Assembly (NCBI GenBank): GCA_964017235.1 | Contig: OZ024929.1 | Coordinates: forward strand, 20,457,464 to 20,521,463 | Direction of reading: 5' to 3' | DNA from: Sabellastarte sp. h YS-2021 | Lineage: Eukaryota > Annelida > Polychaeta > Sabellida > Sabellidae | DNA: 64,000 nucleotides | Shown: in pieces, positions 1 to 64,000 of the stretch | Layout: the number at the start of each line of letters is the position of its first letter | Position numbering within the stretch: position 1 is the first letter of the stretch | The notes under the pieces: generated by a model | Database searches by the model: none | Told to the model about the DNA's origin: nothing | Seen by the model: only the letters and a program-made list of their open reading frames with translations | Program-made: the position numbers and the translations under genes

Positions 1-1545
1 AGATTTCTGAGATATAGCCCGGACAAGATTTTTTAATTCAAGCCCACTGTGGCAAAGGTCATTCAAGGTGTCAAATCACACGACATTGCATACCTAAACC
101 ACTTACTAATGCCCATATCAAATATCAACATTCTACACCTTACAGATTCTGAGGTATAGTCTGGACAGTATTATAATGGTCAAGATCACTACAGCAAGGT
201 CAAAGATCAAACCAAGGTCACACCATGACGTTGCACACATCCACTAACTGATAGTGCCCCTACCAAGTTGCAAATTCCTACATCTTACAGTTTCTGAGAT
301 ACGAGGACAAGATTTTCAAACTCAAAGTCACTCCGGCAGGGTCAAAGGTCAAACCAAGTTTACACCATGATGATGCATAAATACACCCCCAACCAACATC
401 CCTACTAAATTTAACTCTCTACATCTAATGGCTTCTGAGATATAGCCTAGAGAGATTTTTAAATTCAAGGTCACTACAGCAAGGTCAAATCAAGGTCACA
501 CCAGCAACCCCAACCAATGTCCCTATCAAGTTTCAACTTCCAACAACTTACGCTATCTTAGATATATCCCGGACAAGATTTTCAAACTCAAGGTCACTAC
601 AGCAAGGTCAAATCAAGATCACACCACAACATTGCACACCTATAACCCCTAAGTTCAAACTCAAGGTTACTATGGCAAGGTCAAAGTTCAAATCAAGGTC
701 ACACCATGGTGTTGCACACCTACACCCTCTAACCAATGTCCCTACCAAGTATCAACTTCCTACACCTTACAGTTTCTGAGATATAGCCCGGACAAAATTT
801 TCAAACTCAAGGTCACTGCGGCTAGGTCAAATCAAGGTCACATCATGATGTTGCACACCTACACCCCCTAACCAATGTCCCTACCAAGTATCAACTTCCT
901 ACACCTTACAGTTTCCGAGATATAGCTCAGACAAGATTTTATAGGTCAAGGTCATTACGGCAAGGTCAAATCAAGGTCACATCATGACGAAGCACACCTA
1001 CAGCCTCCAACCAATGTCCCTACCAAGTATCAACTTCCTATACTTTACGGTTTCGGAGATATAGCCCGGACAAGATTTTATAGGTCAAGGTCACTACGGC
1101 ATGGTCAAAGGTCAAATCAAGATCACACCATGACATTGTACACCTACAACCCCCAACCAATGTCCCAACCAAGTATCAACTTCCTACACCTTATGGTTTT
1201 CCGAGATATAGCCCAGACAAGAATTTATAGGTCAAGGTCACTATGGCAAGGTCAAATCAAGGTCACACCATGACATTGCACACCTACACCCCCTAACCAA
1301 TGTCCCTACGAAGTATCAACTTCCTACACCTTACAGTTTCCGAGATATAGCTCAGACAAGATTTTATAGGTCAAGGTCACTACGGCAAGGTCAAATCAAG
1401 GTCACACCATGACGTTGCACACCTACACCGCCAACCAATGTCCCTACCAAGAATCAATTTCCTACACCTTTTGGTTTCTGAGATATTAAGCCTGAGCAAG
1501 ATTTTAAAGGTCAAGGTCAGCTAAGACAAGGTCAAAGATACACCA
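1..1545. repeat. ~140-bp tandem satellite, about 11 copies
   Basis: A unit of about 138-148 bp repeats from the left edge. Each unit carries the phrases GATATAGCCCGGACAAGATT, AAGGTCACTACGGCAAGGTC and CCAATGTCCCTACCAAGTAT. The first phrase recurs near 777, 918, 1057, 1205, 1343 and 1482, which gives the period. Units differ by scattered substitutions and small indels, so this is an old array; the first few units are the most degenerate. The same unit appears again at about 29280-29965. No open frame of note is present. The array runs off the window, so its true length is unknown. Confidence 0.93.
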
Positions 1546-3624
1546 TAACAGTGCATATCTACACTCCCAACCAAGTTTCAACTTCCTACCCATGCTTTCT
1601 GAGATACAGCCTGGATAAACTTTTGCCTACCACCCACCCGGACACCATAGCTGAAAACAGTACCCACACAGCCCTTAAAGGCCGTGGGGTAAAAATTGTA
1701 GTGCCCATGCACACTACAGGTGTACACTACATATTCCATGGTTAGAAGTTTTACTCAGCGGTGGAACCGCCTCCCAGGACACCTTATATATTCCGAGTGT
1801 ATCCATAACGTAATACACGCATGGCCACTGATTGGACACGGCGTGTAACTGTAACAGTAGTATGGCAGTAAGATTAGAAAAGTATAAACATCTGTCACTA
1901 AGAGATAAGATCCATTTACCTCCACTCACCTTATGTTGCCGTCACACCAACGTGTTACACCATAACATGACCGACTCACAACCTTATATAAACCATGGAT
2001 CACACCTTCAATTATCATATGATAAATTCTGCACACGCTTGTGGTACCAAATTCAGAGGCGGATATTTTAAACATTTTAAAATTTCCGTAGGACTCTCAA
2101 CGAACTGGACGTTTCGCCACTGTGTCACAAGTTTGCATACAGAGGTCAGACGGTAGTTGAAGGACAGGGGTGTTTTGCCCAATGCCTACTACCGCGGGGC
2201 ATACGACCTGTAGTGTGACCAGGATATAGGCTCACAGTTGATGGGTTTCAGTTAAAGTGAACAAAAGTTTTATTAACAAATATTTTATTTCTTTCTTTAA
2301 AAGGTAACCATATATCTCTTTTTTTCACCAATATGTCATTATATATACATACATCTTAACCTAAAAATAACTAGTAAATACTTAAGCAGTAGTCGTTTAT
2401 AGAAAAAAACACATAACAAAGCAAAAGCATGCAGAACAATAACGTTTTAAAGACAACAGGAAGCCAAAGTTTATGTTCACAAAATTATATTTTTCTCAGG
2501 AGACAGTAAGTTTGAATACATTAACATACACCAGTAAAAAAACTTCAATTATCTGAACACTTCTATTTTTCCCATATATCGAATTTTAAAAAATATTTAA
2601 TAACTCGTGTATATAATAAATTAATACTCTTTTAACCAAACAAAATCAAAGTCTCCAGGCATGATTGGACAGTCTAGGTTCTACATAGTAATAAACATTG
2701 ACATCAATATTCTGAGATAACTTGTTCTAGCCATGTTTGATTATCCATTTTATGGAGGATTCGATGATAGATGTTGAACTACATAAAGAAACATCCGACT
2801 GTCTGGTCTCACATAATCCATGTTTTGTGTTCTTCAAATAATATGCTTTCTTATCACATGGTACCTGAACCTAAATTTCTGGTTTGGAGTGTTTCTCCAA
2901 ATTTTAAGTGTTTATAGGGGTCAGTTTGAATAAAATAAGCTTCAATGCAAGTTTAATTCTTTTCCACAATTTGGAGTTTCCTTTGTATAATTTAGTTCCT
3001 CTTTTTGAGGTTGAAGAGGAAGTTTAAATGGGTAAGACACAGAATAATGAGAACAACTGAAAGATTGTTGATGAAATAAGACACATAGCATAGCAATATA
3101 GCAATAAGAGATCCTTGAACCTTGATATCACAGTGACAAGCTGATAGAGGTGGGGGACCAACTGTTAGTCACGTTTGTATATTATATCCCTATATTATTT
3201 TACATTTATGAACAGTGCACTCGGTACACCATTAAGTCTTACTGGATAACTAATTATTTTAAGTGAATAATTATTAGTCACACTATATGTATTAGCTTTT
3301 ATATGGCATTACCTGTTGTTAGTCAAATAAAGAGTTAAAACAAATTTAAACAATTAAAAGAATGAAAGATCAAACCTAGTCAATAGCTAAAGATGAAATA
3401 TTACAATTTCATTTAGAGGATTAGAGTTTTTTATCTGAAGCCAGAAAATTGTATTTCTTACAATCTGTACCTTGGAGGCTATAAATGTTAGTAGGAGTTT
3501 GTCTGTCTGTTAGAAAGATTACTCAAAATAAGATAACCTATACAAAACACTGACATACACAGATTTCAGAACATAATTATTCTATCCATTACTCTTGGTG
3601 TTATCGCGAACATAGACCAAATAA
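1546..3624. other. No gene seen; AT-rich non-coding DNA beyond the array
   Basis: The first 700 bp are mixed composition with small open frames that show no recognisable domain. The remainder is AT-rich with no convincing exon on either strand. If the host gene ends near 6.5 kb this is intergenic; otherwise it could be distal 3' UTR or flank. Confidence 0.5.
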
Positions 3625-5434
3625 TGCAGGTGTTCCACTGGAGCCGACCAGTCGGTAACTAAGCATTTTTGGAGGGTCGGGACCAATGTTTACATGGTCG
3701 GTTAGGGTCAGTTGTAAGTCCCCGGCCTGTCGGGGAGAGTTGGTAAAATTTCAAACTTGTTTGATATTTCCCCGACCCTCCAAGACTCTTGTTCCCGACC
3801 TAGGCTCCGCCCCCCTTGTCCTAGTCACTTCACGTCTTGTCCTATGACCTCAAGGCTTGTCTATAACCCTTCCAGGCTTGTTGTTATCACTTGCAGGCCT
3901 GTCGTAATATGAAGCCGGCTTGTCTTTTGTAACTTAGGTACTGCTCATATGTAGTCCATTTCCAGCATGATGTGAGGTAAAAATATAATCAAAAATTATG
4001 TCAAGAATGACAAAGAAACAGGGCAAGTGATCATAGTTTCAAAGTTAAAGAGATAGAAAAGGTCCACATGTATACTTTAAATAATCGAGAAACCTGAAGA
4101 AGTGTTTTATTTGGTGACATAATAATGAAATTCTCAGCCTATTTCACAAGAGCAATTTAAATAAAAGTTAACAAACTATTTGGATTCATGCACAAGATAT
4201 TTCTTCTCACTGTGAAAACCCATTAGCAATTTTTGGGATAAAAGAGGAATCAAGTGTCGACCAATCAACAAATCTAAAAGTAGGTCACAAGTAAATATTT
4301 GGATCCCATCATGTGACCAGAACTACAGCAAGTTTATTGCCTTCACGAGAATAGGGTCTTTCCCAGAAGCTCGAAATAGGAGTATAAAAGGCAGCAACAA
4401 GCAAAAGGGTTTCATTGTCACGTGAGATATTGTTAGAAGCACATCTCTCTCTGCTTGTTTGCACAAGATAGAACATTTTAAATGAAAATTTCATATTTTA
4501 AGTGGCTTTTTCGTTCATAATCTGCAGCAGACATATATTGATTTATTTCTCATTAAATATTAAAGCAAAAACCTGAAAACTATAATTAAAATAAGAAAAA
4601 AGTAAAGTTGGACGTTTAGGTCATGTGATGGGATCCAAATATTTACTAGTGACCTAGTTTAAGAATTGTTTATTGATCGACACTTGATCCTCTTTTTTCC
4701 CAAAAATTCATCAAAAACTGCACTTGCAATACCGACTGCACGTCTGGTCGGTGTGATTTTGTCCATTTCTCCAGTCCTGTCTGTCAGTACAGCTTGTCGG
4801 AACCTGCTACGGCTTGTCTGTTAGGGGTTTAGGGCTTGTCGTAGTGCTTCTACGACTGGCCGTGCAAATAAAAGTCCCCGACCCTACGTCTTGTGGGGGT
4901 AGTCACCACGTCCTGTCTGGGGCTGTGACGGGTGCTGAAAAACGGCATCGAGTACTCGCCCTCTGACAACCGGCCCGAATTCGAGTAACCGTGAGATTTA
5001 GTATCTACCATTAGAAGTCTTCTGTAAACAAATAGTCGGTTCCGGAAACGAAACTTTTGAAGAAAAACGTCTTCTATTTGACCATATATTATAGTATATG
5101 GAGTAAATTGTATGTTTTCAAGCGAAAATAACAACTTTAATTGATATTATGTGACGGAAATGCTGAAATATAGCATATTTTACACAAGCGTTTGATTACG
5201 TGGGCGATAGTACAATACCTCGCGAGTAACCGAGTTTTTAAAATGGACTCGAGTACAAGCCACGACCGCCTCGTACACCGAGGCTAGAGTACTCGTTCGC
5301 AGCCCTAGTCCTGTCGGGCAGGTGCAACCAACCCAGTATTTTCCCGCCCCTTTTTTATGAATTTTGGTCCCCGACCCCCTGACATTTGTAGCCGACCCTA
5401 GAGTCGTAGGGTCGGCTCCAGTGGAACACCTGCA
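3625..5434. mobile_element. TIR DNA transposon remnant, ~1.8 kb, no transposase (PIF/Harbinger-like?)
   Basis: The ends are perfect inverted repeats of about 25 bp: the left reads TGCAGGTGTTCCACTGGAGC and continues CGACC, and the right end at 5410-5434 is its reverse complement. A TAA trinucleotide flanks both ends (3622-3624 and 5435-5437), which fits a 3-bp target duplication of the PIF/Harbinger kind. Both subterminal regions (about 3700-3930 and 4740-4930) are GC-rich and contain many copies of a short motif close to CTTGTC. No transposase frame is visible, so it is non-autonomous. The superfamily is an inference from the TAA duplication only; the element itself is well supported. Confidence 0.75.
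4228..4712. repeat. Internal inverted repeat, arms ~90 bp, inside the TIR element
   Basis: Sequence at 4228-4318 (around GGATCCCATCATGTGACC) is repeated in reverse complement at 4619-4712 (around GGTCATGTGATGGGATCC), with about 300 bp between. The arms are imperfect. It could be a second MITE nested in the first, or a foldback belonging to the host element. I see no clear target duplication that would decide. Confidence 0.7.
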
Positions 5435-5437
5435 TAA

Positions 5438-7234
5438 AAGACAGACAAACAAGCGCACATAAAAACATAACCTTTGAGAGGATGTAATTCTAACATATAA
5501 GACCTACATTTGCAACATTAAAACAACAGTTTCATAATTCATTAAAGAAAATCAAGTCTACTAGAATATTCCAAATTAAAACTTTGGAAATTAATTATTT
5601 AAAAATTAACAAAAATTTAGCATTGACAACGTAGAACAATACTTATAATAATACTGTATAAATTGTACTGCAGAGATTTGTAAATAACTCACAGTAATGT
5701 ACAAAATACAAATCTACCAATGTACAATCATTCTACTTAATACGATAAATTTTTAACTTCTTAAAGCTTATGTCACACTGTAATTTTTGTATTATCTAAA
5801 CTCAGAAACTTTTCACATGCTAGAAATTACTACATTATCAAGTGACTTCAAATTAACACTATAAGCAAGTAAACTTGCAAATTTAATATATAACTGAATG
5901 TACTAGTCCTGGCTTATTTTTTACCAACAACTATCTTGAGCTTTTGGTTAAAATATATTCTAATTTGCTCTTTAATATTCACAATGTAAAAATACACCAT
6001 AAATATATTTGGTTATTGATTCAATTGGGTGTTTTGATTTGCTCATTAATATTCATGAGTTGAATTTAGAAGTCAGCAATTGCAACTGAAACTATTGCTG
6101 AATTTTAAAAGGCAATGGTTGCTTTATTTACAGAGAAGCGCAGGACACTCATGGTCATCTGCATCTGGTAATCATAAGGCACCAAAGTAATGCATTGAAA
6201 ACTGTCAGGGTGCATTATGACATGCAAGATTAACTGGCAGGGCTTGAGAAAATAATTTGACTCCCTAATAATCAGAAATCTGCCACCTTATTTTACCCCA
6301 AACAATGGGACAATTCTTACTCCAAATTCTGATTTCTGTGATTATGCCTGGATGCAGAGCTTCATCAAATTTGCTTCTTGTTGGGACAATATCCACACTT
6401 CTTACTTCTATATGCTGTATGAAACTGTGTTACATGTTATAAGTTTCATACACACCATATGCGGGTGCAAATGAGCAGTCTACAGTCATTAAATGAGCCA
6501 AATTTCACAGACATTTGATCCCTATTTTAATGGTGGAGTGCTCGTGTTTATTAAAAAAACACCACAGAACAAGTCATGTTTTTACATAGTAAAACATTAA
6601 CACACCTTACTTACGTCAAATCATAAAATGCACCATTTTTCACATAATATAATTTATATGGTATATTTCAATGATTTAAGGCTTTTATCTTTATAGTTTT
6701 TAATTTATGGGAGCTGCTATTTTGGATGTTGTTTCCTGCCAAGGTATATACTAAGCTTTAGAAGGGCTCGATATTCAGCTGAAACTTCATCCAGGCGTGA
6801 GCAACTGACCTCAATTATTTGTACTTGTCACATGCCTACATCATATTACTTACTAATAGTATTTAAATATTGTTACAATAGCAGGTTTAAATTTCAATTT
6901 TAGAATTCTCAAGAAATTGAATGACAAACTGGACACAACAGCTATCTTGAAACAGGTAATGTTTCAATGGTATTTCAAATAGTAGTTAAACACCATCAAA
7001 CGTAGTGAATATATGATTTACAAAGAATGCAGTTACTACCTTGACATTTTACAACTTTGTGCAGTTTCAAAGAAGAAGAAAAAAATATATCAATGAAAAT
7101 ATTTTCCTAGCAGAAAATACATGAAGACACCTTTTGGCTAATTAACAACGATAAAATGTTTATAACAATGAATAATACAAAGTATACATAATAGAAACCT
7201 TAGAAAATTAAAAACAAAAAACTTCCTAGGGTAA
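5438..7234 (-). other. Probable 3' UTR / downstream flank of the host gene
   Basis: This AT-rich stretch lies immediately 3' (on the minus strand) of the stop codon at 7235-7237. It has no substantial open frame. A minus-strand AATAAA lies at 6552-6547, a candidate polyadenylation signal about 680 nt after the stop; another lies near 6128. Which is used cannot be told from sequence. Positions about 6700-6815 are a diverged copy of 29985-30115. Confidence 0.4.
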
Positions 7235-7371
7235 TCATGTTTCCTTCTTCTTTTTGAACTTTTTTGTCCGTTCGTAGCGTATTGTTTCCTGTTCGAGTGA
7301 GGTAATTTCTGCTAATCTCTGCTGGAAGGAGGGGGGTGCACCAGATAAAGGATCTGCATACTTGGGGTCAC
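7235..7371 (-). CDS. Host gene, terminal coding exon (unidentified protein, Lys-rich tail)
   Basis: The minus strand reads a splice acceptor (TTGTTCCAG at 7380-7372) followed by 44 codons and a TGA stop at 7237-7235. The peptide begins DPKYADPLSGAPPSFQQRLA and continues through a short predicted helix (EITSLEQE) to a basic end (YERTKKFKKKKET). The exon begins with two bases that complete a split codon (phase 1), which is what the 30633-30815 exon leaves open, giving Ser at the join. The frame, acceptor and stop make a coherent last exon. A basic coiled-coil-like tail suggests a cytoskeletal or nucleic-acid-binding end, but this is only an impression; I do not recognise the family. Its nearest neighbour is DIRS-1, which begins 74 bp upstream in the same intron. 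Confidence 0.72.
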
Positions 7372-7444
7372 CTGGAACAACAACAAAAAAAATGCAATAC
7401 TAATGTCACAATGCCAACACTAGTCAACTCCTTAACCAACAAAA

Positions 7445-7625
7445 TTGAAAATTTTAATGACTTAAATGTAGCTTTTATAAGCTACAAGCTTACCATGTGG
7501 GACTGCATGCTGTTCTCAGATGGCCGCAGGCATCCGGCCAACGTCTAAGAAAAAAAGACATTTATAGTTGGCCGTAGCCTCAGGTTGTCCTCTGGTGGTA
7601 CACTACGAGATCTTTTCCTACTTGC
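7445..7625 (-). repeat. DIRS-1 3' inverted terminal repeat
   Basis: Positions about 7488-7625 (TACCATGTGGGACTG through GGCATCCGGCCAACGTCTAA to GATCTTTTCCTAC) match the reverse complement of 13325-13445. The outer 45 bp (7445-7489, containing AGCTTTTATAAGCTAC) is an extension absent from the 5' end but present inverted in the internal complementary region. Confidence 0.9.
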
Positions 7626-7698
7626 TCGTTGCAATTTTTAAAGTTTTAACCTTACCCCTCAGCTGTAATACAGTATGGAGGCAGGGTGGGACTCTTCT

Positions 7699-7795
7699 CA
7701 GTCCCACATGGTAAGCTTGTAGCTTATAAAAGCTACATTTAAGTAATTTAAATTTTCAATTTTATTGCGCTACAATAGCTTACCATGTGGGACTG
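7699..7795 (-). repeat. DIRS-1 internal complementary region (ICR)
   Basis: This 97-bp segment is the reverse complement of the left terminus (CAGTCCCACATGGTAAGC through AAATTTTCAA) joined directly to the reverse complement of the right terminus (TTTTATTGCG through CATGTGGGACTG). The joint is at about 7760. This is the diagnostic DIRS structure, thought to template completion of the ends through a circular intermediate. Confidence 0.9.
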
Positions 7796-8264
7796 AATAC
7801 TGAATCCAACCGCATGGTGGAGGGATTACAGCTGAGACTGGAAGATAAGTCAATTTTTTCTTAGAATTTTGAAGCAATACATTAGAATGAATGTTTTGAA
7901 ATACCAGTCTGAGTCCCGTTTACAGTGCCCCAATCCCGAAGACCAGGCCTGGAAAGAGCCAAAAACCTGAATAGAATGAATGACAGTGCTAAAAACTGTC
8001 AAGATATTTTGATTGTAGGAGAGAAGTGCAGCCGTGCTCACTTAAGAAGTGTAAGGGCCCTTAGGACCCATCCAAGAGTGAAAAAACCAGCCCTATGGTT
8101 GGAATTCTCATAAATTTTTGCCACCTAACATGAGATTAATGACAACCTTGATAAGTCCTTAATACATATTATGCTTGATAAACTAAAAATAACAAATGGC
8201 CTTACCCGTAACATCTTGAGAGGTAAACCTATACCTACACCCTGGGATTAGACTCCTGAAGACA

Positions 8265-8278
8265 CCCCCCCCCCCCCC
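8265..8278 (-). other. Homopolymer C14 (minus-strand G-tract) after the recombinase
   Basis: Fourteen C residues followed by TTTCTTTCC. On the element's coding strand it reads a purine run ending in G14, between the recombinase stop and the ICR. The equivalent place in DIRS-A and DIRS-B also has such a tract. Confidence 0.9.
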
Positions 8279-8348
8279 TTTCTTTCCGAGGATAACTGGT
8301 CTGAGGGGAAGGATCTAGGACTTGTTGTGCTGCCACCACTGGTCCCAG

Positions 8349-9510
8349 TTACATATTGTTGTTGTCTGACCAAGTAAGGTCTTTAAGGTAAAAATTTGTA
8401 AATGTGTTGTGAGCTTTCCAGTGACAGGCTTGCATGATTTGGTCCACCGATACCCCACCGTAAAAGGCCGCGAAGGCCCTAATGTCATGCGCTTTAACTT
8501 GGACCAAGTCCAAGGCTTGTTGGTCTGCTTGCTTATAACAAAGTAGAATGGTTTGTTTCAACCAAGACGAAAGAGTAGCGGGTCTGATGTCTGAGGTATG
8601 TCCTTTCTTGAAGGAGATGAAAAGAAGGGACCGAGAACCTCTCAGGTCCTTGGTTCGATCCAAATAGTACCTCAGGGCCCGCACTGGACACAAGGTCCTG
8701 TCTTCTTTGAATTGTCTATCTACAATGGTAGTCAAAGCAGGAATAGTCATCGGAGACACACTTTGAGAACCTTCTCTTGCTAGTTAGTTTTTGGCTATAA
8801 AATCTGAAGAGGGGAACAAGTCAACCTTTTCCCATTGGCCTAGATTAGATACTTTGTTTGCAACCCAGGCATGGATTTCGCTGCGGCGCTTGCTCGAGGC
8901 TAAAGCTAGCAAGAAAGCAGTTTTGAGAATAAGATGTTTGAGGTCTGTGTCTTTCATAGGCTCAAAGGGTGCTTTTGTGAGCTCATTGAGAACAACGTGC
9001 ACAACGCTCGTGAAGATCAAATGCTGCCATCACATGGCCGCAAGCGACCCTGCGCTGACCCTTAAAATCTCCTGGAGATGCCATGAATATTCCTTCACAA
9101 AGGTTCCATTTTGGAAGATTCCTGGAACTTTTAGGACGATCCCTGTAAAAACTGGAGAGTAACCTGTGAAGGTCTGAACATTGTGCATTATGGTGGCCCG
9201 TTGGGCCCAAAGTGTCAACAATGGCCGTCCTGTAACCATCAATGGTCGAGGGGTGCCTGTTTCGATCTTGGTACAGGTACATGAAACAATCTGAGATTTG
9301 TTTCACAGATGAAGTGGAGAAATCCACCGAATTTTCTCTGCACCATTTCTCAAATAGGGCCCACTTTGACTTGTAGATGGTCCTTGTTGATGACCTCTGA
9401 GGGGCAGCAATTCTCTCTGCCACCTCCACAGAGAAGCCTTGTTCTTGGAGCTGTCCACTCCTAGACACCAGCATGGAGGTTGAGATGTTGTGGATTGTTG
9501 TGAAACACAT
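8349..9510 (-). pseudogene. Tyrosine recombinase (integrase) of DIRS-1, broken
   Basis: Three fragments in sequence form one recombinase. The N-terminal SAM-like core-binding part (9510 to about 9099) contains EQGFSVEVAERIAAPQRS and TIDGYRTAIVD. The catalytic part (about 8995-8784) has the first catalytic Arg in SSKRRSEIHAW. The C-terminal part (8783-8349) has the HxxR box in KAHDIRAFAA, then ACHWKAHNTF and the probable nucleophile Tyr in NFYLKD. The gene is disabled by a 103-bp insertion at about 8996-9098 that shifts the frame and by an in-frame TAA at 8786-8784 where the intact relative in DIRS-B has Gln. The family role is DNA integration of a circular intermediate. Family assignment is secure. 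Confidence 0.9.
8996..9098 (-). other. Insertion of a gag-start fragment inside the recombinase
   Basis: Between the codons for WNL and VLNEL of the recombinase lies an extra ~103 bp. Read on the minus strand it begins at ATG 9084 and encodes MASPGD, then CGHVMAAFDLHERCARC. This closely resembles the start of the DIRS-B gag (MSSPGQ, then CGHVMALFDNHKKCARC at about 28088-27990). It shifts the recombinase frame. The short string TTGT lies at both borders. Confidence 0.75.
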
Positions 9511-11290
9511 AATTGTGGGACTGTTTGAGAAGAGTTGTTGACATTGGAAGTTGTAGTGGGATCTCTGTTGAGAGCTGCACTAGGTCCCAAAACCAGGGGA
9601 TCCCTGGCCAGCCTGGGGCTATTATGATGATCAGGCAATGGCATTGCCTGATTTTTTGGATCACCCTGTGGAGAGCCGTTGGAGGGTAAGCATAGGCAGT
9701 GAGACCCGTCCAGTTTATGTTCAGAGCATCTATGTCCAAAGCATTTGGGTCTGGGATAGGAGACAGGTACAGAGGAAGTTTGAGGTTCAGATGAGTGGCA
9801 AATAGATCTATATGAGGAGTGAACCACATTTGGCAGATCTGTTTGAACACCTGTGGATGCAGTGACCATTCTGTTGACTGCACTTGGTTTGACCTGGACA
9901 GTAGGTCAGCCATCACATTCAGACACCCTGGAATGTGTCTGGCTTTTAGTGTTATGTGATAGCGATGACACCATGTCATGATCTTCCACAGGAGAGCGCA
10001 CATCTCTGCTGAGTGAGTTCCTCCTTGCTTGTTTATGTGGGCTACCACTGTTGAGTTGTCCATTGCAACTAGCACTGTTTGGTTCTGGCACTGGTCCTTG
10101 AAGCTTCGAAGGGCCAGGGAGACAGCCTTCAACTCTAGAATGTTTATGTATAGCCTTTTTTCCCGGTCTGACCACAGACCCTTTGTAGAACTTTGATCTA
10201 AGTGAGCGCCCCAACCTTCGTTTGAGGCGTCTGTAAAGAGTTGGATACTGTGGACTTTGGGATGAAGGTCTGCACCTCTCATCACGTTTGAGGGATTTTG
10301 CCACCAGTCTAGGTGTGCTGAAATGGTTTCTGTCCAAGGAAGGAGAATGTCCAGCGACTGAGGATATCTCCAGTGCTCCTTGAGATGAAACTGAAAGGGT
10401 CTCATGTGAAGGCGTCCCTCTGGGACCATTTTCTCCGTTGAGGCAAGCAACCCAATTAGCGACATCAAACATCTTGCAGTGAAAACATGTTTTGACTTGA
10501 GTCGTAGGATCAAATCCTGAAGTTTGAGCCATCTCTCTTGAGTGGGTTTTATCTAGACTGAATCTAGATGGTATTCGTAGCTCACAAACGAAAACACCTG
10601 AGTAGGTTTTAGTTCTGATTTCTCCTGAGTTATTATCCACCCCAAGGACTGGGTTAGGTCTACCACTGCCTGAGTGTTCACTTGGGCTTCCTCGTGAGAC
10701 TGGGACCTGATCAGCCAGTCATCCAGGTATTGGTGAAGTCTGAGTCCTCTGGAGAGGGCCATTAGCTCCACTTCCTTTACAATCATTGTAAAGACCTGGG
10801 GGGCTGTGGCTAGTTCGAAAGGGAGGGGGGTGAACTGGAACACCTGCGACCTGTGGCAAAACATTAGGTATTTTCTTGAATTTGGGTGCATGGGGATGTG
10901 AAGGTAAGCGTCTGATACGTCTATCGACGATACCCATTCCCCTGGAATCAGAGAGGTCCTGATGGACTCTGGAGTTTCCATTTTGAACTTTTCTATGTGT
11001 AGAAAAGTGTTGAGCCTGCTTAAGTCTATGACCGGCCTCCACCTTTGGTGAGGCTTGGGGACTAGAAACAGGCGACTGTAAAACCCGAGAGATTTTACAT
11101 TTTCCACCCTTTCTATTGCGTTCTTTCACAGAAGACACTGGATACAAGTGGCCAGAGCTTGGTCTTTTTGACGGGCCTTGTATCCTGACTGAATCAGAGG
11201 GAATCTGACTAGACTTGGTTTTGAAATGAATGGCAGCACGTAGCCATTGGTGATAATGTTTAACACGTTGGATGAACATTTGTTTGTTTG
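9461..11290 (-). pseudogene. Reverse transcriptase - RNase H - methyltransferase-like polyprotein of DIRS-1, broken
   Basis: The RT part (about 11290-10553) includes FLVPKPHQRWRPVIDLS, SIDVSDAYLHIPM and the catalytic box QYLDDWL. RNase H follows (about 10250-9890) with FTDASNEGWGAHL, ILELKAVSLAL, AMDNSTVVAHINK and NVMADLLSR, i.e. the Asp-Glu-Asp-Asp pattern. The distal part has DLFATHLNLKLPLYLSPIPD, YAYPPTAL and IIIAPGWPGIPWFWDL, the conserved blocks of the Dam-like methyltransferase domain of DIRS elements. In-frame stops occur at about 10555 (TAG) and about 11125 (TGA). The start is uncertain because the region overlaps the end of gag in another frame. Confidence 0.88.
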
Positions 11291-13093
11291 CCAGTCTCTT
11301 CTGAAAGAACGGAGGCAACCTCCTACTGGTGGACTGAGGCTCCCTCTGGAGAATATGGGCTAAGGATTTGCTGAGGCATGTAAGAGCTCTGTGTTGAATA
11401 AGAACATTCTTTCTCCATACGTCTAAGTATTCACAGGCTTGTTCATATCCACGTTTGGCTGCTTTCTCAGGATTGGCACCTTTTTGGATTTGAGACTTAA
11501 CCTTCTTAAAGGTTGACTTCAGGCTATATTGGCACTTCTCAAGAGTGGCATTGCAAGAAGATGAAGTCTTGGCAAAGGCAGCAGTAAAGTTCAGAGTGGA
11601 TATGTTTTGCCTAGCTTGGTGTTCCAATTCCTTAGGGGAACCTTGCCCATAGGAGCCCCAGGAGGTTTAGGAGTAATACAGATTTTGGCAAAATCTGTAT
11701 TCAACTCTTGCATTTTCTCCTCATAACAGGGCTGTCCCACCTTATACCACTTAGCAGTGGAAGGAGGAGGCTTGATGTATTTACCCTCAGGTAAATTAGT
11801 GGCCTGTAAATCATGCTCAAACTTATCAAAGGCATCTTTGATAACTGAGCTGAGTGGGAGCATAGAGGAAGGATCTCTAGGTCTGAGCTGACGGCCTTTC
11901 TCATCGTCCAGACCCATGACTGAAGTTGAGGACCTAGGCATGGACTCCCTGGGGTCAGGGAGGGAAAGGATGCGTCTGAAAGTGTCCACTTCTTCAGCGT
12001 ATTGGGAGGGAATGTCAGACAGAGCTACTTCCCTATAATAAGGAGGGTCTGGATCATGTTGAGGTCGGTCTTGATCAGAGATAGCCCCAGAGGGCTTTGA
12101 TGACCTGTGTCTGGCTACAGAGGACTGATCCTCCTCTGAAGAAGATGACACGTATCTGGACCTCACCTTATGTTTACTCTTGTCAGCATGTTTTTTTGGA
12201 TTTAGAAGTTGAAATCCGAGGTTCATCGGATTCATCATTGTATTGATCCGAGGCGGACCTCGGTTCAACATCATGCCTTTTATGAGAGTGAGTGTTTTTT
12301 AGGTCTATCCAAAACCTTCTTAGAAGGTTCCTCGGATGGACTAGAAAGCTGATCCAATGCGTTATGATGATCAGCACTAAGACGTGGTTGAAGAGCAGGA
12401 CCATAGTCCACTTCCATTTCTTCAACATGTGAGGTAGTTTGAGGTCTCGGAGGGGGTAGGTCCAGATTTACAGCACTATGGAGGGTCCAGGCTTAGAAGC
12501 TGAAGCCGAGGTCTGATCCACCTCTGCTTGTTTTTTAGATGTCAATTCATCTCGGAGAGACTGGAAAGCTTCTAACTTAGATGCCTGGAAAGAACCCATT
12601 TGCTGCTGTAAAAGGATGTTAAGTGTGTTACCCAGGGATTTTTCTAAATTTGATTCAATCTTCTGCTGTAAGGCAGTACCTGGGGTGGGTGGGACAGTTT
12701 TTGCTGGAGTTTTGAGAGACAATGAACTGAAGGGTAGGGGCTGGGAATGTGGGGGTGAGGTAAATAAGTTATCTGCAGCACTCTCAAGGTCTGCATGAGA
12801 TCCAGTAAAGGAACCCACGTCCTCATCCCCCAGCAGATCGAGTTCATCATCTTTGGAACTAGTAGTGCCCTGCTTTTGCTTTTTAACATAACGTTTCCTG
12901 TGGGTAATTTTAAGTAATTGTTCTTCGGTAAAGGAAGAACAGATCTCACAGGGTCTTCAAACATGACACAGGGGTCATCACCCTTGCCAGATTCCCTACA
13001 GTTAGAGCAGAAATTATGTGTATCAAAAGCAAAGCAAAAGTGACGACACTTACTAGACCTCGGTTTGTCTTTATTCGTCTGGTGGGAAGACAT
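11291..13093 (-). pseudogene. Gag-like protein of DIRS-1, frameshifted
   Basis: The likely start is ATG at 13093 (MSSHQTNKDKP), followed by a His/Cys cluster (CRHFCFAFDTHNFCSNC, then KGDDPC). The frame then changes at least twice. A segment at 12818-12468 has a Gln-rich helical stretch (NILLQQQMGSF). A segment at 12274-11591 is charged and Ser-rich and ends with STAKWYKV and related residues. The last part (11627 to about 11300) is helical with Cys residues (SSSCNATLEKCQYSLKSTFK). The His/Cys cluster at the N-terminus is shared with the DIRS-B gag. Gag proteins of DIRS elements package RNA. The exact 3' limit is not visible, as the frame stays open into RT. Confidence 0.7.
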
Positions 13094-13324
13094 CTTGAAA
13101 CGCAATAAAAAACGTAGATGCAAAACCTGAACCAAGGAAAACTCAAAACCACAAATATATGAAAAAATATTTATCCTGTCGAAACGAAACTTTCACAGAA
13201 TAATCTATGTTATATTTAAAAAGAAATGTCCAAAAATTAACATCCAACAATACATATGTGCTGAGAAACAGGTGAAAATATCTGTGTAAGTTACAGACGC
13301 TACCAATTCATGCGGCCAATGAGA

Positions 13325-13458
13325 AAGTAGGAAGAGATCTCATAGTATACCATGAGAGGGCAACCTGAGGCTACGGCCAACTATAAATGTCTTTTTTTCT
13401 TAGACGTTGGCCGGATGCCTTTCAGTCCCACATGGTAAGCTATTGTAGTGCAATAAAA
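13325..13458 (-). repeat. DIRS-1 5' inverted terminal repeat
   Basis: Reverse complement of about 7488-7625: it contains TTAGACGTTGGCCGGATGCC and CAGTCCCACATGGTAAGC and ends GTGCAATAAAA. The junction with the flank (GATGAATG) is at 13458/13459. Confidence 0.9.
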
Positions 13459-14053
13459 GATGAATGTTTGCTAGTGCCAACTTGATGTCGTAGCTAATAT
13501 AAATAAATGGATCACAGTGTACTGTCTTGTCCTGAAATCCTTAAGTCAAAATAGGTCAAAGAGCATTTTAAATTGTCCATTGCCCTGTCAAATGTGATGC
13601 TAACATAAAACATCTACATAGCAAGTGCCACATAATTATTAGTGCTGCGACACTGTTTGAAGACATTCGATTGTTTGCTCAATAAGTGCTCAGAAAACAA
13701 AGTTTGGTACAAAAGTCTCAAATTCAGACTCTGCAAAACCTTTACAAATCACTAACATGAGATCAAATTCTATTTTCGCCCAAAACATAAAACCCAAAAA
13801 TATGTATCAAATTTTGGGTGGGTGTCTGTACTTTTAGTTTTGCAGGCATTAGTCACATGTTCGCACTAGATCGAACTTAACTAGTACTTAGTGATACCAA
13901 ACATTGAAACCAAAATTAAAAGCAATTTCACGGCACTAACAATGACTATATATATCAATAGAAACCAGCACAGAGATGTCATGCTGATCATGAATATCAT
14001 AGCAGATGGTATGTTTATTTAATCTTGTGAGAACACCTATAAATACACCAAAT
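13459..14053. other. Intron sequence between DIRS-1 and DIRS-A; no gene seen
   Basis: About 600 bp of AT-rich DNA with no useful open frame, no inverted repeat and no splice-bounded exon that I can support. Confidence 0.6.
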
Positions 14054-14268
14054 TTGCAAATTTAATAAGTAAATTAAATTTTTATAAGTTAATACCCTAT
14101 CCAATGGACAATATGCTAAACCGGTCGGCGCAGACCGGCCCGCCAAACGTCAGAAAAAGACGTCCTGTGTTGCCACCGGCTGGCCGGTCCGTAGTACTGC
14201 GCACTCCCCAGATGGCGCCTCATACTTCCTTCCTGTCTAGACAACCTGACGTCATAGCATCTTTTTCG
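14054..14268 (-). repeat. DIRS-A 3' inverted terminal repeat
   Basis: Begins TTGCAAATTTAATAAG, then CCCTATCCAATGGAC, then ACCGGTCGGCGCAGACCGG, ending near GCATCTTTTTCG. Matches in reverse complement 21171-21345. Confidence 0.9.
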
Positions 14269-14329
14269 TTGTCTAAACCTCTTAGACCCCTAGTAAGCTG
14301 ATAGCGGGGTCGGTGGGAGGGTCTTGTGT

Positions 14330-14426
14330 GTCCATTGGATAGGGTATTAACTTATAAAAATTTAATTTACTTATTAAATTTGCAATTTTATTGCGTTAAT
14401 ACATCCTATCCAATGGACAATATGCT
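14330..14426 (-). repeat. DIRS-A internal complementary region
   Basis: GTCCATTGGATAGGGTATTA through TTAAATTTGCAA is the inverse of the left terminus; TTTTATTGCGTTAATACATC through CCAATGGAC is the inverse of the right terminus. The two halves are fused without spacer. Confidence 0.92.
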
Positions 14427-14588
14427 GAATAACTACCGCTTGGTCGGCGGGTAAGTTACTAGGGAACTATGTGAACTCACAAATGATAATAAATTTTAAC
14501 CTAAGGTCTAGGCTGACTTTGTCAGGAGACCTATAGGCCCAGGCCTGGATTGCCAACAGCCGGTTACCCGGGGGCTATACCGACGTCG

Positions 14589-14604
14589 CCCCCCCCCCCC
14601 CCCC
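14589..14604 (-). other. Homopolymer C16 (minus-strand G-tract) in DIRS-A
   Basis: Sixteen C residues followed by TTTAACAG, at the same relative place as in DIRS-1 and DIRS-B. Confidence 0.9.
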
Positions 14605-14867
14605 TTTAACAGACCTGCTCTGAGGTAGGGGGAAGAGAGGGATGAGTTCAGTTCAGTCCCAGAATGTCAATAAACCTCCCAAAGGAAGTGCATCACATTT
14701 TTACTATGTACAATTAGAAAATGTTTATACTCTGTACATATATACAAATCTCCTCAATCTAAGGGCCACCTGTGGATCTGCGGAGCAGCCACTACCGAGC
14801 CCGATTGGTAAAGCTCTGAGTCAGCCCAAGCCACACCCCTCAGATATAACTGTGTGAGGGTATTATG

Positions 14868-15850
14868 TGACTTCAGTGGCAGGCTGACAAGATTGGATCT
14901 AAGGAGACTCCCGACTGGAAGACCTTAGGAGCAGCAAAGGCCCTGACATCATGGGTTTTAGCCTGATGTGAAGAGTGGGCCTCTTGGTCAGAGAGCTCAT
15001 AACATAGGATCACAGTCTGCTTGATCTAAGAGGAGATAGAGGCAGATGTCTTGTCGAACCTTTCTTAAAGGATACAAAACAACCACCTCCTTATTCTACT
15101 TGAGGTCTGAGGTCCTGTCCAAATAGTAGCGTAATGCTCTAACTGGAAAACAAGGGGACCTGTCAGACTAGAGGGATCTATCCAGAGAAGAAGGCCAGGG
15201 TTGTTGTAACCACTGGGGGCACACTGTCTGGACCCTCCTGACCAGCTGATTCTTGGATAGAAAGCTGGGTAATGGATACAGGGACACCGTTGACCAATTC
15301 GATTCATAGATTGGTGTCTAATATTTTTGCTTTGCCAAGCATGAATCTCACTTCTGCGTTTATCCGACCCAAGGGCCAAGAAGAATACCGTCTTGAAGGT
15401 CAAATACTTCAAGGAGGCCTCCTTGATTGGTGCAAACGGAGCCTTATTCAGTTGGTGCAAAACCAGTGAGAGGTTCCAGGAGGGGATGCCCCTCCTGCCT
15501 TTGGGTCTGTCTCTGTGGAAACTATCCAGGAGACGAGCGAGATTTTTGTCCTTGCTGATGTTGAAGGGGGGATTTCCCAGTTTATCAGCAATGGCTGAAC
15601 TGTAACCATCAATGGTGCTGGGCTGAATCTTCCTGTCCTTATAAGGTACATAAGGAAGTCAGCAACTGACTTTACAGGGGTACCCTGAGTTCCACCTGAT
15701 TAGTGACGAACCACTTGTAACAATGGTCCACTTTGCCTCATGGCCTGATCTGGTTGATCCCTTTTTAGGAGCCTCAATTCTTGCTGCCACCGCCTCAGCG
15801 AAGCCCTGCTCCTCAAATGCTGAAGCTCCAGGAGCCGAGCATCAAGATTA
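14868..15850 (-). pseudogene. Tyrosine recombinase remnant of DIRS-A, first copy
   Basis: Minus-strand fragments keep recognisable recombinase blocks: FKTVFFLALGSDKRRSEIHAW with the first catalytic Arg (about 15390), GRQ-type C-terminal sequence near 14880-14960 corresponding to the HxxR and CHW boxes, and the core-binding part above 15500. Frameshifts after NIRHQS (about 15320) and elsewhere destroy the reading frame. Compared with DIRS-B it is clearly non-functional. The part above 14949 is repeated at 16365-17270. Confidence 0.85.
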
Positions 15851-16364
15851 AGATTTGTCAGATTTCTGTGAGGGATCTGATTGAATGGTTGTGTCAACAG
15901 GTTGGGCAGATTGGGCAGGCTCAGTGGGATTTGGCTGGACATGGCCACTGGATCCCAAAACCAAGGCATGATGGGCCACCCCGGAGCAATCAGAATGATT
16001 CTCTTGTATGGGGAGCCCTGCAACATCACCGCTTTGCCCAATATGGCTGACAGTGGGAAGGTGTATGCTTCCTGATCCTACCATGACAAAACGAGCGCAT
16101 TCACTGCTGTAACCAGGGGATCCGGTACCGGTGACACAAACAAGGGCAACTTGTTATTGAACCTCGTGGCAAATAGATCTAGTTGAGGCCGGCGCCACCT
16201 GTTGCATATGGCTTGGAAGAGCTCCTGAAGGAGAGACCACTCTGTTCGGGTGGTCTGGCCTAGTCTGGATAGCTTGTCTGTGACCACACTCAGCCAGCCT
16301 GTGTCGGGCTTTTAGAGTTACTTGATTTCTGGCGCACCAGGTCAAGATTCTCCATAGTAAAGCA
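15700..16364 (-). pseudogene. RNase H / methyltransferase-like remnant of DIRS-A, first copy (partial)
   Basis: Contains DLFATRFNNKLPLFVSPVPD (about 16190-16130) and IILIAPGWPIMPWFWDPV (about 16000-15945), blocks of the DIRS methyltransferase-like domain, in shifted frames. The upstream RNase H part is cut off by the duplication joint at 16364/16365. Confidence 0.82.
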
Positions 16365-17270
16365 TCATGGGTTTTAGCCTGATGTGAAGAGTGGGCCTCT
16401 TGGTCAGAGAGCTCATAACATAGGATCACAGTCTGCTTGATCTAAGAGGAGATAGAGGCAGATGTCTTGTCGAACCTTTCTTAAAGGATACAAAACAACC
16501 ACCTCCTTATTCTACTTGAGGTCTGAGGTCCTGTCCAAATAGTAGCGTAATGCTCTAACTGGAAAACAAGGGGACCTGTCAGACTAGAGGGATCTATCCA
16601 GAGAAGAAGGCCAGGGTTGTTGTAACCACTGGGGGCACACTGTCTGGACCCTCCTGACCAGCTGATTCTTGGATAGAAAGCTGGGTAATGGATACAGGGA
16701 CACCGTTGACCAATTCGATTCATAGATTGGTGTCTAATATTTTTGCTTTGCCAAGCATGAATCTCACTTCTGCGTTTATCCGACCCAAGGGCCAAGAAGA
16801 ATACCGTCTTGAAGGTCAAATACTTCAAGGAGGCCTCCTTGATTGGTGCAAACGGAGCCTTATTCAGTTGGTGCAAAACCAGTGAGAGGTTCCAGGAGGG
16901 GATGCCCCTCCTGCCTTTGGGTCTGTCTCTGTGGAAACTATCCAGGAGACGAGCGAGATTTTTGTCCTTGCTGATGTTGAAGGGGGGATTTCCCAGTTTA
17001 TCAGCAATGGCTGAACTGTAACCATCAATGGTGCTGGGCTGAATCTTCCTGTCCTTATAAGGTACATAAGGAAGTCAGCAACTGACTTTACAGGGGTACC
17101 CTGAGTTCCACCTGATTAGTGACGAACCACTTGTAACAATGGTCCACTTTGCCTCATGGCCTGATCTGGTTGATCCCTTTTTAGGAGCCTCAATTCTTGC
17201 TGCCACCGCCTCAGCGAAGCCCTGCTCCTCAAATGCTGAAGCTCCAGGAGCCGAGCATCAAGATTAAGAT
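16365..17270 (-). pseudogene. Tyrosine recombinase remnant of DIRS-A, second copy (partial)
   Basis: Identical to 14949-15850, lacking the C-terminal part below 14949. The same frameshifts are present, so the duplication happened after the gene had died. Confidence 0.85.
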
Positions 17271-17990
17271 TTGTCAGATTTCTGTGAGGGATCTGATTGA
17301 ATGGTTGTGTCAACAGGTTGGGCAGATTGGGCAGGCTCAGTGGGATTTGGCTGGACATGGCCACTGGATCCCAAAACCAAGGCATGATGGGCCACCCCGG
17401 AGCAATCAGAATGATTCTCTTGTATGGGGAGCCCTGCAACATCACCGCTTTGCCCAATATGGCTGACAGTGGGAAGGTGTATGCTTCCTGATCCTACCAT
17501 GACAAAACGAGCGCATTCACTGCTGTAACCAGGGGATCCGGTACCGGTGACACAAACAAGGGCAACTTGTTATTGAACCTCGTGGCAAATAGATCTAGTT
17601 GAGGCCGGCGCCACCTGTTGCATATGGCTTGGAAGAGCTCCTGAAGGAGAGACCACTCTGTTCGGGTGGTCTGGCCTAGTCTGGATAGCTTGTCTGTGAC
17701 CACACTCAGCCAGCCTGTGTCGGGCTTTTAGAGTTACTTGATTTCTGGCGCACCAGGTCAAGATTCTCCATAGTAAAGCACAAGGTGGGCCCGACCTCAT
17801 GCCTCCTTCCCTGTTTATGTATGACACCACTGTGGTGTTGTTTGTCTCTACAAGTACTATCTTGTGCATACAGGGGTCTTGGAACTGCCTGGAGTTCTAG
17901 GTAATTGATATGCAACTTGCTTTCCAGGAGGGACTAGGTGCCACCTGCAGTGTGTTCGTTTAAGTGAGCACCCCACCCTGCGTTTGATGA
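17116..17990 (-). pseudogene. RNase H / methyltransferase-like remnant of DIRS-A, second copy
   Basis: Continues past the duplicated unit into NNTTVVSYINREGGM and HINYLELQAV, the RNase H Asp and Glu blocks, with at least one frameshift. It joins the RT remnant upstream at about 18.0 kb. Confidence 0.8.
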
Positions 17991-17999
17991 ATCTGTAAA

Positions 18000-18990
18000 A
18001 TTTGCAGATCATGTTTTATTTGGGTGTAATGGTTGGCCTGTAAGGACATTGTCCTCTTGCAACCACCCTTGTAAATGTGGGTGCAATACCTTGGTATGTA
18101 AGGACATTGTCCTCTTGCAACCACCCTTGTAAATGTGGGTGCAATACCTTGGTATTGGAATCACATTTTCTAGTGACTCTGGTTCCCTCCAGTTGTTTTT
18201 GAGATGCCACTGTATGGGTCTCCTATAAAGTTGGCCCAGGTGAAATTGCTTTCCTGTGGCTGTTAGTAAACCTATCAGACATGAACTGCTGGACCGGACA
18301 AACCGGTAGTGACAGTATTTCTAGTATTTGTCCTGAAGGTTCTGCCAATGGTCCGGTATAGGTCGGACCCGACCGACCATGAGGTCGAACTGGTAACCTG
18401 AACTTGGGCATATTTTCACTAGATCTAGTGTATGCCGGAGACAAACCCCAGTGGGGTGTGCCTTTCACCAATCAGTCGTCTAAGTACTGGTGGATTATTA
18501 TACCCTTGTGTCTGGCCATCAGTTTCACCTCCTTTGCTACTACAGTGAGCTCCATGGGTGCAGTGGACAGACCGAAAGACAGTGCTTTGAACTGGTATGT
18601 CCGAACCTGGACATGACATTTGATATGTCTTGGACTGTTCCTGTATAGGTATATGGAAGTAGGCGTTCTTGAAATCTATTGAGGTAACACACTCCCATTG
18701 TTGGAGGGTGGTCCTGATGGTCTCCGAAAGGTTTGGTTTGCTCAGACCTACAATAGGTCTCCAATGGTTGTGTGGTTTTGGAACCAAGCAAGGTTGAAGA
18801 AGCTCAGAGATTTTGAACTGGCTCGACTGCACCATTCCTTGTCCATAAGCTGATGTAATGCTTTTAACCAATATAGGTTCCTGTGAAGATGTGTGTAGCA
18901 TTTGATAATTTGGGTGACCTTGTCAAACTTGGTCTTGACTGGAAAGGGAGAGTGCAGCCCTCCTTCAACATTGTACTACCTAGGGTCCAG
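18000..18990 (-). pseudogene. Reverse transcriptase remnant of DIRS-A
   Basis: Blocks seen on the minus strand are LVPKPHNHWRPIVGLS (about 18780), SIDFKNAYFHIPI (about 18680) and, in another frame, QYLDD (about 18495-18481). The codon after the YLDD metal-binding box is TGA where DIRS-B has Trp. A further frameshift follows KTYQM. The N-terminal lead-in (HLPVGSRL, then TLPFQSRPSLTRSP at about 19050-18920) matches that of DIRS-B. Non-functional. Confidence 0.85.
18031..18155. repeat. Direct repeat of ~62 bp, two copies, in the RT/RNase H linker of DIRS-A
   Basis: The unit with TGTAAGGACATTGTCCTCTT and GGGTGCAATACCTTGGTAT occurs twice in succession, adding about 62 bp to the linker. Confidence 0.88.
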
Positions 18991-19268
18991 CCCCCCCCAA
19001 GGCTTCCTAAGTCCCGAAACGGGGTTAGTCTGGACCCTACAGGCAAATGTGTGCCACATTCGGGACATTTGCTAGTCCAACAAACATTTCTATCCCTCCG
19101 GCTTCCGGATACTGGTCCGGTCTGGTGACAATGATCCGAGAAAACAGACTCTCTGTTCTTGCTGTGGTCCGGTCCAGTGGCGCTGACACAACTTTTCACA
19201 TTTAAAAGACTCTTGCCCCAGGCCAGCATCCTGCAAGGTGCAGGCCAGCACCCTGTTTGTAGACTTGT

Positions 19269-19551
19269 AACCGGTAGGTTGAAGCAAGTGTACAAGGCTG
19301 TGTAGCCAGCACCAGCCGGTACACTCTAACCAGTTGTTGAAGCAAGTGTAAAAGGCTGTGTAGCCAGTACCAGCCGGTACACTCTGTAACCAGTTGTTGA
19401 AACAAGTGTACAAGGCTGTGTAGCCAGTACCAGTCGGTACACTCTGTAACCGATTGTTGAAGCAAGTGTACAAGGCTGTGTAGCAAGTACCAGCCGGTAC
19501 ACTCTGTAACCAGTTGTTGAAGCAAGTGTACAAGGCTGTGTAGCCAGTACA
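19269..19551. repeat. 60-bp minisatellite, ~4.7 copies
   Basis: The unit contains TTGTTGAAGCAAGTGTACAA and GGCTGTGTAGCCAGTACCAG and recurs every 60 bp. Because 60 is a multiple of three, several minus-strand frames stay open and show a 20-residue periodic peptide; I regard these as by-products, not genes. Confidence 0.92.
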
Positions 19552-19699
19552 AAACATTTGCTAAAGCAATGTTACAACTATCTTATGTGTTGAATTCAGC
19601 TTGCTGTAGGTTTCCTCCATTAATTAAGGTATCCCTTTAATCGCACGTCTACTTTGTAGATTTGACAGTTGCTGGGAAAGCCCCTGTGATCTATTTTTA

Positions 19700-20420
19700 G
19701 AAACACTTGGTGTTCGGTGTGTCACATGACCAGCTTGCTGGTCGGAAAGACATGCGATTGGCTGATTGGAGCTCGTCAGTTGTGGCGTTCTTTTGTGATA
19801 CTTAAACATGCAAATGCGCAGTATTCTGCTAATCCACAAACCTCACTACCGACAACGAAGCCGGGCCTGCAAGGCAGGGACTGGAATCACAGTAGACGTG
19901 AGTTCTGAAGAACGCACTTCCGACCTTCCTGGTCGGTGTAAACACGTGACCTGCTTCGTGATTGTTCAGAAGGACACGTGATTGGCTGACTGGGGATGAC
20001 GTCAGTAGTCGCATTCTTTGTGTGATGCTTTACCGGCAACTTTACAGTCCACAAAACCCCACTACCGACAACCAGGCCGGGTCTGCAAAGCAGGGACTGT
20101 AGTCACAGTAGACGTGAGTTCTGAAGAACGCACTTCCGACCTTCCTGGTCGGTGAAAACACGTGACCTGCTTCGTGATTGGTCAAAAGGACACGCGATTG
20201 GCTGACTGGATATGACGTCAGAGGTCGCGTTCTTTGTGCTGGCCGGTCGGCTGATGCCTTAAAAGCAGAGAAGCCTGGGCCAGTGCGCTCTGTAGATGAA
20301 GTCCTGGCAGGTCTGAAGTCGATTCTTCTTCTCAGCCCGCTGTACACTCAAACCAGTGTCTTGGCCATCCACTGCCCTTACTACCGACACAAGTGCCGGG
20401 TCCACAAGGGAGGGACTGAG
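19700..20420. repeat. ~217-bp imperfect tandem repeat, ~3 copies
   Basis: CACTACCGACAAC recurs at 19846 and 20063, with a weaker copy (TTACTACCGACACAAG) at 20378. The block between includes GACGTGAGTTCTGAAGAACG and CTTCCGACCTTCCTGGTCGG, nearly identical between copies. It lies in the 5' part of DIRS-A where gag would be expected. Confidence 0.8.
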
Positions 20421-20464
20421 AGTGATTAAGATGAAGTTCCTTCTATGTAAATAGGGGAGGTCGG

Positions 20465-20750
20465 CTGAACATGAGCTTGCTGGTCAACTAATGCTTTACA
20501 GCAAAGATGTCTGGACCAGTGCGCTCTGAAGAAATCTGAAGAATTCTCTTGCTGCAGATGTACATATATATAAGCTTACCGGTCGACTAATGCTTTAAAG
20601 CAAAGATGTCTGGACCAGTGCGCTCTGAAGAATTCATCTATTGCTTCTGATGAAAAAACACTAATTACTCGAGCTAGGCTGGTGTGACTGATGCTTAACA
20701 GCAGAGAAGTCGGTACCAGTGCGCTCTGAAGATGAAGAATGCATCTTGCT
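20465..20750. repeat. ~100-bp imperfect tandem repeat, 3 copies
   Basis: AAGATGTCTGGACCAGTGCG followed by CTCTGAAGA recurs near 20505, 20604 and (diverged) 20707. It continues the repeat-rich 5' part of DIRS-A. Confidence 0.75.
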
Positions 20751-21170
20751 TGGGGAATTCCTTCTTTACAGAGTTCAAAACTACGTAGACTGAAGTTTGC
20801 CGTGATTTCTATTTGTAGTACTAGAAAAGACGTTTACGCAGGTACATACAACAAATAACACGGATAAAAATACCTTGTAAGTAGTATATCCATTATATTT
20901 CTAAATATTGTCGATCTGCCCCTAACAACACAATTGTTGAATGGGAGGAAACTAGAAAAAGCTGCCTTCATATTTCTCGTAGATTACTGCCCTATCATCA
21001 ACACTAAATTGAGTCAACTAGGGAGCGTTTCCAGCAGATTTCTCGATGTATATCCGTAACACTTTAACAATAAATTATTTGCAAATAAGGTATAAAATCC
21101 ATCATAATGCACACTTTCCTTAAAATATCTGGAGATTGTTGAAAACACGTTCGCACAGTACACGCGCCAA

Positions 21171-21363
21171 ACGAAAAAGATGCTATGACATCAGGTTGTC
21201 TAGACAGGAAGGAAGTATGAGGCGCCATCTGGGGAGTGCACAGTACTACGGACCGGCCAGCCGGTGGCAACACAGGACGTCTTTTTCTGACGTTTGGCGG
21301 GCCGGTCTGCGCCGACCGGTTTAGCATATTGTCCATTGGATAGGATGTATTAACGCAATAAAA
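21171..21363 (-). repeat. DIRS-A 5' inverted terminal repeat
   Basis: Reverse complement of 14095-14268, ending ACGCAATAAAA at 21363. The next base begins the TTGCAA terminus of DIRS-B. Confidence 0.92.
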
Positions 21364-21578
21364 TTGCAAATTTAATAAGTAAATTAAATTTTTATAAGTT
21401 AATACCCTATCCAATGGACAATTGCTTTACCGGTCGGCGCGACCGGTCCCGCCAAACGCCAGAAAAAGACGTCCTGTATATACTACCGGCAGGACCGGTC
21501 ACAGAGTGTGCATTCGCCAGGTGGCGCATCGTACTTCATTTCCTGTTTACCTCTTGACGTCATAGCATCTTTTTCGTG
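21364..21578 (-). repeat. DIRS-B 3' inverted terminal repeat
   Basis: Contains CCTATCCAATGGACAATTGC, then ACCGGTCGGCGCGACCGGT, then ACGTCATAGCATCTTTTTCG; it is the reverse complement of 28211-28385. Confidence 0.92.
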
Positions 21579-21638
21579 TCTAATCCTAGTAAGACCCCTA
21601 GTAAGCTGATAGCGGGGCCGGTTGGGTGGGCCTTGCCT

Positions 21639-21734
21639 GTCCATTGGATAGGGTATTAACTTATAAAAATTTAATTTACTTATTAAATTTGCAATTTTAT
21701 TGCGTTAATACATCCTATCCAATGGACAATTGCT
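21639..21734 (-). repeat. DIRS-B internal complementary region
   Basis: The inverse of the left terminus (GTCCATTGGATAGGGTATTA through TTAAATTTGCAA) is fused to the inverse of the right terminus (TTTTATTGCGTTAATACATC through CCAATGGACAATTGC). It differs from the DIRS-A ICR at only a few positions. Confidence 0.93.
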
Positions 21735-21794
21735 GAATAACTACCGCTTAGCAGGCGGGTAAGCAGCTAGGGACTTATGTGAACTCATAACAAC

Positions 21795-22311
21795 TAGTGC
21801 TGGGAGATCGCTTGGATTTTTCCTGTCGAAGTTCGTATCGGACATTTGTAACCAAACTTCGAACATTTCCGATTATGGAGTTGAAGTGTAAAAAAGACAG
21901 ATAAAATATTAATATTAAATTATATCAAGTAAAATACACACAAATTGCCACAAATATGACCAAAATATAATCTAAAAGCCATTCACAGACGTCTCCCTCA
22001 CTAACAGACTATGCTTGATGTATTCTCACTTGTGATTGGCTGATTTTGATTACCTTGACAACAGTGGGAAAACCCCAAGGTGTTTCTAATTACGTGATTT
22101 TTATTGCATTCACGGGTAGTTTTGTGATTTTAACTGATGGATATTTCAGATTTTTACAAAATATTATTAAGGTTAGTATTTTATTGTGACCAAAAGGCTG
22201 CAAAGAAATGGATTTAGCAAATATCGGTTTTACTTAAAGTTTGCCGATCATTGATTGGCAATGAGCCAGCGAGCGATAATACCGAAGTTTGCAAACATCG
22301 TCCCAGCACTA
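21795..22311. mobile_element. hAT-like MITE inserted in DIRS-B 3' region
   Basis: Inverted ends TAGTGCTGGGA and TCCCAGCACTA, flanked by the 8-bp duplication ATAACAAC (21787-21794 and 22312-22319). The 517-bp interior is AT-rich with no transposase. The 8-bp duplication is characteristic of hAT transposition. Confidence 0.92.
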
Positions 22312-22416
22312 ATAACAACAATTTTTAAACAGGCCCATTTGACCTAGGGTCAGAGAACCCTGAAAGGTCAGGGTCGGTCACTAACTCACCGGTTAACCGG
22401 GAGCCTACCGACGTTG

Positions 22417-22427
22417 CCCCCCCCCCC
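22417..22427 (-). other. Homopolymer C11 (minus-strand purine tract) in DIRS-B
   Basis: Eleven C residues followed by TTTTTTCTTTCCTTTC; on the coding strand this is a purine run ending in G11, polypurine-tract-like, between the recombinase stop and the ICR. Confidence 0.9.
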
Positions 22428-22625
22428 TTTTTTCTTTCCTTTCAGAGTGGTCTGAGTTGGAAAGATAGGGAGAGAGAGGGGCTGAGTTCAGTCCCAGAAG
22501 AAATAAACTTCCCAAAGGAAGCAAATCACAGTTGTTTAACATATATGTACATCCAACATATTTACATTATGTACATATCTAGCATATTTACAATATGTAC
22601 ATATTTACATATATACAACATCTCC

Positions 22626-25600
22626 TCACTTCTGGGCCTGGTGGTGCACCTGCTGGGCAGCCACTACAGGTCCCAGGTGGAAAAGCTCTGAATCAGCCCA
22701 GGCAACATCCTTCAAATAAAATTGGGTGAAGGTGTTGTGAGATTTCCAGTGGCAGGCTGACAAGATCTGATCTAAGGAGATCCCTGATTGGAAAGCCTTA
22801 GAAGCAGCAAAGGCCCTAACATCATGGGCTTTAACCTGATGTAAGGTGAGGGCCTCCTGGTCAGAGAGCTCATAGCACAGAACCACAGTCTGTTTGATCC
22901 ATGAGGAGATGGTGGCAGGCGAGATGTCTTTATCAAAACCCTTCTTGAAGGAGACAAAGACTAACTCCTTATTCTGCCTGAGGTCTGCAGTCCTGTCCAA
23001 GTAGTAACGCAGGGCTCTAACTGGACATAGGGACCTGTCACCCTTGAGTGACCTATCCAGAGATGGTGCCAGGGCTGGGATGACCACTGGTGCCACACTA
23101 TCTGGACCTTCCTTAGCCAGCTGATTCTTGGATAGGAAGCTGGGTGAGGGGTACAAAGACACCTTAGACCAGTCTGACTGGTGTCTGATGTTCTTATGTA
23201 ACCAAGCATGGATCTCACTCCTGCGTTTACCTGAACCCAAAGCCAGCAGGAAAACAGTCTTGAAAGTTAAATGTTTCAAGGAGGACTCTTTCAGGGGTTC
23301 AAAAGGAGCCTTTGTGAGCTGTAAAACCAGTGAAAGGTTCCAGGAGGGGATGCCCCTCCTGCCCTTAGGTCTGTCTCTATGGAAACTATCCAGGAGACGA
23401 GTGAGATTCTCATCTTTGCTGACATTAATGGTGGAATTGCCCAGTTTGTCAGCAATGGCTGATCTGTAGCCATCAATAGTGCCTGGTTGTAACTTCTTGT
23501 CCTGGAACAAGTGCAGGAGGAAGTCAGCAATGGCTTTCAGAGGTGGTACCCTGAAGTCCACCTGATTACTGAGGCACCACTTTGTAAAAATGGTCCACTT
23601 TGCCTCATAGACAGATCTGGTTGATCTTCTTTGAGGAGCCTCAATTCGTGCTGCCACTGCCTCAGAGAAGCCTTGCTCCTTGATTGCTGAGGCTCTAGGA
23701 GCCAGGCATGTAGGTTCAGATTCGACAGGTTCCTGTGAAGGACCTGGTTGAATGGCTGAGACACAAGGTTTGGTATGCTGGGCAGACAGAGTGGGATCTG
23801 GCTTGACATTGCTACCAGGTCCCAAAACCAGGGCATGTTGGGCCACCCTGGGGCAATCAGGATTATTCTGTTGCAGGGGTAGTCCTGGAGCTTCTCCACC
23901 ACTTTGCCCAAGATGGCTGCCGGTGGGAAGGCGTATGGGTCCAGGTCCTCCCAGGAGAGGCTGAGTGCATCCACTGCCCAAGCCTGGGGGTCTGGCACCG
24001 GTGACACAAACTGGGGTAGTTTGTTGTTGAACCTGGTGGCAAACAGGTCCACTTTTGGCTGGTGCCACCTTGCGCATACAGCTTGGAATACTGCTGGATG
24101 AAGTGACCACTCTGTTTGAATGATCTGGCCAAGTCTGGATAGCTTGTCTGCTATCACGTTCAGCCGGCCGGGGATGTGACGTGCCCTGAGGGTTACCTGT
24201 TGTCTGGTGCACCAGGACAGGATTCTCCACAGTAGGGCACACAGTGACCCCGACTTCATCCCCCCTTCTTTGTTGATATAGGCAACCACTGTTGTGTTGT
24301 CTGTAGCTATCAACACAGTCTTGTTGCAGACCAGGGTTCGAAACTCCTTTAGAGCTAGAAAAACTGCTTTTAGCTCTAAGTGGTTTATGTGCAACTTGCT
24401 TTCTGGAAGGGACCAGGTTCCCCTTGCAGTATGGTCGTCCAAGTGAGCGCCCCACCCTTCGTTTGATGCGTCTGTAAAGATCTGCAGAGCATGTTTTAGA
24501 GGGTGTAATGGTTGACCTAGTAGCACATTGCTTTCCTCCAGCCACCACCTTAGATGAGGATGGAGGGACTTGGGGACCGGTATCACCTTTTCCAGTGATT
24601 CTGGGACCCTCCAGTTGTTTTTCAAGTGCCACTGTATGGGTCTCATGCGGAGTCGCCCTAAGTGGACTTGTTTTTCTGTTGCTGTGAGGAGACCTATGAG
24701 GGACATGAATTTCCGGACCGGACAAACCGGATCCGACATCATTGATCTGATCTTGTCTGTCAAAGCCTGCCAACGTTCTTCTGTTGGTCTGACCTTGCCC
24801 TCTTTCAGGTCGAACTGGTAACCTACAAAGTTGAAGACCTGTTTGGGTGCCAGTTCTGACTTTTCCTTGTTCACCAGCCACCCTAGTTCCTGACAAAGTG
24901 TGACCAGGGTTTGAGTATGCTGGAGACAGGTGTGGAGGGTAGAGGCCCTCACCAGCCAGTCGTCTAGGTACTGGTGGATTCTTATACCCTGTCGTAAAGC
25001 CATGAGCTTGACCTCTTTGGCCACCATTGTGAACTCCATGGGTGCAGTGGAAAGACCAAAGGGCAGGGCCTTGAACTGGTAGGATTGGCCCTGAATGTGA
25101 AAACGCATGTACTTCCTTGACTGACTGTGAATTGGTATGTGGAAGTAAGCGTCTTTGAAATCTATGGATGTGACCCACTCCCCTGCCTGTAGGGAGGATC
25201 TTATTGTCTCTGGGGTCTCCATCTTGAACGACTCTGTGTTTAAAAAGGTGTTCAAAGTGCTCAGGTCCAAGATAGGTCTCCACCGGTTGTTGGGTTTGGG
25301 AACCAAAAATAACCGGTTGTAAAACCCTAGGGAGGTCTGATTTGTTACCGGTTCTACTGCATTCTTGTTTGTTAGCTGAGTCAGTGCCTCCAAAAGGAGG
25401 GACTGTCTTTGGGGGTTTACATATTTGCTGATGACCATTGGTGACCTGGTTAGGGTGGGTCTGAACCGGAAGGGAAGGGTGTAGCCCTCTCTCAGTATTC
25501 TGATAACTTTTGGACTGGCACCCAGAGTTTCCCACTTCTCCCAAAACTGCTGAAGTCTTGCCCCTACAGGAAGATTTGTGACAACAGTTGGGACATTTGT

Positions 25601-25676
25601 GACAATTTTTACAAAACTCAAGTGATCTACACAGGAAACATCTTTCACATGGTTTATTTCTCTGATAGATTGACAA
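22626..25676 (-). CDS. Tyrosine recombinase of DIRS-B, at the 3' end of a 1016-codon open frame
   Basis: The recombinase occupies about residues 655-1016. It starts near CLAPRASAIKEQGFSEAVAA; the core-binding part contains TIDGYRSAIADKLG. Catalytic residues visible are Arg in GKRRSEIHAW (about 815), the HxxR box in KAHDVRAFAAS (about 950), CHWKSHNTF (about 975) and Tyr in QFYLKD (about 985). The stop is at 22626. Upstream, the same frame stays open for another ~650 codons across the RT-RNase H-methyltransferase gene and begins with a Cys-rich cluster (residues about 10-38, 10 Cys, containing CKNCHKCPNCCHKSSC). Whether that upstream part is translated is unknown; the recombinase may start internally or by frameshifting. 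It should integrate a circular DNA intermediate. The domain call is secure, the N-terminus is not. Confidence 0.9.
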   Translation of the reverse strand: MSIYQRNKPCERCFLCRSLEFCKNCHKCPNCCHKSSCRGKTSAVLGEVGNSGCQSKSYQNTERGLHPSLPVQTHPNQVTNGHQQICKPPKTVPPFGGTDSANKQECSRTGNKSDLPRVLQPVIFGSQTQQPVETYLGPEHFEHLFKHRVVQDGDPRDNKILPTGRGVGHIHRFQRRLLPHTNSQSVKEVHAFSHSGPILPVQGPALWSFHCTHGVHNGGQRGQAHGFTTGYKNPPVPRRLAGEGLYPPHLSPAYSNPGHTLSGTRVAGEQGKVRTGTQTGLQLCRLPVRPERGQGQTNRRTLAGFDRQDQINDVGSGLSGPEIHVPHRSPHSNRKTSPLRATPHETHTVALEKQLEGPRITGKGDTGPQVPPSSSKVVAGGKQCATRSTITPSKTCSADLYRRIKRRVGRSLGRPYCKGNLVPSRKQVAHKPLRAKSSFSSSKGVSNPGLQQDCVDSYRQHNSGCLYQQRRGDEVGVTVCPTVENPVLVHQTTGNPQGTSHPRPAERDSRQAIQTWPDHSNRVVTSSSSIPSCMRKVAPAKSGPVCHQVQQQTTPVCVTGARPPGLGSGCTQPLLGGPGPIRLPTGSHLGQSGGEAPGLPLQQNNPDCPRVAQHALVLGPGSNVKPDPTLSAQHTKPCVSAIQPGPSQEPVESEPTCLAPRASAIKEQGFSEAVAARIEAPQRRSTRSVYEAKWTIFTKWCLSNQVDFRVPPLKAIADFLLHLFQDKKLQPGTIDGYRSAIADKLGNSTINVSKDENLTRLLDSFHRDRPKGRRGIPSWNLSLVLQLTKAPFEPLKESSLKHLTFKTVFLLALGSGKRRSEIHAWLHKNIRHQSDWSKVSLYPSPSFLSKNQLAKEGPDSVAPVVIPALAPSLDRSLKGDRSLCPVRALRYYLDRTADLRQNKELVFVSFKKGFDKDISPATISSWIKQTVVLCYELSDQEALTLHQVKAHDVRAFAASKAFQSGISLDQILSACHWKSHNTFTQFYLKDVAWADSELFHLGPVVAAQQVHHQAQK

Positions 25677-26185
25677 TAATCGGGATTTACACCTTTCTTT
25701 TGCGGTGACCCGTTGGCAAAAGGAACACTTGCAACAAAAGAGTTTACATGTGGAAACACAGTCTCGCTCTTGTTTGTCACTGGTGGTGGTGGGTACAAGC
25801 CCTCCATCTTGTCGGATACATTTACAGAGTTCACCAATCCGACCACATTTGCAAAACAGTGATTGTCATTTATGCTTTTTAAATCCCCTGGCCGGCTTCT
25901 GGATGAAGTTTGAGGCTTTACCACCACCTTTCTGAGCAGTTTGCCGGTCTCTAATCTGCTTCCATGCCGGAGTAGTGGGCTTCCGGTCCGGCTGGTGAGG
26001 GGTTCGATTGGAGGAGACGTATGGATGAAAACGTCCAGGTTTCCTTGGTGTGGTACCAGCAGAACGCCTCTCTTCACTACGTAAGATTTCCTCTTCAGCT
26101 TTGACCAGTAAGCTGTCCGGGAAGAGTGATAGTTGGTGAACTGGAGACGTACGTAAGGCAGACAAGGTGTCCGGTTTAATCCCAC
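23537..26185 (-). CDS. Reverse transcriptase - RNase H - methyltransferase-like polyprotein of DIRS-B (882 codons)
   Basis: Domains in order: lead-in with GARLQQFWEKWETLGAS and LREGYTLPF (about 205-240); RT with FLVPKPNNRWRPILDLS, SIDFKDAYFHIPI (about 340) and the catalytic QYLDDWL (about 403); RNase H with FTDASNEGWGAHL (about 568), LELKAVFLAL, ATDNTTVVAYINK (about 625) and NVIADKLSR; methyltransferase-like domain with DLFATRFNNKLPQFVSPVPD (about 710), DPYAFPPAAIL (about 750) and IAPGWPNMPWFWDL (about 780). No stop interrupts it. It overlaps the end of gag by about 320 bp in another frame, so the true start may lie downstream of the first Met or depend on frameshifting. It would copy the RNA genome into DNA. 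It overlaps the recombinase frame for 2140 bp. Confidence 0.92.
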   Translation of the reverse strand: MGLNRTPCLPYVRLQFTNYHSSRTAYWSKLKRKSYVVKRGVLLVPHQGNLDVFIHTSPPIEPLTSRTGSPLLRHGSRLETGKLLRKVVVKPQTSSRSRPGDLKSINDNHCFANVVGLVNSVNVSDKMEGLYPPPPVTNKSETVFPHVNSFVASVPFANGSPQKKGVNPDYCQSIREINHVKDVSCVDHLSFVKIVTNVPTVVTNLPVGARLQQFWEKWETLGASPKVIRILREGYTLPFRFRPTLTRSPMVISKYVNPQRQSLLLEALTQLTNKNAVEPVTNQTSLGFYNRLFLVPKPNNRWRPILDLSTLNTFLNTESFKMETPETIRSSLQAGEWVTSIDFKDAYFHIPIHSQSRKYMRFHIQGQSYQFKALPFGLSTAPMEFTMVAKEVKLMALRQGIRIHQYLDDWLVRASTLHTCLQHTQTLVTLCQELGWLVNKEKSELAPKQVFNFVGYQFDLKEGKVRPTEERWQALTDKIRSMMSDPVCPVRKFMSLIGLLTATEKQVHLGRLRMRPIQWHLKNNWRVPESLEKVIPVPKSLHPHLRWWLEESNVLLGQPLHPLKHALQIFTDASNEGWGAHLDDHTARGTWSLPESKLHINHLELKAVFLALKEFRTLVCNKTVLIATDNTTVVAYINKEGGMKSGSLCALLWRILSWCTRQQVTLRARHIPGRLNVIADKLSRLGQIIQTEWSLHPAVFQAVCARWHQPKVDLFATRFNNKLPQFVSPVPDPQAWAVDALSLSWEDLDPYAFPPAAILGKVVEKLQDYPCNRIILIAPGWPNMPWFWDLVAMSSQIPLCLPSIPNLVSQPFNQVLHRNLSNLNLHAWLLEPQQSRSKASLRQWQHELRLLKEDQPDLSMRQSGPFLQSGASVIRWTSGYHL

Positions 26186-28088
26186 CCCTTATGAACTCTA
26201 AATAACTGTCCCGCCGGGCCAGGGTGAGATTAGCCATGCTGATAAAGACTCCCTCTGACAAATCCTGCATGGTACGCTGCATAGCCTGTGAAATTGACCG
26301 GTTAAACGTAACCAGATATTCCAGCTCTTCAACAGCTTGTTGTTTCTCAGCACTTTTACCCTTTGAGGAATCGAACCTGAGGGATTTTAACTGGGTGACC
26401 ATGGAGTCCTGTACCTTGGTGAGGCATCTAGAGAGGCCAGCAGCGTGATTACACATCACTGATTGTTCTCTGAATGACCTCTCCCACCTTCTAAGGGTGT
26501 CCTGGCTGAAGGTCCTGGAAGCTGGAGCAGAAGGTAAACTGCGTCTTGCAACTCTAGAAAACATACTGTTAAGCTTTGCCGGTTCCGGAGACCAGTCACC
26601 AACAGCCTGGGTAGACGCATCCTTTTTAACAGCTTGCATGTCGTACCACTTTGAAGTACGGGGTGTCTTGACAAATTGGTCACGCAGTAGACCACTGGTT
26701 TCTGACCAATGGGAGGCGACTGGTTAGACAGCGTAGTTTTATAACTGGAAGGCAGAACCTCAGGACCCGCACCGGGAGCCTGTGGAGGCTGGGTGGCAGT
26801 CCCTGCACCGGGAACCAGTAAAGGTTGGGTGGCAACAGTCTCAGAGGTACCGGGGCCCTGAACAGGGTGGGTAGCACTCTCATTCACTTCCTTCACAGCT
26901 TGTGTACCAGGAACCCCCAGCGGAGGTTGGGTAGCCGTCAACTGCGTAGCAACGTCACTAGTGCCCTCAGAAAACATAACACTTGTAGAAGCACCCGGAT
27001 CAAAGAAGGGGTGTTCTCTGGGCACCACAGAAGCAGAATTCACCGGTCTCACAGGGACAGCAAATGACTGGTTAATCAGCATTGCTTCCAGACGGGAAAA
27101 TCTCTCACTCCACTTGTCATCAAGGGACTTGAGGTCGTCAGAAGTAGGCTTACTGCTGTGCTTCCGTTTAGTAGACCTTGGGGAACCATCAGAACGCTTC
27201 TTCTTGTGCTTGGGTGTAGTGTAGGGATTGGTGCTCGATCTTTCAATATCGATCGATCATCCCACAGAACTGCCGATATCGACACATACTACCAGCATTT
27301 CAATATCGAAACCACATATAAGAAACAGACAAAAATAAAATAAACAGAGTAATTTTACTGCTTAAATAAATATTTATTACATAAACGCCTTAAAAAGCAC
27401 ATTTACAACCGAAATAAATTGGTTCAAGTCTGGCGCCATCTTTGTTTACATTGTCAGTGACAACTTCCGGTTTCACGGAAGAGAAACAAAACCTGACAGC
27501 TAGTACACAAAAAAGCATGAAAACTCTTATTTGATTGGATTTTTGTTCATTTTATTTAATTTTATATTGCAGAAATATATTTTTGGTGCATAAGTAGTAT
27601 CTTTTGATAATTTCGTGAATTTATATGTGCACGTTTTCAAACAACCTGTATTATCGCCCACGGCTTACGTTAACGGTCCCGATATTGAAATATCGATCGA
27701 TCCACAACCCTAAATTTTCATTCGATATCGATCCTCAATATGGCTCTCGATCCCTATACTACTTGGGTGTAGAATCAACAGGAGACTGCGTCCCTGAATT
27801 GACCGGACCCAGCAGTGAAACCTCAGACGGATCAACAAGCTTGGGAGACGTACTTGTCAAATCTTCAGATTTCTTCTGGCTAGAGCGTTCTTTCCTTTCC
27901 TTGTAGGTCGGGGTTGCTAACTGGTGGATCTGAGCAGGCGTAAACGCCTTACAGATACTACAGTCCAACTTCTTTACACACGGGTCGTCTCCCACCCCCT
28001 TGTCACGACAACGCGCGCATTTCTTATGGTTGTCGAAAAGGGCCATAACGTGCCCGCAAGAACCTCGTTTCTGTCCAGGAGACGACAT
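25866..28088 (-). pseudogene. Gag-like protein of DIRS-B, interrupted by a MITE and a frameshift
   Basis: The likely start is ATG at 28088 (MSSPGQKRGS). A His/Cys cluster follows at residues about 11-40 (CGHVMALFDNHKKCARC, then GVGDDPC), possibly zinc-binding. The frame runs into the hAT MITE at 27761; on the other side (from 27216) it resumes in register across one copy of the target duplication, with a basic stretch (KKKR, KRKHSSK) and then a Pro/Gly/Ala-rich section with repeats of TQPP. Around 26690-26720 the frame shifts by one base; the C-terminal part (about 26710-25866) has TSKWYDMQAVKKDAS and a helical middle, ending Lys-rich at a stop at 25866. Gag role is inferred from position. 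Confidence 0.75.
27217..27761. mobile_element. hAT-like MITE inserted in DIRS-B gag
   Basis: 545 bp, with ends TAGTGTAGGGAT and (inverted) TAGTATAGGGAT and the 8-bp target duplication CTTGGGTG at 27209-27216 and 27762-27769. The interior contains repeated ATCGATCGAT-type palindromes near both ends and no transposase. Confidence 0.92.
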
Positions 28089-28210
28089 AATGATCAGGAA
28101 CGTTGTAGAATTATTCCGTACTAATAAAAAACAAGAAACTTGGAAGAGTTCTTTGTAAAAATTCAAAAGCGTATCTCTGAAGAAAATCTTCTGCACACTC
28201 TTTCGCGCCA

Positions 28211-28402
28211 AACGAAAAAGATGCTATGACGTCAAGAGGTAAACAGGAAATGAAGTACGATGCGCCACCTGGCGAATGCACACTCTGTGACCGGTCCTGC
28301 CGGTAGTATATACAGGACGTCTTTTTCTGGCGTTTGGCGGGACCGGTCGCGCCGACCGGTAAAGCAATTGTCCATTGGATAGGATGTATTAACGCAATAA
28401 AA
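28211..28402 (-). repeat. DIRS-B 5' inverted terminal repeat
   Basis: Reverse complement of the left repeat, from AACGAAAAAGATGCTATGAC through GCGCCGACCGGTAAAGC to ACGCAATAAAA. Confidence 0.92.
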
Positions 28403-29279
28403 ATGTAATTTATTAGGATTTTCATGTTAGAATCAAAATGAAACCAAACTCCACCAATGTCTATGTTATGGCAATAATCCATCAGTGGGCGGACATCATG
28501 CAGACGTATAACTCTGATTGGCAGTTTAGTAACACAAAGGCATAGCTTTTTTGCTTTTGCCTCTTGACCAATCAGATTCACTGACACAGCTGCATTATAT
28601 AGGTATTTATTTATCAAATCTAGCTGATTTAGTTATGATAACTGCTTGTTTGCTCAACTTGTCTGTTTTAGAACACTGGTAGTTACATCTATGCAGCCAT
28701 GGCTCATACTGAGTGGATTAAGTGCCCAATACTTTACACAACCGACTCAGCAAAGTAACATGAAATGTGAAATTTGCCAATATGGAAACCAGCTTCTAGT
28801 TTTGTGACTTTTTTTACTTTTAAACTACTTTTTTTTACTTTTAAACTACTTTTTTTTTTTTTTCTACTTTAAAAAAAAAATAGCGTCAGATAAGCCCGTA
28901 TCCCACAGCCTGGGGAAATAGTTTTCAACACCATGAGATATAGTAGTGAAACAGCACAAAGATTGGGATACTTTCAGGGCAGTGGTAGTTATATAAAGTT
29001 CTAAATAATGTTTAAGTAGAGAAAATAACATCTCAGAGAAAGAAAATGAATGTAAAAATAAAGTATTAAAACAAGAAAATTCAATAGCAAGATGACAGCA
29101 TTAATCAAAAAACTAAAAATTATGTAGCTGTAAAATTTATTACTTGTAAAATAGCTGTCAATGGAAACAGCACAATTATGTAAATGTGTATATAATAATC
29201 AGTTGCAGCAGTCCATATATCTTTGTCAGATATGGTAGAGGTCACAAATATGGCAGGTGAACACACTTTGGCAGAGCCA
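28403..29279. other. Intron; no gene; T-rich and A-rich runs
   Basis: Nothing coding is visible. A T-rich stretch with repeats of ACTTTTAAACTAC lies at about 28809-28870, followed by an A run. Confidence 0.6.
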
Positions 29280-29965
29280 AAGTTAAAGGTTGCAACCTGA
29301 TGGACACCTGCACCCCCTAACCTATGTCCCTACCAAGTGTCAACCTTCTACATCTTATGGAATCCAAGAAATACCCAGACAAGATTTTAAAAATCATGGT
29401 CACTATGACAAGGTCAAATCAAGTTTACACCATGATGTTACACACCTTCAACTCCCAACCAATGTCCCTATCAACTTAGCAAGTATCAACTTCCTACACC
29501 TTATGGTTGACGAGATATAGCCCGGAAAAGATTTTCAAACTCAAGGTCACTACAGCAAGGTCAAATCAAGTCAAACCATGATGTTGCACACCTACACCCC
29601 CTAACCAATGCCCTACCATTTATCAACTTTCTACACCTTACGGTTTCCACTATAAAGCCCGGACAAGATTTTATAGGTAAAGGTCACTACGGCAAGGTCA
29701 AATCCAGGTCACACCATGACATTGTACACCTACAACCCCTAACCAATGTCCCTACCAAGTATCAAGTTCCTACACCTTACAGTTTTCAAGACATAGCATG
29801 GACAAAATTTTATAGGTCAAGATCACTACTACAACTTCAAAGGTCAAATCAAGGTCATACCATGACGTTACACACCTACACCCCCTAACTAATGTCCCTA
29901 CCAGTAATCAACTTCCTACACCTTACGGTTGCCAAGATATAGCCCGGACAAGATTTTCAGTTCAA
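29280..29965. repeat. ~140-bp satellite, second array, about 5 copies
   Basis: Same unit as at 1-1545 (CCAATGTCCCTACCAAGTAT, GATATAGCCCGGA, CAAGGTCAC). Copies here are also diverged and in the same orientation. Confidence 0.9.
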
Positions 29966-29984
29966 GAATTATGTTTATATGTTT

Positions 29985-30115
29985 TTCGTTTATGGCTGCT
30001 GCCATATTGAATGTTGCTTCCTGTCAAGGTATATACTTAACTTTACAAGGGCTCGATGTCAAGTCAAAATCTTATCCACAAGCAATCAACCCCAATTCTT
30101 TGTACCTGTCACACC
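29985..30115. repeat. Diverged copy of the sequence at 6700-6815
   Basis: Shared words in the same order include TGGCTGCTGCCATATTGAAT-like, TTTCCTGCCAAGGTATATAC-like and AGGGCTCGAT, then GTACCTGTCACA-like. It follows the second satellite array directly. Likely an interspersed repeat. Confidence 0.65.
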
Positions 30116-30194
30116 CCAGAATGGATATGTGAATCAAGATTTTCATCTGCACTGTCAGCTCAGTGTATTTACCTCAATGGGTAAAACGTTTTGG

Positions 30195-30530
30195 TTGTGT
30201 GGATATCGATAGTGAATGTAAAAATATTTCAATATCGGCCAATATCGGGGGAGTGGGGTAATATTGTCTACCAAATAGAATTTGCATTACCAAAGACGTG
30301 TTTTTGTTCTAGGATATCCCCGACCGCTAACGGTAGTGAAACATACCAAAACAAAACATGCCAGTTTTCATCAAAAACGCATTGAAACCTACACAAATGC
30401 AAGATGAAAGTGTACAATTTCCTCAGATTTAGGCCTTATTTCAAGTATTTGCAGTGTAAATTTGACAGTTCCACTTAAAATGGTGATACAGATACACGTC
30501 TTTTGTGATCGATATTGGCAACCCTGTTTC
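30195..30530. mobile_element. Possible small MITE with ATCGATAT-type ends
   Basis: The left side has GGTTGTGTGGATATCGAT and the right side ATCGATATTGGCAACCCTG, roughly inverted. I could not find a clean target duplication, so the boundaries are approximate. Confidence 0.35.
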
Positions 30531-30632
30531 AAAACAATAATTATCGTCAATATCGATAAACAAAGTACAAACTAATTTACCTCCATTACTTTGAAGGCAC
30601 TTTAACATCAGTCTACTTGACACAATACTTAC

Positions 30633-30815
30633 TATCTCTCACTCTGGTGGGAGTAAAACCGTTTGTCTTTGGGAACTTTCGGGCCATAGCTGCAGTATTA
30701 GAGGAGCTCTGTGTCAGATACACACCACCGCCATTCACAAACGAGCTTTCTCTTGTCCTGAATCGGCTCGTCAGTGGGTTGGTTCCCATGGCAACCATGT
30801 CATCTGACTCACGAC
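30633..30815 (-). CDS. Host gene, internal coding exon (183 nt)
   Basis: Minus strand: acceptor CTGTACTTCCAACAG ends at 30816 and the donor GTAAGT occupies 30632-30627. The exon is phase 1 at both ends and encodes RESDDMVAMGTNPLTSRF, followed by ESSFVNGGGVYLTQSSSN and KFPKTNGFTPTRVRD. It joins in frame to 33155-33625 upstream and to 7235-7371 downstream, each join making a Ser codon. The peptide is polar and probably disordered. The plus strand also has an open frame here, but only the minus strand has consensus splice sites. Confidence 0.75.
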
Positions 30816-32830
30816 CTGTTGGAAGTACAGAATTATAGTGCTTAATTTTCATCATCTGATAGACTCGAAGGCACAGATAATTTATATATAAACATATTGA
30901 GGAGGAGCTAGTCAAATTTAATGCAACCAGTTATTACCAGAGAAGACACAGGGAGGTGAGGTATGCTTCATGATAAAAATCCAAAAAAGCTGCGAACATC
31001 AAAGAACAGCCCTTATCCAAATTTTGTAGTGTAAATAAATCATTGCTCTATTTTAACAAGAAAAAGAGTGACCTCTTTACAGCCCTATTAAAGCTCTCTA
31101 AATCTGTATTTGCAAATTTACAATTATTAAACATTTCATAACTTGACAGGTAACTTGCCATTATACAGCAGGGTTGATTCTAGGAATTTCAAAAAGTGGG
31201 GGCGATCCCCCACCACTGCACAAAATGTGGGGGAGGGGCTAAAAATTCTGGGGGACGACTTTATGATACAGTTTAAACTAATGAAAAATACTTTTTCAGT
31301 TTATTTAGACATTTTTAACAGTGGACTTCTATTAATTAGTGATCAAGGCCACTTGGCTACCCAATAAGTAGTGGTTATCTACCATTGAACACCCACCTTT
31401 TAGCGAATACTTTCAAATTAATTAAATAAATAATATTTTAAATTCTATTAACAGGCTTTGATTATAATGTAACTGTACCAGAATACTAATTGATAGATAT
31501 GGTAGAATTAGCAGTTGTATGTCTGATAATATTTGCTTTAAAGCTATGTATTTTAACAAATTACATTGATTATCGGTCATTTTATGCCATTGAACAGTCA
31601 TTTAGTTTACATACAGAAGCATTTGTCCTTGACCTCTATTGTTCTCTGGCGTTCACTGGTATAATGCCACAACATACATTTATGTACAAAAGTAAATGTC
31701 GGGTGATTGTCTTGCCAAATAAAAATAAACTTCAAGCCTAGTGACAGAATTAAAAAAAAAAAGATATATTGAAAATGGTTATTTTCATCAAAGTGACTCC
31801 TGTCATGGCATTGTGGGTTTAAGTTTTCGTCTAAAGTCACAGCATCACAAATTCAGTCATTATACCATCAATTCGCATGAATACGTTGGAAAACCCCACA
31901 GAATACCATGACCTCATGAATATTAATGAGTAGTCCACAAATTCTACAAGTAAAATATTGTTAAAAAAATCCCATGAAAGTGTCAATATTTTCTATGCAT
32001 ATATGAATATTCATGAGCTCTGTGGTCCATCTAGTATTTGATCTTAAAGCAGAAAATATTGTAAAGAAACCATTATGAAAATCTGTCACCTCATTAATAT
32101 TAATGAGTTGTCCGTGAATTTTGATCTTCAAGTAAAATATTTTCTACACATACATTGTTGGGAAACCCCACAGATACGTAGGGTCAGCACCGGCTTGACT
32201 CTCCTGTTGTGGTACCAACAATCCAGTTTACTGTCAGTTTCGTTTTTCTTTCCGCCATTTTTCATATAACTATCCACTTTAAGCTTAATTTGGGTATAAT
32301 ATGTCTAAATACTGTCTGTGGCACATAATATATTTGAGTTTTTTAACATATGTAAACGATCACGAAACCACATCGTCAACATGCATTATTCGAAGAACAT
32401 TTCGATGTAAAAATCAAAACCTCGACAAACTCTCGATCCGTGCAGTGTTTCGATTTTCACGAAAATCCGCGTTTGTAGGCGAATTTATGCGCGATCCCGT
32501 GGAAAACGTGCCCTAGAAGCAACACTGATACAGTAATTGACAAACTTAATATAATATTATTTCACACAGTATATCACAAACTCACAACATATCTCACAGC
32601 TCCACACATGACTTCCTGTTCCTTTGTCAAAACAATAAAGAACATATAAATTTGAGAAAACATCTTACATTTTCATCTTATATTCATGGTAAATTAAATT
32701 AAAAAATATCTCGTTTATACATATTTCCTTTTGCAACATAGCTCATGTAAGCTCACGCTAAATTTCCACCATATCAGTGCAGACTTTTCTAAATCCCGGA
32801 TTTCGTTCAATTTCAAAGCCATAACAACCA
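30816..32830. other. Intron; no gene; short internal repeats
   Basis: AT-rich. Around 31870-32170 a phrase of the type ACCTCATTAATATTAATGAG with AAGTAAAATATT recurs two to three times in diverged form, probably an interspersed repeat. No exon supported. Confidence 0.55.
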
Positions 32831-33102
32831 GGGCCCAGTTTCACAAAGGCCTACAATCTCATTAGTAGGCTGCTAAGTCCTAGTAGTCTACTAAGCCTAT
32901 AATATCTGTTTCACTGAGATGGTTTTTACTGCAGTAATTGGTAGGCTGTCCTCACTAGAAGTCCTGCTGTCTCAGGAACTAGATAGGTCCCAAGTATCAG
33001 CTCAGTGGAACACTTTTGTAGTGGCTACTGAGGGCTTATTAAGATCTAGCTTCAATAGCATACTATCTTCTATATTTAGTAGACCTTTGTGAAACTGGGC
33101 CC
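32831..33102. mobile_element. MITE with GGGCCCAGTTTCACAAAGG ends
   Basis: The left end GGGCCCAGTTTCACAAAGG is repeated inverted at the right end (CCTTTGTGAAACTGGGCCC). Length is about 272 bp with no coding potential. The target duplication is too short to be sure of. Confidence 0.8.
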
Positions 33103-33154
33103 AGTTTTTATTTTCAGAACTGGTCCGACCACTACAACTATGTGAGAGACTTAC

Positions 33155-33625
33155 TGTTAGAGGAGCTAGTATTCGAGGACTGCTGCGTTTTCTGACTAGG
33201 CAGGGGGTTGATCTGCTGACCGCCCAGAAAGTTATTGCGGGCGTTCATCGGGCGGAAACTGGAGTAGTTGGTGTGTTGTGTTTTTGCATTGGCAGGGGGC
33301 AGCACAGTGGTGGACGCCCCTCCTCCTCCTCCTCCTCCTCCTCCCTCAATCTCTTTGTGACGATCCCTGGCATCCTGTTCCCGATCTTTCTCTCGCTCTC
33401 GATCTTGGGAAGCTGAAGTCACAAAGGAAAACCGTGGTTTACGACTCAGGTATCCTAGTACTGTATCAGACCTCGGAAGGAGAAATCCCCCCTCTTCCGA
33501 ATGATAGATCTGTTCCACCTGGGTACGTCTACGATCGCTTCTTGAGTGTGGGTTATTATTATAGTAGCCCGATGACCTGCCATGTGGGCTGGCACTACGG
33601 CTAAACGATCGCCGTGACAACCTTT
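33155..33625 (-). CDS. Host gene, internal coding exon (471 nt), Ser/Arg- and Gly-rich
   Basis: The donor GTAAGT (33154-33149) is strong. The acceptor is inferred at TACTGTAG ending at 33626; it is weak in pyrimidines, but it is the only nearby AG that gives phase 1, as needed after 37008-37249. The peptide includes RLSRRSFSRSASPHGRSSG, QIYHSEEGGFLLPRSD, LSRKPRFSFV, a charged run (DREREKDREQDARDRHKE), a Gly tract of about nine residues and an Asn/Gln/Ser-rich end. An in-frame ATG in good context at 33641-33639 precedes the acceptor, so this could alternatively be the first exon of a shorter transcript. Disordered, RS-like; family unknown. Confidence 0.7.
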
Positions 33626-35910
33626 CTACAGTAACATCCATTATTTATGTTCATGGTTGTGACCAAATATTGTGTGATGCATGTATAGATATCCTTGAGT
33701 GACTTGTGCAAAACATTTAAACAAATACATCTCTGTTTCAAAGAGCTTTCATAAACATTTTAAGTTGATTCTAAGTTTCAATAGTTAAAATACAGAGAAT
33801 CCCATTTTCAATGTTCAATGAAATAGCTTGTTTTACATTATTTGCAAAACACGATTATATTTACTAACACCAAAATAATTGTCTTTCTTTTGGGTTTACG
33901 GTATGCTATTTATCTGTATAAATCTGTCACAATAAAGCAGCTTATAATGTGATGCCTGTAAACAATCAGCTGTACTCTTCTTTTCATATTTCCCTATTCC
34001 ATATTTATCTATAACATTTCTTTATTTCACAAAGTATGTCACACTTTTGAAGATTCCCCTTGTAGGTATTGACATTGTTCAAAAGTCACTGAACAAAGGG
34101 AATTATATGTATCTAAGTATCTCAATGTCATAATAATACAGTGTATTGTTATCAATTCTACCATAACCACATCCAACATAATTACTCATATAGGTTGATA
34201 TATGTCTAAAACCCAGTTGAAGTGGAATAGATTTCATGAATCTGTAATACATTAATGCAGGCAGAAATACCCTCGATACTGACCGGGTCTATTTATTGGG
34301 AATACACTGATACATAATGAACCATTCAATTCAGTTCTTATGGCAAGGTTTGATTCTCCTCTTACAAAACTGATCAATATCTGGATTTGCCAGATAAAAT
34401 ATTCTTGCTTCTCAAATGCTTGACATTATGTATAATCTTAAATAATAAAGTTCCTGTGTAAAAGTGGACTTAAGCTGGTGTAATGAAAACATTTTCAATA
34501 TGATTGTCTTCTAATTTAACAATAAATGGGCCACTGGGTGTTTTGTCACAGTGTCTTGTAATATATTCTAGTATTTCTCAAACTAAGACAATGAGTTGAG
34601 TAAGAACTGGCTTAACTGGACAATAGAATGAAACCTACTCATCATTGATGTAACTCAATACACCTGACAACAGGATACTACTCGATGGAAAATAGCACAT
34701 ATGTTTAGTTATTTAGAGTCAAGGGTCCGGCAGCCAACTCAAGGACATGAAATGAGCAAGAGGCTAAAACTGCTTGAAAATTGAAATGCTACAATTATAC
34801 AAAAAACAGGTTAATAAACTGTAGAATATTTTTTATTTCTTGATGCACGTTACTATGGGAAAAATTTGCCGATTCTGTGTAAACATAATTATATTTTTTT
34901 TTTTGCAAATATTTCTTTAACTATATTAACTGATAAACATGTTTTATTATTAATAATATATAGATCAGTGAAAAGGTAATTTTATAGAGATTTGGTTCAT
35001 TTGTTATTACTTAAAAATCAATAGGCTAATTGCCGAGAAATCTTGAAAGTTGAAGTTCTTTATTCACTCATAATCCTTACTAAGAACACAATTTTCACAG
35101 GACATCTGTTGTGTGTGTTTTTTTTGTTTTTTGTATCCATTCCGGCAATTCTCAGACTTATTTGAAAATATCACAATGATTGATATTTTAAAACTAAACT
35201 AGAATCATTAGGAATTTTTTTGCTTGTTTGAATGATATGCATGACTATGCATAGTTATTAGTGATTCAAGGACTAAAGATTACTTACAATAGAGCAAAGT
35301 GTGTGAAACTATACACTTTTCTCTTCACTTCATGTTTATATATGCCAAGCAAATTATCGGAAATGAAAACGGTTTTTGTTCAAGTTAAAATATGGATCAA
35401 AACAATCTTACTAGTATACTACATAAACTAAAGAGTTAATTTAAATTATTGACGTGCTAGTATATCTAGCCGACGGCAATCAGTATTTCTTTAGAAAGTT
35501 TCTAGAACTGTGCATTATAAAGCTTTCTATAAATGCACCTTGCAAATTTTCATTTCAAAAGGCAATTTTCTCTCTTTATAACTGCATAGAATGCATTAAT
35601 AATTCAAATCAATGTCACTTAATGCATAAATATACCTGAAAAGGAGGGAAACAGCTTTCAGACTGAAAATGTCTGGAAAATTGTTTCCAGACAACAGATA
35701 CATAAGCTGATCAATGATTGAATGAATTAATAATTAACACATAAAAATAAACAGAAAATTGCTGAAAATGAAGATCTGGCGAGTACAGTAGAACCTCATT
35801 TATATGAACTGTATTAGGGGCACACTTTTAATTTAGACAAGTGAGCTGTTCAGATACCCGAAATCTGCCGAAATCCATGGTTAACAAGTGGGCGACAATT
35901 GAAGAACAAT
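33626..35910. other. Intron; no gene seen
   Basis: AT-rich with small frames only. Around 35788-35815 a CAGTAGAACCTCATTTAT motif resembles one end of a pogo/Tigger-like MITE, without a visible partner. Confidence 0.6.
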
Positions 35911-36395
35911 TAGTGCTGCAATGATTCTTCGGTTACTTGGAAATAAAACGATTCAGTTTAATACTCAAGTCAAGAAAAGTGAACCGGGTCTTCAAAAACA
36001 ACTAAAAGAGACGTAAAATCCACTACAAAATTTGATTTTTCTTTTAAAATATAGAATATATTTATATATTTTTTCTAATGTAAGGTGTTTCCATTTTTAG
36101 TTTTTATTTTATATGCATTTGCAAAGTTTAAATGTATGTGTAACAATGCATTTATAAGACGGCATTTTAATATATAGTATTTCGAAGACGCTTCAAATCT
36201 CGCAATATAGAAATGGTTAAAGTTTTCTGTATTTTGCAATATTTCTTTCCTCTTGTGTGCATTTTAATCGTTTTATAAAATGTTATATGTCTAAATATGA
36301 TGAAGTTTATTTCATGGACGATAATCAAGCAATTAACCGAGTCCGAGTCTGTTCCGAGGAATCGAGGTGCATTTTCGGGCTCGCTTGCAGCTTTA
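35911..36395. mobile_element. hAT-like MITE, old copy of the 39132-39662 family
   Basis: Starts TAGTGCTGCAATGATTCTTC, ends GGGCTCGCTTGCAGCTTTA, and matches 39132-39662 along its length (for example GTGAACCGGGTCTT and AATTAACCGAGTCCGAGTC in the right order). No target duplication remains, which fits greater age. Confidence 0.8.
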
Positions 36396-37007
36396 GTTTT
36401 TAGGCACTAAATCTATACCTGGTCGGTTAATGATAAAGCAGTTTAATACAATAATATTATTGTATAATGTCATTGACAGTGACCTATTCACGGTTACTTA
36501 TTTGATTCACTTCTATTTATATGGTCATTTTAAAATTTTAGAATGAAACATGGACATGATCTGGGTGTGTTTGGTTGGTAATGCATTGTTGACGTTATTC
36601 TGTTGATACATGTTGTCAGTCTGTGAATTGAAATGCGGTGAGAGATTATTAATACAAGATACAATTGACCACACATCGAGTGTCTGGCACATTATTGAAG
36701 AAATTGTGTAGTGGGGTCTAGCAAATAAAATAATACTCCAAAATTTAAACAACAGTATTTCTGTGGATGGTTTTACAAAGCACTAGAAATAAATGCTATC
36801 CGAAAATGTGTAAAATTCTGTATTATCACTCAAGCTTGACCATGCATTATACATGTATGTAGGCAGACTGGAATTCAGATCAGTTAACGCAGAGATTCAG
36901 ATTATAAAGGGCTGGATAAACAATTAACAACCAATATTGCTGTCTGTTGATTGAGTCAAAATCCGCTGTTCTCTTTACTTTGGTATTCATCACTGATTAC
37001 TGCTCAC
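36396..37007. other. Intron; no gene seen
   Basis: AT-rich sequence between the hAT MITE and the exon at 37008. Small open frames lack splice context. Confidence 0.6.
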
Positions 37008-37249
37008 CTTTCCCACTTGAAACATTCATCCCATTTTTGGACTGTTTTCTACTACTTGGACGACCTCCTTCCCCACTGTCTTTTCTTGATCTGTTTGCCA
37101 CTACCCTACGATCGTGTCTGTCCGACTGACTGCCGTTTCCATGGCGCAGGTCGTCGTTGGATGAAAGACGGTTGTTGCTAGGCGACTCATTGCTGTAGCT
37201 CCCTATGAGGTCCGAGGAAGAGTAGGGTGCTCCTTGTGTGGTTGTGGCA
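37008..37249 (-). CDS. Host gene, internal coding exon (242 nt)
   Basis: The acceptor is excellent (TTTTCTGTTTTTTTCAG ending at 37250) and the donor is AAAG/GTGAGC (37007-37002). It enters in phase 2 and leaves in phase 1. The peptide includes TTTQGAPYSSSDLIGSYSN, DDLRHGNGSQSDRHDRR, and KDSGEGGRPSSRKQSKNG. It joins in phase to 62714-63009, making an Ile codon at the join, and to 33155-33625, making Glu. Polar, low-complexity and probably disordered. Confidence 0.78.
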
Positions 37250-37466
37250 CTGAAAAAAACAGAAAACATTCTCATATTATCATATTTATTTATTTAACCT
37301 TATTTTCAGCAGAGCTTTAAAGTTAATACTTACCTTTACTGTCCATTATCACCAGATATAATTAAAATATACATAACTTGGCAAACAGTCCCCTCCAAAT
37401 CTTACAAATATGGCACAAATGTTTCCAAACTTTTAAAGTGAATGGAACAACAAAAGGCTTTCAAAA

Positions 37467-37614
37467 TACAGTCAACGTCTATTATCTGACCTCAAACCCA
37501 CTCTCCCAACTCCATTTAAACCTATTATTTTAGCTCTTCTATTATCCAACCCTTCTGTTATCCGACCTAATTGTTACTCCCCCAAAAGGGTTAGATAATA
37601 GAGGTTGTACTGTA
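37467..37614. mobile_element. pogo/Tigger-like MITE (TA target)
   Basis: Ends CAGTCAACGTCTATTATCTG and (inverted) CAGTACAACCTCTATTATCT, flanked by TA on both sides. About 148 bp, non-coding. This CAGT...CTCTATTATC terminus is typical of pogo-group elements. Confidence 0.85.
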
Positions 37615-38647
37615 TTTGGCTACTAGCAGCCCCTGTAAAAAAAGTTTTGATCATACACCATTATGGACAGAACAATTTGGTGATCTTAACAACACAAAAC
37701 AAGACAATTTTTTTCTCCAAATTAGTCCAAAACAGATCAATTAATTAATCATCAATAAACAACTTTGATAATAGCAACAAAACTGTTACTCAGAAAGATC
37801 ATAGCACACTTGCTTCTTATACATTAGGTTTGAATCTTGGATATGGCTGCTAAATGGCAAAGTTGGCAGCTGTGATACTATGTCATACCAGGTAGTATCA
37901 CTGTCAATCCAAATCGGTTCTATTGGCTTTGAAACCAATAATTTAAAAGCTGTGTATTTGAATGCTCGTCAAGAAAATGGTAAAAATGAAGCCATACATG
38001 AGCCATCAATCAAGACTGCAAAAGTCCTTTTGAGATAATTTAAGTTTAACCTAATAAACTCTTCCATTTCAATAGATTTCTCATTGTTTACCTAAAATAC
38101 CGATCCTTTTTAGTAAGTGGTCCTTAAATACTCTCAGCAATTCTTGTGGTGGTAGAAACAGCAGGAAAGAATACCATACAACCAGTTATTCATACATGTT
38201 ACTATGACCTGGCACATAGTATAGAATCCTGATCATCTAAGTTGCAAAGCTTATCTTCAACAATGAAATCACCAAATTTGACTGATAATTGGGTTTCATG
38301 TTATTTGTGTAAGGATGTACAATATTCGGTAGTTTTACGAATACCCTGTTTCCTGGTTTGCACTCCAGTTTGTTGACATTCACATCCCATTTTGAGTAGC
38401 AGTCCTACTAGCAGGGCACCCTTACACCCTGTCCCAGCCTTTACACCCAGTACAATATCTCCTTGACTGTATAACAGTACTCAAAGCACTACTTGATCCA
38501 TCCCGGCTACCATCCATCTCAAGTACAGGCCAAGTTCTTATTGACAAATACTACTGTAACTGAAACACAGAGGATCAAGGATGACCATTTATCAATGACC
38601 TACCAATGGGGATAGGAAACAATATCAGAATGCTATTTTAGGTGGTC
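37615..38647. other. Intron; no gene seen
   Basis: AT-rich; no repeat or exon that I can support. Confidence 0.6.
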
Positions 38648-38655
38648 ATCCAAGC

Positions 38656-39679
38656 TAGGGATGGGTCGGTAGGTCCGGTATCTCGGTATCGAGAGCATTT
38701 TATTGAAATACCGTGATGAGATTTTAAAACTGCCACTTCGCTAGCCAACACATATAATGGAAGGAAGAGTTAAAATAAGAAACATACCCCAAATCTGAAG
38801 ATATTATAAGCTTTTATCCCATATTTTCGTCCATTTGCAGACTTTTATAAGCAATACGTTGAGCAGAACTGCCATGTTTTGGTTACGGTACTTTATAACC
38901 TCAATTTCGTTTGTCAACTCAAATAAATGAAGGAAACCTTAAAATATTGGACAGAAACCAAAAGTATGAATTATACATTTTTAATCGCATATTCTGTGCA
39001 TTTATGAGCTTTTATTGCGACGTTGTTGAGGAAACGTGCACGTTTGTTTGGGGTGTACTAAAACGCAGAGTCCCGAATTTGGTACGGTTTTGCATTGGCG
39101 ACCTCCTGATGTACATATTGTTCATACTGACTAGGGCTGCAACGATTCCTCGGTTACTCGGAAACGAAACGATTCGGTTTAACACTCGAGTCAAGAAATG
39201 TGAACCGGGTCTTTCAAACCAATTAAAAATAGACGCAAAATCTACTACAAAATCTGATTTTCATTTAAATTTACCCATATATTTATATATTTTTCTAAAA
39301 TAAGGTGGTTTTGTTTTCCTTTTTCATATTTTAGGCATTTGCAAACTTTAAATATGTGTGTAACAATGCTTTTGTAAGACGTCAATTCAATGTAACATGT
39401 TTCTAAGACGACTCAAATCTCGCAATATAAAAATGGCTAAAGTTTCCTGTATTTTCCATTATAAATGCATCATTATTAAAAAATTCCATGAACTATCAAC
39501 ATTCTTTCCTGATTTGCATATTTTAACCATTTTATATGATGTAATATGTCCAAATATGATGCAGTGTATTTCATGGGCGATAATCAAGCGATTAACCGAG
39601 TCCGAGTCAAGTCTTGCAAAATAAGGAATTGAGGCACATTTTCGGGCTCGCTTGCAGCCTTAATACCGACCCATTCCTA
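38656..39679. mobile_element. hAT-like MITE carrying a nested second hAT MITE
   Basis: Ends TAGGGATGGGTCGGTA and (inverted) TAGGAATGGGTCGGTA; perfect 8-bp duplication ATCCAAGC at 38648-38655 and 39680-39687. About 490 bp once the insertion at 39132-39662 is set aside. A second copy of the outer element, inverted, is at 49683-50180. Confidence 0.93.
39132..39662. mobile_element. Nested hAT-like MITE (531 bp)
   Basis: Starts TAGGGCTGCAACGATTCCTC, ends TCGCTTGCAGCCTTA. Target duplication ATACTGAC (39124-39131) versus ATACCGAC (39663-39670), one base changed, within the outer MITE's right end. Same family as 35911-36395. Confidence 0.9.
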
Positions 39680-39687
39680 ATCCAAGC

Positions 39688-42259
39688 CACTAAGTATCTG
39701 CCTGTACCTGGGTTCAAACTCACTTCTATTATGTTCCTAGGTGAGTGTGTTACCCACCAAGGCTGGAAGAGTGAAAGCTTCAATAATGATTCTAACTTTA
39801 TGCTAAAGATGAAGCGGTTTTAACTTGATGCTGATATATAAGTTATACCAAACTTTTCAACTTTACGAAAAAAATAAGCTTTTTCTAATGAAATTAAAGA
39901 AATAACTGTATAGTCTGCTCACCTTTTCAAGTCACGTTTTAGAAGCAGTTTAAAATAACGAAGCCGATATGTTGAAGCTAAGTTATTGGTTGCCACAGTC
40001 GCCATATTGAATATCCAAAACATCTAGATACAATTACACTGTGTAACAGTTGAACACATAACAATGTATCCAGTGTCTTCCAGCAAGTTTACATAAACCA
40101 TATCCACAAAATGTACTGCATTGATAACATGATTTTACACCAACAGGGGCTCGAAATAGCTCTATGCAAATATCAATATATCCTATAACTGCCTTTCAGT
40201 TCCAGCATTATAAATGACAACCAATATCACTAAGTGGCAATAACTGTTGGGTCTATTGGCCACTTACAAGCTACTAAATGGATAATAGATGAATAAATCA
40301 TCAGTTACACTTTGCAATTCAAATCGTGACAATGACCGTATTTTCCATTTGCTGTCTTGGCTGAAGAATATGATAAAACACAGTTAAATCTCACACAAAA
40401 TACACTCTGAACAACACTTAAATTTAAGCAGAAAAATCCTCAACTTGATTTTTTTTTTTCAGTTTTAAAATAGAAATGAGAAAAAAAGCTGAACACAATA
40501 TCCTAGATCAGTAAATTTCTTTCATAACACATTTCATCTGATTGATAGTCACCATTGATTTCTGCATCAGGCTATTTGGCCTGTACATTTCTATCAATGT
40601 GTCAAAAAAATCTCCACAATTTTCTCGGAGTTCATGCCCTTTATGTGACAATTAACAAGTCAAGTTCAAGCACTGGATATGTGTATACTTAAAGTAAGAG
40701 ATTTAGTTTGATCATTACAAATTTAAGAACTAAAAAATAACTACTGTTTATTTTGTTTTGAGATATTTTAGCTTAGTCTTAATTTTTAACCTTATATATA
40801 TGTTTGTAATTGCAAAAATAAATAGTAAGCTTAGAAGTCTGATTTTATCTCAATTTTTTAAAGGTTAATTTGATGTACTCTTTGTCTCAATGTGAAAGGA
40901 AAGCTTTCCATGGACACTTTCTCTTTCAATTACATACAGTAATGACACAAACCATCACCTATGAGGTGACATTCACTTTTTAATTTAACCTTAAGTGTAT
41001 GTAAGAAATTCAAAAAAGAGAATCTTTACTGCATTGTTATAACAGTATTTTTCATATAGAATAGGTGAAATGATGTTAAAACTAATTCAAAAATTAAAAA
41101 AAATTGAAGATATCAAACTTAAATGTAGGGAATTTCAAGTTTGTTGGAATCTTTCGCGCACTTACTGTACACATCTTAAATACTCTGTAGCCATTATCCA
41201 CTGAAACACTCAGGAAGTGTTTCCTCTGACTTGAATACCACTAAGCCAGGCTTGATCCATGCTAATTACAAGGTGCACTTGGTCTGAATCTGCAATGGAT
41301 TCCGGATCTTTGTCACAGACCCTCCTACTAGAGCATTAATGTAATACACTCAAATTTTACCTTCAAATAAATTTGCCTCTTATTACTTATTGACAAGAAT
41401 ACTTTAACTTTACAGATGATAAACAAAACAAAGCATTTTAGGTACGAGTTCAAATTAGCACTTTACCACCTACTTTCCATTATTATTGACAAGACTGCGA
41501 ATTGAAAAGTTGAAATTACCGTAGCGCCAATTGTGACCAAATATTTGCAAATGGGCGTTTACAACAACGAAAACAACCCGGGGCTTTGGAAGAAATATCC
41601 CAAATTTTGGGAAACTGCGTTTTAGCACACACCGGCTAGAAGTAAAATATGGGGTTGGTAAACAAATCTTGATGCAATAAAAGGTGCCACAACTATTAAA
41701 ATAAGGAAAATTTTGTTACTGACATTCTTGCTATAGTATTTAGAAAGAAAAAAAATTGTTAGATATGTTGGGAGGTTAAGGAATGAAATCATGATGTATC
41801 GAATAAAGTTGTTAGATATGTTGGGAGGTTAAGGAATGAAATCATGATGTATCGAATAAACTAACAGTGATGGCTGAGAAGAAATGAATCAAAATCCTTG
41901 GGTTTCAACTTAATTAAAATAATTATTGTAAAACTGAAGACGCAAAATATCTCATTAATTTTTACTTTATTGTGTGTAAAAAGTAGCATTAAAGCTTTTT
42001 ACAGACAGCTAATTTAAAGATAATCTAAATTACAGCAATGTGCTGTAGCTCCATTACGTATTTAAAAAGTGGAAGCATTTAAATGTCATTATCAGTAGAA
42101 AATGGAGAAACAAACTATTCATGTTACTGAAAATAAAAACTTAAGGACAAACAGCTTAATTTTAATCACCCATGTGTTAAGGATTATCCTAATTTATTAA
42201 TGATATTTTTTATGTATCATCCTTTTAGGATGTTCTACTTTTGTTGACTAATGACTATA
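39688..42259. other. Intron; no gene; one 53-bp duplication
   Basis: AT-rich. A 53-bp unit (containing GATATGTTGGGAGGTTAAGG) occurs twice in tandem at about 41759-41864. Nothing else supported. Confidence 0.6.
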
Positions 42260-42334
42260 ATTCTTAATCCCATTGCGGTGTGTATCTCCCGCCGAGCATT
42301 AAAGGACAAGAAATAGCTTTTCCGAGATATTCAC

Positions 42335-43135
42335 AATTTATCATTTTCGTGTGTGAAAGCTCTTCCAAAAGTAGGCAAATGAGTTATTTGAGAAAAATTG
42401 GCTATCTACAATACTTTTAGAGATAATTCGAATTTACTCATTTTCAGTAGGTGAGTAATTACCTACGGGTCTGGAACTTCACCATGTGAAAGCTCTCCCA
42501 AAAGTAGATGAATGAGTTATTTGATAAAAAATTGGATATCTGCAATACTTTTATAGATAATTAGCATTTACTCATTTTGGGTAGGTGAATAATTAGCTAC
42601 AGGTCTGAAACTTCACCAAGTGAAAGGTCTCCCAAAAGTAGGTGAAGGAGTTATTTGACAAAAATTGGCTATCTGGAATACTTTTAGAGATAATTTGCAT
42701 TAACTCATTTTCAGTAGGTGAGTAATTACCTACGGGTCTGAAACTTCACTAAGTGAAAGCTCTCCCAAAAGTAGGTGAAGGAGTTATTTGACAAAAATTG
42801 GCTATCTGCAATACTTTTAGAGATAATTTGCATTTACTCATTTTCAGTAGGTGAGTAATTACCTACAGGTCTGAAACTTCACCAAGTGAAAGCTCTCCCA
42901 AAAGTAGGTGAAGGAGTTATTTGACAAAAATTCGCTATCTGCAATACTTTTAGAGATAATTCGCATTTACTCATTTTGAGTAGGTGCGTAATTACCTACA
43001 GGTCTGGAACTTCAGCATGTGAAAGCTCTCCCAAAAGTAGGTGAATGAGTTATTTAAGAAAAATTTGCTATCTGCAATACTTTTAGAGAAAATGCAGAAT
43101 TACTCATTTTTAGTAGGCAAGTAATTTAGCCACAG
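42335..43135. repeat. 133-bp tandem array, ~6 copies
   Basis: AGCTCTCCCAAAAGTAGGTG recurs at intervals of 132-135 bp (about 42493, 42626, 42760, 42892, 43027). Copies share ACTTTTAGAGATAATTTGCA and GGTGAGTAATTACCTAC, the last a short palindrome-like motif. Confidence 0.93.
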
Positions 43136-43219
43136 GCCTAATTTAGACATAAAGCCTACTAATAGAGTACTGTGGTGCACCCTGTAATATACTTTGCAAA
43201 CTTGAGAAGGCTAGCTATA

Positions 43220-44090
43220 ATATTTTTTTTTGTTTTGAATAACATATTTAAACAAAATACTGTAAATGTAATAGTTTTCACGTTATAACTGATTTACTCA
43301 ACAGTGATAACGTCAAAGTAGCTATTACTCAGCTATGCAATGAGCTACATGTCTGAATTTTTTCTATGTTATAGCTGACCCAAAATTAGGTGAACAACAT
43401 ATTTAAGCAAAATACTGTAAATGCAATAGTTTTCAAGTTACAACTGATTTACTCAATAGTGACAACCTGAAAATAGCTATTGCTCAGCTATGCCATGAGC
43501 TATAAGTCTGTAATTTCACGACGTTATAGCTGACCCAAAAGTAGGCGAACAACATATTTTAACAAAATACTCCAAATGCACTATTTTTCAAGTTACAAGT
43601 CATTTACTCAACAGTCAGTACCTGAAAATAGCTATTGCTCAGTTGTGCCATGAGCTACAGGTCTGTAATTTCACTATGTTATAGCTGACCCAAAAGTAGC
43701 TGAATAACATATTTACACAAATTTCTGTAAATGCAATTCTTTTCCAATTACAACTGATTTACTCAACAGTGTGAACTTCAAAGTAGCTATTACTCAGCTA
43801 TGGAATGAGCCACAGGTCTGGAACTTCACTATGTTATAGCTGACTCCGAAATAGGTGAATAACATATTGAAACAAAATACTCTAAATGTAATACTTTTGA
43901 AGTTATAAGTAATTTACTCAACAGTGATAACCTAAAAGTAGCTATTACTCAGCTATGCCATGAGCTACAGGTCTGAAATTTTACTATGTTATAGCTGACA
44001 TAAAAGTAGCTGAATAACATATTTATACAAAATTCTGTAAATGCAATAGTTTTCAAGTTACAATTGATTTTACTCATGATGGAAGTTACT
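43220..44090. repeat. ~155-bp tandem array, ~6 copies
   Basis: ATAGCTGACCCAAAA recurs about every 155 bp (43372, 43527, 43682 and diverged copies on to 43990). Each copy includes AACATATTTA, ACTGATTTACTCAACAGT and GCTATTACTCAGCTATG. Confidence 0.92.
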
Positions 44091-44614
44091 GAAAAGCCCA
44101 AAAGTAGCTATTACTCACTTAGCTATTGAGACAGACACCCAAGTTACTCACCACGTTGTAGCTATGAAAAAAGTATCTGAATAACATATTTTAACAAAAT
44201 GCTCTAAATGCAACACTTTTCAAGTTATAAGTGATTTAGTGCATGATTTCATGACTTTTAATGCATTTTAGACATTTTTATCTACCACAGGCCTAATTTA
44301 GACATAAAGCCTACCAAAAAGATAGGGTGGCGAGTCCTCTAGCATACCAAGCCACCTGCCAAATATGAAAGAAATCTGGAAAGAAATGTGGACTGTAGGT
44401 CGCTAACAAGCAATATTCCACATTTTAGACATTTTTGTCTACCACAGGCCTAATTTAGACATAAAGCCTACCAAAAAGATAGGGTGGCGAGTCCTCTACC
44501 ATATCAAGTCACCTGCCAAATATGAAAGAAATCCGGAAAGAAATGTGGACTGTAGGTCGCTAACAAGAAATCTCTGCGGACGAGGGCGCGGACGACAACG
44601 ATGATGAATCCATA

Positions 44615-44640
44615 GTATCCCTGCTTCGCGTCGGGGATAC
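44615..44640. repeat. Terminal hairpin of tandem-core element 1
   Basis: GTATCCCTG, loop CTTCGCGT, then CGGGGATAC: a 9-bp stem with one mismatch. Confidence 0.85.
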
Positions 44641-45029
44641 AATTACTCTTAAGGTACTATCTGACAAACATGGAACTGACCAAGAGACTAGCTGACGTAA
44701 GTTTGACTAGAGCTTACAATGTACCACTTATGACTTTGACAAGAACTTGATAGATTAAATACCGGTAATTATGATACATGTTATCACTCAATGTTAATTG
44801 TTGGTTTTGTAGGACTGCTTTAAGCTGTGTTAATTATACGTTACAATAAAATTATTTACATATCCCAATAGCATTACACTTCTTAATCTTTGAGATACAT
44901 GATTCCAAAAGTTAGGACATGTTTGCTGGTATAAATAGCTAATTAACTAGAAATAGGACGCATCTGTGGCCAGATGCTGGATGTATCCACCGACAAAGGC
45001 CAACTAACATAGTTTAGAAGATAAAAAGC

Positions 45030-45255
45030 ATTTTTCGTTAATAAGCAAGGTGAAAGCACTTTTAAGTTTGGCTACCCTTATTTGACCCTGTAGCAGGGGC
45101 CCAAGGTGAAGTCTGACCACATCAAAAGATTCGCAGTCCATGATTTCGTACAAGTCGTTTTCACATTGCAAACCTCTAGGACCAATAATAAGCAGGAGGG
45201 GCCCAAGGTGAAATCTGACCACATGAAAAGATTTGCAGCCCATGACTTCCTCTAA
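45030..45255. repeat. ~145-bp unit, two copies, shared with 56.5-57.1 kb
   Basis: GGGGCCCAAGGTGAAGTCTG and ACATCAAAAGATTC occur twice here, with CCTCTAGGACCAATAATAAG between; the same words recur in the array at 56530-57045. Confidence 0.82.
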
Positions 45256-45289
45256 GTTGTTTTCATAATAATGAGTTATTTGTGAAATA

Positions 45290-46430
45290 CTGGCTATCTG
45301 CAATACTTGTAGAGATAATTCGCATTTACTCATTTTGAGTAGGTGAATAATTAGCTACGGGTCTGAAACTTCACCAAGTGAAAGCTCTCTCAAAAGTAGG
45401 CAAATGAGTTATTTGAGAAAAATTGGCTATCTACAATACTTTTAGAGATAATTCGAATTTACTCATTTTCAGTAGGCGAGTAATTACCTACGGGTCTGGA
45501 ACTTCACCATGTGAAAGCTCTCCCAAAAGTAGATGAATGAGTTATTTGATAAAAAATTGGATATCTGCAATACTTTTATAGATAATTAGCATTTACTCAT
45601 TTTGGGTAGGTGAATAATTAGCTACAGGTCTGAAACTTCACCAAGTGAAAGGTCTCCCAAAAGTAGGTGAAGGAGTTATTTGACAAAAATTGGCTATCTG
45701 GAATACTTTTAGAGATAATTTGCATTAACTCATTTTCAGTAGGTGAGTAATTACCTACGGGTCTGAAACTTCACCAAGTGAAAGCTCTCCCAAAAGTAGG
45801 TGAAGGAGTTATTTGACAAAAATTGGCTATCTGCAATACTTTTAGAGATAATTTGCATTTACTCATTTTGAGTAGGTGAGTAATTACCTACAGGTCTGAA
45901 ACTTCACCAAGTGAAAGCTCTCCCAAAAGTAGGTGAAGGAGTTATTTGACAAAAATTGGCTATCTGCAATACTTTTAGAGATAATTTGCATTTACTCATT
46001 TTGAGTAGGTGAGTAATTACCTACAGGTCTGAAACTTCACCAAGTGAAAGCTCTCCCAAAAGTAGGTGAAGGAGTTATTTGACAAAAATTCGCTATCTGC
46101 AATACTTTTAGAGATAATTTGCATTTACTCATTTTGAGTAGGTGAGTAATTACCTACGGGTGTGAAACTTCACCAAGTGAAAGCTCTCCCAAAAGTAGGT
46201 GAAGGAGTTATTTGACAAAAATTGGCTATCTGCAATACTTTTAGAGATAATTCGCATTTACTCATTTTGAGTAGGTGAGTAATTACCTACAGGTCTGGAA
46301 CTTCAGCATGTGAAAGCTCTCCCAAAAGTAGGTGAATGAGTTATTTAAGAAAAATTTGCTATCTGCAATACTTTTAGACAAAATGCAGAATTACTCATTT
46401 TTAGTAGGTAAGTAATTTAGCCACAGGCCT
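45290..46430. repeat. 133-bp tandem array, ~8-9 copies
   Basis: Same unit as 42335-43135; anchor motifs near 45518, 45650, 45785, 45917, 46049, 46181 and 46314. The central copies are almost identical to each other, suggesting recent local expansion. Confidence 0.93.
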
Positions 46431-46529
46431 AATTTAGATATAAAGCCTACCAATAGAGTACTGTGGTGCACCCTGTAATATACTTTGCAAACTCGAGAAG
46501 GCTAGCTATAATATTTTTTTTTGTTAGAG

Positions 46530-47530
46530 CGGTAATGGTGAAATCTCTCTACACACTACGGCTATCCAGTGGATACAATGATTTACTCAACAGTGAGAAC
46601 CTGAAAGTAGATATTGGTAAGCTATGCCATGACATAGAGGTCTGCAATTTCACTCTGTTATAGCTGACCAAAAATTATGTGAATAACATATTTAAACAAA
46701 ATACTGTAAATGTAATAGTTTTCACGTTATAACTGATTTACTCAACAGTGATAACGTCAAAGTAGCTATTACTCAGCTATGCAATGAGCTACATGTCTGA
46801 ATTTTTTCTATGTTATAGCTGACCCAAAATTAGGTGAACAACATATTTAAGCAAAATACTGTAAATGCAATAGTTTTCAAGTTACAAGTGATTTACTCAA
46901 TAGTGACAACCTGAAAATAGCTATTGCTCAGCTATGCCATGAGCTATAAGTCTGTAATTTCACGACGTTATAGCTGACCCAAAAGTAGGCGAACAACATA
47001 TTTTAACAAAATACTCCAAATGCACTATTTTTCAAGTTACAAGTCATTTACTCAACAGTCAGTACCTGAAAATAGCTATTGCTCAGTTGTGCCATGAGCT
47101 ACAGGTCTGTAATTTCACTATGTTATAGCTGACCCAAAAGTAGCTGAATAACATATTTACACAAATTTCTGTAAATGCAATACTTTTCCAATTACAACTG
47201 ATTTACTCAACAGTGTGAACGTCAAAGTAGCTATTACTCAGCTATGCAATGAGCCACAGGTCTGGAACTTCACTATGTTATAGCTGACTCCGAAATAGGT
47301 GAATAACATATTGAAACAAAATACTCTAAATGTAATACTTTTGAAGTTATAAGTAATTTACTCAACAGTGATAACCTAAAAGTAGCTATTACTCAGCTAT
47401 GCTATGAGCTACAGGTCTGAAATTTTACTATGTTATAGCTGACATAAAAGTAGCTGAATAACATATTTATACAAAATTCTGTAAATGCAATAGTTTTCAA
47501 GTTACAATTGATTTTACTCATGATGGAAGT
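46530..47530. repeat. ~155-bp tandem array, ~7 copies
   Basis: Same unit as 43220-44090, with one additional diverged copy at the start (about 46535-46683). Confidence 0.9.
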
Positions 47531-48070
47531 TACTGAAAAGCCCAAAAGTAGCTATTACTCACTTAGCTATTGAGACAGACACCCAAGTTACTCACCATGT
47601 TGTAGCTATGAAAAAAGTATCTGAATAACATATTTTAACAAAATGCTCTAAATGCAACACTTTTTAAGTTATAAGTGATTTAGTGCATGATTTCATGACT
47701 TTTAATGCATTTTAGACATTTTTGTCTACCACAGGCCTAATTTAGACATAAAGCCTACCAAAAAGATAGGGTGGCGAGTCCTCTAGCATACCAAGCCACC
47801 TGCCAAATATGAAAGAAATCTGGAAAGAAATGTGGACTGTAGGTCGCTAACAAGCAATATTCCACATTTTAGACATTTTTGTCTACCACAGGCCTAATTT
47901 AGACATAAAGCCTACCAAAAAGATAGGGTGGCGAGTCCTCTACCATATCAAGTCACCTGCCAAATATGAAAGAAATCCGGAAAGAAATGTGGACTGTAGG
48001 TCGCTAACAAGAAATCTCTGCGGACGCGGACGAGGGCGCGGACGCGGACGACGACGATGATGAATCCATA

Positions 48071-48096
48071 GTATCCCCGCTTCGCGTCGGGGATAC
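48071..48096. repeat. Terminal hairpin of tandem-core element 2
   Basis: GTATCCCCG, loop CTTCGCGT, CGGGGATAC: a perfect 9-bp stem. It is preceded by a short GGACGC hexamer run (about 48020-48050) longer than in element 1. Confidence 0.9.
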
Positions 48097-48100
48097 AATT

Positions 48101-48890
48101 ATATATTATCACATTATGTATTGCAATTAATCTGTTCTAGCAGATTGTAAGGGGCAGAAACATAATCACAGCTTAAATTATATTCAAGTTCAAATTCAAG
48201 TTCAAATTATATGTTCTAACATGTATTTTATATATCTTCAAGAACACAAATGTCTTATCTAATATCCACTTTTGTTTGACTATAACTGCAATTTAAACAC
48301 TTACATAATATCCATAATACCATGTTTAATATTTCATTTGTTTTGAAATTTATTTGACTATAAATTCAATTTATCCATGTATATAATATCCATTACATGT
48401 CTTTTACAAAATAAGTTTACCATAACTTCCCCCTTTTCCACAAATTATAAAAACTGAATTTATGTTTTTTTTATATCTTTTTACATCTCATTCTATTAAC
48501 TTTGACAGACAATTGCCTATACAATGTTTTACTTGTGTAATGTAATATTGTTCCAAAAAACAAGTTATAAGCATTTCAACTTCTGTGAAATCTGAACTCA
48601 TGAACTTATATTACAACATCTAATATAATAAAAGAACTACACAAAGGAATTTCCACATTCAATTTATTCTGTGTCAACACACCATGAATAAACTGGAGTT
48701 TTCTATTTACCAATTCACACTTCTTGTTTAGTAAATAGTAAAGACTAATTCCTCCGTTTGCATATTTTGTCTATTTCCATAAAAAATAAATAATTCTCAA
48801 TAAATATGAACTAATTTAGTGTGATCACCTGGGTAATGTCCTAGACTTGCTTTGGCTTTGGTTTTTTTTTAATACCAAGGACATATATGT
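48101..48890. other. Intron; no gene seen
   Basis: Very AT-rich, no repeat boundary or exon supported. Confidence 0.6.
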
Positions 48891-48898
48891 CATTATCA

Positions 48899-49370
48899 TA
48901 GGGGCGTCACGACTAACCGAATAATCGACAACGGTTAGAATAGTGATATATACCGGTTTCATATTTACAGTAAGAATAATCGCTTAATGTAGTAAAAGAT
49001 GGCAGAAGGTCTGAATCCATAAAATATATCCATATTGTCACATAAAATAAGTTAAAATCCGAAAACAGTCACGTTTTCTGTACTGTTTATGAATTCACGT
49101 AAAACCGGAAGTACCATATGTCTCTTATATCACCCACTTCCTGTCTGAAATGAACGAAGCAAAAGTTGCAGGAAAACAGCAAATTTATTCATTTTTACAG
49201 GTTGATACAATATTTTCATTTTATATCACATATTTATCGTCTTCAGTGCTTTTTATAATACAAAACTTAAGATTTTTGGATGTTATTTTAATTCGACGGT
49301 TATTCGGTGTCGATACGAATTGTACTTACCGATTAGTCGACATGAAATATTTGGAGTCGTGACGTCCCTA
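48899..49370. mobile_element. hAT-like MITE (472 bp)
   Basis: Ends TAGGGGCGTCACGAC and (inverted) TAGGGACGTCACGAC; perfect 8-bp duplication CATTATCA at 48891-48898 and 49371-49378. A short open frame inside shows no transposase motif. Confidence 0.92.
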
Positions 49371-49682
49371 CATTATCATTACCCTAATCTCTCCTGAAGT
49401 GTCTACCCTTTTCTCAACAGACAAATGTGATCTGGATGCAGAATGCTTCTGGGATTTTTTGGCTATATCTGCATGCAAAGCTTAATTATTCATCAGATGT
49501 GTTCTATTCTCATACAAAGTAGGGTCTAATCGTGTCTCAATGCTCTTCCTCAAAGCTGATCTAGACTGATGCCAAAATCCAGATTTTCAGACAATTTTCA
49601 ACACTCCTCAATATTCCTATGTCAACAGTTTCTCAAAAATATAATTATGAAGCCCATTGTTGCTTTATTCAGTACATCTAAC

Positions 49683-50180
49683 TAGGGATGGGTTGGTATG
49701 AAAAATATATACATCGGGAGGTCGCCAATGCAAAACCGTACCGATTCCGGGATTCCACGTTTTAGTACACCCCAAACAAACGCGGACGTTTCCTCTTCAC
49801 AACATCACAATAAAAGTGATTAAATGCGCGAAATACGAGATAAAAGCTTATAATTTCTTCAGATTTCTTGTTTGTTCCCAATATTTTAAGTTTTCCTTCA
49901 GTTATATAAGCTGACAAGCGAAATTGAGGTTATAAATTGTCGTAACCTAAACATGGCAGTTCTGCTCCACGTAATCGATAGTACTGTATAAAGTCTGCAA
50001 ATGCATGAAAATTGGGGAGAAAAGCTTTAATTTCTTCAGATTTTGGGTATGTTTCTAATATTTTAACCCTTCCTTCCATTATATGTGCTGACAAGCAAAG
50101 CGGCGGTTGTAAAATCTCATCAAGGTATTTCAGTAAAATGCTCTCGATACCGAGATACCGGACCTACCGACCCATCCCTA
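49683..50180. mobile_element. hAT-like MITE (498 bp), same family as 38656-39679
   Basis: Ends TAGGGATGGGTTGGTA and (inverted) TAGGGATGGGTCGGTA; perfect 8-bp duplication CATCTAAC at 49675-49682 and 50181-50188. Inverted relative to the 38.7-kb copy and without the nested insertion. Confidence 0.93.
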
Positions 50181-50188
50181 CATCTAAC

Positions 50189-50729
50189 ATAATCTATCCA
50201 AAAATATTTCCTTCAGTGAACTTAAAATTTTCATGAAATAAATAAAAATTGCAATATTCTAATCCACTGTTGGACAGGCGTAATATCTGCCCCGCAATGG
50301 GGAATTCAGCCTGCCAGGTTAACAAAAGTACTATTCAAAGGGTATAGTCAAGTGACAATCCATTTCAGTAAGCCAGAAATATATCGGTTTATTAAAGCCA
50401 GTAAAGCCACAGAAAGACAACTGATTCAAATAAAATATGCAAAAGAAAGACAAGAGCACAATAGCGGATATATTTATGGCAGCCTTGGGCCGTTTACCTG
50501 GATTTATTAGAACTTATTTACCTTCAACAAACAATAATCCAAAACCCATTTAATCATTTTGAACGATGAATAGGAACGAGAGTGATCAAAAACAGGTTTG
50601 ATCACTGGCTCATGCCACAGTGTCACACATTGATATGTCTCCATTACTTTAGTCGGATTTATACTTTTAATCATATATTGCCTATTGAAGCACCCCCAAA
50701 CTCACAAAGTTGACAAATCAATCAAACAC
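50189..50729. other. Intron; no gene seen
   Basis: AT-rich, nothing supported before the LINE fragment. Confidence 0.6.
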
Positions 50730-51030
50730 TTCTCGAATTCCTTCAGTCACTATGCCCCAGTCCTTTGGAACTCTTTCCCCTTTCATGTGAGAAACAGTCC
50801 CTCTGCTGCATCTTTTAGGAAACGACTCAAAACCCACCTCTTCAGCTCTAGTTTCCCAACTTAGTCTTCTTCCCTCTTGGTCACACCCACAATTCTGGAT
50901 TACTGACCCTGAACGCCCCTCGACTCTCCCTACCCTATGAGAATGATTTTGTTTGATCAGCACACTGAGTTCCCCTTTATGGCGAAGATATTGCGCCTGC
51001 AAAGCAGTAGATTAGATTAGATTTGATTGA
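50730..51030 (+). pseudogene. 5'-truncated LINE (L2/CR1-like), last 44 codons of RT ORF plus 3' tail
   Basis: The plus-strand frame 50730-50864 reads SFSHYAPVLWNSFPFHVRN, then FRKRLKTHLF and a stop. This is the C-terminal signature seen at the end of L2/CR1-group ORF2 proteins (W-N-x-L/F-P... F-K/R-x-x-L-K-T-x-L-F), and it parallels WNKLPQAIR...FRKQLKTYLF in the LINE at 52131-53306. About 140 bp of 3' UTR follow, ending in a short ATTAG-type repeat near 51009-51025. Everything upstream is missing, as expected from 5' truncation. Confidence 0.75.
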
Positions 51031-51990
51031 GAACCCTTTCATCGCAGAGTATAAATAAAACTCTGATATAGAAAAAATAAGGCAGAGAGGGGGTTTCAGT
51101 CTACTAGCGTGAGCCGCAAAGCCAAGTAGTGCACTGAAGCGGTCACCTATCCCATTACTTTAAACATAGCCAATTTCCACTTAACATCAGTGAAGATATA
51201 TCCACTCATCACACTACACCAACTTTCATGAAAGTCTGGAGACCAAAAAAAGTGATCTCTAGAAGCATGGGCCTCACTTGAGCTCACGCTTTAAAAAGCT
51301 GGGGGGATGGGGGGGGGTTTGAAAATATTTGTAAATAACTGATAATTCACACTCGTCTGGTTACAATTGAAACACAAGGACCTGGAAATGGTACAGTTAC
51401 TGCAATACAGTTACCTGTCCTTATTTTTAGCCCAGGAAAAATTTCCATTAACAAAAATAAGGATTTGAGGAAGATCAGTGAAAAATTAGCCAGTTACGCA
51501 AAAGTTAACCAAAAAATTGGATTAGGACTAAGGTTAGTATTCACAGAGAAGCTAAGCTAATTTTTGGATTAACTTTTTGATTAACTTCAATCCACCCATG
51601 GAAATGGATTAACTTTAATATTATACATTTGATTCTTCAGCACTTAATTAAAAAATTAGCTGATTCTTGTCAGAACACTGATTTAATCCAAAGATTAGCT
51701 AAGCCACTTTGTGGAAACTTTAACCTAATTTTTGGCTCAGCTTGATCCTTCTTTGTGAATGTGGCCTCAATTTGCATTACTTCATAATGTCCTCATATAA
51801 AATATAATAAATGAAAAGCAACTTCGTTTTTTTTTTTTAAATTACAAGCAAATAAAAAATGTGTCCATTGTCACTCAATAATCAATAAAAGATTATATAA
51901 CAGATTTTCCTGATTCATTGTATCTCTTTTATTTGTGGATGTTGGTAAAATAATAATCCGTTCAAGTAAACTTCCCTATTAAGCTAGTAA
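51031..51990. other. Intron; no gene; imperfect inverted repeat around 51480-51740
   Basis: Phrases around AAAAATTAGC and TTAACTTTAAT recur in both orientations between about 51480 and 51740, so a foldback is possible, but I cannot define ends. Confidence 0.45.
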
Positions 51991-53350
51991 AAGTAAGTAA
52001 GTAAGTAAGAAACACTTATGTAGCGCCGAATTTGATGTAAACATCCTCTAAAGCGCTGATGTGCAAAAAGGGATAGTCCAGTTCCAGAAAGATGTCCGTT
52101 TCCATATTAGCGTCCGGTAGGGGAGATAGGCTATGGTGGAGGATAAGCCAATCTAAAAAGGTATGTTTTCAACTGTTTCCTGAAACCAGAAATGCTTTCT
52201 ATGGTTCTGATGGCTTGAGGAAGCTTGTTCCACTCTGTGGGAGCCCCTGCTATGAAACTGCGTAGCCCTGAGCGTTTATTTGGTTTAGATGAGGAAATTG
52301 ATAGGCGATTGCCCCGTGTGAGATCACTCCGCCTAATTAGAGCGAGATATGGAGGTTGGCTCAAATGTATTGCTTTATAAATGAGGAGATTATATTTGAA
52401 CAGTATACGGTAATGAATGGGGAGCCAGTGTAGTTTGTGCAGGAAGGGTGTAACATGACAGTATTTATTTAGCTTGCACACCGTCCGACATAAGGCATTT
52501 TGAACTCTCTGTAGTCTGCTAGTATATGCCTTTTTTGTGTTGTAAAGCAGTGAGTTACAGTAATCCAGACGACTGCTTACCAAGGCATTTGCCACCTTTA
52601 CAGCTGTTTCATGATTTAAGTACCTGCGGACCCTTCGTAGTTCCCGGAGATGGTAGTAACTTATGCGACATAGATTAGCCACGTGTCTTTGCATTGAATT
52701 TTCAGCATCCAGGATGACACCAAGGTTTTTTACCGATTCAGCTGGTTCCATGGTGTTGCCAAGCAAACTCACTGGGAAAGATGACTTCAGGGAACTTCTA
52801 ATTTGATCATCACCAATCACTATGAATTCTGTCTTGTCAGGATTTAATTTAAGCTTATTATTTCCCATCCAAGCCTGGACCGCCTCAAGGCAATTTGTTA
52901 ATTCAGTGATACTGGAATCGAAGTTCCTAGAGTCGAGTTCTAAGTAAATTTGTGTGTCATCTGCATATAAGTGGTGGGTGAAATTGAATTTAGATATGAC
53001 TGAACTGAGAGGGGTTGTGTATAGGGTAAAAAGGAGTGGCCCTAGAACTGAGCCCTGGGGAACCCCGTAAGGGAGTTGAAAAGCATCTGAAAGATGTCCA
53101 TCTATTTTGATGCGCTGCTTGCGTGAGTTGAGGTATGACTGGACCCACTTAAGCACTACCCCATCAATGCCATACCAGTGCTGAAGGCAGTTGAATAGGA
53201 TTGAGTGGTCTATTGTATCAAAAGCTGCAGATAAGTCCAAAAGGACTAATCCAACAGCTGCACCCTTGTCCATTGATGTGGCAATGTCATTTTGTATTTT
53301 GAGCAACGCCGTTTCAGTTGAGTGAAAAGCTCTATATGCGGACTGGTATG
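51991..53350 (-). mobile_element. 5'-truncated non-LTR retrotransposon (L2/CR1-like LINE)
   Basis: A 1.36-kb LINE remnant on the minus strand. It contains the 3' part of ORF2, a short 3' UTR with TAGCGCC near its end, and a tetranucleotide tail (plus-strand GTAAGTAAGTAAGTAAG at about 51992-52008), typical of L2/CR1-type elements. The 5' end is abrupt at about 53350. Confidence 0.88.
52131..53306 (-). pseudogene. Reverse transcriptase, C-terminal 391 codons of LINE ORF2
   Basis: The frame is open without a stop to its end at 52131 but lacks the endonuclease and N-terminal RT. The homologous frame extends upstream of the first Met to about 53345 (AYRAFHSTETALLKIQND). RT motifs are VLLDLSAAFDTIDHSILF (motif A), PYGVPQGSVLGPLLFTLY (motif B) and HHLYADDTQIYL (catalytic motif C); the C-terminus has WNKLPQAIRTIES and FRKQLKTYLFRLAY. 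Motif spacing fits the L2/CR1/Rex group. No frameshift is seen, so the insertion looks fairly recent, although it is dead through truncation. Confidence 0.92.
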
Positions 53351-56269
53351 CGGAAGTAGTAATACAGTACCAGGTAGTAATAAAAGTAATATATTACTGA
53401 AAGACCTATGTTACAGAATAGAGAAATATATCACATGAATATCAGGCAACTGCAGTAAATTTATACTATACGTTATTGTACAAATGAATGTAGTATCTCA
53501 GTAAAATATTTAGTAAAGTACAGTTTATGTTGATGCATCATTAGTTACAGTACTGAGTAGGTATTGGCTAGGTGTGCTAGATATTTCAAATGACGCCATT
53601 AAAGTAAATATTTTAAACTTCAACATATCTCTCACCATTGTGTAAATAAAAACAATACTAATCTAAACACAAATAATTTAAGTGTGTTAACTCAGAACTT
53701 AAATATCAAAGGACATTGTATTACCCAGACTCTTTGATCTACAGACTATTTCTGTAGAATTTAGTTATTAGATGTCTTATTACTAAACACCAGACTTAGT
53801 CCTGCACTTGTGAGGATTACCTTTTCGTTAAAACTAAACAAAGCAGGATTAGTAAAAACAAACAGGAAACACAAACAGTATGTATGACTTTTATGTTATA
53901 TAAAAAGGGGTAAACTCACAGAAAAAGGAAACTCATGAATTGAGACTTAAGAGAGGCGATTGTATCCATCACACTTACCGAACTAGCAATGGCAGTACCC
54001 TTACTTTAAACATCCACGGGCAGGAAGGTTTCACATGATGTGTTGGCATGGCAATCCTCATATTTTCTTTGCTGTGTTTTTCTATATTCAGTGAACCAGC
54101 AAATGTCGCTGAACGTACGATTCCTAATCCTTTTAGTGACTCTACAGTTTCCATTTTATCTTATCTTTATCACACACGTATTTGCCGATTCATTATAAAA
54201 CTAAATGGATGAAGATCCAGTGTAAAGTCTAAATTTTTGAAAACTGAAATTTATCCTCTATTTTTCTCTATAATTAAACACATTTCCTGGTTGAAAATGA
54301 CATTGAACATTTGGTGATCAATTCCTGAAATCTGAGTTTTTAACTTGAATCTAAATGCTTGTGCTTTAAATTTTTCTAGAATTATGTATAAAGTTATAAA
54401 CTATCATGAATATGTATTCCTTATTTTTTTAAAAAAATTAATGCAAATATGATTTTATTTATCTATTAATCTTCCGTTCTGAATTTCTCTCTGATTCTAC
54501 AAAGCAAGACAATATTTACCGGTATTTCCATAAAGAGACTCTTCAATATTTGTAATTCAGTGCCAAAATCTCGTGTAATCAAGTTTCAAGCCACAAAATA
54601 ACATTCTGCACAGAAGAAAGTTTCTTTTTTTCAAAAACACAACTTTTGAATTTACCAATTTAATTCAAAACATTTTAATCAATGTGACTCGGCAAATTGT
54701 ACACACAGACCTGCTACCTTAATCCACTCAGAAATGTGACATAACATTCTCTTATTAACATAAATGTGTCTTACCCACATCTAATTACAATTGACTATAC
54801 AGTATACAGTACTAGAGCCGTTCACTGTCATATAGCCATGACTTTATTGGGTTATCAGATCTCTGTCAAGTAATGATCATTTATTTGCTCAAAAATATAT
54901 CTCTGTCTGACTATCGGTGACATAAATCCTATTAACAAACAGATACTTCTTCCCTGTGTAGAATTTCATTAGATTTTGTACATGATCCATTAAGTATATC
55001 TTCCCTCTGACAACTAGACCCAGTTCATTTCAAGGTAAATGTTCACTGTGGGTTCTGTTTGAGTATTTTATGAAATAATGGAGTAACCTTTTTCTTAACA
55101 CGTCATAATTAAGAAGATTTAGTTTGCGAAAAATGTTCACATTAACAATTAATCTTTGCCAAATACCATTATCACCACTCAATAACCATGAACCAAGCTG
55201 AATGAGGACTTGAATTGAATTACTATCTGTTTATGTTCTGACTGAGAACATGATCATTGATTTATTACTTGAAAACAAAGTCCTCATTCAACTACAGTTA
55301 CTACATACAAACAAATTTACCCAAAATATAAGGATTATTGCAACTGCATGATTATTATAGCTGATGTGTATGAGATTGCAAATGACAATCCATGACAAAC
55401 TTTTTTTGTCTTTTAGAAGTATGTCTGTCGATCCAACTATGACTTGGAAACTCCAATTACATTGAACGGCTACTAATTAAAAATAGGAAATTTCATGTCA
55501 AAGTATGTTAAATATTTTTAAAAATTTTTGTGTTCCGCCAGTTTAAAGTTCAATTTTCAAAGGTGGGAAATTACTTAAGACTTCACTATTCAAAGGTTAT
55601 ATATGACAGGTTTCCAGTATTTCTCATATTATGATGAGTCCGATTGGAACGACTATGACCAGAGAGTTGAGAATGAAGTGATCATTGTTTAAGTCTGATT
55701 GCTCCAAGTGGATATTAAAGCCCCTGTTTGACTTGAAACATGAAAACATCATTTGTCCAGCCTTGAAGGTTTCTTAATATAATTCAACTATAACTACAGC
55801 TCATATAACAACTAGCAAGTTGCATGAACAACTGACTGATTTATTTGGGTTTAATTACTTTCAATACATTAGACATGTCATATCATGACAGGTACTTGAG
55901 GAGACTGAGGGAAATAAGGCAAAAAAATTGTGAAGCTTCTGCACTGAAAACCATCCAACATCATCAAGATACAAAGTTACTGACCTACTGACAACTTATC
56001 TCAGGTGTATCCACTAAATTTCAATATTTTTCCATGACTTTTTCATGACTTCTCAATTACCAAAGCTTTAAAATCAAGGACCTTTTACATGCTTCGTGGT
56101 ATAAAAGAGACATGTACCGAGGTCACAAGCTCCTGCCAACGCCACGAGCTCCCGCCGATTCTGCCTTTGAGAACCAGGCACAAGGTTCCAGTCACAGAAT
56201 AGGAAGATGTGGAAAACACCAAAATTTGATGTGATTACATAAACTTATCCTTGTATTGAAATGCTGGAT
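53351..56269. other. Intron; no gene seen
   Basis: Nearly 3 kb of AT-rich DNA. I read both strands for splice-bounded exons and repeat termini and support none. Confidence 0.55.
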
Positions 56270-56449
56270 GAAACTAGAGATTGTGTCTCGACACAGTGTA
56301 TCCCCAGACGGGACATGGTTGAAGCGTGACATACAGAGTATTATGGTTCACACAAATATACCCTGTGGGGAGGGGGGCCTAAGTGATTATGGGAGCAACT
56401 TGTACTGACACTAAAAGTTTGCTTAATGAAAGATACAAATGTAACTAGA

Positions 56450-57045
56450 TGTAGCACATCGGAGAACCGATGCAAATTGTATCCACCAGAAAGAAAACGC
56501 ACCAAAGCCAATCAACCATCACTTAACGTTGAAGGAGGAGCCCAAGGTAAAATCTGAGCACATCAAAAGATTCTTAGCCCATGATTTGCAATAGATTTGT
56601 GTGACACTGCAAACCTCTAGGAACACGAATAAGCGAGATATAGGCACTTTTAATTTTGGCTATTGTCATTTGACCTTGATAGAGGGGCCAAAGCTCAAAT
56701 CCGATCACACCAAAAGATTCCTAGCGCATGATTTCTTATAGGATGCTTTCACATTACAACCTCTAGGACCAAGAAAAAGTGATTTATAAGCACTTTAAAT
56801 TTTGCTATCCTCATTTGAAATTGAGGGAAGGGTCCAAGGTCAAATCTGACCACATAAAAAGATTCCCGGCCCATGATTTGCTATAAGTTGGTTTACCATA
56901 TCAAACCTGTATGACCAATAATAAGCGAGTTTGTTATGAGTACTTCTAAGTTTGGCTCTCCTCATTTGACCTTGAAGGAGGGGTCCAAGGTCAAATCTGA
57001 CCACATCAAAAGATTCCCAGCCCATGATTTTCTATAGGTTGGGTT
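56450..57045. repeat. Head hairpin plus ~145-bp tandem array, ~4 copies
   Basis: The head reads CATCGGAGAACCGATG (a 6-bp-stem hairpin, about 56457-56472), then TTGTATCCACC, as in tandem-core element 2. The units carry CACATCAAAAGATTC, AGCCCATGATTT and CCTCTAGGACCAATAATAAG at roughly 140-153 bp spacing (56562, 56712, 56852, 57005). Probably the start of a third related element. Confidence 0.8.
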
Positions 57046-57830
57046 GACATACCAAGCCTCTAGGACCAATAATAAGAAAGATATAAGCACTTTTCACGAC
57101 TGACAAAGAAACGCCTGTGGTGGCCATCTTGTTTTTCAAATTGAGGCCAAAAATATTCCCAGTCAAGATTTTGTAATGGGGAACATATCCTGCGAGTTTG
57201 AGATCTCTACCTTTAATACCCTTTGCTCTAGAGGGCCAACAAAAGTCCTTGCTGAAAGTAAAAAAAAAAGCCCGTGGCAGGCATCTTGTTTTTCAAAATG
57301 AGGCCAAAAATATTCCCAGGCAAGATTTTAAGGCTATGAATATAGCCAGTAAATTTGAGAAGGGTAGCTATAATATTTATTAATTAAGAGTGAAAATATC
57401 TCCAAAAAGGCCAAAAATGGCCTCGGTGAGGTACTCTGGCGGTTTGTGGATGACCTTCAGTGAAGAGCTTCAAGGTCAAATTTCTGCATGCTTACAGAGG
57501 ACATATATAATGTATTATATATACCAGCCATAGAATGATCTAACTTTCTGTATATGAGACCTGGGCCAAAATGTGAAAAAATGGCCAAAATCTGACCTTT
57601 AAGAGGCCACTAGTGACCTTGAAATTGAAGGTCAAGGTCACAAAACAATAGTGTTATACTCAGCGAGTATAAAACCCACTACTTCTCTACCACATGACAT
57701 ACCAAGCCTCTAGGACCAATAATAAGAAAGATATAAGCACTTTTCACGACTGACAAAGAAACGCCTGTGGTGGCCATCTTGTTTTTCAAATTGAGGCCAA
57801 AAATATTCCCAGTCAAGATTTTGTAATGTA
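57046..57830. repeat. 133-bp direct duplication, copies 651 bp apart
   Basis: 57046-57178 (GACATACCAAGCCTCTAGGA to GATTTTGTAATG) is repeated, apparently without change, at 57697-57829. Between them lies another copy of the CTTGTTTTTCAAA...ATTCCCAG phrase (57288-57330) and a tail ending in CTCAGCGAGTATAAAACCC. Confidence 0.9.
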
Positions 57831-57842
57831 CAAAATGTACCA

Positions 57843-57871
57843 CCCCCCCCCCCCCCCCCCCCACCCCCCCC
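57843..57871. repeat. Poly-C tract with one A
   Basis: C20, A, C8 immediately after the second 133-bp copy. Confidence 0.9.
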
Positions 57872-60800
57872 AATCTTACGGTATTGCTAATAAATTACTT
57901 ATGACATCGAGGTAAACTTTCTCAATTAAATCCAATAATAGGTATAAATGAAAATGAGAATGAGCAACACACCCACAAAGACACAGCCTATTGGCAGAGG
58001 TGATAACAGTTATGGGGCTGTTCCATTATCCAATTATAAACCTACTTCCTGATCGTAAAAATGAAAATATTCACGCTCCATGGCTGTAGTTTAAGACAGC
58101 CTCCAAATTTTTACCCAATAACTTTCTGATTGACGTGATTGGTTCAAGTTTTTGGATAGGCTCTTTTTTAGTTTACAATAATTTTCCAGTCCATCTGATT
58201 GTTTTATGACTTAAGTTAGAAAAGATAGCTTTGCAGCCTTTGCGAATGTCAAGATAGATTTAAGATCCCCGTAAGATCAAAGAGATGACTTTATGAACAG
58301 TGTAAAGATGGGTTGAACATGGATTGCCAATTGCAGGATCTGTAAGGATTGGGAGCAGTTTACGATAAAAACAAAGAGTTTAATATTGTTGTAAACTGTT
58401 AAAAAAACTCCCAAATGCATCCAATCGGCAAGCACTCTGGAAGTGCCCGAGTACTTCCATACATGATCGTCCTGACTAGTTTGTGATGGCTTTAAGATCA
58501 TGTCGAATAAAAAAATATTAACCTCTCAAATGGCAAAAATGAGGGATCGCATTCTAATAAGGAACATGATCGCAATAATGGAACAGCCCTCTTACAAACG
58601 ACCAATCTTAGAAGAATATATTTACCTTTTTACCCTGAATATATCCTGGTAACTTGAATCCTGTCCATATTCTCTGTATTTTCTACCTTTCATTTTATGA
58701 ATAAATGAAAAGGCTTTTACCTAAATTCTTCCTTTATGTAATTATAAAATATTTGTCTCCGACTTTATTTATCTAGTTATATAACTGTCATCTGGAGATT
58801 TGTGATATATAATCATGACACATGGTTAAGTTTGACAAATAATAAATATTGTACTGATATCCATACCCTGTCCAATTGTTTACCACACTCTAATCTTGAT
58901 TGTAAAAATATTGTAATCCATAAACCTTGAGTAAAGATTATGCACCTGCTTTGTCCTTTTTTCTGGATTAGCTTGCAATAATGAGAGAAATAGTCCAATG
59001 ACAGTTCAATACATAAACATATTGTCAAGCTCTGTTATAAGTTTATAACCCATCAGACCACTGAAGTGGAGATCTCTATTGAAGTTATCTCAATGTGCAA
59101 GTGTCAAATGCACCAATCGATTCAAGGTTCTTTCCATAAAAAAATATCAGGCTTTACTGATAACAATCAAAAACAGAACACACCATATTTGCATGTTAAA
59201 CATGTATCAGTATCTTCACTATCCTGTACACAATAGCAACCACAGTTAAACACAAAAAGTATTGCTACTTAATGATTTAATATTAAATCATAATCCTTCA
59301 CATTGCAGTGTTTTAGCTGGGGCAACAATGTCATCATGTCTTCTCATACAGTCTGCAAATTTTGTCATTATTAACTTATTAAGTGGGTCGAATCAATTTT
59401 ATTACTGTGACATTATAATTATTGGTTCTAGTGTCTTCACTATTGAATGTAATCTCACATTAAAAAATAATTGTGTCTCTCACTGCTTAAAAAAGCCTGA
59501 AGGAAAGATTAAAATTATTTTGCTAAAATATAGTAGGACTATGATAAGTCCTGGCCTGTATTCAAACTCATGACCACAAAAATGAGATACTCAGTACTTA
59601 TTTGTCACAACTGGTAACCACTTGACCACTTAGTAAGAACAGACTATGATGAAAGAGATTTTAGGTATGGCTTCTTTGAAAACCAATTTTAACATCTTTA
59701 CTGTATCTAGCCTCCAATTAGCTTTTCAGGAAGACGGTAATAATATGATGAATAGATTATTTATTCAGGTAAAAAGAACATGTGGAACTGAGATATTGAT
59801 TAGCTGACAATGAAAATGTACTATAATTGAGCTGAAATGGAAGCTAAAAGTCTTGAGACAGTATTGTGTGTCTTAAAACTCGTTTAGTTTGATTGTGAAC
59901 AATGCAAACTTACAAAGTCAACACCAAAGGGGTAGAAGTTGAACCTCTTGGTATTGTTCAGAGGTATAAAAAATTGAGGTGTCCCGACAAGACTTAGTAT
60001 CATATAGAATTCGAGGATGGCAAATGTTACCATGCCAATTTTACTGTTGTTTTATTGGCAGAGTACGAATGTCTTCAGTCATGTAAATTGTCTTCTCTTG
60101 ATGTACACATGCAATGATATTTTAGTGGTATTTTTTTTTACTTGATTGATTGGATTTAACATAACTTTTAACACATGACAAGGTCACGATAGTCAAGCTT
60201 CAGGTTTTGCCAGAAATCAAACATAGGACCAGAGAGGTGGGCAGCAAGTGTGTCACTCACTACTCCATTTTACTCTTCTTAACGGCAGAAATTACAGATA
60301 ATTTATTAACATTTTGTGAGACTGCAAAGAAACCGTTTTCACCACTAAACAGAAGTATAGTGTCCATAAGAGAAAGTACTACTACATAACAAATACTAAC
60401 AATTCAAGAAATATCACGAGTCCCAAATATCTTCCATACAATTGTACATACGTTAAAAAATGAATAAGGGATACAATTACCATGCACTGCTTTATACATC
60501 TCGTCAAAACTTAAAGTATCAACAAGAGTTTTATTGCTAATCTCTATATCATTAAGAGACACTCAATAAAATCAATTGCATTTTCAGAATTCATGATATC
60601 ACAGATGCACAGAATATTCTATGGTTTAGTGCTGGGAATGGCCCCCAATTTTTGTGGTCGATTAATCGCCCATTTAGTCCGACCGATGATCGACCAGTCA
60701 AATTTTTACTCCATTGTTGGTTATTAAAGTATGAAACACTTTCCAGGATGATGTATAGGTCAAACCGGTAAGGATAAACGTGTTCCGACATTTAGAACCT

Positions 60801-61755
60801 ACTAAAAATATCCATTTCCTGTAAATATGGCGGTAGATATAAACAAACTCGAAATGCATGACAAATTTGTCAATTTATTACGTAAAAATACCTAAAATAT
60901 ATAAAAAATACGTGGACATTGAGAAAAAAAAAAAAAGAAAGGTAAGATTTAAGCTGAATAATTGATCATTAGAAAACATTCGTGACCGACCGCGATTGTG
61001 CACTGTCGCTAGGGCTGTTATCATGAGTGATTTTTGTAGATCGAGGATCACCTGTCAGATGCGAGTTGAACTCAAGTAAATGACACAATATATAAATAAA
61101 ATAACAACGTCCAAATATTGTCATCATGACTCATCAAGGGATCTGACATTAACATGTTTAGTACCATTTTATTGCAAGGAAATATATTTTGTTGTCGGTT
61201 AAATTGTGCAGATATGTATGAGCACTTTATGGACCAGCCACGTATATAAGGGAAATTTAAAAAAAAAACGACCACTGCTCATTGATTTTTATGTCTTTAT
61301 GGTTAGATAAATTGCAAAAGTGCTGGTTGATTAGTATATCATTATTTATTTCTTAAAAACTCGGGTTTAAATTGTGTAAATCAATGTTATCCCCAAATAT
61401 CACCCACAGAGTTATGACTCAAGGTTCGGTCAACTCCTTACAGCACTGTCATCGACGATTAATCCAGCACACGTCTAATCGTTCATCCAATATCTATAGT
61501 TTAGGTAAGTATGATAGCCAAGAAAGTACGAAGAAACTTAAATCTGGCAAAATGCATTTATTTACTTTTTATAAATGTCTATGTATATATACATTAGAAA
61601 TGTATATTTGAATAAGTATAAATTTTCCTTCTACTTCTTTATTTGCCACTCAAAATGGCACCAAATAAATAAGACATACTTTTTGACATTTAAATAACAT
61701 CAGGTTTTTAATTGTGATTATGACGGAAATATCAATTTTATCATGAACAGTTGTA
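57872..61755. other. Intron; no gene seen
   Basis: About 3.9 kb of AT-rich sequence. Around 60630 a TAGTGCTGGGAATGG start resembles the 21795 MITE end but no inverted partner is visible. No exon supported. Confidence 0.55.
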
Positions 61756-61914
61756 TTGTAGCAATAAAGGACGAGATTTGAGTCTTGTCAGCAAATAAAT
61801 CACAAACTTCCGGGCAGAATAATGGACAAGGCCTGATATGGCCGAGTCCATTATGGCCATATGTTTGTGATTTATTCGCTGATACAATACTTACACCAAG
61901 TCCTTTTTGCTATT
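61756..61914. repeat. Foldback (palindromic MITE), ~160 bp
   Basis: TAGCAATAAAGGAC and CAGCAAATAAATCACAAAC on the left pair with GTTTGTGATTTATTCGCTGA and GTCCTTTTTGCTA on the right, around a central TGGACAAGGCC/GGCCGAGTCCA palindrome. No coding. Confidence 0.85.
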
Positions 61915-62713
61915 TTAAGATCGGTGTGATTTTAACAAAAAACGTCTAAATTCAGTCAATAAATGTAGTAGTTGTAGAATTACATTTTTAATGATACTTT
62001 AACGGTAACCAGTCTGTGAAACTATTTTTACAATCAGATCTCTCGCATTATAATGTACGCCAGCAACGATGCACAGCGATGAGTTTTCGTTCCCTGCACT
62101 GGTCTTTATAATTTGCAATAGGGCAGGGTTTGGACACAAGCATTCAAGGCCATTTCACCGTAACACTGTGTCAACACTTTACTGTCTGCATCTCATATGT
62201 CAGCAAATGTAAAAGTGAGAAAATGTAAAAATGTATGCTAAACCATAACTTTCTTGGAATCCCAGCATTGGAACGGTTTTGCATTGGTGAAATACTGCAA
62301 TGAAAAATATGCAACATTCCCTGTCCTGCTTATGGCTACGTTACTTCTTAAGAACATGATTCATTGGAAAAATAAATCAAACTGGGGGTTTGGGACCAAC
62401 TAAAATCAATTAGGTATCAGTTTCTATCATATTATCACACCTCCCTCCCTCTCTTCCCCATCCCCATGGCGATTCCTTGGTCGATGCTCCCTTTTATGAT
62501 GATGACTTTGGCCTGGATAATTGGCAATGCCTTTCAAATATTAGCACCTTAAGGGACGGTTGCATCAATTCGGCACCTTACGAAAATGCTTAAATTGTAT
62601 ATTTTTATTATTCCAACTACAATGTATATTATCAGATTATGTTGTAATATGTAGTAGTGTCATCAGTACGTACTAGTTTTAACATGTAGTATTTAGTACT
62701 TTCACACACTCAC
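61915..62713. other. Intron; no gene seen
   Basis: AT-rich, nothing supported up to the exon donor. Confidence 0.6.
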
Positions 62714-63009
62714 ATGTCTTCAGGCTTTCCTCTGAGGTTACGTCTGGTCCTCTTGCCATGTATCAGAGGCAGTCTGTAGGCCTGTAAAGGTGTCTTTGGT
62801 ACGTCATCCTCTGATGCACTTCCTTGTAATGAGATCGTACAAACTGTCCTCCCCTGGTCTCGGAAAATCTGTACCTGATTCGCATATCTTGGTTCACTGC
62901 CATAGTAATTACTTGCTCGACTCTCGTTGACAGAGTTACTGTGACTATGACCTTCACTCAGTGACCTAGAGAACCTCTGAGGTGTTGGCGATCGACTCCG
63001 TGAGCGTTG
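62714..63009 (-). CDS. Host gene, most 5' coding exon in the window (296 nt)
   Basis: The donor is GACAT/GTGAGT (62713-62708). The acceptor is GTGGTGTCAG ending at 63010, rather weak. The exon enters in phase 0 and leaves in phase 2, matching the entry phase of 37008-37249. The peptide starts QRSRSRSPTPQRFSRSLSEG, then NESRASNYYGSEPRY, VQIFRDQGRTVCTISLQG, SEDDVPKTPLQAYRLP and a basic GKRTRRNLRGK. The first third is RS-like; the middle looks more ordered than the other exons and may be the edge of a domain continuing upstream. An alternative is an exon extended to ATG at 63027. Family not recognised. Confidence 0.72.
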
Positions 63010-64000
63010 CTGACACCACAAATTCATCACCTAATCAGTAGTTTATAGGTGACACACTGCTCACAATTTAACCCTGCTTGCAGAGGATATGCCAACTGAG
63101 TAATAATAGTTATTATGTTTCTTGAATGTGCAAATAGATATTCACATAAAATTATATGTCAGTTTAGATGTTTCTGTTTATAGAAGTGTATAGTTTATAC
63201 ACATGTTCATGCAATAAATTTAATTTTGTCAGTTGTTATGTCATAAATGTTTACAGATGTCTCCTTGAACAAACTGATATCATAATTTTAAGTTTCCTTT
63301 ATAGCTTAGAGAATCAGGTTTCGTACCTTCAGGCTTCAACTGTGAAAACTATACACAACTGACAACAACTTATCTCAGATATAATATTTGCAAAATGCTT
63401 TCAACTTACTGCCCACATTTATAGCAATTTGCTGTAAATAATTTTAACTCGCATAGAAGATGTTATTATTTTGTAGTAATTATTAACGTTAAATAATTGA
63501 TGAGATTTCCATTAGCAAATCGTTACATCTATTTGCAGTTCGTATCATCCTTTATAGCCTGACACATCTCAATTATGAATATTAAATATCCTTTTTAAAT
63601 GATGACATTTCAAAACTGATGTCTCTTTCACCAAAATTACTCCTGCATTATGTAGACCATAATAATGTTCCTTCAAAGTCCCTCAGTATATGTTGTTACA
63701 ATAAATTGGAATACGTAAAACATCATCATACACAAAATAAAGTTGTGGACATTTACATATTTTAGAAATCCCCAATTGCAGCAGCTTATCCTTGCTACTC
63801 AGTATAAAAATGGGCAAGATATGCCTAATCCTTAATTTATACTTTTCTATTTCTTGTATTATGCAACACCGGTATAATCTGCAAATTACTTTCACTGCAG
63901 GACTTCAACAATTCTGAGTCTGCACACACAATTCTTTTAGAATTCTCTCTACCCACAACACTCTTCACAAATTATGCAGCAGGTAATTTGATTACACATT
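63010..64000. other. Intron of the host gene to the window edge; no gene seen
   Basis: AT-rich DNA, no further exon supported. The gene's earlier exons should lie beyond 64000. Confidence 0.55.

Follow-up and report, generated by a model that had tools for sequence, protein, structure and literature searches.

The window, the 64,000-nucleotide stretch of Sabellastarte sp. h YS-2021 DNA analyzed here, holds three DIRS-like elements between 7.4 and 28.4 kb, which we refer to as C, A, and B in order of position. All three lie on the minus strand, and each has inverted terminal repeats together with an internal complementary region (ICR) near its coding 3′ end that is complementary to both termini. 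The features on which our analysis draws are as follows.

7441-13458, minus strand: DIRS element C, belonging to a more distant family and having ends and an ICR of its own, 595 bp from A
14050-14053: AAAT, outer edge of the A-B pair beside A
14054-21363, minus strand: DIRS element A, coding sequence decayed, with terminal repeats and ICR, 7,310 bp
14096-14270: terminal inverted repeat of A, coding 3′ side, 99% complementary to 21170-21344, 175 nt
14329-14429, minus strand: ICR of A, 99% complementary to 21320-21420 over 101 nt
21170-21344: terminal inverted repeat of A, coding 5′ side, pairing with 14096-14270
21328-21420: joint, the 5′-terminal end of A fused to the 3′-terminal end of B, 93 nt equal to the reverse complement of both ICRs
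21355-21367: joint center, read from the sequence as GCAAT-AAA-ATTGC, a short inverted repeat with the presumed crossover core AAA(A) in its middle
21364-28402, minus strand: DIRS element B, long open frames, with terminal repeats and ICR, 7,039 bp
21406-21577: terminal inverted repeat of B, coding 3′ side, 100% complementary to 28212-28383, 172 nt
21638-21730, minus strand: ICR of B, 100% complementary to 21328-21420 over 93 nt
22626-25865, minus strand: frame of B with a C-terminal putative tyrosine recombinase, 1,079 codons (Phage_integrase, 0.00068)
23537-26188, minus strand: reverse transcriptase (RT)/RNase H frame of B, 883 codons (RVT_1, 5.6e-23; RT_RNaseH, 5.2e-06)
28212-28383: terminal inverted repeat of B, coding 5′ side, pairing with 21406-21577
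28399-28402: AAAA, outer edge of the pair beside B

A and B are each a complete DIRS1-like element. The putative recombinase of B matches Phage_integrase at 19.9 bits, below the Pfam curated cutoff of 27.1, and no PDB match was found for it; RRSEI, HDVR, and a C-terminal Y can be read in its sequence, and we take these to be the catalytic motif residues of a tyrosine recombinase. RVT_1 was also matched in A (4.4e-05, below the curated cutoff) and in C (6.9e-16), whose RT matches that of B at 54% over 622 amino acids and whose inverted terminal repeats span 104 nt at 92%. No methyltransferase domain was matched in Pfam at 0.01 in the nine frames scanned, and a search of Rfam returned 0 matches. 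In viral_contigs, the 21-nt joint pattern had 0 matches, and the RT/RNase H frame of B had 1 pattern match and 0 confirmed relatives. The two long frames of B are open together over 2.3 kb (23537-25865); in the available part of Piednoel et al. (2011, PMC3266345), long open reading frame overlaps are reported for half of 28 DIRS elements and for none of the molluscan ones. According to the same partial source, DIRS1-like retrotransposons resemble A and B in having inverted terminal repeats and an ICR near the 3′ end complementary to both termini, in encoding RT/RNase H and a tyrosine recombinase (predicted in B), and in a short circular junction common to element and target without target duplication, which is the arrangement that we see at the outer edges. 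The core here, TTT(T) on the coding strand, is as in the Xenopus elements of its Table 3, unlike four of its five mollusc elements, which start and end with ATT, and both A and B exceed the longest of its 28 elements (6,283 bp).

A and B meet with no spacer between them. Read on the minus strand, the "right end of A" and "left end of B" of the first-pass annotation are the A 5′ end and the B 3′ end, and the two elements are joined head to tail as it had claimed, with A ending at 21363 and B starting at 21364. The last bases of A are ACGCAATAAAA (21353-21363) and the first bases of B, from 21364, are TTGCAAATTTAATAAG; the B 3′ terminus begins TTGCAAATTT directly after the A 5′ terminus. Four A's at 21360-21363 fit either element and are assignable to neither. 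The joint is the exact reverse complement of the ICR of A over 98 nt (21323-21420) and of the ICR of B over 93 nt (21328-21420), with 0 mismatches in both comparisons, and an exact 93-nt match is not chance. Because both ICRs read as its exact reverse complement, the joint is the circle junction to be expected from either A or B. This bears out the annotation's proposal that the fusion is the circle junction predicted by the ICR, and its description of the joint as self-recreating holds in sequence, the full junction sequence being restored there. The AAA(A) at the center is presumably the crossover core, and the ICR of C has CGCAATAAAATTG at the corresponding position.

Outside these shared blocks the two elements have diverged. 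DNA identity between A and B is 73 to 77% in their four longest coding matches, 80% in a further 49-nt piece, and 85 to 88% in the terminal matches, identical ends included. The coding identity in the four longest matches rules out a simple tandem duplication of one element, in agreement with the earlier statements that the pair is no simple recent tandem copy and that its members are unlike in terminal repeats and coding decay; their coding sequences differ as well. Not recorded in the annotation is that A and B carry identical sequence over their outermost 59 and 36 nt and over the 93-nt ICR block. These are the three longest exact runs that A and B share (93 nt in the ICR, 59 nt at the coding 3′ terminus, and 36 nt at the coding 5′ terminus); the next longest, at 29 nt, lies in a coding stretch doubled by the internal duplication of A. 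At the substitution rate of the remaining terminal repeat, zero differences in 95 nt has a P of ∼5e-6, an estimate that treats sites as independent and takes 158 sites for the drifting part of the repeat (a recount of 150 gives a slightly smaller value). On this basis, the attachment site has been held constant as its neighborhood drifted, either through selection for binding of the recombinase or through copying templated by the ICR. We assign A and B to two distinct, diverged DIRS1-like retrotransposon families that have one attachment site in common. Elsewhere in the pair, degenerate tandem repeats at 19244-20750 fill the 5′ half of A and have no match to the corresponding part of B, and between matching flanks B has ∼600 bp (21790-22389) where A has ∼80 bp, an insertion in B or a loss in A.

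The coding sequence of A is broken. By tblastn alone, its RT match is split across all three minus-strand frames, and a frameshift-aware comparison with the frames of B counted 3 stops in each of two regions, with 13 frameshifts over 637 aligned codons of RT/RNase H and 9 over 343 codons of recombinase (first internal copy only), a total of 6 stops and 22 frameshifts over 980 aligned codons, with the reservation that some frameshifts may be alignment noise in diverged stretches. By the same measure, C has 2 stops and 1 shift in RT/RNase H and likewise in recombinase. The two terminal repeats of A are 2 substitutions apart and those of B are 0 apart; in both elements there is a 2-nt gap between the repeats at their divergent outer part. 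Neutral accumulation of the 6 stops since insertion would imply 16.7 differences in 172 nt, and the probability of 2 or fewer is 9e-6. It rises to 0.025 with a low value of 2.6 for stop events, and the same test with indels gives 0.076, which is nonsignificant. Because its terminal repeats are nearly identical against the 16.7 differences expected, A was probably broken before its last move and was likely moved in trans by the proteins of an intact relative such as the family of B. Conversion between the two terminal repeats of A could also keep them alike. Inside A, an exact 1,418-bp tandem duplication (14947-16364 and 16363-17780) is either recent or an assembly artifact.

The pair has AAA in common at its two outer edges, and C, which is bounded by AAAA on both sides, has AAAA in common; at none of these edges did we see a duplication longer than the 3- to 4-nt A-tract. 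These boundaries fit recombination at a core of ∼3 nt, and the lack of further duplication is as predicted by the model of recombination at a 3-bp circular junction given in the available part of PMC3266345. The AAAT beside A leaves one core base unmatched. An empty site was not found in the window, in that neither flank of the pair (13459-14053 and 28403-29300) has a second copy there at an E value of 1e-5.

From the anatomy of the pair, the exact identity of joint and ICRs, and the conservation of the site between diverged elements, all of which are observed, we infer a circle, a recombinase reaction, and a choice of target. In our preferred explanation, to which we assign a probability of about two in three, the circle of one element was integrated by tyrosine recombinase at the A-tract that terminates the other element, recreating the circle junction. 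After reverse transcription, the ICR would template a circle whose joined ends read ...GCAAT-AAA-ATTGC..., and the recombinase would exchange strands between the A-tract of the circle and a genomic A-tract. The genomic A-tract used would be the one closing the end of a resident element (the A 5′ end or the B 3′ end), and the product would be a spacer-free pair whose joint is again a full circle-junction site; the pair would be head to tail without a spacer because the genomic A-tract closed the end of the resident. In favor of this explanation, both elements are complete up to the joint, and B keeps long RT/RNase H and recombinase frames. The unmatched base of the AAAT counts against it, as do the outer flanks, which bear no clear likeness to element ends, and the sub-cutoff recombinase match of B, and the evidence for end-to-end integration is one joint. 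A simple circle model may also fit poorly with the linear, single-stranded cDNA intermediates that a 2020 paper reportedly names in its title. The first-pass annotation had combined the circle-junction fusion with the claim that the recombinase used the end of a resident element as its integration site; the fusion stands as observed, and the integration step is likely.

The annotation further proposed the AAAA/TTG junction as a preferred target, which this one joint does not establish. The recombinase could have made the joint even if element ends are no better targets than other A-tracts, the pair then being among the few that arise by chance in a many-copy genome. A-tracts are indeed very common (1,364 AAAA and 3,799 AAA sites on both strands in the 43,633 bp outside the three elements), and the joint was picked because it is striking. 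We compared the sequence beyond the outer A-tracts with the adjoining element ends, against 1,361 AAAA sites of the window, and the outer flanks of A-B and of C showed no clear likeness to element ends. A single comparison in 18 fell below 0.05 (A left flank, 12 nt, 0.029, with no correction for the 18 comparisons), the next lowest being 0.056 (B right flank, 8 nt), and with 17 of 18 at 0.05 or above we rejected flank resemblance as evidence of target preference. Even within the window, however, a random landing would strike one of the 2 to 4 element-end sites in only ∼0.05 to 0.3% of cases, a post hoc figure for a joint chosen as striking. An element end also holds half of the recombinase's own site, and self-targeting is published for other DIRS elements. 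We therefore consider a random landing unlikely, although it is the alternative to which we give the most weight.

The remaining alternatives do without integration by recombinase at a resident end. A circle could have crossed over with the end of the other element by host homologous recombination, using the identical 36 or 59 terminal nt; such stretches are present, and the product would look alike. They are short, however, beside several kilobases of 73 to 77% homology, where crossovers would yield A/B mosaics, whereas A and B each keep their own type up to the joint, and we regard this route as very unlikely. We are, if anything, slightly more skeptical that A and B were joined before integration, in a two-element circle or by template switching between copackaged RNAs, and then inserted together. 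The outer edges of the pair are single copy with only AAA in common, as one insertion would leave, and by their terminal repeats both elements look recently inserted, but this account requires an extra unobserved step, and template switching should favor the homologous interior and produce mosaics, none of which are seen at the joint. Least probable of all is an assembly path through the ICR repeat that wrongly joined A to B. Both ICRs do repeat the junction string in inverted orientation, so that very short words might be misjoined, and the 1,418-bp duplication in A could itself be an artifact; yet the stretches in common measure only 36 to 98 nt, and if the duplication is real, the reads were long enough to pass them easily.

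The A-B pair is a real case, and a clean one, of diverged DIRS elements joined end to end, which is a known habit of these elements and not a new kind of system. Bacterial tandem lysogens and integrative elements arise when a circle integrates at the att site bounding a resident, giving a head-to-tail array with the junction restored; these are DNA elements with longer, specific att sites, whereas here a retrotransposon has a core of ∼3 nt. Among tyrosine-recombinase retrotransposons, DIRS-1 of Dictyostelium discoideum likewise inserts into its own resident copies, and circular DNA is reported as verified, in the available text of PMC5633606; its self-targeting is described there as having no apparent sequence preference, in contrast to the exact end-to-end joint found here. 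"Homing" of zebrafish and notothenioid DIRS1 into preexisting copies, with the formation of clusters, is described in the accessible parts of PMC5941688 and PMC6387122, which, unlike the present case, describe no end-to-end junctions. The TATE elements of kinetoplastids, as far as they are presented in the accessible part of PMC6681497, also lie in tandem clusters but have split direct repeats and a telomeric-repeat target, with ends unlike those of DIRS1. The literature searched, which lay largely outside subscription journals, contained no case of two diverged DIRS families abutting exactly end to end.

The DIRS integration model has largely been deduced from element ends, and in 2018 the proposed mechanisms were said to "remain to be experimentally demonstrated" (PMC5941688, available part). 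That deduction gains support from a natural joint whose sequence, between diverged elements, matches the junction predicted by the ICR, and the joint supplies a delimited site of ∼95 nt on which a recombinase could be assayed. Its perfect conservation, despite a difference of about a quarter in coding DNA, marks the extent of the site and suggests that DIRS families use one common integration machinery, which would explain the recent movement of a broken element. More speculatively, the tandem joint could be a working attachment site. If diverged DIRS families keep one site and compatible recombinases, dead elements such as A would be moved in trans, arrays would grow at element ends, and the recombinase could use a joint of two copies to free a neighbor again as a DNA circle, with no need for reverse transcription; we consider this extended scenario unlikely.

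The window contains several other repeats. Two related arrays of a ∼139-bp unit (1-1507 and 29298-29961) lie 28 kb apart. Satellite-like blocks with 133-bp and 155-bp units occupy 42260-48015, each occurring twice ∼3.4 kb apart as near-identical counterparts. These blocks are flanked by long inverted repeats (38656-39127 and 49696-50180; 80 to 92%) ∼11 kb apart, which are possibly the ends of another large element.
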